Assembly: GCA_000403275.2 (NCBI GenBank)
Contig: KE159598.1
Coordinates: 679,236-743,235, forward strand
Direction: 5' to 3'
Length of the DNA: 64,000 bases
Source: Lachnospiraceae bacterium 28-4
Lineage (GTDB): Bacteria > Bacillota > Clostridia > Lachnospirales > Lachnospiraceae
Translations under genes and position numbers: made by a program
The notes under the pieces: model-generated
What the model saw: the letters and a program-made list of their open reading frames with translations, nothing else
Database searches by the model: none
What the model was told of the DNA's origin: nothing
Part shown: one piece after another, positions 1 through 64,000 of the stretch
Layout of the letters: every line of letters begins with the position of its first letter
Position numbering within the stretch: the first letter of the stretch is position 1

Positions 1-88
1 CCCATAAGAGAGTCGGCGATAGGCTGCCGGAATGCTTATGGCTGAGAAATACATTTACTTAGATATTTTACAGAGAGGGGCTTGTAAA

Positions 89-132
89 TTTGAGTCAAAC
101 GGGTATATTTAGATTAAACAAATCAGTCAAAC
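89..132. promoter_or_regulatory. possible TetR operator repeats upstream of the exporter operon
   Basis: An 11-bp palindrome TTTGAGTCAAA lies at 89-99, and its half-site GTCAAAC (94-100) recurs at 126-132, about three helical turns away and just upstream of the regulator start. This is the usual place for an autoregulatory TetR operator. The repeats are seen; binding is inferred. Confidence 0.35.
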
Positions 133-154
133 CAAAATGGTTGGAGGTGGCAGA

Positions 155-775
155 ATGAGCGAAAGATTTCAAGAACTTTCGGAAGAAAAGCAGCTTGCTA
201 TTTTACGGGCAGCAACGGAAGTTTTTGCAAAATATGAATATAAAAAAGCATCTACCGATCTGATTGCTTCTAAAGCCGGCGTTTCTAAGGGACTGCTTTT
301 TTATTATTTTCATAACAAAAAAGACTTGTATTTGACAGTATATGAGTATGTAAGGAAAATAGTTACGGAGGGAGTCGCTGATCCCGGGCTTTTTGAAATT
401 ACGGACTTTTTTGAGCTTATCACTTACGCTACTATGAAAAAAATCGAAATACTGGCGGAAAATCCATATATTGTAGAGTTTTCAGTGCGCTCTTTCTATT
501 CCGATAAAGAAGAAATCTCCGATGATTTGAAGATGAAAACTACGGAGGGCATAGAGCAGAATTATAAGCAATATTTCAGTAAAATAGATTTCAATAAATT
601 TAAACAAAATGTAGATCCATCGGAAATATTCAAAATGATGTATTGGATCGTTGACGGTTATATCCATGAGCAGCAAATGAAAAATGCACCGCTATGTTTA
701 GATACCATCAGCAAAGCATTTGCAAATTGGACTGAAATGTTTAAACAAATTGCATATAAGGAGGAGTATTTATGA
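155..775 (+). CDS. TetR/AcrR family transcriptional regulator
   Basis: A 206-residue TetR-type repressor. The N-terminal DNA-binding domain has the family pattern (residues about 15-60: AILRAATEVFAKY, then a helix-turn-helix ending GLLFYYFHNKKDLY). The rest is a helical ligand and dimer domain with no recognisable ligand signature. The ATG at 155 is preferred to the in-frame ATG at 137 because GGAGGTGG (143-150) lies between them at proper spacing for 155. The stop overlaps the start of the ABC ATPase by 4 nt (ATGA), so this is the first gene of a regulator-exporter operon and probably represses it. The inducing compound cannot be read from the sequence. Confidence 0.9.
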   Translation: MSERFQELSEEKQLAILRAATEVFAKYEYKKASTDLIASKAGVSKGLLFYYFHNKKDLYLTVYEYVRKIVTEGVADPGLFEITDFFELITYATMKKIEILAENPYIVEFSVRSFYSDKEEISDDLKMKTTEGIEQNYKQYFSKIDFNKFKQNVDPSEIFKMMYWIVDGYIHEQQMKNAPLCLDTISKAFANWTEMFKQIAYKEEYL

Positions 776-1587
776 ACGCCATTCAAATCGAAAACCTTGT
801 ACGCGACTATGGAGGCGGAAAAGGCGTATTTGATCTGTCTTTCCATGTGAACCAGGGGGAAGCTTTTGGCTTCCTTGGCCCGAATGGAGCCGGAAAGACG
901 ACGACGATACGTCATTTGATGGGATTTTTAAAGCCGGAATCCGGCAAATGTACGATTGATGGTCTGGATTGCTGGAGCGAAAGGGATAAAGTACAGGCAA
1001 GACTTGGTTATATTCCCGGTGAAATCAGCTTTTTTGATGATATGTCGGGTACGGAGTTTTTGAAATTTATCGCAGAATATCGTAAGACCGGCGCGCGGAG
1101 CCGTCAGAAGGAACTGCTGGAACGCTTTGAATTAGATCCTAAAAGCAAAATTAAAAAAATGAGCAAAGGGATGAAGCAAAAGCTTGGAATTGTCGCCGCG
1201 TTTATGCACAACCCTGATATCCTCATTTTGGATGAACCGACCAGCGGGCTTGATCCGTTAATGCAAAGCAGGTTTGTCCACTTAGTTGCGGAAGAAAAGA
1301 AAAATGGCAAAACGGTTTTGATGTCAAGCCATATGTTTGAAGAAGTGGAACGTACTTGCGACCGTATCGGCATTATACGGGAAGGCAGGATGATCGACGT
1401 TGATTCTGCCAAAAGGCTGCATGAACGGCATACCCGCAGTTATACGGTAACGCTTGAAGACGAAACTGCCGCCAAAGCGTTTGCTGTGGATTTTGGCGGT
1501 ATATGCTTTGGGGCAAAAGTGACTGTTACAACGAAACAAAGTCTGGAAGAAATTTTCATGAATTATTATGGAGGCAAAAATGATTAG
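772..1587 (+). CDS. ABC transporter ATP-binding protein (ABC-2 type exporter)
   Basis: A 271-residue nucleotide-binding subunit. Visible motifs are Walker A GPNGAGKTT (about residues 36-44), an ABC signature in the form SKGMKQK, Walker B ILILDEPTSGLDP, and a switch histidine in MSSHMFEE. The short C-terminal region after residue 210 is typical of drug or lantibiotic-type (BcrA-like) exporters. It overlaps the TetR gene upstream and runs into the permease start downstream, so the three are translationally coupled. It should energise the membrane protein encoded next. The substrate is unknown. Confidence 0.92.
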   Translation: MNAIQIENLVRDYGGGKGVFDLSFHVNQGEAFGFLGPNGAGKTTTIRHLMGFLKPESGKCTIDGLDCWSERDKVQARLGYIPGEISFFDDMSGTEFLKFIAEYRKTGARSRQKELLERFELDPKSKIKKMSKGMKQKLGIVAAFMHNPDILILDEPTSGLDPLMQSRFVHLVAEEKKNGKTVLMSSHMFEEVERTCDRIGIIREGRMIDVDSAKRLHERHTRSYTVTLEDETAAKAFAVDFGGICFGAKVTVTTKQSLEEIFMNYYGGKND

Positions 1588-2380
1588 TATGGCGCTATAT
1601 AAACGTGAAATGAAAGGAAGCATAAAGCTGCTTATAATTTTTGGCGCAATTATTACCCTGTACGTTTCCATTATCATCAATATGTATGACCCTCAAATGA
1701 TGAAAACATTGGACAGTTTTGTGGAAGCCATGCCGGAGCTGATGGCGTCCGTCGGTATGAAAGCAGCTGCTGTGAACCTTTTGGGATTTATGGTATCTTA
1801 TCTCTATGGATTTATACTGCTGATTTTCCCGATGCTGTTCTGCATATTGCGCGGAAATGCCCTTATTGCAAAATACGTGGATAAAGGCTCTATGGCTTCG
1901 TTGGTTGCCGCGCCTGTGAAACGTAGTGTCATCGCATTTACACAGATGAAAGTGCTCGTAAGCGGGACTTTTCTGCTCGTTTTTTATGCAACGCTGGTAG
2001 AATTGATTTGCGCCGGAAGTGGTTTTCCGGGAGAACTGGATATAACAACATTGCTTATACTGAACGGAGGGCTATTGTGTCTGCATTTGTTTATTGGAGG
2101 AATATGTTTTCTTTCTTCCTGCATATTTTCGGATACGAAATACAGCATTGCATTCGGAGCGGGGATTCCAGCGTTTATGTATGTATTGCAGATGCTTGCA
2201 AATGTTGGCGGGGATGCGGAAAAAGCAAAGTATTTTACCTTTTTTACTCTGTTCAATCCAGATGGCATCATTGCCGGCGAAGGCAGTGCGGTAGTTGGCA
2301 TATTTGTTCTTTTGGCAGGAGCCGTTCTTTTGTATGCATCGGGAATTATGGTGTTTGAAAGAAAAGATTTGCATATTTAA
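1580..2380 (+). CDS. ABC-2 type transporter permease
   Basis: A 266-residue integral membrane protein with about six hydrophobic segments (for example LLIIFGAIITLYVSIIINMY near the N-terminus and GIFVLLAGAVLLYASGIMVF at the end). It is the membrane partner of the preceding ATPase. An upstream in-frame ATG at 1568 exists, but GGAGG at 1570-1574 sits just inside it and is well placed for the ATG at 1580. The start lies within the last codons of the ATPase gene. The fold fits the ABC-2 family; no substrate-specific motif was seen. Confidence 0.88.
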   Translation: MISMALYKREMKGSIKLLIIFGAIITLYVSIIINMYDPQMMKTLDSFVEAMPELMASVGMKAAAVNLLGFMVSYLYGFILLIFPMLFCILRGNALIAKYVDKGSMASLVAAPVKRSVIAFTQMKVLVSGTFLLVFYATLVELICAGSGFPGELDITTLLILNGGLLCLHLFIGGICFLSSCIFSDTKYSIAFGAGIPAFMYVLQMLANVGGDAEKAKYFTFFTLFNPDGIIAGEGSAVVGIFVLLAGAVLLYASGIMVFERKDLHI

Positions 2381-2445
2381 GTATGGCTGGGACAGGACGG
2401 AAAAAGTCATCCTTACCGAAATTCATTCCTATTGTGCAAAAATAA

Positions 2446-2454
2446 TGTTATAAT
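2446..2454 (+). promoter_or_regulatory. extended -10 promoter for ispF
   Basis: TG-N-TATAAT at 2446-2454, 35 nt before the ispF start codon, with no good -35 box. It separates ispF from the exporter operon. Confidence 0.5.
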
Positions 2455-2488
2455 CTTTAAAATAATAGAGTATAGAAAGGGAAAAATA

Positions 2489-3031
2489 ATGAGAATAGGA
2501 ACAGGGTATGATGTGCATAGATTGACGGCAGGAAGAGATCTGGTGATCGGAGGGGTCAGAATACCTTATGAAAAAGGACTGCTCGGCCATTCCGATGCGG
2601 ATGTGCTGCTGCACGCTATTATGGATGCGTTGCTTGGTGCGGCGGCTCTCGGCGATATCGGCAAGCATTTTCCGGACACGGATATGGCTTATCAGGGGAT
2701 ATCATCGGTAAAACTGCTGGAACATGTAAGAGAGTTGTTAGAAGAGCAATGCTTTTTGATTGAAAATATCGATGCGACCATTATCGCACAGGCGCCGAAG
2801 ATGCGTCCGCATATTGATACGATGAGGGAGAATATTGCAAAGGCGCTGGAGATTGAGATATCTCAGGTGAATATAAAAGCTACGACGGAAGAGGGGCTTG
2901 GATTTACCGGAAGAGGGGAAGGGATTTCTGCTCAGGCGGTCTGTTTGTTGACCAGTCCGGTTAATTATTATACGGAAGATGTGACGGATCAGGGCAAATG
3001 CGCAGGATGCGGAGGATGCCCGAAAAAGTAA
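2489..3031 (+). CDS. ispF: 2-C-methyl-D-erythritol 2,4-cyclodiphosphate synthase with Cys-rich tail
   Basis: IspF cyclises CDP-methylerythritol 2-phosphate in the MEP pathway of isoprenoid synthesis. The N-terminus [12 protein letters not shown] with D8 and H10, and [17 protein letters not shown] with H42, gives the zinc site; the C-terminal core [16 protein letters not shown] is also typical. The start at 2489 fits the family N-terminus; the ORF extends upstream to 2432 without homologous sequence. The protein is 180 residues, about 20 more than usual. The extra tail ends in [11 protein letters not shown], with three cysteines spaced CxxCxxC, which looks like a metal or redox site. It is followed after 16 nt by the GNAT gene. 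Confidence 0.95.
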
Positions 3032-3047
3032 GAAAAGGGAACGGGAA

Positions 3048-4154
3048 ATGGAAGAGATGATTAAGATCGAGGAACTGGAAGGGGAGGACTGCCTGAAACT
3101 GCGGGATCTCTGGGAAGAGGTGTTTTGGGAGGATTCCCAGGCATTTACGGATTACTATTTCCAGGAAAAAGCGGTGCGCAACCATGCTTTTGCATTGAAA
3201 AACGGACAGGAATATGTTGCGATGCTCTATTTGTCCCCTTATCCGGTGATGCTTCGGGCAGGGAAGCAATTCGTATGCCGGGAGATCAATTATATAGTAG
3301 GGGTGGCTACAAAAAAAGAATACCGCCACAGAGGTTATATGGACAGGCTTTTAAAGGAAGCGCTTGCTTTTATAAGAGCCAAAGGTCAGCCGTTTGTTTT
3401 TCTGATGCCCGCAGATCCCCGGATTTATATGCCCTACCAGTTCACATATATTTATGACCGAGGGATTTACCGGATGAGAGCAGAAAATAACTCCCCGGAG
3501 ATCCGGTCCCTGACAGAAGAGGAATTCCATATTTTGTCGGACTGCGCTTCTTCTTTTCTCAAAGAAGATTGTGATGTTTTTATCCGAAGGGACAGTTTGT
3601 ACTATCGGGGAATGGAAAAAGAACTGCGGGTTCAGAACGGGGGAATTTGTTTCAGGGCTGGTACCGGCAAAGAGGCGGAAGGTTATTTTTTTTATACGGA
3701 AGAAGAGGGCAAAGGGGAAATCTTAGAGGCTGTGCTGCCAAAAGGGGACGGGGAATGGAGCATATATAATTCAGGAAAGAAAGAACCGGCAATTATGGGA
3801 AGGATTGTGGACGTAAAATCCATGCTTTCTTTGATGCGCGCGAAAAAGGAAGAGATTTTCTGGTCTATGTTAATAAAAGATCCTATTTTCCCGGAAAACG
3901 AAGGGATTTGGAAATGCCGCGTAACTGTTGGCGAGGCTTTTATAAATAAGGAAGAAAAAGGTGTTTTGGACGGAGGCAAGCAGCCGGGATATGAATGTGA
4001 GGCGGGAATTGAGCAGCTTACCGCATGGGTATTCGGATATAAAGAAGCAGAAGAGAGCTTTCGTTTTTCCGATAAGGAGGACAGAGAGGCGACCATATGC
4101 AAATTGAGAGGAATCCGGCGGCTTTGCCGTGTTTTTATTAATGAAATCGTATGA
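3048..4154 (+). CDS. GNAT family N-acetyltransferase (Eis-like architecture)
   Basis: A 368-residue protein with an N-terminal GNAT domain. The acetyl-CoA-binding segment is VATKKEYRHRGYMDRLLKEAL (about residues 87-107), with the pyrophosphate-loop pattern RHRGYM. A second, weaker region follows and then a C-terminal part from about residue 250 (GRIVDVKSMLSLM...), resembling the sterol-carrier-like domain that ends Eis-type acetyltransferases. The acceptor substrate is unknown. It follows ispF closely and is probably co-transcribed. Confidence 0.8.
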   Translation: MEEMIKIEELEGEDCLKLRDLWEEVFWEDSQAFTDYYFQEKAVRNHAFALKNGQEYVAMLYLSPYPVMLRAGKQFVCREINYIVGVATKKEYRHRGYMDRLLKEALAFIRAKGQPFVFLMPADPRIYMPYQFTYIYDRGIYRMRAENNSPEIRSLTEEEFHILSDCASSFLKEDCDVFIRRDSLYYRGMEKELRVQNGGICFRAGTGKEAEGYFFYTEEEGKGEILEAVLPKGDGEWSIYNSGKKEPAIMGRIVDVKSMLSLMRAKKEEIFWSMLIKDPIFPENEGIWKCRVTVGEAFINKEEKGVLDGGKQPGYECEAGIEQLTAWVFGYKEAEESFRFSDKEDREATICKLRGIRRLCRVFINEIV

Positions 4155-4177
4155 AGAGAAAGGCATAGTTATTTAAT

Positions 4178-5443
4178 ATGGAAGAAAAGGAAAAAGCAAT
4201 TTTAGTAGGAGCGGATACCGGAGAAGATGAGAATTTTGAACGTTCCATGGAAGAACTGGGAGAACTGGCAAGGGCTTGCGGTATGTCGGTGGAGGGAACG
4301 GTAACGCAAAAGATGGACAGTATCAACAAGGCATTTTATATAGGCACAGGAAAAGTGCAGGAAGTAAGGGAATATGCGGAAGCACTGGAAGCCGATATTA
4401 TTCTGTTCGACAATTCGCTGACGCCTTCCCAGTTGCGGAATTTGCAAAAAGAGACGGGAAAGCCGGTGATGGACCGGACAGCGGTGATTCTTGATATTTT
4501 TTCCAATAGGGCCAGGACAAGGGAGGCAAAGCTTCAGGTGGAAACGGCGAGGCTTCAATATTTGATGTCCCGGCTTGTCGGCATGCATGACGCGTTGACG
4601 AGACAGGGCGGAGCCAGCGGAAGCATGAGCAGTAAGGGAGCCGGGGAAAAGAAACTGGAGCTGGACAGGCGGAAGATAGAAAAAAGGCTGGCCCAGCTGC
4701 GCCGCGAACTGGAAGAAGTGGAGAAAGAACGCGAGAACCAGAGCAAACGGAGGGCGGGGTCAAGGATACCGAAAGTTTCTTTGGTAGGATATACGAATGC
4801 CGGAAAATCCACTTTGATGAACGCCATGATCGATAGATATATGCAGGATGAAGAAAAGAAAGTTCTGGAAAAGGACATGCTTTTTGCCACATTGGACACA
4901 ACAGTAAGAAATATCGATATGGGAAACCGGCGGGAGATACTATTGGCCGATACGGTAGGATTTATCCATAAACTTCCGCATGGGCTGGTCAAGGCATTCC
5001 GTTCCACGCTGGAAGAGGTGAAGAACGCGGATCTGCTTCTTTATGTCGTCGATTATTCCGACCAGGAATATCAGCAGCAGATCAAAGTGACGGAAAAAAC
5101 GCTTCTGGAAATTGGTGCAGCGGATATTCCGGTTATTTATGTTTATAATAAAGCGGATCTTTGCGATATGGAACAAATTCCAAGGGTTATGAATGATAAA
5201 ATCTATATGTCAGCCAGAACGTCCCAGGGATTGGAAGAGCTTGCGCAGATGATTGTGGAAAAAGTATATGCCGATTATGTGCAGACGGAATTTTTGTTTC
5301 CTTATAACAGGGGAGGGGAGACGGCTTATTTTATGGATCATGCGCAGGTGCTGGAACAGGAATATATGGAAAACGGAATCCGCTTGAAAGTAAATTGCCA
5401 TCGGGCCGACATAGGAAAATATGAAGAATTTCTGGTAAAGTAA
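4178..5443 (+). CDS. hflX: ribosome-associated GTPase HflX
   Basis: A 421-residue GTPase of the HflX family, which binds the 50S subunit and rescues stalled ribosomes under stress. The N-terminal domain carries the family signature (DNSLTPSQLRNLQKE, then VMDRTAVILDIFSNRA). A coiled-coil linker rich in Glu, Lys and Arg follows at about residues 158-192. The G domain has the P-loop GYTNAGKST, DTVGFIHKLPHGLV and YNKAD (NKxD). A short C-terminal domain closes it. The length is normal for Firmicutes. It lies 23 nt after the GNAT gene. Confidence 0.96.
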   Translation: MEEKEKAILVGADTGEDENFERSMEELGELARACGMSVEGTVTQKMDSINKAFYIGTGKVQEVREYAEALEADIILFDNSLTPSQLRNLQKETGKPVMDRTAVILDIFSNRARTREAKLQVETARLQYLMSRLVGMHDALTRQGGASGSMSSKGAGEKKLELDRRKIEKRLAQLRRELEEVEKERENQSKRRAGSRIPKVSLVGYTNAGKSTLMNAMIDRYMQDEEKKVLEKDMLFATLDTTVRNIDMGNRREILLADTVGFIHKLPHGLVKAFRSTLEEVKNADLLLYVVDYSDQEYQQQIKVTEKTLLEIGAADIPVIYVYNKADLCDMEQIPRVMNDKIYMSARTSQGLEELAQMIVEKVYADYVQTEFLFPYNRGGETAYFMDHAQVLEQEYMENGIRLKVNCHRADIGKYEEFLVK

Positions 5444-5472
5444 AAGTTTATAAGAAAATTATTCCAAAAATA

Positions 5473-5501
5473 TTGCTATTTTGGGATAAAATTTGTATAA
5501 T
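5473..5501 (+). promoter_or_regulatory. sigma-A-like promoter for sigK
   Basis: TTGCTA (5473-5478), a 17-nt spacer and TATAAT (5496-5501), about 87 nt upstream of the sigma factor start. A sporulation-specific promoter could overlap, but no clear sigma-E motif was picked out. Confidence 0.5.
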
Positions 5502-5546
5502 ATATATAAATAGATTCGTTGATTGGGAAAGGCACTAGAAAGACAG

Positions 5547-5577
5547 CAAAGTCATAGAATATAATAAATTGACTTTG
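5547..5577 (+). promoter_or_regulatory. stem-loop abutting the sigK ribosome binding site
   Basis: CAAAGTCA (5547-5554) pairs with TGACTTTG (5570-5577), an 8-bp perfect stem with a 15-nt loop. The G-run that serves as Shine-Dalgarno (5577-5581) begins at its 3' foot. It could limit translation; this is inference. Confidence 0.4.
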
Positions 5578-5587
5578 GGGGCGCCTT

Positions 5588-6220
5588 TTGAAAACCTTTC
5601 AGAAACCTTTAACCGCAGAAGAAGAAGCCCGTTATATTCAGATGCTGCAAAAAGGAGGCAGTGAAAAAGCCAAGGAAGCAAGGGAGATTCTTATTGAACG
5701 CAACTTACGCCTGGTTGCCCACATTGCCAAGAAATACCAGAACGTGGACGAGGAAATGGAGGATCTGATATCGATAGGAACTATAGGGCTTATTAAAGCG
5801 GTTTCTTCTTTTGACTCCAGCAAGGGCAAGCTGAGTACCTATGCATCCAGATGCATAGACAATGAATTGCTGATGTTGCTGCGTTCCAAAAAGAAGACTT
5901 CGAAAGAAGTATCGCTCTATGAACCGATCGGCACAGACAAGGAGGGCAACGAGATCAACCTGCTGGATATTATAGAGTCGGAACAGGTTGATGTGATAGG
6001 CAGGATGGAGTTTGCCGTTAATTTAAAAAAACTTGGGAAGATTTTGCAGAATCTGGAGGAAAGGGAGAAAGAAATTATTTTTTTGCGGTATGGGCTTGCC
6101 ACAGGGAAGGAAGTTACGCAGAGGGAAATAGGGGAAAAACTTGGGATATCCCGCAGTTATGTATCGCGAATAGAAAAAAGGGCGCTGAACAAGTTAAGAA
6201 AAGGGTTTGAAAAAGAGTAA
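5588..6220 (+). CDS. sigK: RNA polymerase sporulation sigma factor SigK (no pro-sequence)
   Basis: A 210-residue sigma-70 family protein of the mother-cell SigK type. Region 2 reads LIERNLRLVAHIAKKYQN, EDLISIGTIGLIKAV and STYASRCIDNELLM; region 4 reads TQREIGEKLGISRSYVSRIEKRA. The conserved EPIGTDKEGNEINLLDI segment is characteristic. Translation appears to start at a TTG (5588) behind a G-run. An in-frame TGA at 5570-5572 means no hydrophobic pro-peptide is encoded, unlike Bacillus pro-SigK but as known for Clostridioides difficile. The gene is uninterrupted, with no skin-type element. It suggests the organism sporulates. Confidence 0.88.
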   Translation: MKTFQKPLTAEEEARYIQMLQKGGSEKAKEAREILIERNLRLVAHIAKKYQNVDEEMEDLISIGTIGLIKAVSSFDSSKGKLSTYASRCIDNELLMLLRSKKKTSKEVSLYEPIGTDKEGNEINLLDIIESEQVDVIGRMEFAVNLKKLGKILQNLEEREKEIIFLRYGLATGKEVTQREIGEKLGISRSYVSRIEKRALNKLRKGFEKE

Positions 6221-6245
6221 GGACGACAGATAAGGGAGGAGCAAT

Positions 6246-7499
6246 ATGCTTTTTGTCAAAACGGACAGATTAAAACAAGGAATGAGACTGGCGAGGCCGA
6301 TCTACAACAAAGACGGGGTTTTGCTTTATGAACGTAACTCCAAACTTACGGTACAGGGTATCCAGAGTATAAAGACGTTTGGTTTGCTGGGGCTGTTTAT
6401 ATTGGAGCCTGCGGAGCCGGTACCTCCGATGACTCAGGAAGACATTTTATTCGAGCGCTTTCAAACTATGACGGTATTTGCTCTGAGGGAAGAGTTGAAT
6501 AAGATAAAGCAGGATAAAAAGAAAGGCAATAAGCTCCATGTGATTGTGAATAATATTATGCACAGATATGGAAGCAAGGACAATAAGATCAATTTTATCC
6601 AGAATCTGCGCAGCAGAGAAGATTACATATATAAACACTCGTTAAATGTGGCTATTCTGGCCGCCATGATGTCCCATGTTCTGAACATAAAAAGGGAAGA
6701 CCAGATGAATATTATTACCGCAGCGCTGGTTCATGATGTCGGGAAGATGTCCATACCGCCCGCTGTGGCAAAAAAAGATAATTGGAATGAAGATGAACTG
6801 GAATTAGTCGCCACTTATGAACAGGCCGGTTATGAACTGATCGGCAATATATTTTACGGAGAACCTTCCGTGAAGAGGTTGTGCGTTCAGATGAACAAGG
6901 CCTTAAAAGGCGCAGAGGATATCCGTGGAAAACTCTCCCTGGGAGCCAAGGTTCTGATGGTGGCTGAGACTTACGATACGATGACAGCGATGCGGCTGAA
7001 TCTGCCGCCGGAGTCCGAAGTAGTGACGCTCAGGTATCTGCTGGATCGTTCGCAGATATATGATCCCGCCATTGTGGATGCGCTTGTTCAGTCCATCAAT
7101 ATTCTGATACCAGGAGTCAGCGTGGAATTGAGTACGAGGGAAAAGGCCATTGTTATTCGAAATAATGAGGATAATGTATTAAGGCCCATGGTATTAGGAT
7201 TTAAGGACAATAATATTATTGATTTGGAAGATAAAAATTATAAAGATATAGAAATTACGGATATTATGAAAACAATGGATAACCGTTATGTGATCGATAC
7301 TCAGACGCTGATCGACAATGGTTTCCATGTGCCGGTACCAAAAGAAGCGGAGATGCATATAGGAATCGCTCAGGAAGAAGCGCAGGAAGGTGCGGCAGCA
7401 GAAGCATATGAATTGAAAAAGTTTGATCCGGAAGACTTCGATAGGGAAGAGGAGAGCGAAGAAACAACGGACGAAACAGCGGATAAAATGACAGAATAA
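6246..7499 (+). CDS. HD-GYP-like domain protein with degenerate motifs
   Basis: A 417-residue cytoplasmic protein with an N-terminal DUF3391-like segment (MLFVKTDRLKQGMRLARPIY), a central HD domain and an acidic C-terminal tail. HD features are the histidine in YKHSLNVAILAAM and ALVHDVGKMSIP. The later metal histidines and the GYP signature of cyclic-di-GMP phosphodiesterases are not recognisable: the region after HDVGK reads ATYEQAGYELI and QMNKALKGAEDIRGK, and the usual vaDvyDal is VAETYDTM. It may therefore bind but not cleave cyclic-di-GMP, or act on another substrate. A strong RBS (GGGAGGAG) precedes the ATG, 25 nt after sigK. Confidence 0.75.
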   Translation: MLFVKTDRLKQGMRLARPIYNKDGVLLYERNSKLTVQGIQSIKTFGLLGLFILEPAEPVPPMTQEDILFERFQTMTVFALREELNKIKQDKKKGNKLHVIVNNIMHRYGSKDNKINFIQNLRSREDYIYKHSLNVAILAAMMSHVLNIKREDQMNIITAALVHDVGKMSIPPAVAKKDNWNEDELELVATYEQAGYELIGNIFYGEPSVKRLCVQMNKALKGAEDIRGKLSLGAKVLMVAETYDTMTAMRLNLPPESEVVTLRYLLDRSQIYDPAIVDALVQSINILIPGVSVELSTREKAIVIRNNEDNVLRPMVLGFKDNNIIDLEDKNYKDIEITDIMKTMDNRYVIDTQTLIDNGFHVPVPKEAEMHIGIAQEEAQEGAAAEAYELKKFDPEDFDREEESEETTDETADKMTE

Positions 7500-7524
7500 G
7501 CAATCGCCAATTATATTTCCAATT

Positions 7525-7547
7525 ACGGCCGGCATTCGTCCGGCCGT
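7525..7547 (+). other. GC-rich stem-loop upstream of yifB
   Basis: ACGGCCGG (7525-7532) pairs with CCGGCCGT (7540-7547) around a 7-nt loop. It lies between the HD-GYP gene and the YifB gene. No U-run follows, so it is either a weak terminator or an mRNA processing or stability structure. Confidence 0.4.
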
Positions 7548-7635
7548 ATGGAAATCTATCATTTCAACGGGAATTCTCCCGATATTTTTCACAAAAACAA
7601 AACGGAAAATCAGAACCAAAATTAGGAGGATGGTC

Positions 7636-9195
7636 ATGTTCAGTACAATTACATCGGCAATGATCTCTGGCGTGGAACCTGTTTTTATCCACGTGGAGGT
7701 AGATATTGCCCATGGTCTGCCCGGGTTTATGCTGGTGGGCTATTTGAGCGGGGAGGTGAAGGAAGCGGGGGAACGTGTGAGGGTTGCGCTGAAAAATACG
7801 GGAATTGTCTTGCCGCCTATGCGCATTACGGTCAATTTATCTCCGGCGGGCATGCGGAAAGAAGGGACGGCTTTTGATCTGCCGATCGCGGTGGGCATTC
7901 TGAAAGCCCTTGGGCATTTGCCCGGGGACAGTACGGAAGGGATGCTGGTCATAGGAGAGCTTGGATTGAGCGGACGAGTCAATCCGGTAAGAGGCGTACT
8001 GCCTTTGGTAAAAAAGGCAAAAGAAGAAGGATATGGGCGTTGTCTGCTTCCGGCGGGGAATTATGAGGAAGGAAGGCTGATCGAAGGGGTGGAAATTATA
8101 GGAATACCGGATATAAACGGTGCCATGGAATATCTGAAATGGGGTAAGAACCGCGAAGAACCGAAGGAAGCAGTGCCGCCGGACGGGCGGAAGAGCAAAG
8201 CGGACAGGGAGAAAATACCGGATTTTTCAGAAATCAAAGGACAGGCAGCGGCAAAGAGAGCGGCGGAAATTGCGGCTGCCGGGTTCCATAATCTGCTTTT
8301 GACGGGGCCGCCCGGTTCAGGAAAAACTATGATAGCCAAAAGAATTCCGGGCATCCTGCCGCCGCTGACAGAGGAGGAAAGCCTGGAAGTATCTTCTCTC
8401 TACAGTATTGCAGGACTTCTGTCCAATGGCCCGTCTCTGATCAGGCAGCGCCCTTTTATGAATCCCCATCATACGATAACGGCTCAGGCGCTGGCGGGCG
8501 GGGGAAATTCGGCAAAGCCCGGTATGATAAGCCTTGCCCATAAAGGCGTATTATTTATGGATGAATTGCCGGAATTTAAAACGAGCGTGATCGATATGCT
8601 CCGGCAGCCATTGGAGGAAAAAGAGATACGTATTGTCCGTTTGGGGGGAGACTATACATTTCCGGCGGACTTTATGCTGGTGGCGGCGATGAATCCATGC
8701 CCTTGCGGTTATTATCCCGATTTGGGAAAATGTACATGTTCCCTGTCGAAAATCAAAAGATACCAGGGGCATATTTCCGGGCCGGTGCTGGATCGGATTG
8801 ATTTATGTGTCGGAGTATCGGGAGTTACGGCAAAACAGTTATCGGAGAAAAAGGAAGAAGAAACGAGCGGGCGCATACGGGAACGGGTTCTGGCGGCAAG
8901 AAAGATGCAGGAGGAGCGGTACAGGGACAAGCCCTACCGGTTTAATGCCCTGCTGCCCCAGGCCGATTTGAAAGATTATTGCAGGCTGGGAAAAAAAGAG
9001 GAACATCTTATGGAGAAGGCCTTCACCATGCTGGGGATGAGTGCCAGATCTTACTGCCGCATCCTGAAGACAGCGCGCACAATTGCGGATCTGGATGGGA
9101 GCGGGGATGTGAAAGGAATTCATATAGAAGAAGCGCTGGAATATAAGACAGGAGAAGCGAGGAGGAATATTGAAAGATCAAAACAGGAAAAATAA
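7636..9195 (+). CDS. YifB/ComM family Mg-chelatase-like AAA+ ATPase
   Basis: A 519-residue protein of the ComM/YifB family. ComM is a hexameric helicase that promotes branch migration in natural transformation; other members are of unproven role. Order: an N-terminal ribosomal S5/Lon-like fold (MFSTITSAMISGVEP onward), AAA+ core with Walker A GPPGSGKTM and Walker B VLFMDELPEF, an insertion with four cysteines (PCPCGYYPDLGKCTC), and a C-terminal Mg_chelatase_C domain. The ATG at 7636 is preferred to 7630 because AGGAGG (7624-7629) is directly adjacent to the latter. It overlaps dprA by 26 nt, matching the common yifB-dprA pairing in transformation or DNA-uptake clusters. Confidence 0.92.
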   Translation: MFSTITSAMISGVEPVFIHVEVDIAHGLPGFMLVGYLSGEVKEAGERVRVALKNTGIVLPPMRITVNLSPAGMRKEGTAFDLPIAVGILKALGHLPGDSTEGMLVIGELGLSGRVNPVRGVLPLVKKAKEEGYGRCLLPAGNYEEGRLIEGVEIIGIPDINGAMEYLKWGKNREEPKEAVPPDGRKSKADREKIPDFSEIKGQAAAKRAAEIAAAGFHNLLLTGPPGSGKTMIAKRIPGILPPLTEEESLEVSSLYSIAGLLSNGPSLIRQRPFMNPHHTITAQALAGGGNSAKPGMISLAHKGVLFMDELPEFKTSVIDMLRQPLEEKEIRIVRLGGDYTFPADFMLVAAMNPCPCGYYPDLGKCTCSLSKIKRYQGHISGPVLDRIDLCVGVSGVTAKQLSEKKEEETSGRIRERVLAARKMQEERYRDKPYRFNALLPQADLKDYCRLGKKEEHLMEKAFTMLGMSARSYCRILKTARTIADLDGSGDVKGIHIEEALEYKTGEARRNIERSKQEK

Positions 9196-10387
9196 TGGGC
9201 AAAAGGAAAATGGGCAGGAGAAAAATGCCCAAGGGGACAGGGAATGGAGAGAGGCGGCAAAGGATCGTTGGGAGCAGCAACAGCCGTATATCCATTGGAT
9301 GGCGGGTGTGGACGGAATTGGAAGCCGCACTATGGAAAAATTGATACAATATGCCGGTTCGCCCAAAGAAGTATATGAAATGACCGCATCGGAGACGGAG
9401 AAAATCATTTCTGCCAGAAAGGCGGCTGCGTTGGAGGAAGCCAGGAAGCGGGGGGATGCTTTAGAAAGATACCGGGAAATGGAAGAGAAGGGCATCCGGT
9501 TTTATTCCTTATATCATCCCCGCTATCCCAGCCGTTTGAGAAATATCCCGGACAGCCCTTATGGAATTTATGTGGAAGGGGAACTGCCGGAGGAGGGGAT
9601 TCCTTCGGTTGCGGTTATCGGTTCAAGGCAGTGTTCCGGCTATGGGCAATTCATGGCGGAATTATGCGGAAAAGAGCTGGCGGCGGCTGGAATTCACATA
9701 ATCAGCGGTATGGCAAGAGGAATTGACGGCATCAGCCAGAGGGCGGCGCTGGAGGCAGGAGGAAAAATATATGCGATTCTTGGAAGCGGCACCGATATAT
9801 GCTATCCTTCCGAAAACCGTTCTATTTATGTGGGGGCAAAAACAAGCGGCGCGGTAATCTCGGAATACCCTCCCGGCACCTCTCCGTCTCCGCTGCTTTT
9901 TCCGCGCCGAAACCGTATTATCAGCGGCCTTGCCGATCTGGTATTGATTATAGAAGCAAGGCACAGAAGCGGTACATTGATTACGGCGGATATGGCGTTG
10001 GAACAGGGGAAAGACGTATATGTTGTCCCTGGGCGCATTACGGATGATCTAAGCCAGGGCTGCCATCAGATGTTAAAACAGGGCGCGGGCCTTTTTACTT
10101 CGGTAAAGGATATGCTGGAAGAGGCCGGTCTGTCGGTTGGAATAAAGGGGAAAGCTGAAAATGCAGACAGCTTTTTTGGGCAGAGTGTTAAAAATCCTCC
10201 GCAGGATGAAGAGGATCAAGTCTCAAGGAAGGTTTTGGCTGCTTTGGATTTTTATCCCAGGGACATTGACTGCCTAATGAGGGAGACGCGGATGGATTAC
10301 AGGCTTTTGGTGCGCACTTTGTCAAAGCTTTGTATGGAAGGAAAAGCTGACCGCCTGACTGCCGGACAATTCATTAAGAAAATATAA
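9170..10387 (+). CDS. dprA: DNA-processing protein DprA
   Basis: DprA loads RecA on incoming single-stranded DNA. The 405-residue protein has an N-terminal SAM-like region (VDGIGSRTMEKLIQYAG), the Rossmann-like DprA domain (VIGSRQCSGYGQ, IISGMARGIDGISQ, ILGSGTDICYP, FPRRNRIISGL) and a C-terminal winged helix (ISRKVLAALD...). The N-terminal 30 residues are Asn/Lys/Glu-rich and probably disordered. The start is a TTG at 9170 behind GGAGG (9161-9165) inside the end of yifB, so the two are translationally coupled. topA follows, as in most Firmicutes. Confidence 0.93.
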   Translation: MKDQNRKNNGQKENGQEKNAQGDREWREAAKDRWEQQQPYIHWMAGVDGIGSRTMEKLIQYAGSPKEVYEMTASETEKIISARKAAALEEARKRGDALERYREMEEKGIRFYSLYHPRYPSRLRNIPDSPYGIYVEGELPEEGIPSVAVIGSRQCSGYGQFMAELCGKELAAAGIHIISGMARGIDGISQRAALEAGGKIYAILGSGTDICYPSENRSIYVGAKTSGAVISEYPPGTSPSPLLFPRRNRIISGLADLVLIIEARHRSGTLITADMALEQGKDVYVVPGRITDDLSQGCHQMLKQGAGLFTSVKDMLEEAGLSVGIKGKAENADSFFGQSVKNPPQDEEDQVSRKVLAALDFYPRDIDCLMRETRMDYRLLVRTLSKLCMEGKADRLTAGQFIKKI

Positions 10388-10455
10388 AAAATTAGAAAAA
10401 TTCTATAGCGCGCTAATTTCTATGCACAATAAATATGAATTTTTCATAATATGAC

Positions 10456-10484
10456 TTGCAACTGATAAAAAATTATTGTATAGT
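10456..10484 (+). promoter_or_regulatory. sigma-A promoter for topA
   Basis: TTGCAA (10456-10461), 17-nt spacer, TATAGT (10479-10484), about 98 nt before the topA start in the only sizeable gap of this cluster. Confidence 0.55.
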
Positions 10485-10581
10485 GATGCAGGTTGAATGC
10501 AAAATTGATAAACGCTGCGGTTCTTTTATTTTGTAAAACGCGCTGCTGAATAAATAGGAACGGAAGGCATGGAGGGTATTT

Positions 10582-12651
10582 ATGGCAAAGTATCTGGTAA
10601 TTGTGGAATCCCCCGCAAAAGTAAAGACAATTAAAAAGTTTTTGGGAACTAATTATGAAGTGGCAGCCAGTAACGGGCATGTAAGGGATCTGCCGAAGAG
10701 TCAGTTAGGAGTGGATATCGAACATGGTTATGAGCCGAAATATATTACCATCCGGGGAAAGGGGGATATCCTTGCCAATCTTCGGAAAGAAGTAAAGAAG
10801 GCGGAAAAAATATATTTGGCGACAGACCCTGACCGAGAAGGGGAAGCGATTTCCTGGCATTTGTTAAAAGCCTTGAAGCTGGAAGGGAAAAAAGTATATC
10901 GTATTACATTTAATGAGATTACAAAGAATGCGGTAAAAGAGTCGTTGAAAAATGCCCGGGAAATCAATATGGATCTGGTGGATGCACAGCAGGCGAGAAG
11001 GATGCTTGACCGTATGGTAGGGTACCGCATTTCACCGTTGCTTTGGGCAAAGGTAAAGAGGGGGTTAAGCGCAGGAAGGGTGCAGTCCGTGGCGCTGCGC
11101 ATTATTTGTGACAGGGAAGAGGAAATCAATGAGTTTATCCCGGAAGAATATTGGACGTTGGATGCGCTTCTTCGCGTTCCTGGTGAAAAGAAGCCTCTCG
11201 TGGCCAAATATTATGGGACGAAAGAAGGAAAGGCAAATATTTCTTCCGGGCAGGAACTGGATACAATTATAGAGGAGCTGAAGGGCGGCAGCTATATGGT
11301 GTCAGAGGTGAAAAAGGGAGAGCGGACAAAGAAACCGCCGCTTCCGTTTACGACCTCGACTTTACAACAGGAAGCGAGCAAGGTGCTGAATTTTTCCACG
11401 CAGAAAACAATGCGTATCGCTCAGCAATTATATGAAGGAATTGATATTAAAGGGAATGGAACCGTAGGTATTATTACTTACCTTCGTACCGATTCCACCA
11501 GAGTATCGGAGGAGGCAGAGAAATCTGCCAGGGAATATATCGTCGGAGCATATGGAGAAGAATATGCGGCACTATCGGCAAATGAAAGAAAAACAGATAA
11601 AAAGATACAGGATGCCCATGAGGCCATCCGGCCTACGGATATTGCCAGGACTCCGCTCCAAATGAAGGAATCCCTTTCCAGAGAGCAGTTCAGACTATAC
11701 CAGCTGATATGGAAAAGATTTGTGGCAAGCCGGATGAATCCTGCGAAGTATGAAACCACGTCGGTAAAAATAGACAGCGGACGCCACCGCTTTGCGGTAT
11801 CCGCCTCAAAGATGCTGTTTGACGGTTTTATGAGCGTATATACGCAGGAAGAGGAAAAGGAAGAGGGAAATATGCTGGTGAAGGGGATCGATAAAGGGAC
11901 GGAGCTTCAATTTGAGAGCTTTGACAGCAAGCAGCACTTTACCCAGCCGGCACCTCATTATACGGAAGCTTCCCTCGTAAGAGCCTTGGAAGAACTGGGC
12001 ATTGGGCGTCCGAGTACCTATGCGCCTACAATAACGACGATACTGGCAAGACGGTATGTGGCAAAAGAAAATAAAAATCTTTATGTAACGGAACTTGGAG
12101 AAGTCGTCAATCATATGATGAAAGAAGCGTTTCCGAGTATCGTGGACGTGAATTTTACAGCGAACATGGAGGCCCTTCTGGATGGAGTGGAGGAAGGAAC
12201 GGTAAACTGGAAAACTGTGATTTCCAATTTCTATCCGGATCTGGATGAGGCTGTGCAGAATGCGGAAAAAGAGCTGGAGCATGTGAAAATAGCGGATGAA
12301 TTATCCGATGAGGTATGCGATATCTGCGGCAGACAGATGGTGATCAAATATGGGCCTCATGGAAGATTTCTTGCCTGCCCCGGATTTCCGGAGTGCCGGA
12401 ATACGAAGCCCTATTTTGAAAAAATAGGAATTGCCTGTCCGTTATGCGGAAAAGATATTGTTCTGAAAAAGACGAAAAAGGGGAGGAAATACTATGGGTG
12501 TATCGATAATCCGGAATGCGGCTTTATGGTCTGGCAGAAGCCTTCCGGTCAGAATTGCCCGCAATGCGGCTCTATTATGTTGGAAAAAGGGGCAAAACTG
12601 GTATGTTCCAATGAAAACTGCGGCCAGGTAATGGAAAAAGTCAGCCATTAA
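10582..12651 (+). CDS. topA: DNA topoisomerase I
   Basis: Type IA topoisomerase of 689 residues that relaxes negative supercoils. The TOPRIM domain starts at MAKYLVIVESPAKVKTIKKFL, with the acidic DPDREGEAIS motif. The catalytic tyrosine is the Y in IITYLRTDSTR. Conserved segments LSAGRVQSVALR and GRPSTYAPTI are present. The C-terminus carries three zinc-ribbon-type Cys4 modules (CDICG...CPGFPEC, CPLCG...CIDNPEC, CPQCG...CSNENC). A GGAGGG ribosome binding site precedes the ATG. Confidence 0.97.
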   Translation: MAKYLVIVESPAKVKTIKKFLGTNYEVAASNGHVRDLPKSQLGVDIEHGYEPKYITIRGKGDILANLRKEVKKAEKIYLATDPDREGEAISWHLLKALKLEGKKVYRITFNEITKNAVKESLKNAREINMDLVDAQQARRMLDRMVGYRISPLLWAKVKRGLSAGRVQSVALRIICDREEEINEFIPEEYWTLDALLRVPGEKKPLVAKYYGTKEGKANISSGQELDTIIEELKGGSYMVSEVKKGERTKKPPLPFTTSTLQQEASKVLNFSTQKTMRIAQQLYEGIDIKGNGTVGIITYLRTDSTRVSEEAEKSAREYIVGAYGEEYAALSANERKTDKKIQDAHEAIRPTDIARTPLQMKESLSREQFRLYQLIWKRFVASRMNPAKYETTSVKIDSGRHRFAVSASKMLFDGFMSVYTQEEEKEEGNMLVKGIDKGTELQFESFDSKQHFTQPAPHYTEASLVRALEELGIGRPSTYAPTITTILARRYVAKENKNLYVTELGEVVNHMMKEAFPSIVDVNFTANMEALLDGVEEGTVNWKTVISNFYPDLDEAVQNAEKELEHVKIADELSDEVCDICGRQMVIKYGPHGRFLACPGFPECRNTKPYFEKIGIACPLCGKDIVLKKTKKGRKYYGCIDNPECGFMVWQKPSGQNCPQCGSIMLEKGAKLVCSNENCGQVMEKVSH

Positions 12652-12730
12652 CAATTTTAGGAAAAAACATATTAAAGTCTGAAATTGTTTGGAAAATAAT
12701 TGAATTTAAAAAAAATTCGCCCTGATATCG

Positions 12731-12759
12731 TTGATATTGAGAAAATATTATGTTACAAT
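12731..12759 (+). promoter_or_regulatory. sigma-A promoter for codY
   Basis: TTGATA (12731-12736), 17-nt spacer, TACAAT (12754-12759), 43 nt upstream of the codY start. Confidence 0.55.
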
Positions 12760-12801
12760 AAAAAAACAGGCAATGCAGAAGGGGAACGCGGAGGTAAGCT
12801 C

Positions 12802-13590
12802 ATGAGTAGTGTACAGTTGTTGGATAAAACGCGCAAGATAGGGAAGTTGCTGCATAATAACAGTTCAAGCAAAGTGGTTTTTAACGATATTTGCAATGTT
12901 TTATGTGAGATTTTATCCTCCAACGTGCTTGTGATCAGCAAAAAGGGAAAGGTACTCGGGGTAGGAGCCGCATCGGGAGTCGATTCGATTAATGAACTGA
13001 TTGCGGAAAAGGTGGGCGGCTTTATTGATGCCATGCTGAATGAACGAATGCTTGCCGTGCTGTCCACAAAAGAAAACGTGAACTTGGAAACTCTTGGTTT
13101 TGAAAGTACGGATGTGAGGAAGTTCCAGGCGATCATTACTCCTATCGAAATAGCGGGTGAACGGCTGGGAACGCTTTTCATTTATAAATGCGACCAACAA
13201 TATGATATAGACGATATTATCCTTTGCGAATACGGAACTACGGTGGTGGGACTCGAGATGCTGCGCGCGGTGAATGAGGAAAGCGCGGAGGAAAGCAGAA
13301 AACTGTCGGTGGTACGTTCTGCGGTAAGCACCTTGTCCTTTTCGGAGCTGGAAGCGATCACCCATATCTTTGATGAACTGGGGGGGATGGAAGGAATTCT
13401 GGTGGCGAGCAAGATTGCGGACAGGGTTGGAATTACCCGTTCGGTGATTGTAAATGCGCTGAGGAAGTTTGAAAGCGCGGGAGTGATCGAATCCCGTTCT
13501 TCAGGAATGAAGGGAACATATATCAAAGTTTTAAACGATGCAGTGTTTGATGAAATTCAAAAGCTAAAGGAAGAAAATAGAAATAAATAG
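12802..13590 (+). CDS. codY: GTP-sensing transcriptional pleiotropic repressor CodY
   Basis: CodY senses GTP and branched-chain amino acids and represses stationary-phase genes. The 262-residue protein starts MSSVQLLDKTRKIGKLL, the family N-terminus, followed by a GAF-type ligand domain and a C-terminal winged helix-turn-helix (ASKIADRVGITRSVIVNALRK). The ATG at 12802 with GGAGG at 12790-12794 is chosen over an in-frame ATG at 12700, which would place the promoter inside the coding sequence. Its position just before flgB matches the Bacillus order, though trmFO, xerC and hslVU, which lie between topA and codY there, are absent. Confidence 0.95.
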   Translation: MSSVQLLDKTRKIGKLLHNNSSSKVVFNDICNVLCEILSSNVLVISKKGKVLGVGAASGVDSINELIAEKVGGFIDAMLNERMLAVLSTKENVNLETLGFESTDVRKFQAIITPIEIAGERLGTLFIYKCDQQYDIDDIILCEYGTTVVGLEMLRAVNEESAEESRKLSVVRSAVSTLSFSELEAITHIFDELGGMEGILVASKIADRVGITRSVIVNALRKFESAGVIESRSSGMKGTYIKVLNDAVFDEIQKLKEENRNK

Positions 13591-13614
13591 ATGGCATGGA
13601 TGCTGTCTGAGTAT

Positions 13615-13652
13615 AAAAGGATTTAGGAAATTAGTCATAAATCCTTTTTTAT
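13615..13652 (+). terminator. rho-independent terminator after codY
   Basis: AAAAGGATTTA pairs with TAAATCCTTTT around an 11-12 nt loop, followed by a T-rich run. It separates codY from the flagellar operon. Confidence 0.8.
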
Positions 13653-13665
13653 TATAAAAAAAATC

Positions 13666-13693
13666 TTGTCTTTTTTTATAAATTATTTATAAT
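13666..13693 (+). promoter_or_regulatory. main fla/che operon promoter
   Basis: TTGTCT (13666-13671), 16-nt spacer, TATAAT (13688-13693), 56 nt before flgB. The sequence resembles sigma-A; no sigma-28 type promoter was seen here. It probably drives the roughly 35-kb operon. Confidence 0.55.
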
Positions 13694-13748
13694 AGAAGAG
13701 AATGGTCAGTAATATTTTTAAATAGACTGTTGTAAAAAGGAGAGTATA

Positions 13749-14138
13749 ATGTTTAATACGAGTGTGTTTGATTATATTAATGTACTGCAGAAAACGGCTG
13801 ATGCGGCTTGGATTCGTAATGATGTTATTGCCAATAATATAGCGAACGCTACTACGCCCGGCTATAAAAGGCAGGATATTGCTTTTGAGGATGAACTGTC
13901 CAAGGCATTGAGGCATTCCAGATATAAGTCGATGGATGCGAAGGTGGCTGATTTGAAGATGAACCGGCTCAAACCCCGCACCTATACGGATTCGGCTAAC
14001 TATTCGTACCGTATGGATGGCAATAATGTGGATATTGAAACGGAAAACGTAACATTGGCGGCGAATCAGTTGAAGTATAACGGGTTGACGGAATGTTTGA
14101 ATCAGGAATTTAAAAATCTTCAGATGGTTATGAAATAA
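13749..14138 (+). CDS. flgB: flagellar basal-body rod protein FlgB
   Basis: A 129-residue proximal rod subunit. The N-terminal rod signature WIRNDVIANNIANATTPGYKRQ is clear. It is the first gene of the flagellar operon, preceded by AAAGGAGAG. flgC and fliE follow, the standard order for rod assembly. Confidence 0.95.
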   Translation: MFNTSVFDYINVLQKTADAAWIRNDVIANNIANATTPGYKRQDIAFEDELSKALRHSRYKSMDAKVADLKMNRLKPRTYTDSANYSYRMDGNNVDIETENVTLAANQLKYNGLTECLNQEFKNLQMVMK

Positions 14139-14156
14139 AAGTGAGGAGAAGGGTAT

Positions 14157-14603
14157 ATGAGTATTTTTTCATCGTTTAATATTAATTCATCCGGTTTGAC
14201 GGCACAGAGATACCGTATGGATATTATTTCACAGAATATCGCCAATGCGAATACGACGCGTACTGCGGACGGAACGCCTTATCGAAGAAAGGTAGTTACT
14301 TTTGCGGAAAAAAATTCCCATACGCCGTTCAGCCGTGTGCTGAGGTCGTCAAGGGATAAATATTCAGGAGACGGTGTAAAGGTAGACGGGGTACATGAAG
14401 ATATGCAGACAGATCTGACAATGGTATACGATCCGTCGCATCCGGATGCGGATGAGAATGGATATGTGATGTATCCTAATGTGAATATCATTACGGAGAT
14501 GACGAATATGATAGACGCCAGCAGGGCGTATGAAGCGAACTCTACCGCCTTTAATGCCAGCAAGGCGATGGCAATGAAAGGATTAGAAATCGGAAAGGCA
14601 TAA
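14157..14603 (+). CDS. flgC: flagellar basal-body rod protein FlgC
   Basis: A 148-residue proximal rod protein. The N-terminal FINSSGLTAQRYRMDIIS-type motif with QNIANANTTR and the C-terminal MIDASRAYEANSTAFNASKAM helix are typical of FlgC. It lies 18 nt after flgB with a GAGGAG ribosome binding site. Confidence 0.96.
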   Translation: MSIFSSFNINSSGLTAQRYRMDIISQNIANANTTRTADGTPYRRKVVTFAEKNSHTPFSRVLRSSRDKYSGDGVKVDGVHEDMQTDLTMVYDPSHPDADENGYVMYPNVNIITEMTNMIDASRAYEANSTAFNASKAMAMKGLEIGKA

Positions 14604-14641
14604 TAATAAATAAGTAAAAGGGTCTTAAAATGGAGGGAAAT

Positions 14642-14965
14642 ATGGATATTTCATCACTTTACAGCATAGGGTCGCCGGCGGTCAGACAGGCGGCTGAAAA
14701 TAGTCCGATTGGAAAGAAAGTACTGGAAAAACCAGATTTGTCTTTTGATAGTGTTTTCAAAAAAGCAGTAGAGAATATAAATACCACTAATAGTTATCTG
14801 TCAGATATGGAAAATGAGGAAATCAGGTGGGCGCTGGGAGAGACGAACAGCACCCATGAGTTATCTGTTGCAATGAACAAGGCCGCAACGGCGTTGCAGT
14901 ATACCGTCGCGGTTCGCGATAAATTGCTGGAAGCATATAAAGAACTTATGCAGATACAAATCTAA
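14642..14965 (+). CDS. fliE: flagellar hook-basal body complex protein FliE
   Basis: A 107-residue protein that joins the MS ring to the rod and is an early export substrate. The C-terminal half carries the family pattern HELSVAMNKAATALQYTVAVRDKLLEAYKELMQIQI. The ATG at 14642 is chosen over 14630, because GGAGGG (14632-14637) is the ribosome binding site. Confidence 0.93.
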   Translation: MDISSLYSIGSPAVRQAAENSPIGKKVLEKPDLSFDSVFKKAVENINTTNSYLSDMENEEIRWALGETNSTHELSVAMNKAATALQYTVAVRDKLLEAYKELMQIQI

Positions 14966-15004
14966 AAAAATCTGATAAAGAAAATCAGATAAGGAGACTT
15001 AACG

Positions 15005-16606
15005 ATGGCAGATAGATTGAAAGGGCTTTTGAACAAAGTTCTTGAATGGTGGAATAGATTTACAGCAAAACAAAAAACGATAATTGTTTCTGCTGCTGCG
15101 GGCATTGTATTGACGATTGTAATTATTGCGACGGTGCTTACCAGGCCGCAATACGTATCCCTGATACAATGCGAAACGACGAAACAGGCGTCGCAGGTGG
15201 TGGAATTACTGGAGGGAGAGGGGATCACCCACACGGTATCCAGCGACGGGCTGCAAGTGAAGGTGCTGGAAAGAGAGGTGTCGAATGCCGAACTTCTTCT
15301 GGGAGCGAATGATATCCGTTCCGATACATATAGCATTGATAAGGTGACGGATGGAGGCTTCGGCACAACCGAGTCGGATAAACAGAAAAAATATCAGCTT
15401 TACATGGAAAACAAACTGGAAAAACAGTTTATCGGCATGTTTTCCGCGGTTAAGAGCGCGAGGGTAGAACTTTCTATTGCTGAGAATGACGGAACGCTTA
15501 TCGCTTCGGAAGAAGAGTCTTTTGCCAGTGTGGTATTGGAACTGGACGGCGAGTTTACAAGCGATAATGCGGCATATCTGGCCAGAGCGATAGCTACGGC
15601 GATCGGCAATAAGACGACAAACAATATTGTAATTATGGATGCGGAAGGGAATATGCTCTTTTCCGGAGACGAGAATTATACAATGTTAGGAGTGGCTACT
15701 TCCCAGCTCAACGTAAAAGCACAGGCTGAGAATCTTGTAAAAAATGAAGTGAAGAGAGTTTTGCTTGGAACCAATGAGTTTGACAATGTGGAGGTTGCAA
15801 GCAATTTGTCGTTGGACTTTTCCTCAACGGAATCAACGGAACACCAGTACACGCCGGCAGACGGGCAATCACAAGGGTTGTTGAGCCATGAGGATATTTT
15901 CAGTTCGGAAAGTACGAATTCCAGCGGAGGCCCTCCGGGAACGGACTCCAATACGGAAAACAACACTACGTATCAGTTTCAGAATTCGGCGGACAGCAAT
16001 GAAACAGTGAGCGAGCAGTCCAGAGATTACGTACCGAATGAAACGATTACAAATAAAAGCATTCCGGCTGGTCTGATCGTCTACAGTGAATCTTCTATTT
16101 CCATTACTGCGATTGATTATAATGTGGTGAGGGAAGAGGATGCCAGCAGCCAAGGGCTTCTTGACGGTATTACGTGGGATGAGTACAAGGCATCGAACCA
16201 GGGAAGAACCAAGATAGATGTGGATCAGGATTTGTACAGCGTCGTTGCAAATGCGACGGGAATCAGTACAGATAGTATTACAATCCTGGCATACCGGGAA
16301 AATGTGTTTTTTGACCGGGAAGGTCTTAACATATCCGCTGCGGATGTCGTACAGGTTGCTTTGATTGTGGTGATACTGGCCTTGCTTGGATTCGTTATAT
16401 TCAGAAGCATGCGCGGAGAGAAAGAAGAAGCGCAGGACGAAGAGCTGTCGGTGGAATCCCTGCTTCAATCGGTTCCTGATGACAAGGAAGATATTGTTTT
16501 TGACGATCAATCCGAGACCAGGAAGCTGATCGATAAATTTGTGGATGAAAATCCCGAAGCGGCTGCCAGTCTGCTGAGAAACTGGCTCAATGAGGACTGG
16601 GGGTAG
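15005..16606 (+). CDS. fliF: flagellar MS-ring protein FliF
   Basis: A 533-residue MS-ring subunit. The first transmembrane helix is IIVSAAAGIVLTIVIIATVL (about residues 28-47) and the second VVQVALIVVILALLGFVIF (about 445-463). Between them are the ring-building modules and a Ser/Gly/Asn-rich loop (about 290-330). The C-terminal cytoplasmic tail ends AASLLRNWLNEDWG, the FliG-binding end. Complete and in normal context before fliG. Confidence 0.96.
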   Translation: MADRLKGLLNKVLEWWNRFTAKQKTIIVSAAAGIVLTIVIIATVLTRPQYVSLIQCETTKQASQVVELLEGEGITHTVSSDGLQVKVLEREVSNAELLLGANDIRSDTYSIDKVTDGGFGTTESDKQKKYQLYMENKLEKQFIGMFSAVKSARVELSIAENDGTLIASEEESFASVVLELDGEFTSDNAAYLARAIATAIGNKTTNNIVIMDAEGNMLFSGDENYTMLGVATSQLNVKAQAENLVKNEVKRVLLGTNEFDNVEVASNLSLDFSSTESTEHQYTPADGQSQGLLSHEDIFSSESTNSSGGPPGTDSNTENNTTYQFQNSADSNETVSEQSRDYVPNETITNKSIPAGLIVYSESSISITAIDYNVVREEDASSQGLLDGITWDEYKASNQGRTKIDVDQDLYSVVANATGISTDSITILAYRENVFFDREGLNISAADVVQVALIVVILALLGFVIFRSMRGEKEEAQDEELSVESLLQSVPDDKEDIVFDDQSETRKLIDKFVDENPEAAASLLRNWLNEDWG

Positions 16607-16612
16607 AAGATA

Positions 16613-17629
16613 ATGGCCAGAGCCACAGATGAGAAGATTACAGGTCTGCAAAAGGCGGCGATTCTTTTAATTGCTTTGGGGCCGGAGCGATCGGCTTTGA
16701 TCTTTAAACATTTAAAAGAAGACGAAATTGAAGAACTGACGTTGGAGATCGCGAATACAAGAAGCGTTACACCGCAGTTAAAGGAAGAAATTATAGAAGA
16801 ATTTTATCAGGTATGTTTGGCACAGCAATATATCGCAGAAGGCGGTATCGGCTATGCGAAGGAATTGCTGGAAAAGGCGCTCGGTTCGGACAAGGCGATG
16901 GATGTAATCAGCAAGCTGACGGCATCGCTCCAGGTAAAACCTTTCGAATTTGTAAGGAAAACGGATGCATCCCAGCTTTTGAACTTTATTCAGGATGAAC
17001 ATCCGCAGACGATCGCGCTTATAATGTCATATTTGTCTCCGGCACAGTCGTCGATGATCCTTTCCGCTCTTCCGCCGGAACGTCAGGCAGATGTGGCAAA
17101 GCGTATTGCAGTGATGGACAGAACGAGTCCGGATGTTATCAAAGAGGTGGAGAAAGTATTGGAATCAAAGCTGTCAACTTTAGTAAATCAGGACTACACT
17201 ATTATTGGTGGTGTAGATGCAGTGGTAGAGATTTTGAATACGGTAGACAGAGGTACGGAAAAACATATTATGGAAACTCTGGAAATCGAAGAACCGGAAT
17301 TGGCAGACGAAATCAGGAAAAAGATGTTCGTATTCGAAGATATCCTGCTGCTTGATGACAGGGCGATACAGAGGGTTCTTAGAGATGTGGATAATAATGA
17401 CTTGGCGATTGCCCTTAAAGGCTCCAACGAGCAGGTGCAGAATGCAATTTTCAACAATATGTCCAAACGTTTGGCCGTAATGATCAAAGAAGATATGGAA
17501 TTTATGGGTCCTGTCCGTATGAAGGATGTGGAAGAAGCGCAGCAGAAGATTGTTAATATTATTAGGAAACTGGAAGATTCCGCTGAAATTGTTATTTCCA
17601 GAGGCGGAGGTGATGAGATTGTTGTATAA
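16613..17629 (+). CDS. fliG: flagellar motor switch protein FliG
   Basis: A 338-residue rotor protein of three domains: N-terminal FliF-binding (LQKAAILLIALGPERSALIF), middle (EHPQTIALIMSYLSPAQ) and C-terminal torque domain with the charged helix DDRAIQRVLRDVDNNDLAIAL that faces MotA. It also contains the MFVFEDI linker typical of FliG. The start lies 7 nt after fliF. The 3' end overlaps fliH by 17 nt. Confidence 0.97.
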   Translation: MARATDEKITGLQKAAILLIALGPERSALIFKHLKEDEIEELTLEIANTRSVTPQLKEEIIEEFYQVCLAQQYIAEGGIGYAKELLEKALGSDKAMDVISKLTASLQVKPFEFVRKTDASQLLNFIQDEHPQTIALIMSYLSPAQSSMILSALPPERQADVAKRIAVMDRTSPDVIKEVEKVLESKLSTLVNQDYTIIGGVDAVVEILNTVDRGTEKHIMETLEIEEPELADEIRKKMFVFEDILLLDDRAIQRVLRDVDNNDLAIALKGSNEQVQNAIFNNMSKRLAVMIKEDMEFMGPVRMKDVEEAQQKIVNIIRKLEDSAEIVISRGGGDEIVV

Positions 17630-18578
17630 TTATAATAACAATAATAACAGTTATAACAGTTATAACAATATATATAAATTTCATCAGGTGAATCTTCAGT
17701 CCGATGATATGCTTCTTATCGATAATAATGAAAAAATAGCGAAAAAGATTGATTCTTTAGGATCTCAGATGATGAAGGACGAAAGACTCGATGGAAGCAG
17801 GGGAGAAGATCCGCTGGACGGATTTTCCAGCGGTTTGGATCCAGATGAAGTGGATGCTTTGCTTGGCGAATTGGAAAACGGATCGGGAGATGAAAATATT
17901 TTTGACCAGCCCCAGGAACAGGGAGAAACATTTGAGCCGTTTCAAGATTCAGGAGAGGCCTTGTCGCTGATTTCCGCACAGGCGCAGGAGATATTGGCTT
18001 CTGCGCGTAAAGAAGCGGACAGCATTAAGTCGGGTGCGCTTGTGGAGGCACAGATGGAAATTGAAAACCTGCGCCAGAGTACATATGAAGAAGCCAGGGC
18101 GCAAGGATATGACGAAGGCTATCATGAAGCGATAGAGCAGGTGGAACGGCAGAAACAGCAGCTTGTAAATGAGCAGAAACGGCTGGAGGATGAGTACCAG
18201 GAGTTGGTACGCAGTTTGGAACCTAAGTTTGTAGAAACATTGACGGATATTTATGAAAAAGTTTTTCAGATCGATTTACAGAAAGAGCATGATATTATCA
18301 TGCATCTGATTGCATCCACGATGCATAAGATTGAAGGGAACAGCAATTATCTCATTCATGTTTCCAAAGAGGATTATCCTTACGTAAACATGAAAAAGAA
18401 CGAAACGCTGCTTTCTTCCGTATCAGCGAATGCTTCGGTGGAACTGGTAGAAGATATGACTCTTGGGCCGAATGATTGTATCATTGAAACAGACGGGGGG
18501 ATTTTTGACTGCGGACTCGGTACGCAGCTGGAAGAACTGACACAGAAGTTAAGGCTATTATCATATAGGGTGGACTGA
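17613..18578 (+). CDS. fliH: flagellar assembly protein FliH
   Basis: A 321-residue FliH, the stator-like regulator of the export ATPase FliI. The central part is a long coiled coil (AQEILASARKEADSIKSGAL... and QVERQKQQLVNEQKRLEDEYQ), followed by a C-terminal V-ATPase-E-like domain. The ATG at 17613 with GGCGGAGG is chosen over 17526, which lies deep in fliG. The first residues are an odd Asn/Tyr-rich stretch encoded by AATAAC/AGTTAT-type repeats (17628-17676). It overlaps fliG and ends 2 nt before fliI. Confidence 0.85.
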   Translation: MRLLYNYNNNNNSYNSYNNIYKFHQVNLQSDDMLLIDNNEKIAKKIDSLGSQMMKDERLDGSRGEDPLDGFSSGLDPDEVDALLGELENGSGDENIFDQPQEQGETFEPFQDSGEALSLISAQAQEILASARKEADSIKSGALVEAQMEIENLRQSTYEEARAQGYDEGYHEAIEQVERQKQQLVNEQKRLEDEYQELVRSLEPKFVETLTDIYEKVFQIDLQKEHDIIMHLIASTMHKIEGNSNYLIHVSKEDYPYVNMKKNETLLSSVSANASVELVEDMTLGPNDCIIETDGGIFDCGLGTQLEELTQKLRLLSYRVD

Positions 18579-18580
18579 CA

Positions 18581-19900
18581 TTGAGAGCATCAGTTAATTT
18601 TGTAAAATATGAAAGAGTGGCGGAAGGTACCTTTTATAAGATGAAGGGAAAGGTGGTCAATATTGTAGGTTTGACCATAGAATCTTTGGGGCCGGAAGCA
18701 AAACTGGGGGATATTTGTTTGATTTATCCCGATGCAAAAGAAGAAATGAAACCGGTTATGGCAGAAGTGGTGGGATTCAGGGACAAAAAAACGCTGCTTA
18801 TGCCTTATGAGGCGGTAGAAGGCATCGGCTTTGGAAGCATGGTGGAAAACACCGGAGTTCCGTTGTCGATTCAAGTGAGCGAGGAACTGTTGGGACAGAC
18901 TTTGGATGGGCTTGGCCGGCCTACGGGAGACGCAGCTCCGGTCAATGGAAAAGTTTACTCGGTAGAAGCGCCGCCGCCGGATCCGATGAGCAGAGATATT
19001 ATCGAAGATGTACTTCCCCTTGGAGTAAAAGCGGTAGACGGGCTGATTACGATAGGAAAAGGACAGAGAATCGGTATTTTCGCCGGTTCAGGCGTCGGGA
19101 AATCCACATTGCTTGGTATGTTTGCCAGAAATACAAAAGCGGATGTGAATGTCATTGCCCTGATCGGAGAGCGCGGCAGGGAAGTTCGTGAGTTTATAGA
19201 AAGAGACTTGGGGCCGGAAGGGATGAAGCGTTCGGTAGTGGTAGTCGCTACTTCCGATAAGCCGGCTTTGGAAAGGAATAAAGCGGCAAAAACGGCGACG
19301 GCAATTGCAGAGTATTTTAGGGATCAGGGAAAAGATGTTTTGTTTATGATGGATTCACTGACCCGTTTTTCTATGGCGCAGAGGGAAATCGGCCTGGCCA
19401 GCGGGGAACCGCCGGTATCCAGGGGATATCCTCCCAGCGTTTATTCGGAGATGCCAAAGCTTCTGGAGAGGGCGGGGCGTTCTAAGACAGGCTCTATCAC
19501 AGGGCTTTATACAGTGCTGGTGGACGGGGACGATTTTAACGAGCCGATCACGGATACGGCGAGAAGCATATTGGACGGCCATGTGATGTTAAGCCGGAAG
19601 CTGGCTCACAGAAATCACTATCCGGCGATCGATATCCTGCAGAGTATTTCCCGCTGCATGAGTCAGATTGCGGAGCGGGAGCATAAACAGGCGGCCGGAA
19701 AATTGAAAAATGTACTTGCTACCTATAGCGAGGCGGAGGATTTGATTAATATTGGCGCATATAAAAACGGAAGTAATCCGAATATCGATTATGCGATTGA
19801 AAAGATAGATGCTGTCAATGCATTTCTGATGCAGGCGGTAGAAGATAAATTTAGCTTTGAAGAGGCTGTAAGCATGATGAAAGAGCTTTTTAACGATTAG
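18581..19900 (+). CDS. fliI: flagellum-specific export ATPase FliI
   Basis: A 439-residue F1-beta-like ATPase of the type III export apparatus. Visible motifs are Walker A GIFAGSGVGKSTLLGM, DVLFMMDSLTRFSMAQREIGLA, and PPSVYSEMPKLLERAG. The start is a TTG (18581), since no ATG lies near the family N-terminus. It acts with FliH and FliJ encoded on either side. Confidence 0.97.
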   Translation: MRASVNFVKYERVAEGTFYKMKGKVVNIVGLTIESLGPEAKLGDICLIYPDAKEEMKPVMAEVVGFRDKKTLLMPYEAVEGIGFGSMVENTGVPLSIQVSEELLGQTLDGLGRPTGDAAPVNGKVYSVEAPPPDPMSRDIIEDVLPLGVKAVDGLITIGKGQRIGIFAGSGVGKSTLLGMFARNTKADVNVIALIGERGREVREFIERDLGPEGMKRSVVVVATSDKPALERNKAAKTATAIAEYFRDQGKDVLFMMDSLTRFSMAQREIGLASGEPPVSRGYPPSVYSEMPKLLERAGRSKTGSITGLYTVLVDGDDFNEPITDTARSILDGHVMLSRKLAHRNHYPAIDILQSISRCMSQIAEREHKQAAGKLKNVLATYSEAEDLINIGAYKNGSNPNIDYAIEKIDAVNAFLMQAVEDKFSFEEAVSMMKELFND

Positions 19901-19908
19901 AGGGATTC

Positions 19909-20355
19909 ATGGCAAAATTTATATATAGGATGCAGAATATACTGAATCTGAAGCTAAAGCTGGAAGAACAGCAAAAAATGGAATTTGCCGCCGCACGAAA
20001 GCGTTTGGACGAAGAAGAGGATAAACTTCATCTTCTCTTTCGCCGGAAGGAAGGCTATGAAGAAGAAGGAAGGCGGCTGAGGGAAGATAATCTGAATGTC
20101 CAGGATATCTTGGATAACCGGAATGCATTGCTGCAGATGGACGATTATATCGCGTTTCAACGAATTCAGGTATCAAAGGCGGAAGCAAAACTGGAAGAGG
20201 AACGGCAGAAACTCCAGGAAGCGGTGCAGGAGAGGAAGATTCAGGAGAAGCTGAGGGAAAATGCTTTTGAAGTATTTATCAGGGAAGAGAATGCGCGGGA
20301 AAGCAAAGAAGTGGATGAGTTAGTCAGCTATACCTATGGACAGAAAAGAAGGTGA
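19909..20355 (+). CDS. fliJ: flagellar export chaperone FliJ
   Basis: A 148-residue, almost wholly coiled-coil protein (MAKFIYRMQNILNLKLKLEEQQ at the start, dense in Glu, Lys, Arg and Gln). FliJ is the central stalk of the export ATPase. It is assigned from its position directly after fliI, length and the FliJ-like N-terminus. Confidence 0.88.
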   Translation: MAKFIYRMQNILNLKLKLEEQQKMEFAAARKRLDEEEDKLHLLFRRKEGYEEEGRRLREDNLNVQDILDNRNALLQMDDYIAFQRIQVSKAEAKLEEERQKLQEAVQERKIQEKLRENAFEVFIREENARESKEVDELVSYTYGQKRR

Positions 20356-20360
20356 AGGAA

Positions 20361-21248
20361 ATGGCAGGAACAGAAGTGATTACGGATATAGATGCAAAGT
20401 CCGAAAAGCAAAGGCTGGCCGAGGAAAAGAAAAGGCTGAAGGCAGAGAAAAAGGAACAGAAAAAAGAAGCGAAGCGCAGAGCAAAAGAAATCGCCATGCA
20501 GGAGGAAGAACTGGGAGAAGACGAGATTGGCGGGGGTGTTCCCGTTTTTCTTGTGACAGCTTTGATAGTAGTTGTATGGATCGCTATTTTATGTCTGCTG
20601 ATTAAACTGGATGTGGGAGGATTCGGTTCCGGTGTATTGACGCCGGTATTAAAAGATGTGCCGGTGATCAGCAAGATACTTCCGACTGCGAATAATGAAG
20701 AAATGGTGGTTGAGGAAGCGCAGGACGATTCTTACGGCGGTTATACCAATCTGAAAGAGGCAGTGGATTATATTACGGAGCTGGAGCTGGAATTGCAGAG
20801 AGCCCAATCATCGGGAGCCGAGAGTTCTGAAGAGCTGGAAAGCCTGAGAGCAGAGGTGGCGAGACTGAAAACTTTTGAAGATAATCAGGTGGAGTTCCAA
20901 AGAATTAAGACGGAGTTCTATGAAGAAGTTATTTATGCAGAAAATGGACCGGGGGAAGAAGCCTATAAAAAATATTATGAAAGTATCGACCCGGCGACTG
21001 CGGAATATTTATATAAGCAGGTAGTACAGCAGGTCGAAGAGAGCAACGAAGTAAAAGAATACGCTCAGGCATATTCTGAAATGAAGCCGAAAGCGGCTGC
21101 CGGGATTATTGAAGAAATGACGGATAACCTGGCGCTGGCGGCGAGGATCCTTTCCGTGATGAGCGCGGAAGACAGAGGCAAGATATTGGAGGCTATGGAT
21201 GCCAAAGTGGCGGCAAGGCTGACAAAAATCATGGATCCTGAATATTAG
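20361..21248 (+). CDS. MotE-like flagellar protein (MgtE_N-like domain)
   Basis: About 295 residues: a highly charged cytoplasmic N-terminus (KEQKKEAKRRAKEIAMQ), one transmembrane helix (VFLVTALIVVVWIAILCLLI, about 57-76), a coiled coil and a C-terminal domain (YAQAYSEMKPKAAAGIIEEM...AARILSVMSAEDRGKILEAM) that resembles the MgtE N-terminal repeats of MotE/YlxF-type proteins. MotE has been described as a chaperone or partner of MotC in some bacteria, but the role here is open. A GTG at 20352 overlapping fliJ is an alternative start; the ATG at 20361 has better spacing to AGAAGGTG. Confidence 0.75.
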   Translation: MAGTEVITDIDAKSEKQRLAEEKKRLKAEKKEQKKEAKRRAKEIAMQEEELGEDEIGGGVPVFLVTALIVVVWIAILCLLIKLDVGGFGSGVLTPVLKDVPVISKILPTANNEEMVVEEAQDDSYGGYTNLKEAVDYITELELELQRAQSSGAESSEELESLRAEVARLKTFEDNQVEFQRIKTEFYEEVIYAENGPGEEAYKKYYESIDPATAEYLYKQVVQQVEESNEVKEYAQAYSEMKPKAAAGIIEEMTDNLALAARILSVMSAEDRGKILEAMDAKVAARLTKIMDPEY

Positions 21249-21308
21249 TGTATAAGTGCGGTTTTCCCGCATTTATATAAATATTATCAGAAGAAAGGAG
21301 GAAACGGA

Positions 21309-22718
21309 ATGACGAGTTCACCAGTAAAGGGGATGGATCCGCTGATGAATTTTATGTCGGCGAAAAGTAAGGGAAATCTTCCGGATAACTTGTCCGGCAA
21401 TTTTTCAGAAGCATTCAGTAAGGCGTCCGGGCAGCAGAACATGGTGCTTCAAAGCGAAAAACAGACGCAGGGAAGTTCCAAAGTCCAGGTGCAGAATACG
21501 GACAAAAAGGGTTTGGATAACGGAAATCCGCAGAAGACCGATCAGAAACAGGTTGGAACGCAGGAAGACGTGAAAGCTGAAAAAGTAGCGGACGAGGCGC
21601 AGAAGGCAGGAGAAGAACTGGTTGGAAAGGTAGCCGAGGAACTTGGTGTATCTGAAGAAGAAGTCTTAGCAGCAATGGAAGCTTTGGGATTTGTAATGGC
21701 TGATCTGTTGAATGCAGATAACATGACAGAACTTGTGCTGACGATCGAAGGCGAAGATATGCTTGCGCTGATGACGGACGAAGGTCTTTACAATTCTTTA
21801 CAGAATTTATTGACGATGGTTTCGGAGGCCGTTGATCAGATCGGGGAAAAAGTGGAACTTTCGCCCGAGGAGTTGGAAGCTATACTGGAACAGGCAAAAG
21901 TACCGGAGATGGAAGAAAATCCCGAGACTGTGCCGGAGGACGGAAAAAGACCCCAGATACCGGAAGGGCAAGAAGACTATACTGTTACAGTAGAACGTAA
22001 TGGTGAAACCGTAAAAGTCAGTGTGGAAGTGGACGGAAGCAGCCAGACGGAAAGCACGGAAGTGACCGGGCTTAAGCCGGAAGCGGTGCAGGAAGAAACA
22101 ACCGCGGATTCCGGAAAGGGAGACGGCTCTAAAAAAGAAGGTTCTTCCCAGAAAGAAAATGCACAAGAAATGACTCACGGGAACATGCTTCTGGAAAGTC
22201 TTTTAAACAAAGGCGGTGCAGTGAAGAGCGAAGCGGTATTTGAAAACGCCATGGCACAGAATACGGCGGATACCCAGAATATCATGAACCAGATCATGGA
22301 TTATATGAGGGTTCAGGTAAAAGCGGATATGACTCAGATGGAATTACAGTTAAATCCGGCCAGCCTGGGAACGGTAAACATTAATATTACCTCAAAGGCG
22401 GGCGTGATCACAGCACAGTTTTTGACCCAGAACGAAACGGTAAAGGCGGCAATCGAAAGCCAGATTGTCCAGTTGAAGAATAGTTTTGAGGAACAAGGGC
22501 TGAAGGTGGAAGCAGTGGAAGTTACTGTGGCCAGCCATTCTTTTGAAAGGAATTTGAATGGCGACGGGAACGGACAGCAGCAGGCGCAGGACGGTAAGAA
22601 AAAGGGAAACCGGAAGGTGAATCTGAACGGACCGGTCATGGAAGAAGAACCGGCGGCAGAAGAAGAGGAACCGGCCATAATGGGTATGGAAGGAAGTACC
22701 GTAAGTTTTACAGCATAA
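21309..22718 (+). CDS. fliK: flagellar hook-length control protein FliK
   Basis: A 469-residue protein with a long low-complexity N-terminal ruler region rich in Gln, Lys and Glu. The compact C-terminal Flg_hook domain (QLNPASLGTVNINITSKAG, IESQIVQLKNSFEEQGLKV) switches the export apparatus from hook to filament substrates. It lies between the MotE-like gene and flgD, a usual position. Confidence 0.92.
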   Translation: MTSSPVKGMDPLMNFMSAKSKGNLPDNLSGNFSEAFSKASGQQNMVLQSEKQTQGSSKVQVQNTDKKGLDNGNPQKTDQKQVGTQEDVKAEKVADEAQKAGEELVGKVAEELGVSEEEVLAAMEALGFVMADLLNADNMTELVLTIEGEDMLALMTDEGLYNSLQNLLTMVSEAVDQIGEKVELSPEELEAILEQAKVPEMEENPETVPEDGKRPQIPEGQEDYTVTVERNGETVKVSVEVDGSSQTESTEVTGLKPEAVQEETTADSGKGDGSKKEGSSQKENAQEMTHGNMLLESLLNKGGAVKSEAVFENAMAQNTADTQNIMNQIMDYMRVQVKADMTQMELQLNPASLGTVNINITSKAGVITAQFLTQNETVKAAIESQIVQLKNSFEEQGLKVEAVEVTVASHSFERNLNGDGNGQQQAQDGKKKGNRKVNLNGPVMEEEPAAEEEEPAIMGMEGSTVSFTA

Positions 22719-22766
22719 TAAGAAAATAAAATTGATATGGCATAGCCATATGGAAAGGAGTAAGTA

Positions 22767-23603
22767 ATGGGAGCGATAGCACAAATAAAAGACGGAAAAG
22801 TAGTGGAAAGTAATTCTGCGGCTTCGTTGGCGAAAGATACGAAGAAAAACGGTTCTACTATGGATAAGGAAGCTTTCCTGAATCTTCTGGTGGCTCAGAT
22901 GAAATACCAGGATCCTTTGGAGCCAACTTCCAATACGGAATTCGTGTCACAGTATGCGCAGTTCTCCGCTCTTGAGCAGATGCAGAATATGAGCGCTACG
23001 CTGGAGTTGTCCAGAGCATCTACATTGGTTGGCCAGACAGTCAGCGTAAATACGACTGACAGTACAGGAAGAACTACTACGATTCAGGGTATGGTGGACT
23101 ATGTGGTTTATGAAAATAACAAAGCTTATGTATCGATCGAGGGAAACCTTTATTCTCTGGATGATGTATATGGAGTGGCGGATACGAAATATCTGGATGC
23201 TTATGATAAGGCAGAAACCCTTGCAGCAGCGATCGTAAAACTGCCGTCTTATGAGAATCTGACTTTGGACGACAAAGAATATATTGATGAGCTGAAAGAA
23301 ATTTACGACGGTATGTCGAAATACGAAAAATCCTTTATGGCGAATGCTCTCGTAGAGCGCTTGAACAAGGCTTCTAACAGAATGGATGAACTGGTGAAGG
23401 ATCTGATCGGCGATTTCATGACGGCGATGGATGAACTTCCGGCAAAGGAAGACCTGACGATTGAGGATAAGGAAAAGATCGATAAAGTGAACGAGATGTA
23501 TAAGGGAATGTCGGATTTCGAAAAGAAACTGGTATCCAAAGAGCACAAGGATAAGCTGGAAGAGTATACAAAGTATATGGAAGAACTGGGAGCCGGCGAA
23601 TAA
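22767..23603 (+). CDS. flgD: flagellar hook-capping protein FlgD with an added helical-repeat tail
   Basis: FlgD caps the growing hook. The N-terminal 130 residues are canonical (KEAFLNLLVAQMKYQDPLEP, then EFVSQYAQFSALEQMQNMS). The usual Fn3/Ig-like part appears reduced (STLVGQTVSVNTTD...). From about residue 150 there are two related ~60-residue helical units: LPSYENLTLDDKEYIDEL...IYDGMSKYEK and LPAKEDLTIEDKEKIDKV...MYKGMSDFEK. Such units are seen in Gram-positive surface proteins and are not part of the usual FlgD fold. 278 residues in total. Confidence 0.9.
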   Translation: MGAIAQIKDGKVVESNSAASLAKDTKKNGSTMDKEAFLNLLVAQMKYQDPLEPTSNTEFVSQYAQFSALEQMQNMSATLELSRASTLVGQTVSVNTTDSTGRTTTIQGMVDYVVYENNKAYVSIEGNLYSLDDVYGVADTKYLDAYDKAETLAAAIVKLPSYENLTLDDKEYIDELKEIYDGMSKYEKSFMANALVERLNKASNRMDELVKDLIGDFMTAMDELPAKEDLTIEDKEKIDKVNEMYKGMSDFEKKLVSKEHKDKLEEYTKYMEELGAGE

Positions 23604-23642
23604 AGAAAAAATGGAGAAGGAATTCTCAAGGAGGAGGCGGTT

Positions 23643-24050
23643 ATGAAGATTCAGAATAATCAGTTCCTTTCCATAGAGCAGCTGCAGGCAAAATATTTTG
23701 TACAGTCGAAGCAGGGGAAGATCAGCACGGATGCGGGCGAGAGTCTCAGCTTTCAGGATATTTTGAATAAGACTGCGGAAAACGCGGAAAAAACTGCCGG
23801 AGTGAGATTTTCCAAGCATGCGGCTAACCGTCTGGCGGAGCGGAACATAGAGCTTACGGACAATCAGATGGAACGTTTGCAGGAAGGTACCATGAAAGCG
23901 GGCGCGAAAGGAATTAACGAGTCGTTGGTTCTCGTGGATCAGCTGGCTTTTATCGTAAATATACCGAATCATACGGTAGTGACGGCGATGAACCAGACAG
24001 AAGCAGATGAAAACATATTTACCAATATTGATGGCGCTGTTATTATGTAG
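23643..24050 (+). CDS. TIGR02530-type flagellar operon protein
   Basis: A 135-residue protein found between flgD and flgE in many Firmicutes. It has the conserved core VRFSKHAANRLAERNIELTDNQM and the end of the domain LAFIVNIPNHTVVTAMNQ, matching the family known as flagellar operon protein (flg_new). Its function is not established. GGAGGAGG precedes the ATG. Confidence 0.85.
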   Translation: MKIQNNQFLSIEQLQAKYFVQSKQGKISTDAGESLSFQDILNKTAENAEKTAGVRFSKHAANRLAERNIELTDNQMERLQEGTMKAGAKGINESLVLVDQLAFIVNIPNHTVVTAMNQTEADENIFTNIDGAVIM

Positions 24051-24150
24051 CCGGACCTTACAGGAGGCTGGAGCCCTGGAATGACGGAAGGGGCAGGAGG
24101 CGCATCATGGCCGCTTGGCGGCATGGTAATGATTTAGGAGGTCATGAATT

Positions 24151-25995
24151 ATGATGAGATCATTGTTCTCTGGTGTGGCAGGTCTTCGGACACACCAGAC
24201 AAAGATGGACGTTATCGGTAATAATATTGCCAACGTCAACACAACAGGATATAAGTCGCAATCCGTTACATTCCGCGACTTAATGTACCAGACTACGCAG
24301 TCGGCATCCGGTGCCAATGCGGAAACCGGATTAGGCGGTATCAACGCAAAACAGATCGGTCTCGGTGTTACGACCGGTGCGATCAACACGGCGATCGCGC
24401 AGCAGGGTTCCGCGCAGACGACGAATAATCCCTTTGATATTATGATTTCAGGGGATAACTTCTTCGTTGTCAGCAACGGAAGCGAAAACCTGTTTACGCG
24501 GGACGGTTCTTTCTACATTGACGGGGCCGGAAACCTGGCGATGACAAGTACCGGGTACACCGTTATGGGATGGCCGGTAGACGAAGAAACAGGAGCGCCA
24601 AGGCCGGATACGGTGACAGCCCTTCAGATTATGAATGACAAGGTAATGACATACGATCCGGAAGCAACAAGCGAAGCCAGGGTAACGGGTATCGTGGACA
24701 GGAATGATAAGAATGTACACAGTACCGGCGGACGAATGATGAACTTTGAGTTCTATGATAATGCGGGATATCTCTATACGGCGAAGTTTAGCGTACATGC
24801 GACAAGCAGTAATGGAAGTTATTATATAAGACTGAATGATATTAAAGATTCCACAGGGGCATCATTGCCGGATGATGTGTTTAACAAAGTAACATTTGGC
24901 ACTATAATGGAAGTGGAAACAGCGATTCCTTATACGCCGCAGAATGGTACGGCGAAAATCGCGGGAGAAGTAAGCTTTGCCAATGGGGCAGGAGCAGCCG
25001 TCGGGACAGCTGTGAAGTTTAATGAAGACCTGGATATTGCAAAGGTAGATACTGCAACATTAAAAGACGTATATGGTATAGATGATGCAGCGGCACTCGG
25101 CATTACGAAGGTTCGATTTGATCAAGACGGCGGTTTGAATGTTTTAGAACCGGATACCGTAACCAAGCGATATTATTCTCCTAAAACGGGAATTGTAGCG
25201 ACTGCGAAGATTGACAGTGTGGAGATTCCGGGAGCGAATGGTTCGGTAACTATTACCAATCCTACTATTGACCAGGCAATTACAGTTCCAAGCGGTCAAT
25301 TTGACAAGGCTACATTGCTTGACTTATATGGGTTGGATATTGATGACGGTCCGGTAAAAGAAATTCAATTTCATGCAGACGGAAGTATCACTGTAACAAA
25401 AAAGAACGTGGATAACGCCGCAAGCCTGGAGTTTAATCCTGGTACCGGTAAGTTTGTCAGCATCGGCGGAAATGGCCAGGGTATGATTACCCTTGGTCTG
25501 GCGGGAGCAGACGGCGAACGATTCAAAGACATTAATATGGATTTTTCCACCTGCTCCAACGTAAACAATAATGGTTCCAGCACGATCAGTTCGGCGAAGG
25601 GTACGAGCAGCGGATTGGGTGCTGGGCGTGCAGAAGGCGAGATGATATCCATCGCCATCGACCAGTCGGGTGTGATTACCGCTGCTTATGATAATGGCAT
25701 GAGCAGATGTCTCGGCCAGATTGCTACGGCGGCATTTGCCAATCCCTCCGGTTTGGAGAAAGTGGGGGATAACCTTTATACGGCAACCAACAACTCCGGA
25801 GACTTTGACGGAACTGGCGTGGACATTACCGCAGGAGGCGGCAAGATGCAGGCCGGCGTATTGGAAATGAGTAACGTGGATCTGTCCCAGGAATTTACGG
25901 AAATGATTACTACTCAGAGAGGTTTCCAGGCAAACAGCCGTATCATTACGGTTTCCGACACGATGCTGGAGGAATTGACAAACCTGAAGCGTTAG
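24151..25995 (+). CDS. flgE: flagellar hook protein FlgE
   Basis: A 614-residue hook subunit. The N-terminal export and polymerisation helix is MRSLFSGVAGLRTHQTKMDV with GNNIANVNTTGYKSQ; the C-terminal helix is LSQEFTEMITTQRGFQANSR. The long variable middle contains two related segments, DTATLKDVYGIDD...ITKVRFDQDGG and DKATLLDLYGLDID...VKEIQFHADGS, an apparent internal duplication of a surface domain. ATG at 24154 is an alternative start. TTAGGAGG precedes it. Confidence 0.96.
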   Translation: MMRSLFSGVAGLRTHQTKMDVIGNNIANVNTTGYKSQSVTFRDLMYQTTQSASGANAETGLGGINAKQIGLGVTTGAINTAIAQQGSAQTTNNPFDIMISGDNFFVVSNGSENLFTRDGSFYIDGAGNLAMTSTGYTVMGWPVDEETGAPRPDTVTALQIMNDKVMTYDPEATSEARVTGIVDRNDKNVHSTGGRMMNFEFYDNAGYLYTAKFSVHATSSNGSYYIRLNDIKDSTGASLPDDVFNKVTFGTIMEVETAIPYTPQNGTAKIAGEVSFANGAGAAVGTAVKFNEDLDIAKVDTATLKDVYGIDDAAALGITKVRFDQDGGLNVLEPDTVTKRYYSPKTGIVATAKIDSVEIPGANGSVTITNPTIDQAITVPSGQFDKATLLDLYGLDIDDGPVKEIQFHADGSITVTKKNVDNAASLEFNPGTGKFVSIGGNGQGMITLGLAGADGERFKDINMDFSTCSNVNNNGSSTISSAKGTSSGLGAGRAEGEMISIAIDQSGVITAAYDNGMSRCLGQIATAAFANPSGLEKVGDNLYTATNNSGDFDGTGVDITAGGGKMQAGVLEMSNVDLSQEFTEMITTQRGFQANSRIITVSDTMLEELTNLKR

Positions 25996-26023
25996 TAATA
26001 TAATGTAAAGGCTACAACTGAAT

Positions 26024-26047
26024 GGGGAACTGATAAAAAAGTTCCCC
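26024..26047 (+). other. stem-loop between flgE and flbD
   Basis: GGGGAAC (26024-26030) pairs with GTTCCCC (26041-26047) with a 10-nt A-rich loop. The following sequence is pyrimidine-rich but lacks a real U-run, so partial termination or mRNA processing are both possible. Confidence 0.45.
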
Positions 26048-26132
26048 TTCTGTTTGGAAAAGGGTCTGCCAATGGCAGTGAATCATGGGGAACGGGTTCG
26101 CGGGGGAAACCCGGCAGTGAGGAGAGTATAAA

Positions 26133-26318
26133 ATGGTTGAGGTAACAAAGATAAACGGGGTCAAAGTGTTGATCAATCCGGATTTGATGGAATTAGTGGA
26201 GGAGACTCCCGACACGGTCATTTCATTCACTACTGGTCGCAAAATAATTGTAAAAGAAAGTAGACAAGAAGTGAAAAATCTAGTAAAATCGTATAGAAAG
26301 GATATTTTTGCGGATTGA
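26133..26318 (+). CDS. flbD: flagellar protein FlbD
   Basis: A 61-residue protein of the Firmicutes FlbD family. The pattern MVEVTKINGVKVLINPDLMELVEETPDTVI...GRKIIVKES is typical. Found between flgE and motA; its function is not settled (it is distinct from the Caulobacter regulator of the same name). Confidence 0.88.
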   Translation: MVEVTKINGVKVLINPDLMELVEETPDTVISFTTGRKIIVKESRQEVKNLVKSYRKDIFAD

Positions 26319-26341
26319 CGCAGAAATGTGGGTGAAGATTC

Positions 26342-27139
26342 GTGGATATAGCATCAGTTTTAGGTTTGGCGTTATGTGGAGTTGTGTTTATATTTGGTAT
26401 TATTTCCAGCGGTGGTATTGGAGCGTTTGGTGATTTCGTGGATCCTCCGTCCATATTTATTACTTTGGGTGGATCTATTTTCTGTATGCTGGCATCTTAT
26501 TCTTTGAAAAATTTTAAAGAAGGGCTTGCGAGCATCAAGCTTATTTTTAAGACGCCGACGATAGATACGCCGCAGATGATTACGAAAATAATTGAATTGT
26601 CCAATATTGCCCGTAAGGAAGGCTTGCTTTCCCTGGAAGAAGCGGCAGCCGATTTGGATGATGATTTCCTGAAAAAGGGTATATTACTTATTGTAGACGG
26701 AACGGATCCGGAACTGGTTCGTGCCATTATGGAGACAGAGCTGATCAGTGTGGAAGGCAGACATAAGGCGAAGATCGGGTTCTGGGATTCGCTCGGTGCG
26801 ATGGGACCTGCCTGGGGTATGATCGGTACGCTGGTTGGTCTGGTTAATATGTTGAATAAAATGGATGACCCATCGGCAATCGGGCCGAATATGGCGGTGG
26901 CGCTGATTACTACGTTGTATGGTTCTTTGCTGGCAAACTGGCTGTGTGCGCCAGTTTCGAGTAAATTAAAGGAAAATAACGGGGAAGAAGTTATGATTAA
27001 AGAAATTATGATTGAAGGACTTCTTTCCATTCAGGCGGGTGAAAATCCGCGTGTTATAGAAGAAAAATTGAAATCATTCTTGTCACCGAAGGATAGACAG
27101 GCGCAGCAAGAAGAAGGCGGAGGTGAAGAAGTTGGCTAG
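26342..27139 (+). CDS. motA: flagellar motor stator protein MotA
   Basis: A 265-residue proton-channel stator subunit with four transmembrane segments: SVLGLALCGVVFIFGIISSG, SIFITLGGSIFCMLASY, and two after residue 150 in GAMGPAWGMIGTLVGLVNML and GPNMAVALITTLYGSLLANW. The cytoplasmic loop carries the charged region that contacts FliG. A GTG start (26342) is used. The end overlaps motB. Confidence 0.95.
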   Translation: MDIASVLGLALCGVVFIFGIISSGGIGAFGDFVDPPSIFITLGGSIFCMLASYSLKNFKEGLASIKLIFKTPTIDTPQMITKIIELSNIARKEGLLSLEEAAADLDDDFLKKGILLIVDGTDPELVRAIMETELISVEGRHKAKIGFWDSLGAMGPAWGMIGTLVGLVNMLNKMDDPSAIGPNMAVALITTLYGSLLANWLCAPVSSKLKENNGEEVMIKEIMIEGLLSIQAGENPRVIEEKLKSFLSPKDRQAQQEEGGGEEVG

Positions 27140-27938
27140 AAAAAAGCAGGAAGATCCGCCAAAACCAGCGGCGGCGTGGATGAATACATTTGCCGATCTG
27201 ATGAATCTTCTGTTGTGTTTCTTCGTTTTGCTGTTTTCCATGTCAACTGTGGATGCACAGAAATTCGAGCAGGTGGCGGCTTCTTTTGCTCAAAGTTTTA
27301 GTATATTTACCGCCGGGGCATCGGCGATTGGCGATGGTATTCTTGTAAGTAATGGGGTAAGCCAGTTAAACGAACTGGATCAATATATGAACAGCACGGG
27401 AAAGGCTTCGGACGGGGATATCGTTCCTGAGACATTGGCGGAAGCGGAAGCACAGGTAGAACAGGCGAAGATAGAAGAATCGGAAGAACTGGCAGAAAAG
27501 GTGGAAGAGTCTATTCAGGAAGAAAGTCTGGATGGAGTGATAGATATCGATATTACTTCCCAATATGTACAGCTGACATTGCAGGGTTCCTTGCTTTTTG
27601 ATTCGGGAAGCACTGTTTTGAAAGAAGAATCTTTACCGGTTCTGGATAAGATCGGCGTAATGCTGGAACGATATTCAGAAGGTACGATTGAAATAGAAGG
27701 GCATACGGACAATGTACCAATGTCCGGTGCAAAATATTCTAATAATGATGAGCTGAGCGGAGGCAGATCTCTTTCCGTATTTAATTATCTGATAGATCAT
27801 ACGAATCTCGACCCGTCGATGGTGAAACACTCGGGAAGAGGAGAGTATATGCCAATAGCGGATAATTCGACGGCAGAGGGTAGGGCGATGAACAGAAGGG
27901 TGGAGATTCGCATCTATAATTCGCTGAGTTCCTATTAA
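27132..27938 (+). CDS. motB: flagellar motor stator protein MotB
   Basis: A 268-residue stator subunit. After a short basic N-terminus, the single membrane helix FADLMNLLLCFFVLLFSM contains the proton-carrying Asp (about residue 22). The OmpA-like peptidoglycan-binding domain (IEIEGHTDNVPMSGAKYSNN, GRAMNRRVEIRI) is at the C-terminus. The TTG at 27132 is preferred to the GTG at 27123 because GGCGGAGG (27116-27123) would sit on the latter. It overlaps motA by 8 nt. Confidence 0.94.
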   Translation: MARKKQEDPPKPAAAWMNTFADLMNLLLCFFVLLFSMSTVDAQKFEQVAASFAQSFSIFTAGASAIGDGILVSNGVSQLNELDQYMNSTGKASDGDIVPETLAEAEAQVEQAKIEESEELAEKVEESIQEESLDGVIDIDITSQYVQLTLQGSLLFDSGSTVLKEESLPVLDKIGVMLERYSEGTIEIEGHTDNVPMSGAKYSNNDELSGGRSLSVFNYLIDHTNLDPSMVKHSGRGEYMPIADNSTAEGRAMNRRVEIRIYNSLSSY

Positions 27939-27959
27939 AAGAGTGGGAGGAAATTTCAC

Positions 27960-28478
27960 ATGAAAAAAAACATATTGGCTATATTGATACTTGCATTGCT
28001 GATTGTAAATATCGTATTGACATCCATTATGATGTTCAGTGTAGTCGGTGCGTCAAAAAAGACAACGCAGCTTGTAACGGATATTGCCTCGGTGCTGAAG
28101 CTTGAATTGAGAGGGGAAGACGGTGAAGTGATTACGGTTCCCATGGAAGAGACGGATGTATATAATATTACGGATCTGACGATTGAGCTGCAGCCGGATG
28201 CAGATGGTAATACACACTGGTGTCTCTTGGGAGTGACGCTTTCCATGAATATGAAGGATAAGGGGTACAAGTCCTTTGGTACGGTGGAAAATCTGGATGC
28301 AAAGAAGCCTTTGATGTCGGAAATTATTTTTGATGTAATCGGCAGCTATAAATTGGAAGAGTTAAAGGGCGGTAACGGTGAAGAGGAAGCAAAAGCTGAA
28401 ATATTAAGACGTATCCAGTCGATGTATGATTCGCAATTTATCTTCCGCGTTTCCTTTAGTGACATTAAATACCAATAA
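27960..28478 (+). CDS. fliL: flagellar basal body-associated protein FliL
   Basis: A 172-residue FliL-like protein with an N-terminal transmembrane anchor (ILAILILALLIVNIVLTSIM) and an extracytoplasmic domain ending in MSEIIFDVIGSYKLEEL and FIFRVSFSDIKYQ. FliL rings surround and stabilise the stator. It lies between motB and fliM as expected. Confidence 0.85.
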   Translation: MKKNILAILILALLIVNIVLTSIMMFSVVGASKKTTQLVTDIASVLKLELRGEDGEVITVPMEETDVYNITDLTIELQPDADGNTHWCLLGVTLSMNMKDKGYKSFGTVENLDAKKPLMSEIIFDVIGSYKLEELKGGNGEEEAKAEILRRIQSMYDSQFIFRVSFSDIKYQ

Positions 28479-28488
28479 TCTCCCATGC

Positions 28489-28563
28489 GTAGCACATATA
28501 CGTATTGCGTAACGTAAATTACGTGACGTAAATTGCGTGGCGCAAGTTGCGTAGTGCACATGC
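28489..28563. repeat. 14-bp imperfect tandem repeats between fliL and fliM
   Basis: Units gtaacgtaaattac (28509-28522), gtgacgtaaattgc (28523-28536), gtggcgcaagttgc (28537-28550) and a 13-bp gtagtgcacatgc (28551-28563) follow directly on one another. A partial relative (gtagcacatatac) lies at 28489-28501. Each unit is itself partly palindromic. No known element matches. Confidence 0.75.
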
Positions 28564-28603
28564 ACATTGCGCATGATAAACAAACAGGCAGGAGGTGACA
28601 TGA

Positions 28604-29584
28604 GTGGGTGAGGTACTGTCACAAAGCGAAATAGATAGTTTGCTCGCGGCGCTTAGTACGGGCGAGCTGGAAGTGGATGAAACGCAGCAGGAAAAAGAAA
28701 AACAGGTAAAAAATTATGATTTTAAACGTCCTGCAAAATTTTCCAAAGAACATTTGCGTACTCTTGAAATTATATATGAACATTATGGCAGACTGGTATC
28801 TACCAATCTGGCGGTTTATCTGAGAAAGAATATACAAATCAGTGTGGCGAGTTCGGAAACGGTTACTTTTTCAGAGTTTTCCAATGCGCTTTCCAATCCG
28901 GTTATTTTGGGGATTATAAATTTTAGTCCTTTGCCCGGGAACATTATTATTGATGTATCCTGCAATCTTGGGTTTGCGATGATAGACAGGATGTTGGGAG
29001 GCCAGGGAAATCCATTAGAGAAAAACAGGGAGTTTTCCGAGATAGAAATGGCCATTTTGGAAAAATTGATCATAATATGTATGCAGATGATGCGGGAGCC
29101 ATGGAAAAATGTGCTTGATATCAATCCGGTGATGGAGAGGATTGAGACCAATTCACAGTTTGCACAGATGATAGCTCCCAGCGATATGATAGCGATCGTT
29201 ACTTTGAACGTTAAGATAGGTGAAATAGAGGGCCTTATGAATATATGTCTTCCGTTCTTTACGTTGGAAGATATTATAGATAAATTGAATACTAAGTTCT
29301 GGTATTCGACAATGCAGGCAAAGAGCAGTGAAAACTACGAAGAATATATCGAGTCACTAATTAGAAGGGTGAGTATCCCTGTTAAGGCTGTTTTGGGGAA
29401 AAGCAGTGTTTCGGTCAATGACTTCGTTAATTTACAGCCAGGAGATATTATACGGCTGGATAAGGGTGTAGATAGTGAACTGAACATTTATGTCGGAAAT
29501 TTAAGAAAATTCACCGCATTGCCGGGTTCCAGCAAAGATAAATATGCTGTAAGAGTTACCTCGGTAATCAGAGAGGGGGAGTAG
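28604..29584 (+). CDS. fliM: flagellar motor switch protein FliM
   Basis: A 326-residue C-ring protein. The N-terminal CheY-P-binding motif is LSQSEIDSLLAAL, followed by the CheC-like middle domain and a C-terminal SpoA/FliN-like domain (VNDFVNLQPGDIIRLDKGVD). It starts at GTG 28604 behind GGAGGTG. The nearby ATG at 28600 is out of frame and hits a stop after three codons. It ends 1 nt before fliY. Confidence 0.96.
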   Translation: MGEVLSQSEIDSLLAALSTGELEVDETQQEKEKQVKNYDFKRPAKFSKEHLRTLEIIYEHYGRLVSTNLAVYLRKNIQISVASSETVTFSEFSNALSNPVILGIINFSPLPGNIIIDVSCNLGFAMIDRMLGGQGNPLEKNREFSEIEMAILEKLIIICMQMMREPWKNVLDINPVMERIETNSQFAQMIAPSDMIAIVTLNVKIGEIEGLMNICLPFFTLEDIIDKLNTKFWYSTMQAKSSENYEEYIESLIRRVSIPVKAVLGKSSVSVNDFVNLQPGDIIRLDKGVDSELNIYVGNLRKFTALPGSSKDKYAVRVTSVIREGE

Positions 29585-29585
29585 T

Positions 29586-30821
29586 ATGGACGGAATGTTA
29601 TCGCAAGATGAAATAAATGCATTATTGAACGGAATAGATCTGACGGATGAAAGCGATGATGATGTGGAAGCTGCGCCGGACGGCGAATCCAATGAAATAG
29701 ATGAAAGTTTACTTTCTGATGTGGAAAAGGATGCGATCGGCGAAGTTGCGAATATCAGCATGGGATCTTCAGCCACGACGTTGTATTCCCTTGTAAACCG
29801 TAAGGTGGATATTACGACGCCGACGGTCAGCCTGGCAAATTGGTCGGGAGTATTGGATGCATATGAAAGGCCGTGTGTATTTATTCAGATCAAATATACG
29901 GCGGGTCTGGAAGGCTCCAATATACTTGTATTAAAAGAACATGATGTAAAGATCATTACCGATCTTATGATGGGCGGCGATGGTACAAATACGGAAGGCG
30001 AACTGGGAGAACTGCATCTGAGCGCAATTTCAGAGGCTATGAACCAGATGATGGGTTCGGCAGCCACCTCTCTTTCCACAATGCTTGGCAAGATGATAGA
30101 TATCAGCCCTCCGGATGCAAGTTTGATTGACCTGAATGATTTTGAGTCAGGTGAAGACATTGCTACCTTTTTAAAGGGTACTTTTGTAAAGATATCCTTC
30201 CGGATGCAGATAGGGGATTTGGTAGACAGTACGGTTATGCAAATATATCCTCTGGATTTTGCAAAGGGATTATATGACGCTTTTATGAATAATCAGTTGG
30301 GACTTAGCGAACCTGAACCTGCAGCAGCTCCGACGCCAGCACCGGCTCCGACGCCGGCTCCTGTACCGGAGCAGCCGATGATGCAGCCGCAGATGGATAT
30401 GTCTCAGATGGGAATGGGCGGAATGCAGCAGATGCAGCAAATGGGAATGCCAAATATGCAAATGCAGATGCCACAGATGGGAGTGCCGCAGATGCAGATG
30501 GCGATGCCGCAGATGCAAATGCCAAATATGAATATTCAGCCGGCACAATTCCAGAATTTTTCAACAGATTACAGCGGGATACAGAGCAATGAGAATATTG
30601 GGCTCATTATGGATGTACCGTTAGAGGTTACGGTGGAATTGGGGAGAACGAGCAAATCCATTTCGGAGATTTTGGATTTTGCACCAGGTACAATTATTGA
30701 ACTTGATAAGATTGCAGGAGAACCGATAGATGTTTTGGTAAACGGTAAGTTTGTAGCAAAAGGTGAAGTAGTAGTCATTGAAGAAAGTTTTGGTATCCGT
30801 GTAACTGAAATTATTAAATAA
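29586..30821 (+). CDS. fliY: flagellar motor switch phosphatase FliY
   Basis: A 411-residue FliY that combines three parts. The N-terminal peptide MLSQDEINALLNG is FliM-like. A CheC-type phosphatase domain has both active-site helices (KDAIGEVANISMGSSATTL and AISEAMNQMMGSAATSLS), so it should dephosphorylate CheY-P. The C-terminal FliN domain is VPLEVTVELGRTSKSISEIL. Domains two and three are joined by a Pro/Ala stretch and then a roughly 55-residue Met/Gln/Pro repeat (QMQMPQMG-type, about residues 262-320), which is unusual. Confidence 0.95.
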   Translation: MDGMLSQDEINALLNGIDLTDESDDDVEAAPDGESNEIDESLLSDVEKDAIGEVANISMGSSATTLYSLVNRKVDITTPTVSLANWSGVLDAYERPCVFIQIKYTAGLEGSNILVLKEHDVKIITDLMMGGDGTNTEGELGELHLSAISEAMNQMMGSAATSLSTMLGKMIDISPPDASLIDLNDFESGEDIATFLKGTFVKISFRMQIGDLVDSTVMQIYPLDFAKGLYDAFMNNQLGLSEPEPAAAPTPAPAPTPAPVPEQPMMQPQMDMSQMGMGGMQQMQQMGMPNMQMQMPQMGVPQMQMAMPQMQMPNMNIQPAQFQNFSTDYSGIQSNENIGLIMDVPLEVTVELGRTSKSISEILDFAPGTIIELDKIAGEPIDVLVNGKFVAKGEVVVIEESFGIRVTEIIK

Positions 30822-30844
30822 AAGAGGAAATAGGAGAAAAAAAG

Positions 30845-31207
30845 ATGGCAAAAAATATTTTAATTTGCGATGATGCGGCATTTATGCGTATGATGATCAA
30901 AGATATCCTTACAAAAAACGGATATAATGTTGCCGGCGAGGCGGAGAACGGGGCAAAGGCAGTGGAAAAATATAATGAATTGCATCCCGATCTGGTACTT
31001 ATGGATATTACGATGCCGGAAATGGACGGCATTCAGGCATTAAAGAAAATCAAAGAGGGAAATCCCGGCGCGCTTGTTATTATGTGTTCCGCAATGGGAC
31101 AGCAGGCAATGGTCATCGAATCCATTCAGGCTGGAGCAAAGGACTTTATTGTTAAGCCTTTCCAGGCGGAGCGTGTATTGGAAGCAGTGAAAAAGGTAGT
31201 CGGCTAA
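30845..31207 (+). CDS. cheY: chemotaxis response regulator CheY
   Basis: A 120-residue single receiver domain. Acidic pocket D9-D10, phospho-acceptor D54 in LVLMDITMPEMDG, and the conserved Lys in FIVKPF. It is placed between the switch genes and the export gate genes, as in Bacillus. The output target is FliM/FliY. Confidence 0.95.
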   Translation: MAKNILICDDAAFMRMMIKDILTKNGYNVAGEAENGAKAVEKYNELHPDLVLMDITMPEMDGIQALKKIKEGNPGALVIMCSAMGQQAMVIESIQAGAKDFIVKPFQAERVLEAVKKVVG

Positions 31208-31208
31208 G

Positions 31209-31583
31209 ATGCTGCTTACGGTATCTAGCGGCATGAACTCATTTCTGCAGTTTTGTACGGTACTTTTGATTTTTTTGTTTGTGTTGGTAATTACTTGGGC
31301 AGCCACGAAATGGATTGCCAATTTCCAGGGCGGCAGAACCGGCGGAACGAACGTTGAGGTAGTGGAGACTTATCGTCTGACTGCAAGTAAGTATATTCAA
31401 ATAATAAGGACCGGAGAGAAATATCTGGCGGTAGCTGTATGCAAGGATACGGTAACGATGCTTGCGGAGATACCCGCCGAGCAGATTCATTTGCCGGACA
31501 GACCGGTGGATTCTATGCCAGACTTTAAGAAAATTTTTGAAAAAGCTAAGATGTTGGATAAAAACCAAAGGAATGAAGAATAG
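31209..31583 (+). CDS. fliO: flagellar biosynthetic protein FliO (FliZ-type)
   Basis: A 124-residue small membrane protein with one N-terminal helix (FLQFCTVLLIFLFVLVITWA) and a cytoplasmic part (GTNVEVVETYRLTASKYIQIIRTGEKYLAVAV) of FliO type, which helps assemble the FliP ring. ATG at 31233 is an alternative start; neither has a strong ribosome binding site. Translation may be coupled to cheY, which ends 1 nt upstream. Confidence 0.85.
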   Translation: MLLTVSSGMNSFLQFCTVLLIFLFVLVITWAATKWIANFQGGRTGGTNVEVVETYRLTASKYIQIIRTGEKYLAVAVCKDTVTMLAEIPAEQIHLPDRPVDSMPDFKKIFEKAKMLDKNQRNEE

Positions 31584-31592
31584 GCAAGATAT

Positions 31593-32462
31593 ATGAAAAG
31601 ACATTTTTCCGGAAAAAGATTTTTAAGGATGATATGCCTGCTGTTTTTGGTAGGCATATTGTTGTATATATGCAGTCCGGTTCCGGTATATGCAACGGAA
31701 AGAGAATCCAACCTGACCGGAACGACGGATGCAAGAACGACTTTGCGTGATCCTGGAGAAGCACAGTCGCAGGAAGAGTTGCAGGAACTGAATATAGGCA
31801 ATACTTTCTCGATAACTTATAATGATGGGAACGGTCAGATAAACGGCACGCTCAGAATATTGATTACACTGACGCTGATCGCGCTGGCACCTACACTGAT
31901 CCTAATGCTGACTTCGTTTACCAGGATCATTATTGTGCTGCATTTTACGAGGGCGGCCTTAAATACCCAAACAGCACCTCCGAATCAGGTGATGATTGGG
32001 TTAGCTTTGTTTTTAACCTTTTTCATTATGCAGCCTACGCTGAACAATGTTTATGAGAATGCGGTAATACCCTTTGAAGCAGGGGAAATCGATCAGGAGG
32101 AGGCATTAAAGGCAGGGATGGAGCCATTCAGAAATTTCATGTATGGCCAGACGCAGAAGAAGGATGTACGCTTATTTATGGAAATAAGCAATACGGAATG
32201 GGATGGGAATCTGGACAGCATACCGAGCAGCGTATTGATTCCCAGTTTTATTGTTAGTGAACTAAGGAGTGCATTTATCATTGGCTTCTTTATTTATATT
32301 CCGTTTATCGTTATTGATATGGTTGTGGCATCTACTTTGATGAGTATGGGTATGATGATGCTGCCGCCTACAACGATATCCATGCCGTTTAAAGTACTGT
32401 TGTTTGTACTGGCAGATGGATGGAACCTGATCATAGGGAGTCTGGTGAAGACTTTTTATTAG
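31593..32462 (+). CDS. fliP: flagellar export gate protein FliP
   Basis: A 289-residue FliP with a signal peptide (MICLLFLVGILLYICSPVPVYA, cleaved after about residue 34), then four membrane segments. Conserved parts are LMLTSFTRIIIVLHFTRAAL, TQTAPPNQVMIGLALFLTFF, and FILSE-like VSELRSAFIIGFFIYIPF. It forms the core of the export channel with FliQ and FliR. Confidence 0.95.
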   Translation: MKRHFSGKRFLRMICLLFLVGILLYICSPVPVYATERESNLTGTTDARTTLRDPGEAQSQEELQELNIGNTFSITYNDGNGQINGTLRILITLTLIALAPTLILMLTSFTRIIIVLHFTRAALNTQTAPPNQVMIGLALFLTFFIMQPTLNNVYENAVIPFEAGEIDQEEALKAGMEPFRNFMYGQTQKKDVRLFMEISNTEWDGNLDSIPSSVLIPSFIVSELRSAFIIGFFIYIPFIVIDMVVASTLMSMGMMMLPPTTISMPFKVLLFVLADGWNLIIGSLVKTFY

Positions 32463-32519
32463 CGTATTATTTATTGGACAAGTGTTGGATAATGATGCTA
32501 TTAGGAAGGGAGGCAGAAA

Positions 32520-32789
32520 ATGTCAATAGATGACGTGACTGCGGTTGCGGGCGAGGCCCTTTATCTGATTATAAAAACGGCAGCCCCGGTATTGCTCGTT
32601 TCGCTTGTCGTCGGGCTTATTATCAGTATTTTTCAGACAGTAACTTCTATTCAGGAACAGACGCTTACCTTTGTGCCTAAAATAATCTGCGTATTTATGG
32701 CAATTATAGTTTTAGGGCATTGGATGATGAATGGAATGACAGAGTTCATGATCAGGCTTTGGACTGATTTTAGCATATATATACGGTAA
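32520..32789 (+). CDS. fliQ: flagellar export gate protein FliQ
   Basis: An 89-residue, two-helix membrane protein. APVLLVSLVVGLIISIFQTVTSIQEQTLTFVPKI is the FliQ signature. A strong AGGAAGGGAGG ribosome binding site precedes it. Confidence 0.95.
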   Translation: MSIDDVTAVAGEALYLIIKTAAPVLLVSLVVGLIISIFQTVTSIQEQTLTFVPKIICVFMAIIVLGHWMMNGMTEFMIRLWTDFSIYIR

Positions 32790-32794
32790 AATCG

Positions 32795-33577
32795 ATGATT
32801 AACAGTACTTTTTCATATGCGGATCTTGAATATTTTTTGCTTATATTTACGAGAGTGACCTGCTTCATTTTTATTGCCCCTTTTTTTGGAATGAATAATA
32901 CGCCAAGGAGAGTAAAAATAGGTCTGGGCATCTTTGTGTCACTGCTTATTTTTAACGGAATAACGCCTCATGAGGTAATCGAATATAGGACTTTGATGGA
33001 ATATTCCATTATAGTAATGAAGGAAGCGGTTACAGGATTTTTAGTAGGCTTTGGGGCAACGCTTTGCAGTTCTATTGTATCTTTTGCCGGTCATATTATC
33101 GATATGGAGATTGGGTTATCCATGGTTACACTGATGGATCCAACAACAAAGGAAGGCGCAAGTATTTCCGGCGTTTTTTACCAGTATATGGTTATGCTGA
33201 TGTTGATTATCAGCGGAATGCATGAGTATCTGCTGAAGGCGTTGCTGGAAACTTTTACCCTGATACCGATCAATGGCGCCGTTTTTCATATGGATTCCCT
33301 GATGGTTTCTGCGGTTCGCTTTATGAGCGAATATATTATTGTCGGTTTTCGCATATGCCTTCCGGTTTTTGCGGTAATGGTTCTGCTGAATGCCATACTT
33401 GGTATTCTGGCAAAGGTTGCCCCGCAGATGAACATGTTTGCGGTCGGTATCCAGCTGAAGGTTCTTACAGGATTGACCGTGCTTTTTCTGACCGTGGGAA
33501 TGCTGCCGGGGGCTTCCAGTTTTATTTTTACACAGATGAAAAAAATTGTGGTATCATTTGTGGAAGGAATGATGTAA
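32795..33577 (+). CDS. fliR: flagellar export gate protein FliR
   Basis: A 260-residue membrane protein with about six hydrophobic segments. FLLIFTRVTCFIFIAPFFG and GFLVGFGATLCSSIVSFAGHIIDMEIGLSM are typical of FliR, as is the C-terminal QLKVLTGLTVLFLTVGMLP. Its last codon overlaps the flhB start (TAATG). Confidence 0.95.
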   Translation: MINSTFSYADLEYFLLIFTRVTCFIFIAPFFGMNNTPRRVKIGLGIFVSLLIFNGITPHEVIEYRTLMEYSIIVMKEAVTGFLVGFGATLCSSIVSFAGHIIDMEIGLSMVTLMDPTTKEGASISGVFYQYMVMLMLIISGMHEYLLKALLETFTLIPINGAVFHMDSLMVSAVRFMSEYIIVGFRICLPVFAVMVLLNAILGILAKVAPQMNMFAVGIQLKVLTGLTVLFLTVGMLPGASSFIFTQMKKIVVSFVEGMM

Positions 33578-34686
33578 TGTTATTATATAACCTTCAGTTT
33601 TTTGCAAAAGAGGGACCCGGAGGGGAAAAGACAGAACCGGCTACAGAGAAAAAGCTAAGGGATGCACGAAAGGAAGGGCAGGTTGCCAAAAGTAAGGAAA
33701 TAGGGAATGCATTTGGTCTGCTTGCGTTGTTTTTAGTTTTAAAGTTTTATGTCGGCTTTATGGGGAACCGTTTTATAGGTGGTTTCAGCAGCGTTTATTC
33801 CCAGATTCCGGAATATATTAAGATGTATGACGGCCAGGTGCCGGTGACGAATATTAATACGATATTCAGCCATACAGTGTTGGATATGCTGCTTATTATG
33901 GGGCCGATCCTGATTATCGGGGTGGCGGTTGCTTTTCTGTGCGATGTAGTTCAGGTGAAGTGGAAGCCTACAGGGAAACCTCTTATGCCCAAGTTCAGCA
34001 AATTGAATCCGATCAAAGGTTTCAAAAAGATCATATCCAAGGAAGCCATTGTGGAATTGGTGAAATCCATATTAAAGATCGGCTTGATTGTTTATGTGGT
34101 ATATTCTTATTTGAAGGACAAATACGAGACTATTTTTTTATTATATGATATTTCTCTGAAACAGGCGATCGGCCTGATTGGGGAGCTGGTTACAGAGTTG
34201 GGAATACGCGTTTCTTTGGTTTATCTGATTGTGGGTTTTTTAGACTATATATATCAGAAGCTTAAGTTTAAAGAAGACATGAAGATGACAAAACAGGAAA
34301 TTAAGGATGAATATAAGGATCAGGAGGGTGATCCCCAAATCAAAGGAAAACAGAAACAGCGTATGAGGGAGGCGGCACAACGACGTATGATGCAGAAGCT
34401 GCCGGAAGCGGATGTGGTAATTACCAACCCGACCCATTATGCCGTAGCGATTAAATATGATCCGGATGAGTATGAAGCGCCTATGGTGCTTGCAAAGGGA
34501 GAAAATTATCTGGCGCAGAAGATCAAAGAGGCGGCGAAGGAGCATCATATTGAAATTGTGGAGAACAAACCGCTGGCGAGGATGCTGTATGCCAATGTGG
34601 AAGTAGGGGAATTGGTTCCGCCGGAACTGTATCAGGCAGTGGCGGAAGTCCTTGCGTTTGTATACCATTTGCAGGGTAAAGTATAA
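33577..34686 (+). CDS. flhB: flagellar export switch protein FlhB
   Basis: A 369-residue FlhB. It starts with MLLYNLQFFAKEG and the basic EPATEKKLRDARKEGQV, and has four membrane helices. The cytoplasmic domain contains the autocleavage site NPTH in VVITNPTHYAVAIKYD. It governs substrate specificity with FliK. The start at 33577 (1-nt overlap with fliR, GGAAGGA upstream) replaces the longer frame that begins inside fliR. Confidence 0.95.
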   Translation: MLLYNLQFFAKEGPGGEKTEPATEKKLRDARKEGQVAKSKEIGNAFGLLALFLVLKFYVGFMGNRFIGGFSSVYSQIPEYIKMYDGQVPVTNINTIFSHTVLDMLLIMGPILIIGVAVAFLCDVVQVKWKPTGKPLMPKFSKLNPIKGFKKIISKEAIVELVKSILKIGLIVYVVYSYLKDKYETIFLLYDISLKQAIGLIGELVTELGIRVSLVYLIVGFLDYIYQKLKFKEDMKMTKQEIKDEYKDQEGDPQIKGKQKQRMREAAQRRMMQKLPEADVVITNPTHYAVAIKYDPDEYEAPMVLAKGENYLAQKIKEAAKEHHIEIVENKPLARMLYANVEVGELVPPELYQAVAEVLAFVYHLQGKV

Positions 34687-34703
34687 GAGAGGAGAAACAG
34701 GGC

Positions 34704-36740
34704 ATGAAAAAAGCGGATATAGGGGTTGCTTTATATATACTGGCAGCATTTATTATGTTGATTGTGCCTATTCCGAACTGGCTGCTGGATATTTTTCTGG
34801 CTTGTAATATAGCGATAGCTTTTACTGTTTTATTCGGTTGTATGTTTGCGAAAGAAGTACTGGATCTGTCTTTCTTTCCGACTATCTTGCTTTTTACGAC
34901 AATTTTCAGAATAGCGCTTAATGTTTCTTCCACCAGGCTTATTTTGCTGACCGGGAATCCCGGAAATGTAGTTTCCACTTTTGGAAGCTATGTGGGAGGA
35001 AACGATATTGTTATTGGCGTTATTATATTCATTATTTTGATTCTGATCCAGTTTATGGTTATCAATAAAGGTTCAGAAAGGGTAGCGGAAGTAACGGCCA
35101 GGTTTACTTTGGACGCGATGCCGGGTAAACAGATGGCGATTGATGCGGATCTGAATACCGGTGCGATCACGGATGCGGAAGCAAAAAGGCGCCGCGATAA
35201 AATACAGGAAGAGTCCAGTTTCTTCGGTTCCATGGACGGTGCTGTAAAGTACGTAAAGGGGGATGCGACCGCAGGACTTATTATTACGTTTGTTAATATT
35301 GTCGGCGGGATTGCCATGGGCGTTCTGCGCCAGAATATGGATTTTGGCGCGGCAGCGAATAAATATATGATTCTGACGATCGGCGACGGTTTGGTCAGCC
35401 AGATTCCTTCCCTTTTGATCTCCTTGTCCACAGGTATTCTTGTGACAAAGGGTTCGAAGGATGCGGATTTTGGTACTGTGCTGGTAAGTCAGCTTTTTGG
35501 TGTTCCGAAGGCTATGTATTTTGTAGGGGCTATTCTGATCGGGCTGGGCATTGTTACCCCGTTGCAGACGCTGATCTTTCTGACCGTCGGCCTTATCTTT
35601 ATTGTCAGCGGCCGGGTGATTGCCGGAACGATTGAAGTGTCAGGAATTGAGGCGGAGGTCGATACGGATGAAATGGCGGCGGATGAGATACGGCAGCCGG
35701 AAAATGTTACCAGTCTTTTACAAGTGGATCCAATCGAGCTGGAATTCGGTTATGGGATCATTCCGCTTGCGGATGTCAACCAGGGCGGCGACCTTTTGGA
35801 TCGTGTTGTTATGATACGTAGGCAGATTGCCCTGGAACTCGGTACTGTTGTGCCTATTATCCGTTTGAGGGACAATATTCAGTTAAACCCGAACCAGTAT
35901 ATTATTAAAATAAAAGGCGTACAGGTAAGTGAAGGAGAGATATTGTTCGACCATTATATGGCGATGAATCCTGGATATGTGGAAGAAGAAATCACGGGTA
36001 TTCCTACCTTCGAGCCGTCTTTCCACCTTCCGGCCATCTGGATTACGGAAGGACAGAGGGAGAGGGCAGAAAGTCTCGGATATACGGTGGTGGATCCGCC
36101 GTCCATTATTGCGACTCATTTGACAGAGATTATCAGGCAGTATATCGCGGAGCTTCTTACCAGACAGGATGTGCAGAGCCTTATCGAGAATGTCAAGGAG
36201 ACCAATCCTGTTCTTGTGGAAGAACTGGTGCCGAAGCTGCTTGGAATCGGGGAGATACAGAAGGTATTGCAGAACCTTTTAAAAGAAGGTATTTCTATCA
36301 GGGATTTGCTTACGGTTTTTGAAACGTTGGCGGATTATGCGGCTACTACAAGGGATACGGATATCCTGACAGAATATGTGAGACAAAGCTTAAAAAGGGC
36401 TATTTCGGGCAAATATTTCCCGGCCAATGAGACTACGAGCGTGGTAACCTTAGACCCGCAGATGGAACAGGAGATTATGAACAGTGTAAAACAGACGGAG
36501 CAAGGCGCTTATCTTACTTTGGATCCGGAAAAAACAAAAGCAGTGATCGCATCGGTAGGGGAAGAGGTCCAGAAGCTGGAGAATCTGGGGAAGAATCCGA
36601 TTATTATTACATCGCCAATTGTGCGTATGTATTTTAAACGGCTGACGGAAGATTATTACAGAGATCTGATCGTTGTTTCGTATAATGAAATAGATTCAAA
36701 CGTTGAATTACAATCTGTTGGGATGGTGACAATAGCATGA
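34704..36740 (+). CDS. flhA: flagellar export gate protein FlhA
   Basis: A 678-residue FlhA with eight membrane segments in the first half. The conserved FHIPEP-type loop is at ARFTLDAMPGKQMAIDADLN. The cytoplasmic ring domain is the second half. It binds late chaperone-substrate complexes. Its 3' end overlaps flhF by 4 nt. Confidence 0.97.
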   Translation: MKKADIGVALYILAAFIMLIVPIPNWLLDIFLACNIAIAFTVLFGCMFAKEVLDLSFFPTILLFTTIFRIALNVSSTRLILLTGNPGNVVSTFGSYVGGNDIVIGVIIFIILILIQFMVINKGSERVAEVTARFTLDAMPGKQMAIDADLNTGAITDAEAKRRRDKIQEESSFFGSMDGAVKYVKGDATAGLIITFVNIVGGIAMGVLRQNMDFGAAANKYMILTIGDGLVSQIPSLLISLSTGILVTKGSKDADFGTVLVSQLFGVPKAMYFVGAILIGLGIVTPLQTLIFLTVGLIFIVSGRVIAGTIEVSGIEAEVDTDEMAADEIRQPENVTSLLQVDPIELEFGYGIIPLADVNQGGDLLDRVVMIRRQIALELGTVVPIIRLRDNIQLNPNQYIIKIKGVQVSEGEILFDHYMAMNPGYVEEEITGIPTFEPSFHLPAIWITEGQRERAESLGYTVVDPPSIIATHLTEIIRQYIAELLTRQDVQSLIENVKETNPVLVEELVPKLLGIGEIQKVLQNLLKEGISIRDLLTVFETLADYAATTRDTDILTEYVRQSLKRAISGKYFPANETTSVVTLDPQMEQEIMNSVKQTEQGAYLTLDPEKTKAVIASVGEEVQKLENLGKNPIIITSPIVRMYFKRLTEDYYRDLIVVSYNEIDSNVELQSVGMVTIA

Positions 36741-37897
36741 TAATAAAGAAATTCCAGGGCAAAACAGAAAACGAAGCGGTAGAAGCGGCAAAAAAAGAAA
36801 TGGGCGGCAATATCGTTATTATGAATGTAAGGGACTTGAAGAAAAAAGGCTTTTTCAGCTTTTTTAGCCGCGATCAGGTAGAAGTTACCGTTGCCCTTGA
36901 AGAAGAAGGGGAAAAATATACTCCGGTTAAAAAGGAAGAAAACAGGGAAACTGTCCAACGGCGTCCGCTGCCCAATGTGCAAGGGGAGAACAGCGCTGTA
37001 TTGGAAGAAAAACTTGACAATCTGCACGCTTTGCTGGAGCAGCAGATACAGAAGCCGGAGGAAGAGAAGCCGGAAGAAGAACCGGAGACGCCTCCCAGCG
37101 AGTTCGAAAGGCTGATGAAGCTTCTGTATAATAAACTGTTGGACAATGAAGTGGATGAAAAATATGCCAATCAGATTATCGATGAGATGGAAAAAAGCGC
37201 AAAACCCAATATGCCTTTTGAATATGCCCTTACGAATGTGTATCAAAAGATGGTGTTAAAGTTTGGCAAGTCGGAAGGAATTGCTCCGGCAGAAAATGGA
37301 ACGAAGGTGATATTTTTTGTCGGGCCTACCGGAGTGGGGAAGACGACGACGATTGCGAAACTGGCTTCCCATTATATTGTGGATGAGAAAAAAAAGGTTG
37401 CGATGATAACGTCGGATACGTATCGTATCGCCGCAGCGGAACAGCTGCGAATTTATGCCAGCATTCTTGAAGTTCCCTTTCGGGTGGTCTATTCGCCGGA
37501 AGAAATCGTGCAATGCCTGAGGGTATTTGCCGGTTTTGATTATATTTTTGTGGACACTTCGGGACATTCGTATCAGAATGAAGAACAGAAACAAAATATG
37601 GAACAGATCGTCCACGCGGTAGACAGTGAGGCGGAAAAGGAAATATATCTCGTATTAAGTGCAACGACAAAATATAAAGATCTGCTAAAGATCGTGGACA
37701 CGTATTCGGAAATCACTGATTATAAGCTGATATTCACCAAGCTGGATGAGACAAATGCGTTAGGAAACCTTATGAATGTAAAACTTCATACTGATAAAAT
37801 GATATCTTATATCACCTGCGGACAAAACGTACCGGATGATTTCAGGGAATTTAACCCGCAGAGTGCGGTAAGGCAGTTACTTGGAGAGAAAGTTTAG
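36737..37897 (+). CDS. flhF: flagellar biosynthesis GTPase FlhF
   Basis: A 386-residue SRP-family GTPase. It has an N-terminal basic region, a Glu/Pro-rich linker (QKPEEEKPEEEPETPPSE), the N domain, and the G domain with P-loop VGPTGVGKTTTIAKLA, SDTYRIAAAEQL, FVDTSGHS and FTKLDET. It sets flagellar position and number together with FlhG, encoded next. Confidence 0.95.
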   Translation: MIIKKFQGKTENEAVEAAKKEMGGNIVIMNVRDLKKKGFFSFFSRDQVEVTVALEEEGEKYTPVKKEENRETVQRRPLPNVQGENSAVLEEKLDNLHALLEQQIQKPEEEKPEEEPETPPSEFERLMKLLYNKLLDNEVDEKYANQIIDEMEKSAKPNMPFEYALTNVYQKMVLKFGKSEGIAPAENGTKVIFFVGPTGVGKTTTIAKLASHYIVDEKKKVAMITSDTYRIAAAEQLRIYASILEVPFRVVYSPEEIVQCLRVFAGFDYIFVDTSGHSYQNEEQKQNMEQIVHAVDSEAEKEIYLVLSATTKYKDLLKIVDTYSEITDYKLIFTKLDETNALGNLMNVKLHTDKMISYITCGQNVPDDFREFNPQSAVRQLLGEKV

Positions 37898-37914
37898 AGA
37901 GGAAGTTACAGAGC

Positions 37915-38799
37915 ATGGATCAGGCTGAACAGTTAAGGAATCTTATAAAAGCTAATTCACAGGCGAAAAAGCCTGTGGCTCGTGTTCTGACCGTGACTAG
38001 CGGAAAAGGCGGCGTCGGCAAGTCGAATACATCGATCAATCTTGCGATACAGTTTCGTAAGATGGGACAGAAGGTGATTATTCTGGATGCTGATTTCGGG
38101 CTTGCTAATATAGAAATTATGTTCGGTGCAGTGCCAAAATACAATTTATCTGATCTGATTTACGAAGGAAAGGGAATTAAGGAAATTATTACAAGAGGAC
38201 CGATGGGGGTTGGATTTATTTCCGGAGGTTCCGGCGTGGCCAGTTTGTCGAATGTGACGCAGGATAATATACAATGTATCGTTCAGAGCCTGGCAGAGCT
38301 GGATTCTCTTGCAGATGTAGTGATCATTGACACCGGGGCTGGGATATCCGATGCGGTCATGGAGTTCCTGGTAGCCAGCGGGGAAATACTGCTGGTGACA
38401 ACGCCGGAACCTACGTCTATTACAGATTCCTATTCTCTTTTGAAAGCGCTCAGCATGCACCCCAAGTATGAGAGGGAAGAGACAAAAATTAAAATGATTG
38501 CCAATAAGGTGCAAAAAAGCGGCGATGGGGGAGATTTGTATAAAAAATTAAATGTAGTAGTGGAAAAATTTTTAAAAACTCCCATGGAATATCTGGGTGA
38601 AGTGCCGGAAGATACGCATCTCGTAAGAGCGGTGATGCAGCAGAAACCGGTATCAATGGAGGATCCTTATGCAAAGTCAGCCATGGCATATAAACAAATT
38701 GCGGTACGCCTGGCGAATAAGGAAGTAACGGAAAAAGTAAAACGGAAGGGAATGGCATCATTCTTTTCCCAGATTTTCAATATAAAAAAATCGGAGTAG
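37915..38799 (+). CDS. flhG: MinD-like ATPase FlhG
   Basis: A 294-residue ParA/MinD-type ATPase. A short N-terminal DQAEQLRNLIKA motif, which in FlhG activates FlhF, is followed by the deviant Walker A TSGKGGVGKSN, ILDADFGLANIEIMFG and IIDTGAGIS. A C-terminal amphipathic helix is likely (KGMASFFSQIFNIKK). It acts with FlhF in numerical control of flagella. Confidence 0.93.
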   Translation: MDQAEQLRNLIKANSQAKKPVARVLTVTSGKGGVGKSNTSINLAIQFRKMGQKVIILDADFGLANIEIMFGAVPKYNLSDLIYEGKGIKEIITRGPMGVGFISGGSGVASLSNVTQDNIQCIVQSLAELDSLADVVIIDTGAGISDAVMEFLVASGEILLVTTPEPTSITDSYSLLKALSMHPKYEREETKIKMIANKVQKSGDGGDLYKKLNVVVEKFLKTPMEYLGEVPEDTHLVRAVMQQKPVSMEDPYAKSAMAYKQIAVRLANKEVTEKVKRKGMASFFSQIFNIKKSE

Positions 38800-38812
38800 G
38801 TGGGACAGGGAT

Positions 38813-39544
38813 ATGGCAGGTAAATTATTATCAAAATATGTAATGTCAGGGACGAAAGTAGAGATAAGAAAAAGAAAAAAAAGAAAGATTGACGGAGAGG
38901 AACCGGAGGTAAGCATATATTACAGTCAGATAAGCGATATCCTGGCGGAGAACAAGATAGAGATTACTATGCCGATGGAAAAAACGAAAATCGTTCTTTT
39001 GCCAGTAGGTGCCGAATATGATCTGTATTTTTATACTCCTAACGGGGTATATCAATGCAAGGCGAAAGTAGCGGACAGGGGAAAGAGAAATAATGTGTTC
39101 TTGCTGACCATGGAACTTACCAGCGATTTGAGCAAGGATCAGAGACGGGAGTTTTACCGTTTCGGCTGTGCCTTGAAGATGGATTCCAGAGTTCTGGGCG
39201 AAGAAGAAGTGGAACTGCTGGAGAAAGAGGGTACGCTGGAGAGTACAGGGGAAGAGCCGTTAAGGCAAAGCGTGATTATTGATATCAGCGCCGGAGGGCT
39301 GCGTTTTATGTCCAGCTATAAATATGAGGACGAAAGCGTCATTTTATGCAAATACCAGCTCGATACCGAAAAGGGGCTGAAAGAATATGAGATATTAGGA
39401 AAGGTTCTTAGTGTGGCGGAGTCGCAGACGCGCCATGGCGCATATGAACACCGCGTACAGTTTATGGATATAGACGATTCGGCCAGGGAAGAGATCATAA
39501 AATTTATTTTCGAAACGGAGCGGAAAAACCGTAAAAAAGTATAG
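38813..39544 (+). CDS. PilZ domain protein (YcgR-type flagellar brake)
   Basis: A 243-residue protein with an N-terminal YcgR-like domain and a C-terminal PilZ domain. The cyclic-di-GMP-binding motifs are present: the arginine motif in QRREFYRF and the DISAGGLRF motif. Sitting between flhG and cheB, it probably links cyclic-di-GMP to motor output, as YcgR/YpfA/DgrA proteins do. Confidence 0.88.
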   Translation: MAGKLLSKYVMSGTKVEIRKRKKRKIDGEEPEVSIYYSQISDILAENKIEITMPMEKTKIVLLPVGAEYDLYFYTPNGVYQCKAKVADRGKRNNVFLLTMELTSDLSKDQRREFYRFGCALKMDSRVLGEEEVELLEKEGTLESTGEEPLRQSVIIDISAGGLRFMSSYKYEDESVILCKYQLDTEKGLKEYEILGKVLSVAESQTRHGAYEHRVQFMDIDDSAREEIIKFIFETERKNRKKV

Positions 39545-39603
39545 AGCGAATACGATATTTTTTCTAAAAAATTTGTGCCGTCAGGGCAGTTTGGAGGATA
39601 AGT

Positions 39604-40674
39604 ATGAAAAAAGTTTTAGTCGTTGATGACTCTGCACTTATGAGGAGGGTACTGTGTGATATAATAGAACAGGATAAGAGATTTCAGGTAGTGGCAAATG
39701 CTACCAATGGTTTAGAAGCTCTTGAACTGTTAAAAAAGAATACTTATGATGTGGTTGTGCTGGATGTCAATATGCCTAAAATGAACGGGCTGGAGCTGTT
39801 AAAAGAGCTGCAGAAGAACAAGATTGCGGCAAGGGTTGTTATGGCGAGTACCGATACAAAAGAAGGCGCAAAAACAACCTTGGATGCATTGGAGCTGGGA
39901 GCTCTTGACTTCGTACATAAGCCGACAAGCGCGCTGGAATGCCGTCGGGATTTGTTTAGAACCCGGTTGCTGCAAATTCTGTCCGCAGTAACGGAGAGCA
40001 GGGCGCCTTCGTTTACAAAGGCATTTTCCATGGAAGATGTCAGAGCGTCGAAAAAAATGGTGGATCTGGTAAGCCGGCATGCAGGGAAGGTAAAAGGAAA
40101 TAAGGTGGTTGCCATTGCGAGTTCCACAGGCGGACCAAAGGCATTGCAATCCGTAGTTCCAAGAATACCATCCAAATTAAATGCCCCGGTAGTTATCGTA
40201 CAGCATATGCCGGCCGGGTTTACGGCTTCTTTGGCGGAACGGTTAAACTCCTTAAGCGAAGCGGAGGTAAAGGAGGCTGCGGAGGGGGATGTCCTTCTTC
40301 CGGGAAAAGTTTATATCGCTAAAGGCGGCATGCATTTGAAAATACGGTATAGCGGCGGAAGGCATGTGGTTTATTATTCGGATGAGCCGCCCAGGGAGGG
40401 GGTAAAACCATGCGCCAATTATATGTACGAAGCTTTGGCGGAAAGTAAGTATGATGAAGTGGTATGCGCTGTAATGACAGGGATGGGAGCGGATGGAACA
40501 AAAGGAATATCTTATCTGAAAGGTAAGAAAAAGATACATGTTATCGCTCAGGACGAAGACAGTTGTGCAGTGTATGGGATGCCGAAAAGCATTGTGGTTT
40601 CCGGGCTGGCAAATCAAGTGGTTCCCCTTGAGCAGATTGCGCAGGAGATCATAATGAACGTGGGGGTAATGTAA
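39604..40674 (+). CDS. cheB: chemotaxis protein-glutamate methylesterase CheB
   Basis: A 356-residue methylesterase/deamidase of chemoreceptors. The receiver domain has D8-D9 and phospho-acceptor D54 in VVLDVNMPKMNG. After a linker, the catalytic domain has the triad Ser in ASSTGGPKAL, His in VQHMPAGFT, and Asp in MTGMGADGTKG. No cheR lies in this window, so its methyltransferase partner must be elsewhere. Confidence 0.96.
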   Translation: MKKVLVVDDSALMRRVLCDIIEQDKRFQVVANATNGLEALELLKKNTYDVVVLDVNMPKMNGLELLKELQKNKIAARVVMASTDTKEGAKTTLDALELGALDFVHKPTSALECRRDLFRTRLLQILSAVTESRAPSFTKAFSMEDVRASKKMVDLVSRHAGKVKGNKVVAIASSTGGPKALQSVVPRIPSKLNAPVVIVQHMPAGFTASLAERLNSLSEAEVKEAAEGDVLLPGKVYIAKGGMHLKIRYSGGRHVVYYSDEPPREGVKPCANYMYEALAESKYDEVVCAVMTGMGADGTKGISYLKGKKKIHVIAQDEDSCAVYGMPKSIVVSGLANQVVPLEQIAQEIIMNVGVM

Positions 40675-40675
40675 A

Positions 40676-42757
40676 ATGGATGTAAGCCAATATTTGGAAA
40701 TTTTTCTCGATGAGACAAAAGAACATTTGCAAAGTTTAAATACTGAAATATTGAATCTCGAACAGGATCCGGAGAACACGGATACGATCAATGAGATTTT
40801 CAGGGCGGCGCATTCCCTGAAAGGAATGGCCGGGACAATGGGATATAAGAGGATGCAGAACCTGACTCATGATATGGAGAATGTGTTCTCAGAGGTTCGC
40901 AACGGGACGATCAAGGTAAAAGGGAATATGATAGATATACTTTTCCAATGCCTGGACGCCCTGGAAGAATATTTGAATAATATCCAGGAAACAGGCGATG
41001 AGGGAACGAATGAAAACGAGCCCCTGATCAAACTGTTAAACGATGTGCTGGATTCCAAAGAAGGCGGCGAGCCGCAGACGGAAAAGAAAACGCAGCCAAA
41101 GGCGGAAGCTTCTGACGGGGACGGTGCGAAATGGAAAAATATTAAGTTTGACGATACCCAGAAAAGGGTGCTGTCCGAGGCGGTGGACCAGGGAAAGAAA
41201 GTTTATGGAATTACCGTGAAAGTACAGGAATCTTGTATTTTAAAGGCGGCGAGGGCTTTTCTTGTGTTTAAGGCATTGGAAGAATTAGGGGAAGTGCTGA
41301 TTTCCAATCCTTCCGTTCAGGATATTGAGGATGAAAGGTTTGAATTGGACTTCAGCCTCATCTTTGTATCGGACAGTTCTTTGGAAAAAATATTGGATTC
41401 GATAAAAAGCGTTTCGGAAATTGAGGATGCGCAGGGCGCACTGGTAGAAGACGAACAGATAGGTTCTATCGCTGCGATAGAGACAGACAAGAGTACGGCA
41501 CCTGCCGTTGTTGCAGAAGAAGGGGAGAATGCTCCTGCGGCCGAGAAGGCGAACCAGCCCGCTCCTGCTCCCAAAGCGGCAGAAAAGAAAGCACCTGTTT
41601 CCAAACCGGTAGTAAACAGAACCGTCAGGGTGGATATCGAAAAGCTGGATGTGCTGATGAATCTGGTAAGCGAATTGATTATTGCAAAAAACTCTCTGGT
41701 ATCTGCTTCCGTAGGTGAAAGAAACAACAGCGTAAACGAACATATTGAATATTTGGAGAGCGTAACGACTAACCTGCACGAATCCGTGATGAAAGTAAGG
41801 ATGGTGCCGATCGAAAGCGTAGTAAATAAGTTTCCTCGTATGATCAGGGACTTGTCCAAGAAATTAGACAAAAAGATGGAATTGTATATGTCCGGTGAGG
41901 AAACGGAACTGGATCGTACCGTAGTCGATGAAATTGGCGATCCGTTGATGCACCTTTTAAGGAACGCTGCGGATCATGGACTGGAGTCAGGCGCGGTTCG
42001 AAAGTCCAAGGGAAAACCAGAGGTTGGTTCTATTTTCCTGGATGCCTACCAGGATGGAAATAATGTCGTTATAGAAGTAAGGGATGACGGCGCTGGAATT
42101 AATACGGCGGCAGTGAAAGAAAAAGCAATTATGAAAGGCGTTATTACACCGGAACAGGGCGAGAATATGTCCGAGCAGGAAATTATTAATTTGCTGTTTA
42201 GCGCCGGATTTTCCACTTCTGAGGTAGTCTCAGACGTATCGGGAAGGGGCGTGGGACTGGATGTTGTAAAATCCAAAATCGAGTCCTTAAGCGGAGAAGT
42301 GGAAGTTAAGAGCAAGATTGATATAGGAAGTACATGGACGATCCGGCTTCCGCTGACCCTGGCGATTATTCAGGCTCTTATGGTGGATGTAGGCGGAGAA
42401 AAATATGCAATCTCTTTAGGATCGATTCAGACCATCGAAGATATTATTCCTTCGGATATTAAGACAGTGCAAAATAAAGAAGTGATCCACTTAAGGGGAA
42501 TCGTAATCCCGCTTATCCGTTTGAGCGAAGTCCTTGATATTGCCAGCAAGAAAAATCCTGAAGACAATATGACGGTCGTTATCGTGAAAAAGGGCGACAG
42601 GCTGTCCGGGATCGTGGTCGATGAGCTTATGGGCCAGCAGGAAATCGTTATCAAGTCGCTGGGGAAATACATTACCAAGTGCAAGGTGATCAGCGGCGCT
42701 ACTATTTTAGGCGATGGCGAAGTGGCATTGATTCTGGATACTAATGCGTTATTTTAG
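40676..42757 (+). CDS. cheA: chemotaxis histidine kinase CheA
   Basis: A 693-residue kinase. P1 phosphotransfer domain with H46 in RAAHSLKGMAGTMG; a P2-like response regulator docking domain (about 160-260); an Ala/Pro-rich linker (about 285-315); P3 dimerisation; P4 ATPase with the N box HLLRNAADHGLE, DDGAGI and GRGVGLDVVKS; and P5 CheW-like domain at the C-terminus. It phosphorylates CheY and CheB. One nt separates it from cheB. Confidence 0.97.
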   Translation: MDVSQYLEIFLDETKEHLQSLNTEILNLEQDPENTDTINEIFRAAHSLKGMAGTMGYKRMQNLTHDMENVFSEVRNGTIKVKGNMIDILFQCLDALEEYLNNIQETGDEGTNENEPLIKLLNDVLDSKEGGEPQTEKKTQPKAEASDGDGAKWKNIKFDDTQKRVLSEAVDQGKKVYGITVKVQESCILKAARAFLVFKALEELGEVLISNPSVQDIEDERFELDFSLIFVSDSSLEKILDSIKSVSEIEDAQGALVEDEQIGSIAAIETDKSTAPAVVAEEGENAPAAEKANQPAPAPKAAEKKAPVSKPVVNRTVRVDIEKLDVLMNLVSELIIAKNSLVSASVGERNNSVNEHIEYLESVTTNLHESVMKVRMVPIESVVNKFPRMIRDLSKKLDKKMELYMSGEETELDRTVVDEIGDPLMHLLRNAADHGLESGAVRKSKGKPEVGSIFLDAYQDGNNVVIEVRDDGAGINTAAVKEKAIMKGVITPEQGENMSEQEIINLLFSAGFSTSEVVSDVSGRGVGLDVVKSKIESLSGEVEVKSKIDIGSTWTIRLPLTLAIIQALMVDVGGEKYAISLGSIQTIEDIIPSDIKTVQNKEVIHLRGIVIPLIRLSEVLDIASKKNPEDNMTVVIVKKGDRLSGIVVDELMGQQEIVIKSLGKYITKCKVISGATILGDGEVALILDTNALF

Positions 42758-42782
42758 GTGCATATTGTAGGAGGGCAGCGGA

Positions 42783-43250
42783 ATGGAAGAAGTAAAAGTG
42801 GTTTTGGATAATGAAACAACTCAGTTTATCGTAGTCAGGCTGGGTGATGAGCAATACGGAATCGATATTAAATATGTGGATAATATTGTGCGGATGCAGC
42901 ATATTACAAGAGTGCCGAAGGTGCAGGAATACTTGAAAGGGGTCATTAATCTGCGCGGAGAGGTTATCCCGGTAATGAGCGCCCGTATTAAGATGGATCT
43001 TCCGGCTGATGAATATACGAAAAGCACAAGAATTATCATCCTTAAACTGGAACAGCATGGGACAATAGGGGTTATTGTAGATGAAGTAAAAGAAGTAGTG
43101 ACGTTGGAAAACCAGCAGATCGATAAAGTCGCTTATGACAGCAAGGAAGAAAAGGATTACTTTATTTTCGGAATCGGGAAGTACGAAGACGGAGGATTGA
43201 TCTCGTTGCTCGATTTGAATGCAGTGGTATTGGATAAGGATAGCATATAG
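42783..43250 (+). CDS. cheW: chemotaxis coupling protein CheW
   Basis: A 155-residue adaptor joining receptors to CheA. Conserved segments are FIVVRLGDEQYGIDIKYVDNI and KGVINLRGEVIPVM. It is immediately followed by cheC, whose ribosome binding site overlaps the cheW stop. Confidence 0.96.
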   Translation: MEEVKVVLDNETTQFIVVRLGDEQYGIDIKYVDNIVRMQHITRVPKVQEYLKGVINLRGEVIPVMSARIKMDLPADEYTKSTRIIILKLEQHGTIGVIVDEVKEVVTLENQQIDKVAYDSKEEKDYFIFGIGKYEDGGLISLLDLNAVVLDKDSI

Positions 43251-43260
43251 GAGGTTGGCA

Positions 43261-43881
43261 GTGGCTGATTTAAATTTAGAGACAGTGTCTCAGGAATATT
43301 ATGATATACTGAGGGAGCTGGGCAACATAGGGGCCGGAAATGCGACGACCGCTTTGGCGCAGATGCTTCAATGTAAAGTCGATATGTCCGTACCTCAGGT
43401 AAAATTGTTGGAGTTTGGTGATGTGGCTACCCTGATGGGCGGGGAAGAACAGATTATGGCAGGCATTTATCTCGGAGTGGAAGGAGACATTACAGGAAGC
43501 ATTATGTTCCTTCTGGAAAAAGAATCGGCCAGACACTTAGTTGGAAAGCTGATGGGAATGGCGGCTGAAGGGGATGATTTTTCCGAAATGGAAATATCCG
43601 CCCTCCAGGAAGTAGGAAATATTATAACAGGCTCTTACCTTAATTCGCTGTCCATGATGACGAATCTGAAGATCTGCCCAACGATTCCTTCGCTGGCAAT
43701 CGATATGGCAGGAGCGATCCTCAGCGTTCCGGCTATTGAATTCGGAATTTTAGGAGACCATATCCTGTTAATACAGACTCAGTTTTTTGACGAAGTTCAG
43801 TTAGATGGATATTTTATCCTTATTCCTGATCTGGAATCTTATGGAAAGATTCTGTCATCTTTGGGTATTTCGGTAAGTTAG
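43261..43881 (+). CDS. cheC: CheY-P phosphatase CheC
   Basis: A 206-residue CheC with both phosphatase helices: ILRELGNIGAGNATTALAQM and ISALQEVGNIITGSYLNSL. The GTG at 43261, six nt after AGGAGG (43249-43254), is chosen; the longer frame from 43219 would lie inside cheW. It works with CheD. Confidence 0.94.
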   Translation: MADLNLETVSQEYYDILRELGNIGAGNATTALAQMLQCKVDMSVPQVKLLEFGDVATLMGGEEQIMAGIYLGVEGDITGSIMFLLEKESARHLVGKLMGMAAEGDDFSEMEISALQEVGNIITGSYLNSLSMMTNLKICPTIPSLAIDMAGAILSVPAIEFGILGDHILLIQTQFFDEVQLDGYFILIPDLESYGKILSSLGISVS

Positions 43882-43997
43882 AGCCCCTGGAAGAATGGAA
43901 TCGGGAAATGAGCTGGTATATGTACAGGCAGGTATGCCGTAAGGTATAAAGTGTAAGAGACATATTTCATAAGAAAAATGGGAGACTCGGGAAGGCT

Positions 43998-44483
43998 ATG
44001 GGTGAGATAATTAAAGTCGGAATGGCGGATTTGAAGGTATGTGTCAGTCCGGATGCTGTCACTACGTTGGGATTGGGATCCTGTGTAGGAATAGCCATCA
44101 GGGATCCGGTCACTAAGATCGGAGGGCTGGCGCATATTATGCTGCCGGATAGCACACAAATAAGAAATAACAGTAATATCCCTAAATTTGCAGATACAGG
44201 TATTGCCGAACTGGTAAGGCAGATGGTGGCGAGAGGGGCAAAACAGAGCCGCATGGTGGCAAAGATTGCAGGAGGGGCTCAGATGTTTTCCTTCCAAAAT
44301 AAGTCGGAAATGGTTCGTGTGGGAGAGCGGAACGTGGAAGCTACGAGGAAGAAGCTGGCACAGTTGAAGATACCGATTTTAGCGCATGATACGGGAGACA
44401 GCTATGGTAGGACGGTTATTTTCTATCCGGAGACAGGAGATTTTGTTATTAAGGCCGTCGGAAAGGTGCAGAAGACTATATGA
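43998..44483 (+). CDS. cheD: chemoreceptor glutamine deamidase CheD
   Basis: A 161-residue deamidase. The catalytic Cys is in LGLGSCVGIAI and the His in GGLAHIMLP; a conserved Thr is in the following strand (DTGIAELV region). It deamidates receptors and stimulates CheC. The 116 nt before it hold no other gene. Confidence 0.95.
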   Translation: MGEIIKVGMADLKVCVSPDAVTTLGLGSCVGIAIRDPVTKIGGLAHIMLPDSTQIRNNSNIPKFADTGIAELVRQMVARGAKQSRMVAKIAGGAQMFSFQNKSEMVRVGERNVEATRKKLAQLKIPILAHDTGDSYGRTVIFYPETGDFVIKAVGKVQKTI

Positions 44484-44509
44484 AAGGCAAAAAAAAAGGG
44501 GGAAAAGCA

Positions 44510-44794
44510 ATGAAAAGAAAATTGATACCGCCTTTTTTGATGCTGTCCGCAGGGGCAGTATGCAGTATTGCCATGCATTTGAATTATTATGAAACAAACA
44601 AAATGCTGACAATCCTGCTGGTGGTGATGATTGTCTTTTACATTGCAGGAAACCTGTTTACAATGATGTTGAATATTTTTGATAAGAAAAACCAGCCGGA
44701 AGAAGAAATTCAGGAAGAGGCAATAGAAGAAATCATATCGGGTGAGGGAACACCGGCTGATATGCAAGAAGGACAGGTGAAAACGGAAGGATAA
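44510..44794 (+). CDS. small membrane protein between cheD and fliA
   Basis: A 94-residue protein with two predicted membrane segments (IPPFLMLSAGAVCSIAMHL and MLTILLVVMIVFYIAGNLF) and an acidic C-terminal tail. Not assigned to a named family. The ATG at 44510 follows AGGGGGAAAA; an in-frame ATG at 44480 overlapping the cheD stop would add ten basic residues. The context suggests a motility link. Confidence 0.7.
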   Translation: MKRKLIPPFLMLSAGAVCSIAMHLNYYETNKMLTILLVVMIVFYIAGNLFTMMLNIFDKKNQPEEEIQEEAIEEIISGEGTPADMQEGQVKTEG

Positions 44795-44818
44795 TTAAGT
44801 AAAGGTGGCTGACGAAGT

Positions 44819-45580
44819 ATGGATGAAACGGGCAGAAAGAAGTTGTGGGAGGAATATGCGAAGGCGAAATCGCCGGAGATACGTGAAAAACTGATTATAG
44901 AGTACGCCCCGCTGGTAAAGCTGGTTGCCGGAAGACTTAGCATGTATTTAGGTTATAATGTGGAATACGACGATCTGGTAGGCTATGGTATTTTCGGGCT
45001 GATCGATGCGATCGATAAATTTGACAGCATGAAGGCGGTCAAGTTTGAAACTTATGCAAGCTTGCGGATAAGGGGAGCTATTTTAGATCAGATACGTAAA
45101 ATGGATTGGATCCCAAGGACGATCAGACAGAGGCAGAAAAAAATTGACGCAGCCATTAAAGAAATAGAAGCGGTTCAGGGAAGAAACGCGACGGATACGG
45201 AAATAGCGGAGGCATTGGGGATTTCCGAGGATGAACTTGGAGAATGGCAGTCCCAGATGAAGATTACAAACGTAGTATCTTTGAATGAATTTATGGAACA
45301 GGGGAGCGAAGTGCCGGCGGAGAATAATAAAAACGCCCATTTCGACAGCCCTGAGGAAGTAGTGGAAAAAGAGGAACTGAAGAAGATATTATCGGAGGCA
45401 TTAGAACTGCTGACAGAGAAAGAGCGGAGAGTCATTGAACTGTATTATTATGAAGAATTGACCTTAAAAGAGATCAGCGGTATTTTGGAGGTGTCCGAAT
45501 CGCGGATATCCCAGCTGCATACGAGAGCGTTGCAGAAAATGAAGACAAAAATGGGAAATTATATAGGAATATTGTCATAG
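44819..45580 (+). CDS. fliA: flagellar RNA polymerase sigma factor FliA/SigD
   Basis: A 253-residue sigma-28 type factor. Region 2 reads YDDLVGYGIFGLIDAIDKFD and FETYASLRIRGAILDQIRKMDW; region 3 PRTIRQRQKKIDAA; region 4 LTLKEISGILEVSESRISQLHTRA. It directs the late flagellar and chemotaxis genes and sits at the classical sigD position before the swrB/rpsB end of the operon. Confidence 0.96.
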   Translation: MDETGRKKLWEEYAKAKSPEIREKLIIEYAPLVKLVAGRLSMYLGYNVEYDDLVGYGIFGLIDAIDKFDSMKAVKFETYASLRIRGAILDQIRKMDWIPRTIRQRQKKIDAAIKEIEAVQGRNATDTEIAEALGISEDELGEWQSQMKITNVVSLNEFMEQGSEVPAENNKNAHFDSPEEVVEKEELKKILSEALELLTEKERRVIELYYYEELTLKEISGILEVSESRISQLHTRALQKMKTKMGNYIGILS

Positions 45581-45599
45581 AAGCAGGAGAACAAAAAAC

Positions 45600-47183
45600 A
45601 TGAATGGATATTTTCAATTAGTATGCAGTACCAATCAGACATATTTGCATGTGTTTCCGCCTACGGATGGAGGCATGACGGCTGCGACAAGTGAAATGGC
45701 GGAATATTTGGGAAATAAGGGCATTGCTTATGACAGTTCGGTTATTTCAGAAATCGCGGGCTTAGGTGGAAAGCATGAGATACTTATTAATCATATGACC
45801 TGCGATGAAGTCAGGGAAGATTATAAGCTGATCATAAGCCCGGATAAAATGAATGCGATAGTCCGTTTTTATCCGCCTTCTTTAAAGGGTGGAACGTTGA
45901 GCAAGCAGGAATTTATCGCTGACCTCAGCTTTAAAGGTATTGAGTTCGGTATTCAGGAAGAGGAGATCGACCGTTTTTTTAACAACAAAAGATATTGCGA
46001 AGATTATATCGTGGCCGTAGGGCAGCAGCCGAGACACGGAACTGACGCATATATTGAGTATTATTTTAATACGGATCTGAGTGCGCGTCCTACTTTAAAA
46101 GAAGATGGAAGCGTTGACTTCTTTCACTTGAATACGATCAGCCACTGTCATGAGGGAGATGTTCTGGCAAAGTTATTTCCAGAGGATCCGGGTGATGTTG
46201 GCTATAACATTATGGGGGAGAAGATCAAGCCAAGGGAAGTAAAGAAAAAGAAATTGAAATTTGGAAGGAATATATCGGTTTCTGAAGATAAGCTGTCTAT
46301 GATATCGGATGTGGACGGCCATGTCACTTTAGTAGACGATAAAGTATTTGTTTCCGATATTTTAACGGTGGAAAATGTAGACAGCTCTACGGGAAACATT
46401 GAATATGACGGAAATGTACAGGTCAACGGCAATGTATGCGCGAATTTTTCAGTGAAGGCAAAAGGAAACATTGAAGTTTCCGGCGTAGTGGAGGGCGCGC
46501 AGGTAGAGGCCGGAGGCGATATCATTATTGCCAAGGGAATGAACGGCATGGGAAAAGGCGTGCTGAACGCAAAAGGAAACGTGGTGGCAAAGTTCCTGGA
46601 AAACGCCACGGTTACCGCATTAGGCTATGTATCGTCGGAAACGATTCTTCATAGCACGGTCTATGCGGGGGATGAAGTTACCGTAAGTGGAAAAAGAGGA
46701 TTTATTACCGGTGGGCGAGTATGTGCGACAAATTGTGTCACCGTAAAGACGTTGGGATCCTCTATGGGAGCAGATACGATTGTGGAAGTGGGGGCAGACC
46801 CGACGATCAAGGTTCGCATCCAGAATCTGCAGTGGGATATTGCTAACGCAACCAGGGTTGTTAAGTCTGTCGTGCCTTTGATTGAGGCTTCCAAACAAAA
46901 GCGCGCAAAAGGAATAAAGGTGACACCGGAACAGCTGCAATATGTAAAATCTTTGGAAGTGCTGAATAAAGTGAAAGAAAAAGAAATAGAGGATAAGGCA
47001 CTGGAGATGGAACGGCTGCAGGAGTCGATCGGCGTTTATTCCAATGCAAAGGTTATTGTGACGGATACAGTATTTCCGGGTACGAAGATCAGCATTGGCG
47101 ATGTATCCATGGTTGTTCACAGTGAAATGAAATATTGTAAATTCATTAAGCTGGATGGGGATGTAAAGATGACGGCGATTTAA
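45600..47183 (+). CDS. FapA family protein (DUF342)
   Basis: A 527-residue protein of the FapA/DUF342 family: an N-terminal all-alpha/beta part, a right-handed beta-helix in the middle (repeating DGNVQVNGNVCANFSVKAKG, GNIEVSGVVEGAQVEAGGDI) and a C-terminal coiled coil (VKEKEIEDKALEMERLQE). Members are common next to flagellar operons in Clostridia. Roles in cell-envelope or polysaccharide processes have been proposed for relatives; the role here is unknown. Confidence 0.88.
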   Translation: MNGYFQLVCSTNQTYLHVFPPTDGGMTAATSEMAEYLGNKGIAYDSSVISEIAGLGGKHEILINHMTCDEVREDYKLIISPDKMNAIVRFYPPSLKGGTLSKQEFIADLSFKGIEFGIQEEEIDRFFNNKRYCEDYIVAVGQQPRHGTDAYIEYYFNTDLSARPTLKEDGSVDFFHLNTISHCHEGDVLAKLFPEDPGDVGYNIMGEKIKPREVKKKKLKFGRNISVSEDKLSMISDVDGHVTLVDDKVFVSDILTVENVDSSTGNIEYDGNVQVNGNVCANFSVKAKGNIEVSGVVEGAQVEAGGDIIIAKGMNGMGKGVLNAKGNVVAKFLENATVTALGYVSSETILHSTVYAGDEVTVSGKRGFITGGRVCATNCVTVKTLGSSMGADTIVEVGADPTIKVRIQNLQWDIANATRVVKSVVPLIEASKQKRAKGIKVTPEQLQYVKSLEVLNKVKEKEIEDKALEMERLQESIGVYSNAKVIVTDTVFPGTKISIGDVSMVVHSEMKYCKFIKLDGDVKMTAI

Positions 47184-47195
47184 GTGTAAGGAGAT

Positions 47196-47250
47196 CAAGT
47201 TTGTGTCTGTACGGCATCCACAAACTTGTTATGCACGATAAAGCCGTGCA
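47196..47250 (+). other. two consecutive RNA hairpins after the FapA gene
   Basis: CAAGTTTGTG (47196-47205) pairs perfectly with CACAAACTTG (47219-47228) around a 13-nt loop. TGCACG (47232-47237) pairs with CGTGCA (47245-47250). No U-run follows, so attenuation, mRNA processing or translational control of the next small gene are more likely than full termination. Confidence 0.55.
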
Positions 47251-47265
47251 GAAATGGAGAGAAAT

Positions 47266-47592
47266 ATGTCGATTAACCGTATTGAATTGCAGGGTACGAT
47301 TACAAGAGCACAGGATTATACGACAATTAAACATAACCAGGATAATAAAGGGATGGTCGATCAGTCGAATTTCCAGGCCCAGTTCCATAAAACCGTAGAA
47401 AATAAAGCAACACAGGTTCATCACGGCGACAATACGGAGAATAACAAGAAGAAGTATGATGCAAAAGAAAAAGGAAACGGGGAATATTCCGGTGACGGAG
47501 GGAAAAAGCGCAAGAAGGACCAGGATAAGGACAAAGATGCGGACGGAAGAGTGGTACTGAAAGGGATCGGAAGATTTGATATGAAAATCTAG
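47266..47592 (+). CDS. small hydrophilic protein, family unknown
   Basis: A 108-residue, highly charged protein (MSINRIELQGTITRAQDY, then a Lys/Asp/Gly-rich segment ending GRVVLKGIGRFDMKI). No membrane segment or known domain. The ATG at 47266 is chosen over 47254 because GGAGA lies between them. It is in tandem with FapA and the SwrB-like gene, so a motility or envelope role is possible. Confidence 0.65.
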   Translation: MSINRIELQGTITRAQDYTTIKHNQDNKGMVDQSNFQAQFHKTVENKATQVHHGDNTENNKKKYDAKEKGNGEYSGDGGKKRKKDQDKDKDADGRVVLKGIGRFDMKI

Positions 47593-47605
47593 GAGAATAT
47601 GAAGT

Positions 47606-48415
47606 ATGGGATTGACAGAGATCGTTCTTATAATAGTTGGAGTCGTTTTTCTGATTCTCAGCTATGTGCTTCCCATGGGAAAAGGGGAAAACGTGGCTGA
47701 GGCAGGAACGAGGATTGATGAGGGATTCATTCGAGGCCTGGTGGAAAAAGAGGTCGGGAATGCCAGGAATCATATCAATGATATGGTGGATGAAACCCTC
47801 TCTTATTCTATGGAAAAGACCGAGAGAGCAATGGAACGCCTGACAAATGAAAAAATTATGGCGGTCAATGAATATTCGGAACAGGTATTGGAAGGAATTA
47901 ACAAAAACCATCAGGAAGTCATATTTTTGTACGATATGCTGAACGATAAACATGATAAGTTTGTTCGGACGGTAGGAGAGGCAGACAAAAAAATGAAAGA
48001 GATCCGGCAGGAAGTGCAGGATTTGGAAATTACCGTAAAAGAGGCAGCAGGAGGCCTGGAAGCGGAAACGGAACAAGTGCAGGAGCGGGAAACGGGAGAA
48101 GGCATCCTTTCAGAACCGGAGAAGGAAGAAAGGCGGGAGGAAGCCTTATTTGTGCCGATTATGCCTGAAAAGGTGGATGATTCGGACAAGGTTCTTCGGG
48201 AAGTGAAGGAAAATGCGGAAGGCGGAGCATCGGGTTCGGATAAGGCGGAGCCTTCTGAGAAGAAAGAGCAGGGACATAACAGCAATTACAACAATAACGA
48301 AAGAATATTGCGGCTGCATAAATTGGGAAAATCAAAGACTGCAATAGCCAGAGAGCTTGGTTTAGGCGTTGGGGAAGTAAAATTGGTCATTGATCTGTTT
48401 GAACAGGACAAATAA
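47606..48415 (+). CDS. SwrB-like membrane-anchored coiled-coil protein (DUF6115-like)
   Basis: A 269-residue protein with an N-terminal membrane helix (EIVLIIVGVVFLILSYVLP), a long coiled coil (about 40-150), an acidic linker and a C-terminal helix-turn-helix-like segment (ILRLHKLGKSKTAIARELGL). That layout and the place between fliA and rpsB match Bacillus SwrB, which promotes flagellar export activation. Sequence similarity outside the C-terminus is not evident, so the link rests on architecture and synteny. Confidence 0.65.
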   Translation: MGLTEIVLIIVGVVFLILSYVLPMGKGENVAEAGTRIDEGFIRGLVEKEVGNARNHINDMVDETLSYSMEKTERAMERLTNEKIMAVNEYSEQVLEGINKNHQEVIFLYDMLNDKHDKFVRTVGEADKKMKEIRQEVQDLEITVKEAAGGLEAETEQVQERETGEGILSEPEKEERREEALFVPIMPEKVDDSDKVLREVKENAEGGASGSDKAEPSEKKEQGHNSNYNNNERILRLHKLGKSKTAIARELGLGVGEVKLVIDLFEQDK

Positions 48416-48448
48416 GAATCCTAAAAGTATGGGCAGATGGGGGCAGTT

Positions 48449-49210
48449 ATGAATTTGAAATATTATTTAAGAGGATTGGGACTGGGCATCGTTATGACTG
48501 CGATCATTGTGGGAATAGCGGCGCGCGGAAAAGATAAAAGCCTTACGGAAGAAGAAATTGTTGAAAAAGCGAAAACGCTTGGGATGATAGAAGAAGAACA
48601 GATGGAAGAATATCTGGAGGAAGCCAGGGCGGAAACGGAAGAAAGGATAAGGAAAGAACTGGCTGAAGAGGCGCCGGCGGTGCCGGCAGCGGAAAGCGTA
48701 AAGGCGGAAGGATCTGCAGGAGAGGAAGATGCAGGAGGCCGGGAAGCTTCAGGCAGCCAGGAAATGAATGATACCCGGGAGCAGGACGGCAGCCGGGAAC
48801 CTGCCAGTGATCAAGATCAGGAAGCAGATGACGGAACGGAACCGGTGGAAGATGTCTATAGAGGGGAGGATGGAAAAACATATCCGGATGGAAAAACATA
48901 TCCGGATGGAAAAACATATCCGGATGGAAAGGCATATCCGGCGGGAGAGGATGCTGCTGCGGCGGACGATAGGACAAAGTCGGAAGAAGGGATGGAACAG
49001 GAGATTATTTTTAATATAAAGAAAGGGGAGACGCCTTACAGTATCGGAAAAAGGCTGGAGGAAGAGGGTTTGCTGCCAGCGGATGCCAATTTTGACCGGT
49101 TTTTGGTAGATAATGGATATGATATGAAAATAGTGGCTTCCGAATACCGGATTCCGACGGATGCGGATATGGAGACGATTGCAAAAATTATTACGAAACA
49201 AGATAGATAA
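48449..49210 (+). CDS. membrane protein with C-terminal MltG-like (LysM-type) domain
   Basis: A 253-residue protein. It has one N-terminal membrane helix (LRGLGLGIVMTAIIVGIAA), a long Glu/Ala-rich region and four tandem hexapeptides (YPDGKT/A) at about residues 142-165. The C-terminal domain (IIFNIKKGETPYSIGKRLEEEGLL, then FLVDNGYDMKIVASEYRIP) resembles the substrate-binding module of endolytic transglycosylase MltG, but the catalytic domain is absent. The ATG at 48449 follows GGGGG at 48439-48443. Confidence 0.65.
   Translation: MNLKYYLRGLGLGIVMTAIIVGIAARGKDKSLTEEEIVEKAKTLGMIEEEQMEEYLEEARAETEERIRKELAEEAPAVPAAESVKAEGSAGEEDAGGREASGSQEMNDTREQDGSREPASDQDQEADDGTEPVEDVYRGEDGKTYPDGKTYPDGKTYPDGKAYPAGEDAAAADDRTKSEEGMEQEIIFNIKKGETPYSIGKRLEEEGLLPADANFDRFLVDNGYDMKIVASEYRIPTDADMETIAKIITKQDR
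48868..48939 (+). repeat. four 18-bp tandem repeats in the MltG-like gene
   Basis: Units start at 48868, 48886, 48904 and 48922 (ggatggaaaaacatatcc; the last differs at two bases). The first three are identical. Being a multiple of three, copy number changes would keep the frame. Confidence 0.9.
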
Positions 49211-49233
49211 TATTACGAAACAAGATAGATAAT
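49190..49233. repeat. perfect 22-bp tandem duplication at a stop codon
   Basis: The 22 bases at 49190-49211 are repeated exactly at 49212-49233. The first copy holds the end and TAA stop of the MltG-like gene; the second lies just before the rpsB promoter. Confidence 0.9.
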
Positions 49234-49239
49234 ATTCCC

Positions 49240-49268
49240 TTGCAGATAAAGGGTTATTATGATACAAT
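49240..49268 (+). promoter_or_regulatory. sigma-A promoter for rpsB-tsf
   Basis: TTGCAG (49240-49245), 17-nt spacer, TACAAT (49263-49268). The transcript would have a leader of about 155 nt before the rpsB ATG, long enough for a regulatory ribosomal-protein leader, though no specific fold was established. Confidence 0.6.
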
Positions 49269-49431
49269 GTATGAGTTGTGACTAAAAAACACGTATGTTC
49301 ATTCAATGTCGGTGCTTTTCAAATAACGTTTTACCGGAAAATATGAATTGCGGCAAAAAACGTCAGAAAGGAGAGGTAGGCAGCGGAGTATAAGACATGC
49401 GGAAGCAAATGAACCAAATGGAGGTAGAAAC

Positions 49432-50208
49432 ATGAGCGTTATTTCAATGAAACAGTTGTTGGAAGCAGGTGTTCATTTCGGACATCAGACAAGAAGATGG
49501 AACCCTAAGATGGCTCCGTATATCTTTACCGAAAGAAACGGCATCCATATTATCGATTTACAGAAGTCGGTAGGCAAAGTGGACGAGGCATATAAAGCGG
49601 TATTTGATATTGCATCCCAGGGCGGTACGATTCTTTTCGTCGGCACAAAAAAACAGGCGCAGGATGCAGTAAGAGTGGAAGCAGAACGCTGCGGCATGTT
49701 CTATGTAAATGAAAGATGGCTGGGAGGAATGCTGACAAACTTTAAGACAATCCGCAGCAGAATCGAAAGATTAAAACAGATCGAGATCATGTCCCAGGAT
49801 GGAACTTTTGACGTTCTTCCCAAAAAAGAAGTTATTGCATTGAGGAAAGAATGGGATAAGCTGGAGAAAAATCTCGGCGGTATCAAAGAGATGACAAGAA
49901 TTCCGGACGCTATTTTCGTAGTAGATCCGAAAAAGGAAAGAATCTGTGTACAGGAAGCTCATACGCTCGGCATTACGCTGATCGGTATCGGTGATACTAA
50001 CAGTGATCCGGAAGAACTGGATTATATTATTCCGGGCAATGATGATGCGATCAGGGCGGTAAAATTGATTGTTTCTAAAATGGCCGATGCGGTTATCGAA
50101 GCAAATCAGGGCGAGGAAATGGTGTCAGAAGATGTGGCTGCAGAGATGGCGGAAGCAGCCGGAGCATCTGAAGCGACGGATATGGAAGAAATAGCGGCGG
50201 CTGAATAA
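49432..50208 (+). CDS. rpsB: 30S ribosomal protein S2
   Basis: A 258-residue S2. It starts [20 protein letters not shown], followed by [20 protein letters not shown] and the usual coiled-coil excursion. The ATG at 49432 with GGAGG is chosen over an in-frame ATG at 49348, which adds a non-homologous basic stretch. The acidic C-terminal tail is slightly longer than usual. Confidence 0.97.
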
Positions 50209-50258
50209 ATAAATCTGTCCGGAGCCGGAATACGGCCGGGCAAGAATGGAGGATTAAA

Positions 50259-51194
50259 ATGGCTATTACAGCAGCAATGGTAAAAGAATTAAGAGAAATG
50301 ACTGGCGCAGGTATGATGGACTGTAAAAAGGCGCTTACCGAGACCAATGGTGATATGGATGCAGCAGTAGAGTTCTTGAGAAAGAACGGACAGGCAAAAG
50401 CGGAGAAAAAGGCGGGCAGGATCGCAGCGGAAGGCCTTTGCCGCGTAGCAATGGACGGCGATCAGTGCGCAGCGGTTGTAGAAGTAAATTCAGAGACCGA
50501 CTTTGTGGCTAAGAATGCAGATTTCCAGAATTTCGTAGAAACAGTGGCGGCTCAGGCAGTATGTTCCGATGCGGCAGACATTGATGCTTTTATGGCGGAA
50601 AAATGGAAAGAAGACGCTTCCAAGACCGTAAAAGAAGCTTTGGTAGAAAAAGTAGCGGTAATCGGCGAAAATCTGAATATCAGAAGATTTGAAAAAGTAG
50701 TTGCATCGGAAGGCTGCGTAGTTTCTTACGTACATGGCGGCGGAAGAATCGGCGTTATCGTGGAAGCAGCTACGGATGTGGTAAATGATGCTGTTAAGGA
50801 GGCGCTTACCAATATTGCAATGCAGGTAGCGGCGCTGTCTCCCAAATATGTGTCTACAGCGGATGTTTCCGAAGAATATAAGGCCCATGAGAAAGAGATC
50901 CTTATGGCACAGATCGCTCAGGATCCTAAGATGGCAGGAAAGCCGGAGAAGGTAATCGAGGGCGCAGTGGTAGGCCGTTTAAATAAGGAGTTGAAGGAAG
51001 TATGCCTGTTAGAGCAGACTTATGTGAAGGCAGAGGACGGAAAGCAGACGGTTGCACAGTATGTGGCTCAGGTAGCGAAAGAAAACAGCGCAGCGCTTTC
51101 TATTAAGAAGTTTGTTCGCTTCGAGACCGGTGAAGGTCTGGAGAAGAAGGAAGAGAACTTTGCGGAGGAAGTTGCGAAGCAGATGAATCAGTAG
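50259..51194 (+). CDS. tsf: translation elongation factor Ts
   Basis: A 311-residue EF-Ts, the GDP exchange factor for EF-Tu. The UBA-like N-terminus and signature are clear: LREMTGAGMMDCKKALTE, FLRKNGQAKAEKKAGRIAAEG, and VVEVNSETDFVAKN. The C-terminus ends EEVAKQMNQ. The last codons (from 51180) are copied at 59285 downstream, and a diverged copy is at 57698; see the island entries. pyrH, the usual next gene in Firmicutes, is absent from the remaining 12.8 kb. Confidence 0.97.
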   Translation: MAITAAMVKELREMTGAGMMDCKKALTETNGDMDAAVEFLRKNGQAKAEKKAGRIAAEGLCRVAMDGDQCAAVVEVNSETDFVAKNADFQNFVETVAAQAVCSDAADIDAFMAEKWKEDASKTVKEALVEKVAVIGENLNIRRFEKVVASEGCVVSYVHGGGRIGVIVEAATDVVNDAVKEALTNIAMQVAALSPKYVSTADVSEEYKAHEKEILMAQIAQDPKMAGKPEKVIEGAVVGRLNKELKEVCLLEQTYVKAEDGKQTVAQYVAQVAKENSAALSIKKFVRFETGEGLEKKEENFAEEVAKQMNQ

Positions 51195-51208
51195 AAATTT
51201 GTCGAAAT
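51180..51208. repeat. tsf 3'-end direct repeat, native copy (putative attachment site)
   Basis: The 29 bases beginning cagatgaatcagtag are identical to 59285-59313, 8.1 kb downstream. They cover the last codons and stop of tsf plus 14 nt. A shorter diverged version (cagatgcgttag) is at 57698-57709. Confidence 0.7.
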
Positions 51209-51232
51209 CAGGCGAATAGAGATAGGAATGAG

Positions 51233-51275
51233 AACCCTTGTAAGTGGCGTGGATGTGCCATTTGCAGGGGTTTTT
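51233..51275 (+). terminator. rho-independent terminator of rpsB-tsf
   Basis: A 16-bp stem with a few G-U pairs (AACCCTTGTAAGTGGC with GCCATTTGCAGGGGTT), an 8-nt loop and a T5 run. A related terminator recurs at 59338-59380. Confidence 0.88.
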
Positions 51276-51301
51276 AGTGTTTTATGTTGAATTTTCATTT
51301 C

Positions 51302-51330
51302 TTGACACTGTCACGATATACCGTTATAAT
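51302..51330 (+). promoter_or_regulatory. consensus sigma-A promoter with internal palindrome, XRE copy 1
   Basis: TTGACA (51302-51307), 17-nt spacer, TATAAT (51325-51330): both boxes are perfect. The spacer ends in ACGATATACCGT (51313-51324), a 10-of-12 palindrome, well placed as an operator for the XRE protein encoded next. The same arrangement is kept in copy 2. Confidence 0.75.
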
Positions 51331-51366
51331 CAATAGAAAAGAATCCATGAAATGGAGAATAGAGAA

Positions 51367-51954
51367 ATGGAATTGATGAATTTGTTAAAGGAAAAGCAGC
51401 TTTCTGTTTATCAGTGTGCGAAAGAAAGCCATGTACCATATACTACATTATCAGATATTGTGAAAGGGAAAACCAGGATTGAAAAATGTACCGCAGAAAC
51501 AATATATAAATTAGCGAGGACACTTCATTTGACAATGGAAGAACTTTTAACAGAATGTTTTAAAGAAGATGAAAACGCTCCCAATTTAAGAGATTTTGAA
51601 ATATATAAAAGTAATATCTGTCATTTAGTGAAAGATAAAGGAGAAATTGATTTTATTATTGACACTTTAAAGGAGAATCAAATAAGGACTTATTGGGAAC
51701 GGCAATGGTATCGGGAAAGTTTTTATCTTCTGGCTATGGTAGATTATTTAAGCAGGGAAAATGGACTTCCATTGTGCAATGATTATGAAGATATAAGGAA
51801 CTGTAAGCTGTCGGAGCCGTTATATCCGTGGGATGTTGTTCTTGCTGCAAAATTGGATGGTTCGCTTGATAGGAAAGAACAATGTTTAAAAGAAGCGATT
51901 CCCGAATTTCTGAGGTTTAATATTATAGAAAGCGAGATAAGGAATGTCTGTTGA
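51367..51954 (+). CDS. XRE-family regulator of island cassette 1
   Basis: A 195-residue protein. The N-terminal helix-turn-helix (LSVYQCAKESHVPYTTLSDI, then IEKCTAETIYKLARTL) is of Cro/XRE type. The C-terminal 130 residues (for example WERQWYRESFYLLAMVDYLS) match nothing I can name. The ATG at 51367 is chosen over 51352 because copy 2 has no equivalent of the upstream ATG in frame, and GGAGA falls between. It overlaps the nucleotidyltransferase gene by 11 nt. Copy 2 at 59472 differs at about 16 of 195 residues. Likely autoregulator, and possibly antitoxin to the next gene product. Confidence 0.82.
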   Translation: MELMNLLKEKQLSVYQCAKESHVPYTTLSDIVKGKTRIEKCTAETIYKLARTLHLTMEELLTECFKEDENAPNLRDFEIYKSNICHLVKDKGEIDFIIDTLKENQIRTYWERQWYRESFYLLAMVDYLSRENGLPLCNDYEDIRNCKLSEPLYPWDVVLAAKLDGSLDRKEQCLKEAIPEFLRFNIIESEIRNVC

Positions 51955-52672
51955 GAAAGGTTTTACCAAAGAAAATTTGGATTATTATTTGAAAGAATTG
52001 GCAAAAGAGTTTCGGAAAAGAAATGGGAAAAATACACCTGCTGAGATTGTGTTAGTTGGGGGCGCAGCAATCCTTGCCAATTATGGGTTCCGTGAAATGA
52101 CCTATGATATCGATGCAGTCATAACAGCATCATCAGCCATGAAGGAAGCGGTGAACGCAGTAGGAGACCGTTTCAGTTTGCCAAATGGCTGGCTGAATGC
52201 AGACTTTAAGAATACGAGTTCTTATAGTCCTAAATTGTCGCAATACTCTAAGTATTACCGTACCTATTCTAATGTATTGAATATCAGAACAATTAGTGCG
52301 GAATATCTTGTTGCCATGAAATTAATGTCCGGGAGACGTTATAAGAAAGATTTGTCTGATATTATTGGTATTTTGGGTGAACAGGAAAGAATGGGAGAGT
52401 CTTTAAGCTATCAGCAGATTGATTGTGCAGTAAAAAATCTGTATGGCGGATGGGATCATATTTCTAAATATGCAATACAGGTTTTGAAAGTGGCTTTAGA
52501 TTCAGAAAACCTAAAAGAATTATTTATGGAACAGAAACGTGAAGAGGCATTATCAAAACAGGCAGTGCTTCAAGTTCAAAAATATGAAGGGGAAAAAGTA
52601 AAGGAAAGTAATGTGGATGAGATTATTCAAAAAGCTATAAGGAAGAAAAGGGATAGCAGGGATGTGAGATAA
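51944..52672 (+). CDS. DUF6036-like (AbiEii-type) nucleotidyltransferase, cassette 1
   Basis: A 242-residue protein with a minimal nucleotidyltransferase core: IVLVGGAAILANYG (GG at 39-40), FREMTYDIDAVI (D55, D57) and later EYLVAMKLMSGRRYKKDLSDI. These resemble the DUF6036 and AbiEii families, in which an HTH protein and a nucleotidyltransferase form toxin-antitoxin or abortive-infection pairs. The C-terminus is helical and charged. It overlaps the XRE gene and is 14 nt before the 644-residue gene. Copy 2 is at 60049. Confidence 0.72.
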   Translation: MSVEKGFTKENLDYYLKELAKEFRKRNGKNTPAEIVLVGGAAILANYGFREMTYDIDAVITASSAMKEAVNAVGDRFSLPNGWLNADFKNTSSYSPKLSQYSKYYRTYSNVLNIRTISAEYLVAMKLMSGRRYKKDLSDIIGILGEQERMGESLSYQQIDCAVKNLYGGWDHISKYAIQVLKVALDSENLKELFMEQKREEALSKQAVLQVQKYEGEKVKESNVDEIIQKAIRKKRDSRDVR

Positions 52673-52686
52673 AAAGAGGTGCGATA

Positions 52687-54621
52687 ATGATAACTGATAG
52701 GAAAGAAATCGAGAGTGTGCTTCAGATTGGTGAGAAAATCTTATTAGATCATCCAGAATTGTACAACATGAGTTTGGATGAGGTGTTAGTTAAATTGGAT
52801 GATGGAACAGAGCAGATGCTGCACAATAGATGGGGAGTGACGGCATGGATGGTGGTACAATCATTGGAATGCTTTGATGTGAAAAATTTGGTTATACAGT
52901 TGTCGGAGATAGATAGTGGGATTCTGACTTATAAGTATGCAGGGTATCTTCTTCAAGTAAAATATCAAATAAATTTAGAAGAACTAATATTGGAAGCGGA
53001 TAAATATGAGAAGTTTGATAAAATCATATTATATGTCAATGAAAATATTGTATTTCAATCAGAAGTAAATGAACAATATATTGGCAGAATTATAAATATG
53101 ATTGGAAACCATATGGATAATAACCTTCACCGAGCTTTTTTAGTAAATTATGCAAAGTACATTATAAATATGGATGCACAAAGGCTGACAGAAGAAATAT
53201 TAGGAAACCTGGCAGGACAGGCACAATATGATTTTATGTCTGTTTTACGGTGGGAATGGTATCAGAAAGATGTGTTAGAAGCGGCAAACGTCGCTGAGAG
53301 GATGATTCAAAGGGGCAGTTTCTGGAGTAAAAAAGCTGCCATTGATTTTGTAGAGAGTGGATTCTATTATGATAAAGCGATATTCGGAAGATATTTTGTA
53401 CAGTTAGAAAATATGGCCTTAGAGAATGCAGAGCTTTGGCAGATGATAATCAAAGTTTTTGTGAATTATGCGGTTAAAGTTACTTCCGGTGATAGTATCG
53501 AAGAGAAACAGTTATACCGTAAAGTTATTGAATATTTGAAAAAGATTCCGGAAGGAACATTACAGGAAAAAAGCTGTTTTATTGAGGCTTTACAGTGGAA
53601 TAAGGAAATTCCAAAAGAGATAGTGTCCATTTTTCAAATTCTAATATCAAAATCATTTGGTAAAAATCAAAATATATTAGATATGCTGAAAAATTACTTA
53701 TATGTGCAAATAGAAAATGCTGGATGGAAAATGATATTAAAAAATATGCGGCAGATTTTTATTGCTAATAAGTATGGTGCCAATTATGAAGAATTTTTCA
53801 ACGGAATGTCAACAATTATTTATGAATTTTCAAAGTATCCAGAGAGAGTAACTAGAGAAGCCTTGAAGGATATGCTTTCGGCGGATGTAGACATTTTTTT
53901 CTTTGGACTAGGACTATTATTGAAAGCTGGAAACCTTTCAAAATTATATAGTGAAAATGAAGTGTCCGAAGTAAAGATAATCTTTACTAATTGGCAGATG
54001 ATACGTTTGATGAAAGGAGCTCTTTACTTTGCAGTTGAGACGAAAAAGATTTGTCATATGGCCTTTCAGCTGCTGGGTTTTTCTGGCGAGAATAATAGTA
54101 AATATATAGAATTTTGCATGGAGGAAGTATATGGAAATTATCCGGGAACATTTTTTGAAATTGCAGAAAACTATAAGGAAGTAAACGATTCAAAACAGGT
54201 AGATTTAGCAAATAGAGTCATAAAAGTGCATAACCGAATTTTAAAGGAAAGAGAATTATGTTACAAAATTAAAGATTTGCGACCCTCCAGAATACATCAA
54301 AACATTTATCGGAAAGCGCGAATGGATCAAAATCGACAAATGAATAAGAGAGCGCATAAGGAATCTTTTTTTGCACAGATGTTTCCTGCGGAAATATTGA
54401 AATATGGAAAGCGAAGTGGATTTATTGTTATAGGGAGACGTGATGAAGAAAGTTTTCAGGTAAGTCCATTTGCAAAATTTGAATATAGTATCGAAATACC
54501 AGCGGTTTATACAAAAGATCCAGTGGAGTTTGAATTGCGTAGAAGGAAATATTTGGATGAGGTGAAAAAGAATGCGGCTAGTAATAAAGGATTACCTGCT
54601 TCAACTGAAAGAAAAAGATGA
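52687..54621 (+). CDS. 644-residue helical protein of cassette 1, function unknown
   Basis: Not recognised. The protein appears almost wholly alpha-helical, with repeating hydrophobic helices about 35-40 residues apart (for example LITYKYAGYLLQVKYQ-like and DFMSVLRWEWYQKDVLEAAN), suggesting a HEAT/ARM-like scaffold. No membrane segment, Walker motif or nuclease motif was seen. The basic C-terminus follows a short beta-rich part (KRSGFIVIGRRDEESFQVSP). It is translated from AGAGGTG, 14 nt after the nucleotidyltransferase gene, and overlaps the next gene by 50 nt, so the two products probably act together. AT-rich codon use differs from the flagellar genes. Confidence 0.7.
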   Translation: MITDRKEIESVLQIGEKILLDHPELYNMSLDEVLVKLDDGTEQMLHNRWGVTAWMVVQSLECFDVKNLVIQLSEIDSGILTYKYAGYLLQVKYQINLEELILEADKYEKFDKIILYVNENIVFQSEVNEQYIGRIINMIGNHMDNNLHRAFLVNYAKYIINMDAQRLTEEILGNLAGQAQYDFMSVLRWEWYQKDVLEAANVAERMIQRGSFWSKKAAIDFVESGFYYDKAIFGRYFVQLENMALENAELWQMIIKVFVNYAVKVTSGDSIEEKQLYRKVIEYLKKIPEGTLQEKSCFIEALQWNKEIPKEIVSIFQILISKSFGKNQNILDMLKNYLYVQIENAGWKMILKNMRQIFIANKYGANYEEFFNGMSTIIYEFSKYPERVTREALKDMLSADVDIFFFGLGLLLKAGNLSKLYSENEVSEVKIIFTNWQMIRLMKGALYFAVETKKICHMAFQLLGFSGENNSKYIEFCMEEVYGNYPGTFFEIAENYKEVNDSKQVDLANRVIKVHNRILKERELCYKIKDLRPSRIHQNIYRKARMDQNRQMNKRAHKESFFAQMFPAEILKYGKRSGFIVIGRRDEESFQVSPFAKFEYSIEIPAVYTKDPVEFELRRRKYLDEVKKNAASNKGLPASTERKR

Positions 54622-55312
54622 ATTAGATTTATTTTTATGTGATTTGTTGCTTCAAATGGGTTATATTACAGATAATAAGCCAAAAACCGGAAATAGACAA
54701 TATGGTGTGGATATTCGTGCATATAATGACAATGAAATACTTCTTACCATAGTGAAGCAAGGAAATTTGAATCGAAGAAATTGGGATTCTGATCAGAATG
54801 CAGTCAGGCAGAGTTTAAATGATATTCAAGATACATATATAGAATTTATCAAAGGAAAAGAACGTAAAAAAGAGTTGCATATTATTGTGGCTGCAAATGG
54901 TGTGATAGATGAAGCGGTTAGACCAAGCTGGGAAGGATATGTCAGTCACAATACTACATGGAGCGGAATGAAAGTACAAATTGAATTTTGGAATATAGAC
55001 AAATTAGTGGATGATGTTCAGAAATATCTATTTGATGAACATATTTTTGGAGCGGAGATGCAGAGTTTCTTGAGAAAAGCCTTGTATTTTATTGGTGAAA
55101 GTGATTATAGAAATGAGTATTTTGAATGCATTATTGAGGATTATCTTTTACGATTAAAAAGTATGGATACACCAAAAGAGCGTAGAAAGAAACTTTCAGG
55201 TCTCCATTTGGCATGTCAGATGATTGCTCAATATGCAGCGGAAGCAGGTATTTACAAAATTGGTATTATGGTATCAGAATATCTGATTATCAGATACTGG
55301 AAATACATGCTA
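54572..55312 (+). pseudogene. 5' part of a restriction-nuclease-like gene split by an IS630 element
   Basis: The first 247 codons of a 536-residue reading frame. The N-terminus looks like a PD-(D/E)XK restriction fold: LFLCDLLLQMGYITD, then GNRQYGVDIRAYNDNEILLT and IVKQGN. D47 and K62 could be catalytic, but the residue two before the Lys is Ile rather than Glu/Gln, so activity is uncertain. GAGGTG (54559-54564) precedes the ATG. Through the inserted element the frame runs only one codon further (Val, TAA). Removing 55313-56593 plus one TA joins codon CTA to GAG at 56596 in frame. Confidence 0.8.
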
Positions 55313-56595
55313 GTATAATATCTTTTTAATAGCTCGACTATATTTAAGACCTGTGCTATAATGTCTTTATAAAAATTTTGGAGGACATTTTCATGGGCAA
55401 AAAAGCATCATCAATCGAACTTAGCAATGAAGAAAGAGAATATCTGGAACTTCAAACTCGTGCCAGAACAATTCAAGCTCAAACCGTTACAAGAGCGCGA
55501 ATTTTATTATTACGTGCGGATGCCATGTCCATAGATGCGATTGCTGATAAAGTAGGTCTCAACCGCTGCAGCGTCATGCTCTGCCTTAAAAAGTTTAAAG
55601 AAGGAGGCATTGAAAACGCACTCTTTGATGCTCCCGGCCGTGGAAGAAATGCTGAGATTACAGACGAAGAAAAAGCCTGGATCATTAACACCGCGTGCCA
55701 GAAGCCAGTTGATTTTGGATATGCTGCCGAAACCTGGACTTATGCAGGGCTGACCTCACATATTAATAAAACTGCTGAAGCAGCTGGATACACAAGACTT
55801 TCCACCATTCATAAAAGTACAGTAAATACGATTCTTGACGAGGCAGACATAAAACCACATAAAATAACTTATTATTGTGAGAACAGAGATCCTGATTTTG
55901 ATTCCAAAATGCATAATGTACTGCTTGTGTATAAGCAGCTTGAAATGCAGTTTAACGAATCCGGAGAACTTATTGTATCTGATGATTCACCCGTACATGT
56001 GCTGTCTTATGATGAAAAGCCTGGAATACAGGCTGTTGCAACAACATCGGATGATTTAATGCCGGACGAAAGGCATCAGGCCATCAGTAGGGATTACGAA
56101 TACAAACGTTTAGGTACTCTTTCATTATTAGCTGCAATCGATCTCCAAACAGGAGAAGCGATTCCGCTTGTAAGAGACAGGCACAGCAGCAGGGAATACA
56201 TAGAATTTTTAAAGCTGTTAGACGACAAGTACCAAAAGGGAGACAAAATCCGCATAGTACTCGATAATCTTAAAGTTCATACATCGGAGGCAACCAGAAA
56301 ATACCTGGCAACCGTACCAGGAAGATTCGAATTTGTATTCACTCCCAAACATGGATCATGGCTTAATATGGTTGAAGGTTTCTTCAGCAAGATGACTCGT
56401 CAGATGCTTAAAGGCATCCGTGTCAAATCTAAGGAGGAACTTACTAATCGCATCTACAACTATTTTGCAGAAATAAACGAAGAACCGATTGTGTTCCACT
56501 GGAAATATAAACTTGATGACATTGATGTATCGGAAGAAATCATTGTTGATACTCTGCCTGTCAAAAAGTCGATTTAATTAAAAGATGAAATACTA
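55311..56595 (+). mobile_element. IS630-family insertion sequence with TA target duplication
   Basis: Element body 55313-56593 (1281 bp) between duplicated TA dinucleotides (55311-55312 and 56594-56595), as expected for IS630/Tc1 insertion. The terminal inverted repeats (55313-55338 and 56568-56593) match at 20 of 26 positions, starting GTAT and including ATCTTTT and TCGAC. It holds one transposase gene and interrupts the restriction-nuclease-like gene. An extended -10 (TGCTATAAT, 55354-55362) lies before the transposase. Confidence 0.92.
55393..56577 (+). CDS. IS630 family transposase
   Basis: A 394-residue DDE transposase. It has an N-terminal HTH (MSIDAIADKVGLNRCSVMLC), a linker, and the catalytic domain with Asp in VLSYDEKPGIQA, Asp in IRIVLDNLKVHTS and Glu in HGSWLNMVEGFFSKM. 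The ATG at 55393 follows GGAGGACATTTTC. The stop lies inside the right inverted repeat. It appears intact, so the copy may still be mobile. Confidence 0.93.
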   Translation: MGKKASSIELSNEEREYLELQTRARTIQAQTVTRARILLLRADAMSIDAIADKVGLNRCSVMLCLKKFKEGGIENALFDAPGRGRNAEITDEEKAWIINTACQKPVDFGYAAETWTYAGLTSHINKTAEAAGYTRLSTIHKSTVNTILDEADIKPHKITYYCENRDPDFDSKMHNVLLVYKQLEMQFNESGELIVSDDSPVHVLSYDEKPGIQAVATTSDDLMPDERHQAISRDYEYKRLGTLSLLAAIDLQTGEAIPLVRDRHSSREYIEFLKLLDDKYQKGDKIRIVLDNLKVHTSEATRKYLATVPGRFEFVFTPKHGSWLNMVEGFFSKMTRQMLKGIRVKSKEELTNRIYNYFAEINEEPIVFHWKYKLDDIDVSEEIIVDTLPVKKSI

Positions 56596-57465
56596 GAGAA
56601 CAATAAACTTGGCAAATTATCGGATGTAGAATGGTTACATAAATTTTTAGCTATGTATGAAAAATGGAATCAAAAATATTATGAGGCAGTTCGGTATTGT
56701 TGCGAGGGAGAAGACAGGATTCCATTTTATAATCCAGTAGAGCAGAGATTGTTGGTGTATGAGGTATTAGGGTATCTGATTTCGTATGCTTATTATTTAT
56801 CATTTCGAAGAGAATATGATAGAGTGGCGGGTGGAAGATGTTATGAGGTTCACGCAAGTATAATTAACTTAATAAATAATCATGCACAATTTGCATATGC
56901 GCCATATGACCGTCATATTGGAATTATCAGTATGTTATATCGCCTATTAGATCGTTTAGAACGGACAGAAGATATTTGTGGACTGATGAGATATCAGTGT
57001 ACACGTTTAGCGTATTATTATCTTATGTACCATAAATATCCAACGACCGCAGATTCCATTGAAGATGCCATTGATATTGATATGGGAGCTTTGGCAGAAG
57101 ATTATCAGACTTCTGCATTTTGGGGGACTATGTTGGAGTGGATAGTATTAATGGATCAGTGCGAATTGTATCAATTTTTACAGAGCTTTTTGAAAGATGA
57201 TTTGAAAAATGTTACGAAATGTGTATGGTTTTTAAGGTCAGAAGAAGAATCCAAATTTTATGATGTCTATGCAATGAATCAGGCAGGTGAAGGGATGGCA
57301 TTGCGATTGGAGAAAACGTTTGATAAGTTTAAAGAAAAAGTCATGTTTATTATGAAACAGTATGAGAAAGAGCAATTTAGTTTTGATGAATATTCGTTTG
57401 CAGCATTGGAATTTATTGTCTGTAGATATTATGGGTATTTAGTACGTGTTAAACGAGAAGAATAG
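56596..57465 (+). pseudogene. 3' part of the interrupted restriction-nuclease-like gene
   Basis: The final 289 codons of the frame that begins at 54572. This half is helical and rich in aromatic residues (YEVLGYLISYAYYLSFRREY, IGIISMLYRLLDRLERTED, EMLEWIVL-like stretch) with no recognised domain. An ORF from the ATG at 56653 could give a 270-residue fragment, but no good ribosome binding site precedes it. The frame is otherwise free of stops, so the insertion is recent. Confidence 0.75.
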
Positions 57466-57469
57466 AGAT

Positions 57470-57703
57470 ATTTGGGGGAAGAATCTTACCCCCAAATGGA
57501 GAATGGCTATCCCCCAAATTTGAAAAGTATGTAACAAGAAATTTTAAAAAACAAAATGATTTTCCCCAAAAATAAAATTTGGGGGATACGGTTGAAAAGC
57601 CGCTGGCTTAGAGCAGTCAAAAATCACAGCAAAGCCAGTAAAATACATAGTTCCGGGGATATGCGACCAGAACACAAAAAGAGGAAAGTTCGTAAAACAG
57701 ATG
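57470..57703. repeat. island repeat R, copy A
   Basis: About 234 bp closely matching 59046-59290. It contains a hairpin ATTTGGGGG/CCCCCAAAT (57470-57478 and 57489-57497), a larger inverted repeat TATCCCCCAAATTT (57508-57521) with AAATTTGGGGGATA (57575-57588), and CTGGCTT...AAGCCAG. It ends in a reading frame for GKFVKQMR and a stop, which resembles the EF-Ts C-terminus. It directly follows cassette 1. Confidence 0.8.
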
Positions 57704-57743
57704 CGTTAGTGAACTTTGCGGCGAATTTTATAACGAAACGAAA

Positions 57744-57779
57744 AGAATCTATGGGTAAATGCTCATAGGTTCTTTTTTT
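57744..57779 (+). terminator. rho-independent terminator after repeat R copy A
   Basis: AGAATCTATGGG pairs with CTCATAGGTTCT (12 pairs, two of them G-U) around a 6-nt loop, followed by T7. It lies after the tsf-like end of copy A, in the position the tsf terminator holds at the native site. Confidence 0.85.
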
Positions 57780-57812
57780 GAACTTTATATATGAAAATAT
57801 TAAAAGTTGAAG

Positions 57813-57818
57813 TATAAT
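57813..57818 (+). promoter_or_regulatory. -10 box before the YhcG cassette
   Basis: TATAAT with only a weak -35 (TATGAA, 57790-57795). It is the best promoter candidate between the terminator at 57779 and the gene at 57965. Confidence 0.35.
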
Positions 57819-57849
57819 AAGAGAAAAATAATAATTTCAGAAGGTGGAT

Positions 57850-57978
57850 ATGATGAGTTATCTTAGAATGTATAGAGATAAGAATGATACTTTAAAAATA
57901 GGTGAACTTAGTGATTATGTTAAATTTGTCAGACGGTGTCTGACAAATTTAAGGGAGGTAATGCATGGGCGAAATTAG
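57850..57978 (+). CDS. possible 42-residue leader peptide ORF
   Basis: An ATG with AAGGTGG (57841-57847) opens a 42-codon frame (MMSYLRMYRDKND...) that crosses the perfect hairpin at 57921-57951 and overlaps the YhcG-type gene start by 14 nt. Translation through the hairpin could control the downstream gene. It may equally be chance. Confidence 0.3.
   Translation: MMSYLRMYRDKNDTLKIGELSDYVKFVRRCLTNLREVMHGRN
57921..57951. promoter_or_regulatory. perfect 14-bp inverted repeat at the YhcG gene ribosome binding site
   Basis: TAAATTTGTCAGAC (57921-57934), a 3-nt loop GGT, and GTCTGACAAATTTA (57938-57951), immediately before AGGGAGG (57952-57958). As RNA it is a strong hairpin; as DNA it is an operator-like palindrome. 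Confidence 0.7.
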
Positions 57979-58987
57979 ATTAAATACTGTATTGGAAGAT
58001 TTAATTTTAAACATTGAAGAAACCGTGAAAAGAGCAAAAGAGAACCTAGCAGGTGTTGTTAATAGCACCATGACAGAAACCTATTGGCTGATTGGAAAAT
58101 ATATTGTGGAATCAGAACAGAATGGTAACATTAAAGCGGCTTATGGAAGTAAATTACTTACTACACTTTCTAAAGAATTGACGTTGCGTTTAGGTAAGGG
58201 CTATAGTCGGCCGAATCTAAATAATATGAGAAAGTTTTATTTAAGATATCCAGATTATCATTTAGTATCTGATAAATTGAGTTGGTCACATATCTGTGAA
58301 CTGATAAAAATTGATGATGATTTGGAAAGAAGTTTTTATGAAAAAGAAACGATAAGCGAAAAGTGGGGTGTTAGGGAACTACAACGTCAAATGGAATCTG
58401 CACTTTTTCTTCGGTTGGCAGTGAGCCGTGATAAAGAAGGAATTTTATCATTAGCACAGGAAGGAATTGAGATTCAAACACCTGAAGATGTTATTAAAAA
58501 CACTTATACTTTAGAATTTTTGAATATACCAGAATTGAAACAATATTCGGAAGGTGATTTGGAACAAAGAATAATTGATAATCTCCAGATATTTTTGCTA
58601 GAACTCGGAAAAGGTTTTACCTTTGTTGGACGACAGTATAAAATAACAGTAAATAATATTCACTACCATGTAGATTTGGTATTTTACCACCGTATTTTAA
58701 AATGTTTTGTGCTAATTGATTTAAAGAAAAATTCGGTTAGACATGAAGATATAGGTCAAATGAATATGTATCTGGGGTATTTTGCAATGGAAGAGAATAT
58801 GCCAGATGACAATGCGCCTATTGGGATTATTTTAAGTAAAAACAAAGATGAATTGCTTGTAGAATATGCTACTTATGGGATGGACAGCAATCTATTTGTT
58901 TCAAAATATGAATTATATCTGCCTAACAGAAAAGAGCTGGAAAAATTGGTTTATAATATTTTACATGATGATATACAAAACGGATAA
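57965..58987 (+). CDS. YhcG-type PD-(D/E)XK nuclease domain protein (DUF1016)
   Basis: A 340-residue protein of the YhcG family. The N-terminal winged-helix-like DUF1016_N region includes GKGYSRPNLNNMRKFYLRYP and LSWSHICELIKI. The C-terminal nuclease domain has VDLVFYHR (D237), FVLIDLK (D252, K254) and GQMNMYL (Q265), the family's active-site pattern. Relatives occur widely in accessory islands and restriction-like loci; their precise role is unproven. It stands alone between repeat R copies A and B, forming cassette 2. Confidence 0.88.
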   Translation: MGEIRLNTVLEDLILNIEETVKRAKENLAGVVNSTMTETYWLIGKYIVESEQNGNIKAAYGSKLLTTLSKELTLRLGKGYSRPNLNNMRKFYLRYPDYHLVSDKLSWSHICELIKIDDDLERSFYEKETISEKWGVRELQRQMESALFLRLAVSRDKEGILSLAQEGIEIQTPEDVIKNTYTLEFLNIPELKQYSEGDLEQRIIDNLQIFLLELGKGFTFVGRQYKITVNNIHYHVDLVFYHRILKCFVLIDLKKNSVRHEDIGQMNMYLGYFAMEENMPDDNAPIGIILSKNKDELLVEYATYGMDSNLFVSKYELYLPNRKELEKLVYNILHDDIQNG

Positions 58988-59045
58988 AATACAAACGTAT
59001 AGACTGTAAAAAGATATTTCGTGATAATCTGTAAAAAGGTTAGGA

Positions 59046-59290
59046 ATTTGGGGGAAGAGCCTTACCCCCAAATTCCCCCAAATGGAGAATGGCTATCCCC
59101 CAAATTTGAAAAATAAGAAATTGGAAATTTTAGAAAGCAAAATGAATTTTCCCCCAAAATAAAATTTGGGGGATGCAGTTGAAAAGCCGCTGGCTTAGAG
59201 CAGTCAAAAATCTCTGCAAAGCCAGTAAAATACATAGTTTCGGGGATATATGACCGGAACATGAAAAGGGGAAAGTTCGCAAAACAGATG
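59046..59290. repeat. island repeat R, copy B
   Basis: About 245 bp closely matching 57470-57703, with the same hairpins (AATTTGGGGG 59045-59054 with CCCCCAAATT 59065-59074). It ends in GKFAKQM, in frame with the copied tsf end NQ and stop. The stretch 58988-59471 holds no gene other than this repeat, the tsf-end copy, a terminator and a promoter. Confidence 0.8.
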
Positions 59291-59313
59291 AATCAGTAGA
59301 AATTTGTCGAAAT
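59285..59313. repeat. tsf 3'-end direct repeat, downstream copy (putative attachment site)
   Basis: Identical over 29 bp to 51180-51208. Similarity then continues, with scattered differences, through the terminator, promoter, XRE gene and nucleotidyltransferase gene to about 60777. Confidence 0.8.
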
Positions 59314-59337
59314 TGGGCAGATAACGATAAGAATGAG

Positions 59338-59380
59338 AACCCTTGTAGATGGTGTGTGAATGCCATTTGCAGGGGTTTTT
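59338..59380 (+). terminator. copy of the tsf terminator
   Basis: AACCCTTGTAGATGG pairs with CCATTTGCAGGGGTT, followed by T5. It is a diverged copy of the terminator at 51233-51275. Confidence 0.8.
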
Positions 59381-59406
59381 GATATTATGTATTAGATTTT
59401 CATTTC

Positions 59407-59435
59407 TTGACACTATCACGATATACCGTTATAAT
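59407..59435 (+). promoter_or_regulatory. consensus sigma-A promoter with internal palindrome, XRE copy 2
   Basis: TTGACA (59407-59412), 17-nt spacer, TATAAT (59430-59435). ACGATATACCGT (59418-59429) is preserved exactly from copy 1. Confidence 0.75.
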
Positions 59436-59471
59436 CGATAGAAAAAGAATACATGAAATGGAGAATGAGAA

Positions 59472-60059
59472 ATGGAATTGATGAGTTTGTTAAAGGAAAG
59501 GCAGCTTTCTGTTTATCAGTGTGCTAAGGAAAGCCATGTACCATATACTACATTGTCAGATATTGTGAAAGGAAAAACCAGGATTGAAAAATGTACAGTA
59601 GAAACGATATATAAATTAGCGAGGACGCTTCACGTGACAATGGAAGAACTTTTAACAGATTTTTTTAATGAAGATGAAAATGCGCCAAATTTAAGAGATT
59701 TTGAAATATATAAAAGTAATATCTGTCATTTAGTGAAAGATAAGGGGGATATAGACTTTATCATTGATATTTTAAAAGAAAATCAAATAAGGACTTATTG
59801 GGAACGGCAATGGTATCGGGAAAGTTTTTATCTTTTGGCTATGGTAGATTACTTAAGCAGGGAAAATGAACTTCCATTGTGTAATGATTATGAAGATATA
59901 AGGAACTGTAAGCTGTCGGAGCCGTTATATCCAAAGGATATCATTCTTGCTACAAAGCTGGATGATTCCCTTGATAAGAAAGAACAATGTCTGAAAGAAG
60001 CGATTCCTGAATTTTTGAGGTTTAATATTATAGAAAGCGAGATAAGGAATGTCTGTTGA
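59472..60059 (+). CDS. XRE-family regulator of island cassette 3
   Basis: A 195-residue near-copy of the protein at 51367, with about 16 differences, mostly conservative and concentrated around residues 60-66 and 150-168. The helix-turn-helix is almost unchanged, so it should recognise the same operator. It overlaps the next gene by 11 nt exactly as in copy 1. Cross-regulation between the two cassettes is likely. Confidence 0.82.
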   Translation: MELMSLLKERQLSVYQCAKESHVPYTTLSDIVKGKTRIEKCTVETIYKLARTLHVTMEELLTDFFNEDENAPNLRDFEIYKSNICHLVKDKGDIDFIIDILKENQIRTYWERQWYRESFYLLAMVDYLSRENELPLCNDYEDIRNCKLSEPLYPKDIILATKLDDSLDKKEQCLKEAIPEFLRFNIIESEIRNVC

Positions 60060-60777
60060 GAAAGGTTTTACCAAAGAAAATCTGGACTATTATTTGAAGG
60101 AACTGGCAAAAGAGTTTCGGAAGAGAAATGGAAAAAATACGCCTGCTGAGATTGTGTTAGTTGGAGGTGCGGCAATTCTTGCCAATTATGGGTTTCGTGA
60201 AATGACCTATGATATAGATGCGGTCATAACAGCATCATCGGCCATGAAGGAGGCAGTTAATACAGTAGGAGACCGTCTCGGTCTGCCAAATGGCTGGTTG
60301 AATGCAGACTTTAAGAATACAAGTTCTTATAGTCCTAAATTATCGCAATACTCTAAGTATTACCGTACTTATTCTAATGTATTGAATATCAGGACAATTA
60401 GCGCGGAATATCTTGTAGCCATGAAATTAATGTCCGGGAGACGTTATAAGAAGGATTTGTCTGATATTATTGGTATTTTGAGTGAACAAGAAAGAAGGGG
60501 AGAGCCTTTAAGTTATCGGCAGATTGATTGTGCAGTAAGAAATCTGTATGGCGGGTGGGATGATATTTCCGAATATGCAATACAGGTTTTGAAAGCGGCT
60601 TTAAATTCAGAAAATCTGAAACAATTATTTATGGAACAGGAACGAGAAGAGGAATTATCAAAACAGGTAGTGTTTCAAGTTCAAAAATATGAAGGAGAAA
60701 AAGTAAAGGAAAGTAATGTGGAGGAGATTATTCAAAAAGCTTTGAGGAAGAAAAGGGATGATAGGGGTGCGAGATAG
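60049..60777 (+). CDS. DUF6036-like nucleotidyltransferase, cassette 3
   Basis: A 242-residue near-copy of the protein at 51944, with about 22 differences, mainly in the C-terminal half. The core motifs GG (39-40) and D55/D57 are kept. Similarity between the two loci stops right at the end of this gene; downstream sequences are unrelated. In cassette 3 it is followed by an MBL-fold gene instead of the 644-residue gene. Confidence 0.72.
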   Translation: MSVEKGFTKENLDYYLKELAKEFRKRNGKNTPAEIVLVGGAAILANYGFREMTYDIDAVITASSAMKEAVNTVGDRLGLPNGWLNADFKNTSSYSPKLSQYSKYYRTYSNVLNIRTISAEYLVAMKLMSGRRYKKDLSDIIGILSEQERRGEPLSYRQIDCAVRNLYGGWDDISEYAIQVLKAALNSENLKQLFMEQEREEELSKQVVFQVQKYEGEKVKESNVEEIIQKALRKKRDDRGAR

Positions 60778-60801
60778 ATTAAGGAAAATGAGAGGCATAG
60801 G

Positions 60802-61944
60802 ATGAAAATCAATGACATTCATATAAAAATGTTTCGGGCAGGTTCAGGCGACTGTATATTATTAGAATTTGAAAAGGCAGATTTTAGAATATTGATAGAT
60901 GGTGGATTTGTAGAAACTTATCAACAAGAGATTCGCCCTTATTTGCGGATGTTAAGTAAAAAAGGAAAACATATTAATTTATTAATCATATCCCATATTG
61001 ATCAAGACCATATCAATGGGATAAAAGCATTGTTAAAAGAAAATGGAAATTCAAATTCACCTAAAATCGTACAAATAGATGAGGTATGGTTTAATGGGTT
61101 TAGGCATACTGAAGTGAAACGAGATAAAAAAGATATCTCTCATTATGAGGAAGCTGTTTTACGAACTTTGGCAAATAAAAATAGTTATTTGGAAAAGGCA
61201 GATGGATCCAGAGAAATTAGCTATATGCAGGGAAACAGCGTTGCAGAACTGCTTATTAAGAACAATTATCATTGGAATACGTCTGTAAAGGGCAGTCCAA
61301 TTTCTACTGACACAATAAGACATAAGGCATTTGGAAATATTACATTTCAAATATTAAATCCAACGCAAAAAATATTGAATGAACTTGTGGAAGATTGGCT
61401 GTGGATGTTGAAAGCAAAATGCAAACAGGTAATAATATCAGACAATTCTTTGTTTGATGATGCGTTTGAGGGAGCCTATATTGGTGAGCATGAAGACTGG
61501 TTTGTGACAAAAAAGGATATTTCAAATGACAGAGAGAATAAGGAATATAATTGGAAATTGATAGCAGAAGAAGATGACGAGAAAGCAGATGCAAAATTGT
61601 CGAATCGTTCTTCTATAGCTGTGCTTATTTCATATCAAGGAATAAAACTTTTATTTCCTGGGGACTGTGCAATTCATTTTTTTGAGGATATGCTTCCTGA
61701 TAAAATAGATATTGTGAAACTCCCTCATCATGGTTCGGGGAAAAATACAGATAAAAATTTTATTCGGAATACCTATGTGAGCTACTATCTTATTTCTACA
61801 AATGGAAAACATCAGGAACATCCTTCCCCAAAGATCATAGCAAATATTTTAACGAAAGCGCCGGGACATCCAATGATTATTAAAAACTATGATATTCCTA
61901 TTTTAGAGGGGATAGGAAAACTGGAAAGGGAGGAAATCGGATGA
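60802..61944 (+). CDS. ComEC/Rec2-like metallo-beta-lactamase-fold protein
   Basis: A 380-residue protein, cytosolic by sequence (no signal peptide or membrane segments). The metal-binding motif SHIDQDHING (H65, D67, D69, H70) is followed by LLFPGDC, KLPHHGSG and STNGKHQEHPSP, the layout of the ComEC-type MBL domain, which belongs to the nuclease or phosphodiesterase side of the fold. All expected metal ligands appear present. It overlaps the protease gene by 4 nt (ATGA), so a joint function is likely. Confidence 0.85.
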   Translation: MKINDIHIKMFRAGSGDCILLEFEKADFRILIDGGFVETYQQEIRPYLRMLSKKGKHINLLIISHIDQDHINGIKALLKENGNSNSPKIVQIDEVWFNGFRHTEVKRDKKDISHYEEAVLRTLANKNSYLEKADGSREISYMQGNSVAELLIKNNYHWNTSVKGSPISTDTIRHKAFGNITFQILNPTQKILNELVEDWLWMLKAKCKQVIISDNSLFDDAFEGAYIGEHEDWFVTKKDISNDRENKEYNWKLIAEEDDEKADAKLSNRSSIAVLISYQGIKLLFPGDCAIHFFEDMLPDKIDIVKLPHHGSGKNTDKNFIRNTYVSYYLISTNGKHQEHPSPKIIANILTKAPGHPMIIKNYDIPILEGIGKLEREEIG

Positions 61945-64000
61945 AAGCTACAAATAATATTGTGAAGTTATTATGCGGAACAGAGCAGCAGGGAACAGCA
62001 TTGTTAGTGGATCAGGAACATGCAATAACAGTAAGGCATTGCTTGAAAGACTTTTATAGAAAAAGAGCTTCATCAATTATTCTTGTAGTTGTCATAGATG
62101 GAATTAGCAAAGAGACTTCTGCCTTGCCAGCGGATAAAGAGGAAAGTGCATTTGTCTATTTGAACTTGGAGGAAAAAGTAGAATCTGTAAATGAAATTCA
62201 TTTTTTGGATTGCAAGTTAGAGGCATTACAAAAGGCTTCCATGTTTGGGTATGGGAAATGTTATGCAAATGGAAGCTGGAAAGAGTTAAAATTTTCTGGC
62301 AGAGAGGATTTGGATAAAAATAGTGTTTGTGATTTGCAATTTGATCTAATTGATGCCAGGGATAAAACGTTTGCTGGATTTTCCGGAAGTCCTATATATG
62401 ATGAGGAATGTTCTTTTGTTATTGGATTGATTTTACAAGAAGAATGTGCAGACCATGAAGCAATTTATATAGAAGGGATTAGTGTTAGTTCTCAGAAAGA
62501 TTTTTTTGAAAAACATGATATTGTTGTTAATAATACGAATCTGATAAGAAAGAAAACAGGAGAAAGAGCAAATGCCCTGCAGATGACAGATTGCTATATT
62601 ACCGGCGTATCCGATACAATAGACGAATTAAATAATATTATCTTAGATAAAATCGTTGCTTTACATCGTGAAGGGTACTGGGAAAGGGCATTGTCCGAAC
62701 TGAAAGAACAGATTCAATTACAACAAGGGGATGTCCGGACATCGGATGAGATAAAGGCTAAATTCCTGCTTCAGCAGGCTATGTGGATTTTAGAAGACAG
62801 TCATAATATTTCTGCGGCAAGTAAGATATATCAAAAGGCAGTTCGTTTCTGTGAAAGTTTAGATACAAAAGTTTTTCTTGCATTGCGGGCATTTTATTCA
62901 GGGGAATCGAGCGCGAGGAAATTGTTAGAGCCGATAGATTCTCAGTCGTCTTTTCATGCTTATATGCAGATTTGTGTAAATCAAAGGGATGGAAAAGCTG
63001 CAATTAGGGCATATGAAACATATAAAGATATTTATTCGTGTAATAGCAGGACATGGTATTGGGTATCCATTGCTAATCTTTTAAACTGTGATTTTTTAAA
63101 GGCAGAAGAGTTTTTAAAGAAAGCGATTGATGAAAATGGAGAAATATTTGATTATTGTATCCTTAGAGCATTGATTCAGTATTGGAAGACAATTCCTATA
63201 GAGGCATTTCATAGAATAGATTCTATTTATCCGGGTTTATATTCGGAAGGAATTTATTTTTTTAAGAATGATATCAGAACGCTCATTATGGATGTGGTAA
63301 ATGATTTTAAATTGGCATATCAAAAAGCAGACAGCGTTGGTAACAAAAAGCAGAAAGAACTAGCGCTTGTTTGCTGGATTAATGCGCTTTCAGTGGATAA
63401 TCTACTATTTTCAAAGGTTATGGAACCATTGGATTTATTAAAGAAAGTTAATCCTTATCATGTAATTGCATTGATGGTAGATGTATTATGCGGCAGGGTT
63501 TCTCAGGATGAAATATATGAAAAGCGGTTAAAGGCGCTAATAAAGAAAGAAAAGAACCCAATGGGATATATTTATACTCTGACAGAGTATTTTATAAAGG
63601 TAAATGAAGATGCTAAGGCCAAATCCCTTTTGTTTGAGCAGGAACAAAATTTTAAAAAATTTTCATGCATGGAATATTGGTATATGCAGATTGCCTATTT
63701 GGAAAAAGATGCGGAAAAGAGGAGATTGTTTGCAAACAAGGCTAATAAGGAATCTTCGATGAGTGAGATTCAGAAGAAGAGAATTTGCTGTATGTTTGCG
63801 TTGGGTTATGAAAAAGATGCATTACAGCAACTGGAATCCTTATATGACGATACAAAAGAACTACATGATTTAATGAATCTTATCCGATATAGTGGGAAAC
63901 AGCAGAAGTGGGATGTTAATCTGAGATATGCAAAAATCTTAGAAGTGGAACATCATAATCCTTGTGGGTATCTTTACCAAATAAAAGCTTTTATGAAAAT
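61941..64000 (+). CDS. trypsin-like serine protease with helical-repeat C-terminus (partial, runs off window)
   Basis: An open frame of 686 codons without a stop before the window end. The N-terminal ~200 residues look like a chymotrypsin-fold peptidase: GTALLVDQEHAITVRHCL gives H33, D90 in HFLDCKL is a plausible Asp, and FAGFSGSPIYD gives nucleophile S148 (GFSGSP in place of GDSGGP). No signal peptide is present, so it should act in the cytosol. From about residue 250 the protein is a long array of helical hairpins resembling TPRs (for example WERALSELKEQIQL, SAASKIYQKAVRFCE, KAEEFLKKAIDENG). It starts at ATG 61941, coupled to the MBL gene. Confidence 0.78.
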   Translation, partial: MKATNNIVKLLCGTEQQGTALLVDQEHAITVRHCLKDFYRKRASSIILVVVIDGISKETSALPADKEESAFVYLNLEEKVESVNEIHFLDCKLEALQKASMFGYGKCYANGSWKELKFSGREDLDKNSVCDLQFDLIDARDKTFAGFSGSPIYDEECSFVIGLILQEECADHEAIYIEGISVSSQKDFFEKHDIVVNNTNLIRKKTGERANALQMTDCYITGVSDTIDELNNIILDKIVALHREGYWERALSELKEQIQLQQGDVRTSDEIKAKFLLQQAMWILEDSHNISAASKIYQKAVRFCESLDTKVFLALRAFYSGESSARKLLEPIDSQSSFHAYMQICVNQRDGKAAIRAYETYKDIYSCNSRTWYWVSIANLLNCDFLKAEEFLKKAIDENGEIFDYCILRALIQYWKTIPIEAFHRIDSIYPGLYSEGIYFFKNDIRTLIMDVVNDFKLAYQKADSVGNKKQKELALVCWINALSVDNLLFSKVMEPLDLLKKVNPYHVIALMVDVLCGRVSQDEIYEKRLKALIKKEKNPMGYIYTLTEYFIKVNEDAKAKSLLFEQEQNFKKFSCMEYWYMQIAYLEKDAEKRRLFANKANKESSMSEIQKKRICCMFALGYEKDALQQLESLYDDTKELHDLMNLIRYSGKQQKWDVNLRYAKILEVEHHNPCGYLYQIKAFMK

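Follow-up and report, generated by a model that had tools for sequence, protein, structure and literature searches.

The 3′ end of tsf as a probable integration site for stacked, integrase-less defence-type elements in Lachnospiraceae

Repeated tsf ends and the repeat R

Why does the end of tsf (EF-Ts) recur in a row behind the gene itself? We analysed a stretch of 64,000 nt (the window); positions past 64000 continue the same numbering and are called window-equivalent. The 29-bp string CAGATGAATCAGTAGAAATTTGTCGAAAT occurs in exact copies at 51180-51208 and 59285-59313, the repetition of the tsf end that the earlier note had reported, and, allowing up to 3 mismatches, at no other site in the window (0 matches in 100 shuffles). 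It belongs to a longer pair of tsf-end repeats (51174-51340 and 59279-59445, 84 % identity). We also found the third, diverged tsf end claimed before (KFVKQMR and stop, ending at 57709, with CAGATG at 57698). A second repeat, R, forms a pair at 57539-57710 and 59126-59297 (85 % identity). The downstream tsf ends indeed sit at the ends of R, and two further copies of R with a tsf end lie past the window (R at window-equivalent 68070-68364 and 73430-73717). The host genome thus holds four, all downstream of tsf, starting at 57470 and 59046 in the window and at window-equivalent 68070 and 73430. When R was searched by BLAST against the 4.28-Mb host genome, all five matches fell within the tsf locus, one of them being the tsf end itself. 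The features of the array are as follows.

50259-51194, + strand: tsf (EF-Ts), the target gene, from its translation; 13 further genomes of the genus carry orthologues (86-97 % identity; two matched only in part)
51180-51185, + strand: putative crossover core CAGATG, attL side; the element of genomes G244 and G267 is identical inward from these 6 bases
51195-51275, + strand: element-type 3′ UTR and terminator hairpin (ACCCTTG...CAGGGGTTTTT), common to other cassette left ends
51352-52672, + strand: cassette 1, HTH regulator and DUF6036 nucleotidyltransferase (Pfam HTH_26 5e-7, DUF6036 3e-11)
52687-57465, + strand: cassette 1, Olokun OloA and OloB (PADLOC OloA 9e-26, C-terminal part only)
57470-57703, + strand: R1, putative right-end attachment arm, with the CAGATG core at 57698-57703
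57698-59045, + strand: cassette 2, whose left end is the tsf end QMR-stop
57965-58987, + strand: cassette 2, YhcG/DUF1016 nuclease (YhcG_C 3e-54, PDC-S02 2e-132)
59046-59290, + strand: R2, putative right-end attachment arm, with the CAGATG core at 59285-59290; similar to the integrase-side arms of G191, G208 and G369
59291-60777, + strand: start of cassette 3, with tsf-end/terminator copy, HTH and DUF6036 nucleotidyltransferase
60802-61944, + strand: cassette 3, MBL-fold protein (NCBIfam Avs1a-type MBL 1e-82, under cut-off)
start within 60802-64000, end at window-equivalent 68060, + strand: cassette 3, 2039-aa trypsin-like/TPR protein; R3 follows at 68070

The R copies form the borders of four cassettes, which carry Olokun, the YhcG nuclease, MBL/protease-TPR and HD/HATPase genes. 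The right end of the stretch at 73684-80850, which precedes the opp operon, lacks R. OloA and OloB are adjacent in cassette 1, as expected of Olokun, with OloA matched over its C-terminal part and OloB interrupted by an insertion element (DDE_3 transposase at 55378-56577, DDE_3 1e-23); the OloB pieces, scanned apart, gave 1e-56 and 4e-24 in PADLOC. Cassette 3 has an LmuA match (1e-71) and falls short of AVAST type 1 (Avs1a 278 bits against a curated cut-off of 420); its long ORF is split in two in G028. From 57694 on, cassette 2 matches DNA behind tsf in G004, whereas R1 itself does not. The tsf terminators of most cassette-free genomes that were read are unlike the element-type terminator. 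The labels Phd, Doc, GNAT, MCP, opp, ParA and IS4 are by-eye readings unless a scan is given.

Search for an integrase in the array

Fourteen ORFs or ORF pieces of the array were scanned with Pfam, which found no integrase or transfer genes; the scans comprised neither the cassette 3 HTH/nucleotidyltransferase pair, homologous to the scanned pair of cassette 1, nor a 459-aa transposase-like ORF of cassette 4. Serine recombinases are excluded for the scanned window and array ORFs only. Homologues of four tyrosine integrases were absent at E ≤ 1e-3 from 121.8 kb. The search beyond 64000 that the earlier note had proposed therefore yielded the two additional tsf ends and no integrase. No integrase was found adjoining a true R arm, no intact member of the integrase clade described below was found in any R host, and no direct parent element with an R arm was found. 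The best match to the clade in the host, G000, has 31 % identity over part of the length and contains a stop, and those in G028 are broken pieces only (65-66 % in one contig, 50-52 % in another). Every unit border shows a tsf end and R with a tsf end, the attL and attR expected around the cargo of a CIME, and functional integrase or transfer genes are missing within the scanned array sequence. As no integrase was found in it, the array looks as if defence elements of the CIME type, without an integrase, had accreted here.

Empty sites in congeners

Comparison with relatives, also proposed before, revealed empty tsf sites in three congeners (G002, G003 and G013). The expectation that pyrH would directly follow tsf there did not hold: in all three, tsf is followed by an ABC-transporter operon, which we take to be opp, starting 518-598 bp after tsf, and in G002 pyrH lies about 7 kb downstream. 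The empty site of G003 keeps a 62-bp scar of the element left end (58/62 identical). The site of G002 looks empty, yet the element-type terminator sequence is present.

Integrases specific for the tsf end

Two genomes of two other genera, G244 and G267, have in common a 6.1-kb element carrying Int and Rep_trans. Both of its ends meet at CAGATG of tsf while the host flanks differ, and this pair demonstrates site-specific integration at tsf. With its tyrosine integrase and fixed attachment core, the element has the properties of a tsf-specific IME. Among the 10 closest integrases, a tsf-end copy lies alongside clearly in five and probably in three; looser matches to the motif (3-4 mismatches), which occur by chance in many loci, were counted only if they stood just after int and were followed by a stop. 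In this clade the copy lies 125-262 bp after int (1,376 bp in G191), and in four cases the same contig has tsf upstream, on the same strand. R resembles the integrase-side arms of G191, G208 and G369, as none of 300 shuffles reached the score, compared to 3 to 297 of 300 for eight control integrase loci (R2 only as query). The arms of G419 and G371 matched R no better than chance and that of G239 matched weakly. Integrase relatives in viral_contigs are only 20-32 % identical.

Spread of R and the cassettes

Matches to R were recovered in 12 of 397 family genomes, nine of them strong. Seven of these nine have tsf on the same stretch, and R is downstream of tsf in all seven. The weak matches (G143, G175 and G440, E 4e-4 to 1e-3) are on stretches without tsf, with a different core-like string nearby in G143 and G440. 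Phage or plasmid carriers of R were found neither in viral_contigs (exact patterns) nor among phages or plasmids.

Over 8,979 bp, cassette 3 of the host and that of G028, a member of another genus, are 99.2 % identical, and the adjoining rpsB-tsf region is only 72-78 % identical. A Lamassu-like cassette is similarly common to G433 and G326 (96.5 % over 4,720 bp; rpsB-tsf 73 %). Judged from these comparisons, whole cassettes have been transferred between genera. The G326 copy, which was the one scanned, has LmuA, LmuB and LmuC as in Lamassu / ABC-3C (PADLOC 1.5e-40, 8e-135 and 5e-13) and Pfam hits to CTD7, MC3 and DUF3732.

Probable integration at the tsf end and alternative explanations

The empty site, the repeated ends, the transfer of whole cassettes from one genus to another, the tsf-specific integrases with their 6-bp core and the likeness of R to their arm were all demonstrated. 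In the explanation that we favour, the last codons of tsf would serve as attB for a clade of Lachnospiraceae tyrosine integrases, with the crossover within CAGATG (Gln-Met). The incoming element would provide tsf with its final residues, stop codon and terminator, and its other end would retain the arm and a tsf-end copy. Four such elements would stand in tandem, each with the same arm (R) and a different defence-type system; integrase-less as scanned, they may be CIMEs or helper-dependent equivalents. A clade integrase brought by an ICE or IME could move the R-type cassettes, and homologous recombination between repeats could add to the shuffling. We give the reading of the tsf end as attB of this clade, with four stacked integrase-less defence elements behind tsf, a probability of roughly 0.8. 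The serial integration at the tsf 3′ end suggested by the earlier note is thereby well supported by the empty congener sites, by cassettes in other genera with diverged flanks and by tsf-specific integrases with a mapped crossover.

The left borders are not uniform. That of the Lamassu-like cassette is at the core (152/160 nt identical to the right, 43/60 to the left), as is that of cassette 2 in G000 and G004. In cassette 3, the first 60 nt after the core are identical at 17/20, 14/20 and 17/20 positions and then at 20/20, and the BrnT cassette likewise differs ahead of the terminator. Since the homology of these two cassettes begins only at the tsf terminator, homologous recombination probably also reshuffles cassettes, and some left borders require homologous recombination within the block of tsf end and terminator that the units share. 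In G315 and G359, host-type tsf-end blocks stand on both sides of the elements (95/97 and 186/212 identical), which one site-specific crossover does not predict.

Such borders and blocks would fit local tandem duplication with homologous recombination between tsf-end copies, never involving a site-specific recombinase, as would the long homology offered by the R copies and the 91.6 % identity of the HTH and nucleotidyltransferase pairs of cassettes 1 and 3. We nevertheless consider this improbable. Cargo varies from unit to unit, and integrases exist that are specific for the same six core bases. Cassette 3 resembles its counterpart in another genus more closely than its own duplicated part resembles cassette 1. 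R4 is nearest to the R of G326 (92 %, against 82-83 % to R1-R3). Segmental duplication, the alternative raised in the earlier note, hence does not account for cassette 3 and is improbable for R4, and only its homologous recombination is retained, for some left borders.

It is very improbable that either Tn916-type integrase beside R, in G001, where Int ends about 530 bp ahead of R, or in G028, where Int reads towards R about 280 bp after the core, is the cognate recombinase. The two are 33 % identical to each other. The G001 integrase is 99 % identical in three other records among the matches listed, with flank homology ending about 275-295 bp after int, and those records have different neighbours and no R. 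R as the site of the G001 integrase was rejected, as this integrase travels with its own end; that of G028 is probably a separate element in an AT-rich flank. Just as improbable is that R is a regulatory RNA or a repeat without a role in integration: it carries strong inverted repeats (TTTGGGGG/CCCCCAAA), but two-sided changes were seen across six copies at 1 of 44 predicted pairs, and the reading as an RNA was rejected for this lack of covariation. The tsf-end core also closes each of the 13 aligned R copies, and R is similar to arms on the integrase side.

Beyond integration at the tsf end, we tentatively consider that the R-type cassettes may be, rather than chance wreckage of ICEs, a lasting class of helper-dependent defence cassettes, with a fixed arm of ~250 bp and without an integrase of their own. 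Integrases brought by visiting elements would insert them one at a time behind tsf, and they would pass from one genus to another; the tsf site would then run a defence array resembling an integron.

Comparison with known systems

Integron cassette arrays consist of tandem, promiscuous cargo units with one common recombination site and a recombinase acting in trans. The array described here is alike in its tandem promiscuous units and one common site that probably needs a recombinase in trans, whereas its site copies the tsf end, each unit has several genes and there is no IntI-type integrase. The integrases of G267 and G191 reach 57-58 bits with NCBIfam integrase_gron, against a cut-off of 265.

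Streptococcus CIMEs occur in tandem accretion at the 3′ ends of rpmG, rpsI, fda and rplL (PMC7563491, PMC5704250). As far as these sources describe them, they likewise lack an integrase, lie between att sites in stacks at a gene end that every insertion restores, and include very small remnants (microCIMEs). Here, in contrast, the target is tsf, the host belongs to Lachnospiraceae, four elements stand in a row without an ICE or IME partner, all four carry defence-type genes, and near-identical cassettes occur in different genera. IMEs with one tyrosine integrase are described at the 3′ ends of guaA, rplL, rpmE, rpmG, rpsI, trmE and yicC (PMC5704250). From that description, the G244/G267 element is alike in having Int beside attR, a Rep_trans protein, an HTH, a size of about 6 kb and a restored gene end; tsf is not among these sites, and 'elongation factor' has 0 matches in that review. 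The core-gene defence hotspots known from E. coli and P. aeruginosa (PMC10121019, PMC10250203), as presented there, are similarly conserved chromosomal places with exchangeable defence systems, whereas here the borders of the units and a 6-bp core can be seen, and all units have one arm in common. In the literature searched, whose coverage of 'tsf gene' is thin, tsf was not found named as such an integration site.

The end of this essential translation gene is a candidate new attachment site, together with the integrase clade using it. The defence island gains a readable unit structure, so that new defence genes could be found by position, between tsf and the next R. The route of integrase-less defence genes across genus borders in the gut also becomes testable.

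In distant genomes, R was seen as short BLAST matches of 30-48 bp. The att core (up to 1 mismatch) matched two of 392 genomes of the order, both from the same family. In G053, the second of them, the match is 2.4 kb downstream of tsf.

Array of cassettes behind tsf

The earlier note stated that the 29-bp end of the EF-Ts gene tsf is exactly repeated at 59285-59313, and this holds, with two matches in the window and none in 100 shuffles. Past position 64000, where it proposed to look for a further copy, two more units of R and tsf end were recovered on the same chromosome. R is the right-end attachment arm, joined to each tsf-end copy with the core CAGATG; it matches its own genome at five places, all within the tsf locus and one being the tsf end. 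The order of units in and beyond the window (window numbering continued) was drawn with the help of the adjoining 57 kb:

Unit 1 (Olokun): tsf, then HTH, DUF6036 nucleotidyltransferase, OloA, OloB (DDE_3 transposase inside), then R1
Unit 2: YhcG nuclease, between R1 and R2
Unit 3: HTH, nucleotidyltransferase, MBL protein, 2039-aa trypsin-like/TPR protein, between R2 and R3
Unit 4: 268-aa protein, HD-CE protein, HATPase piece and adjoining transposase-like ORF, two small ORFs, from R3 to R4
3' of R4: Phd-like and Doc-like remnants, ordinary genes, then the ABC-transporter operon (labels by eye)

An insertion element with a DDE_3 transposase lies in OloB (55378-56577) and a putative one, judged by eye, adjoins the HATPase piece of cassette 4 (70781-72160). 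Olokun and cassette 4 are thus both interrupted, which probably leaves two of the four defence units without activity. In cassette 3, an MBL-fold protein close in sequence to Avs1a/LmuA (60802-61944) scores below the AVAST cut-off and is adjoined by the trypsin-like/TPR protein, which extends to 68060; the two are perhaps a separate defence type. The pair of HTH and DUF6036 nucleotidyltransferase (51352-52672, 59472-60777) opens several cassettes in different genera, perhaps as an addiction module. At 57923-57951 stands a palindrome-like motif (TTTGTCAGAC..TGTCTGACAAA or a near variant) that is also found at left ends in G001 and G359 and is a possible operator. Upstream of rpsB, a 257-aa ORF carries 18-bp tandem repeats in its coding region (PDGKTY repeats, 48850-48957).

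Empty and occupied sites in the genus

We found tsf in 14 of the 16 genus genomes searched. The empty site that the note proposed to look for in relatives was recovered: the transporter operon begins 518 (G002), 598 (G013) and 560 bp (G003) past tsf. Behind the terminator, G003 retains a 62-bp piece from the beginning of the regulator region of cassette 1, identical at 58 positions, as the scar of a former element. G004 carries a YhcG cassette directly 3' of tsf, and its tsf has the same QMR-stop ending as the diverged version that the first reading had noticed at R1. The match of cassette 2 to G004 begins at 57694, with 86 % identity over 188 bp and then 91 % over 1,093 bp, and a G004 stretch between these parts is missing in the window genome. 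This stretch of about 0.95 kb before YhcG (L046; position in cassette 2, 57698-57965) is mainly a 318-aa ORF, of which only the start is left. The G005 contig stops 222 bp past tsf, within a regulator of the cassette 1/3 type, G001 has plasmid/ICE-type genes 3' of tsf, and further congeners have other neighbours. In G010 (L048) and G015 (reverse complement of L050) a second tsf end stands directly behind tsf, only some 60 bp away, resembling a tiny emptied element (compare microCIMEs).

Integrases specific for tsf

The integrases first seen adjoining R (G001, G028) are of the Tn916 type and 33 % identical to each other; the one of G001 was rejected as the R recombinase, being unrelated to R. 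A survey of tsf neighbourhoods in 200 genomes (41 stretches read) pointed to G267, in which a tsf-end copy comes after a tyrosine integrase. A related integrase in G191 (53-54 % identical) is encoded about 25 kb past tsf, with a tsf-end copy 1.4 kb further on. A profile of both integrases found 19 matches, which lie in 17 of the 397 genomes. Among the best 10 of these 19, a tsf-end copy follows clearly in five (G191, G208, G369, G244, G267) and probably in three (G419, G239, G371); two are without it, G336, whose integrase gene contains a stop, and G043, whose contig leaves less than 1 kb past the integrase. Four integrase genomes have tsf on the contig and strand of the integrase, 4.7 to 58 kb upstream of it.

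G244 and G267 share the same element, and the host DNA differs outside both junctions. Identity starts at CAGATG and runs rightwards at the left junction and runs up to CAGATG at the right one, which maps the core to these six bases and shows that the element supplies tsf with new last residues and a new stop codon. Scans of four more of its proteins gave Rep_trans, GNAT, HTH and a weak match to DUF961, and the element looks IME-like.

R2 without the core scores 91-96 against the integrase-side arms of G191, G208 and G369, and R3 87-89, values reached by none of 300 dinucleotide shuffles. The G244 arm was borderline (1-2 of 300), the G239 arm weak (9-35 of 300), and the G419 and G371 arms at chance; for eight control integrase loci, tested with R2 only, the counts were 3, 8 and 80-297 of 300. 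The arm motif TTGGGG/CCCCAA occurs six times in R2, the maximum in 1,000 shuffles being four. R thus seems, at the sequence level, to be an arm of the tsf-integrase type.

Transfer between genera or local duplication

Segmental duplication was the alternative raised earlier. Cassette 3 is the first unit 3' of tsf in G028, 99.2 % identical over 8,979 bp (its long ORF in two pieces there), while the adjoining rpsB-tsf is 72-78 % identical in aligned pieces. Likewise, G433 and G326 share a Lamassu-like cassette at 96.5 % identity over 4,720 bp, their rpsB-tsf being 73 % identical. The R copies of the window genome (R1-R3 88-91 % mutually, R4 82-83 % to these) are no nearer to one another than to R of other genomes (R1-R3 86-91 % to G001/G028, R4 92 % to G326). 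By these comparisons of cassette 3 and R, cassette 3 did not arise through simple local duplication, and R4 is unlikely to have done so. The regulator/nucleotidyltransferase pair shared by cassettes 1 and 3 (91.6 % identical) could come from either duplication or transfer.

Homologous recombination explains part of the pattern better. Cassette 3 and a BrnT cassette are closely alike between hosts only from the terminator onward, and host-type tsf-end blocks stand on both sides in G315 (95/97 identical) and G359 (186/212 identical), so some crossovers fell within the repeated tsf end/UTR/terminator, placed as homologous recombination would give. Neither an integrase with an R-type arm nor an intact clade member in any R host was found, so that mobilisation of the array cassettes by a tsf-clade integrase is inferred. 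G028 retains broken pieces of the clade; its locus L027 (G028:C47), with an integrase fragment (reverse complement 223-446) and a tsf-end core without R at 4395, is a decaying element related to those of the array.

Tandem CIMEs (cis-mobilisable elements without integrase) at gene 3' ends are described in streptococci (PMC7563491; PMC5704250), and the tsf array seems to share this accretion logic. Our full-text literature search, covering few subscription papers, gave among the papers listed nothing relevant on integration at tsf or at a gene for elongation factor Ts. The tsf array joins the known logic to a site and an integrase clade of which the literature searched held no earlier report, and to four integrase-less defence-type cassettes in a row.

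Distribution of R

Searched with a sequence model of R, 12 of 397 genomes of the family gave a match, nine of them a strong one. In seven of the nine (G000, the window genome, and G028, G315, G326, G359, G386, G433) R lies 3' of tsf; in G016 and G423 it sits at a contig edge on a stretch without tsf, and the three weak matches (G143, G175, G440) are also on stretches without tsf. A separate search added G001, with R immediately before the transporter operon. Related cassettes or their remains were seen in three of 41 more tsf stretches (G160, decayed, G237 and G053). The weak matches in G440 (L101) and G143 (L102) are accompanied by a different core-like string, AAAGTTCCCGAAAAAGATG, and are perhaps a related arm for another target gene. 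Searches of phages, plasmids and virus contigs gave no R. The 101-kb virus contig L178 (IMGVR_UViG_3300035497_000375) has tsf at its start (42-980); phage-type genes come next, among them a reverse transcriptase-like ORF (judged by eye), and the tsf site may be used by a prophage too.
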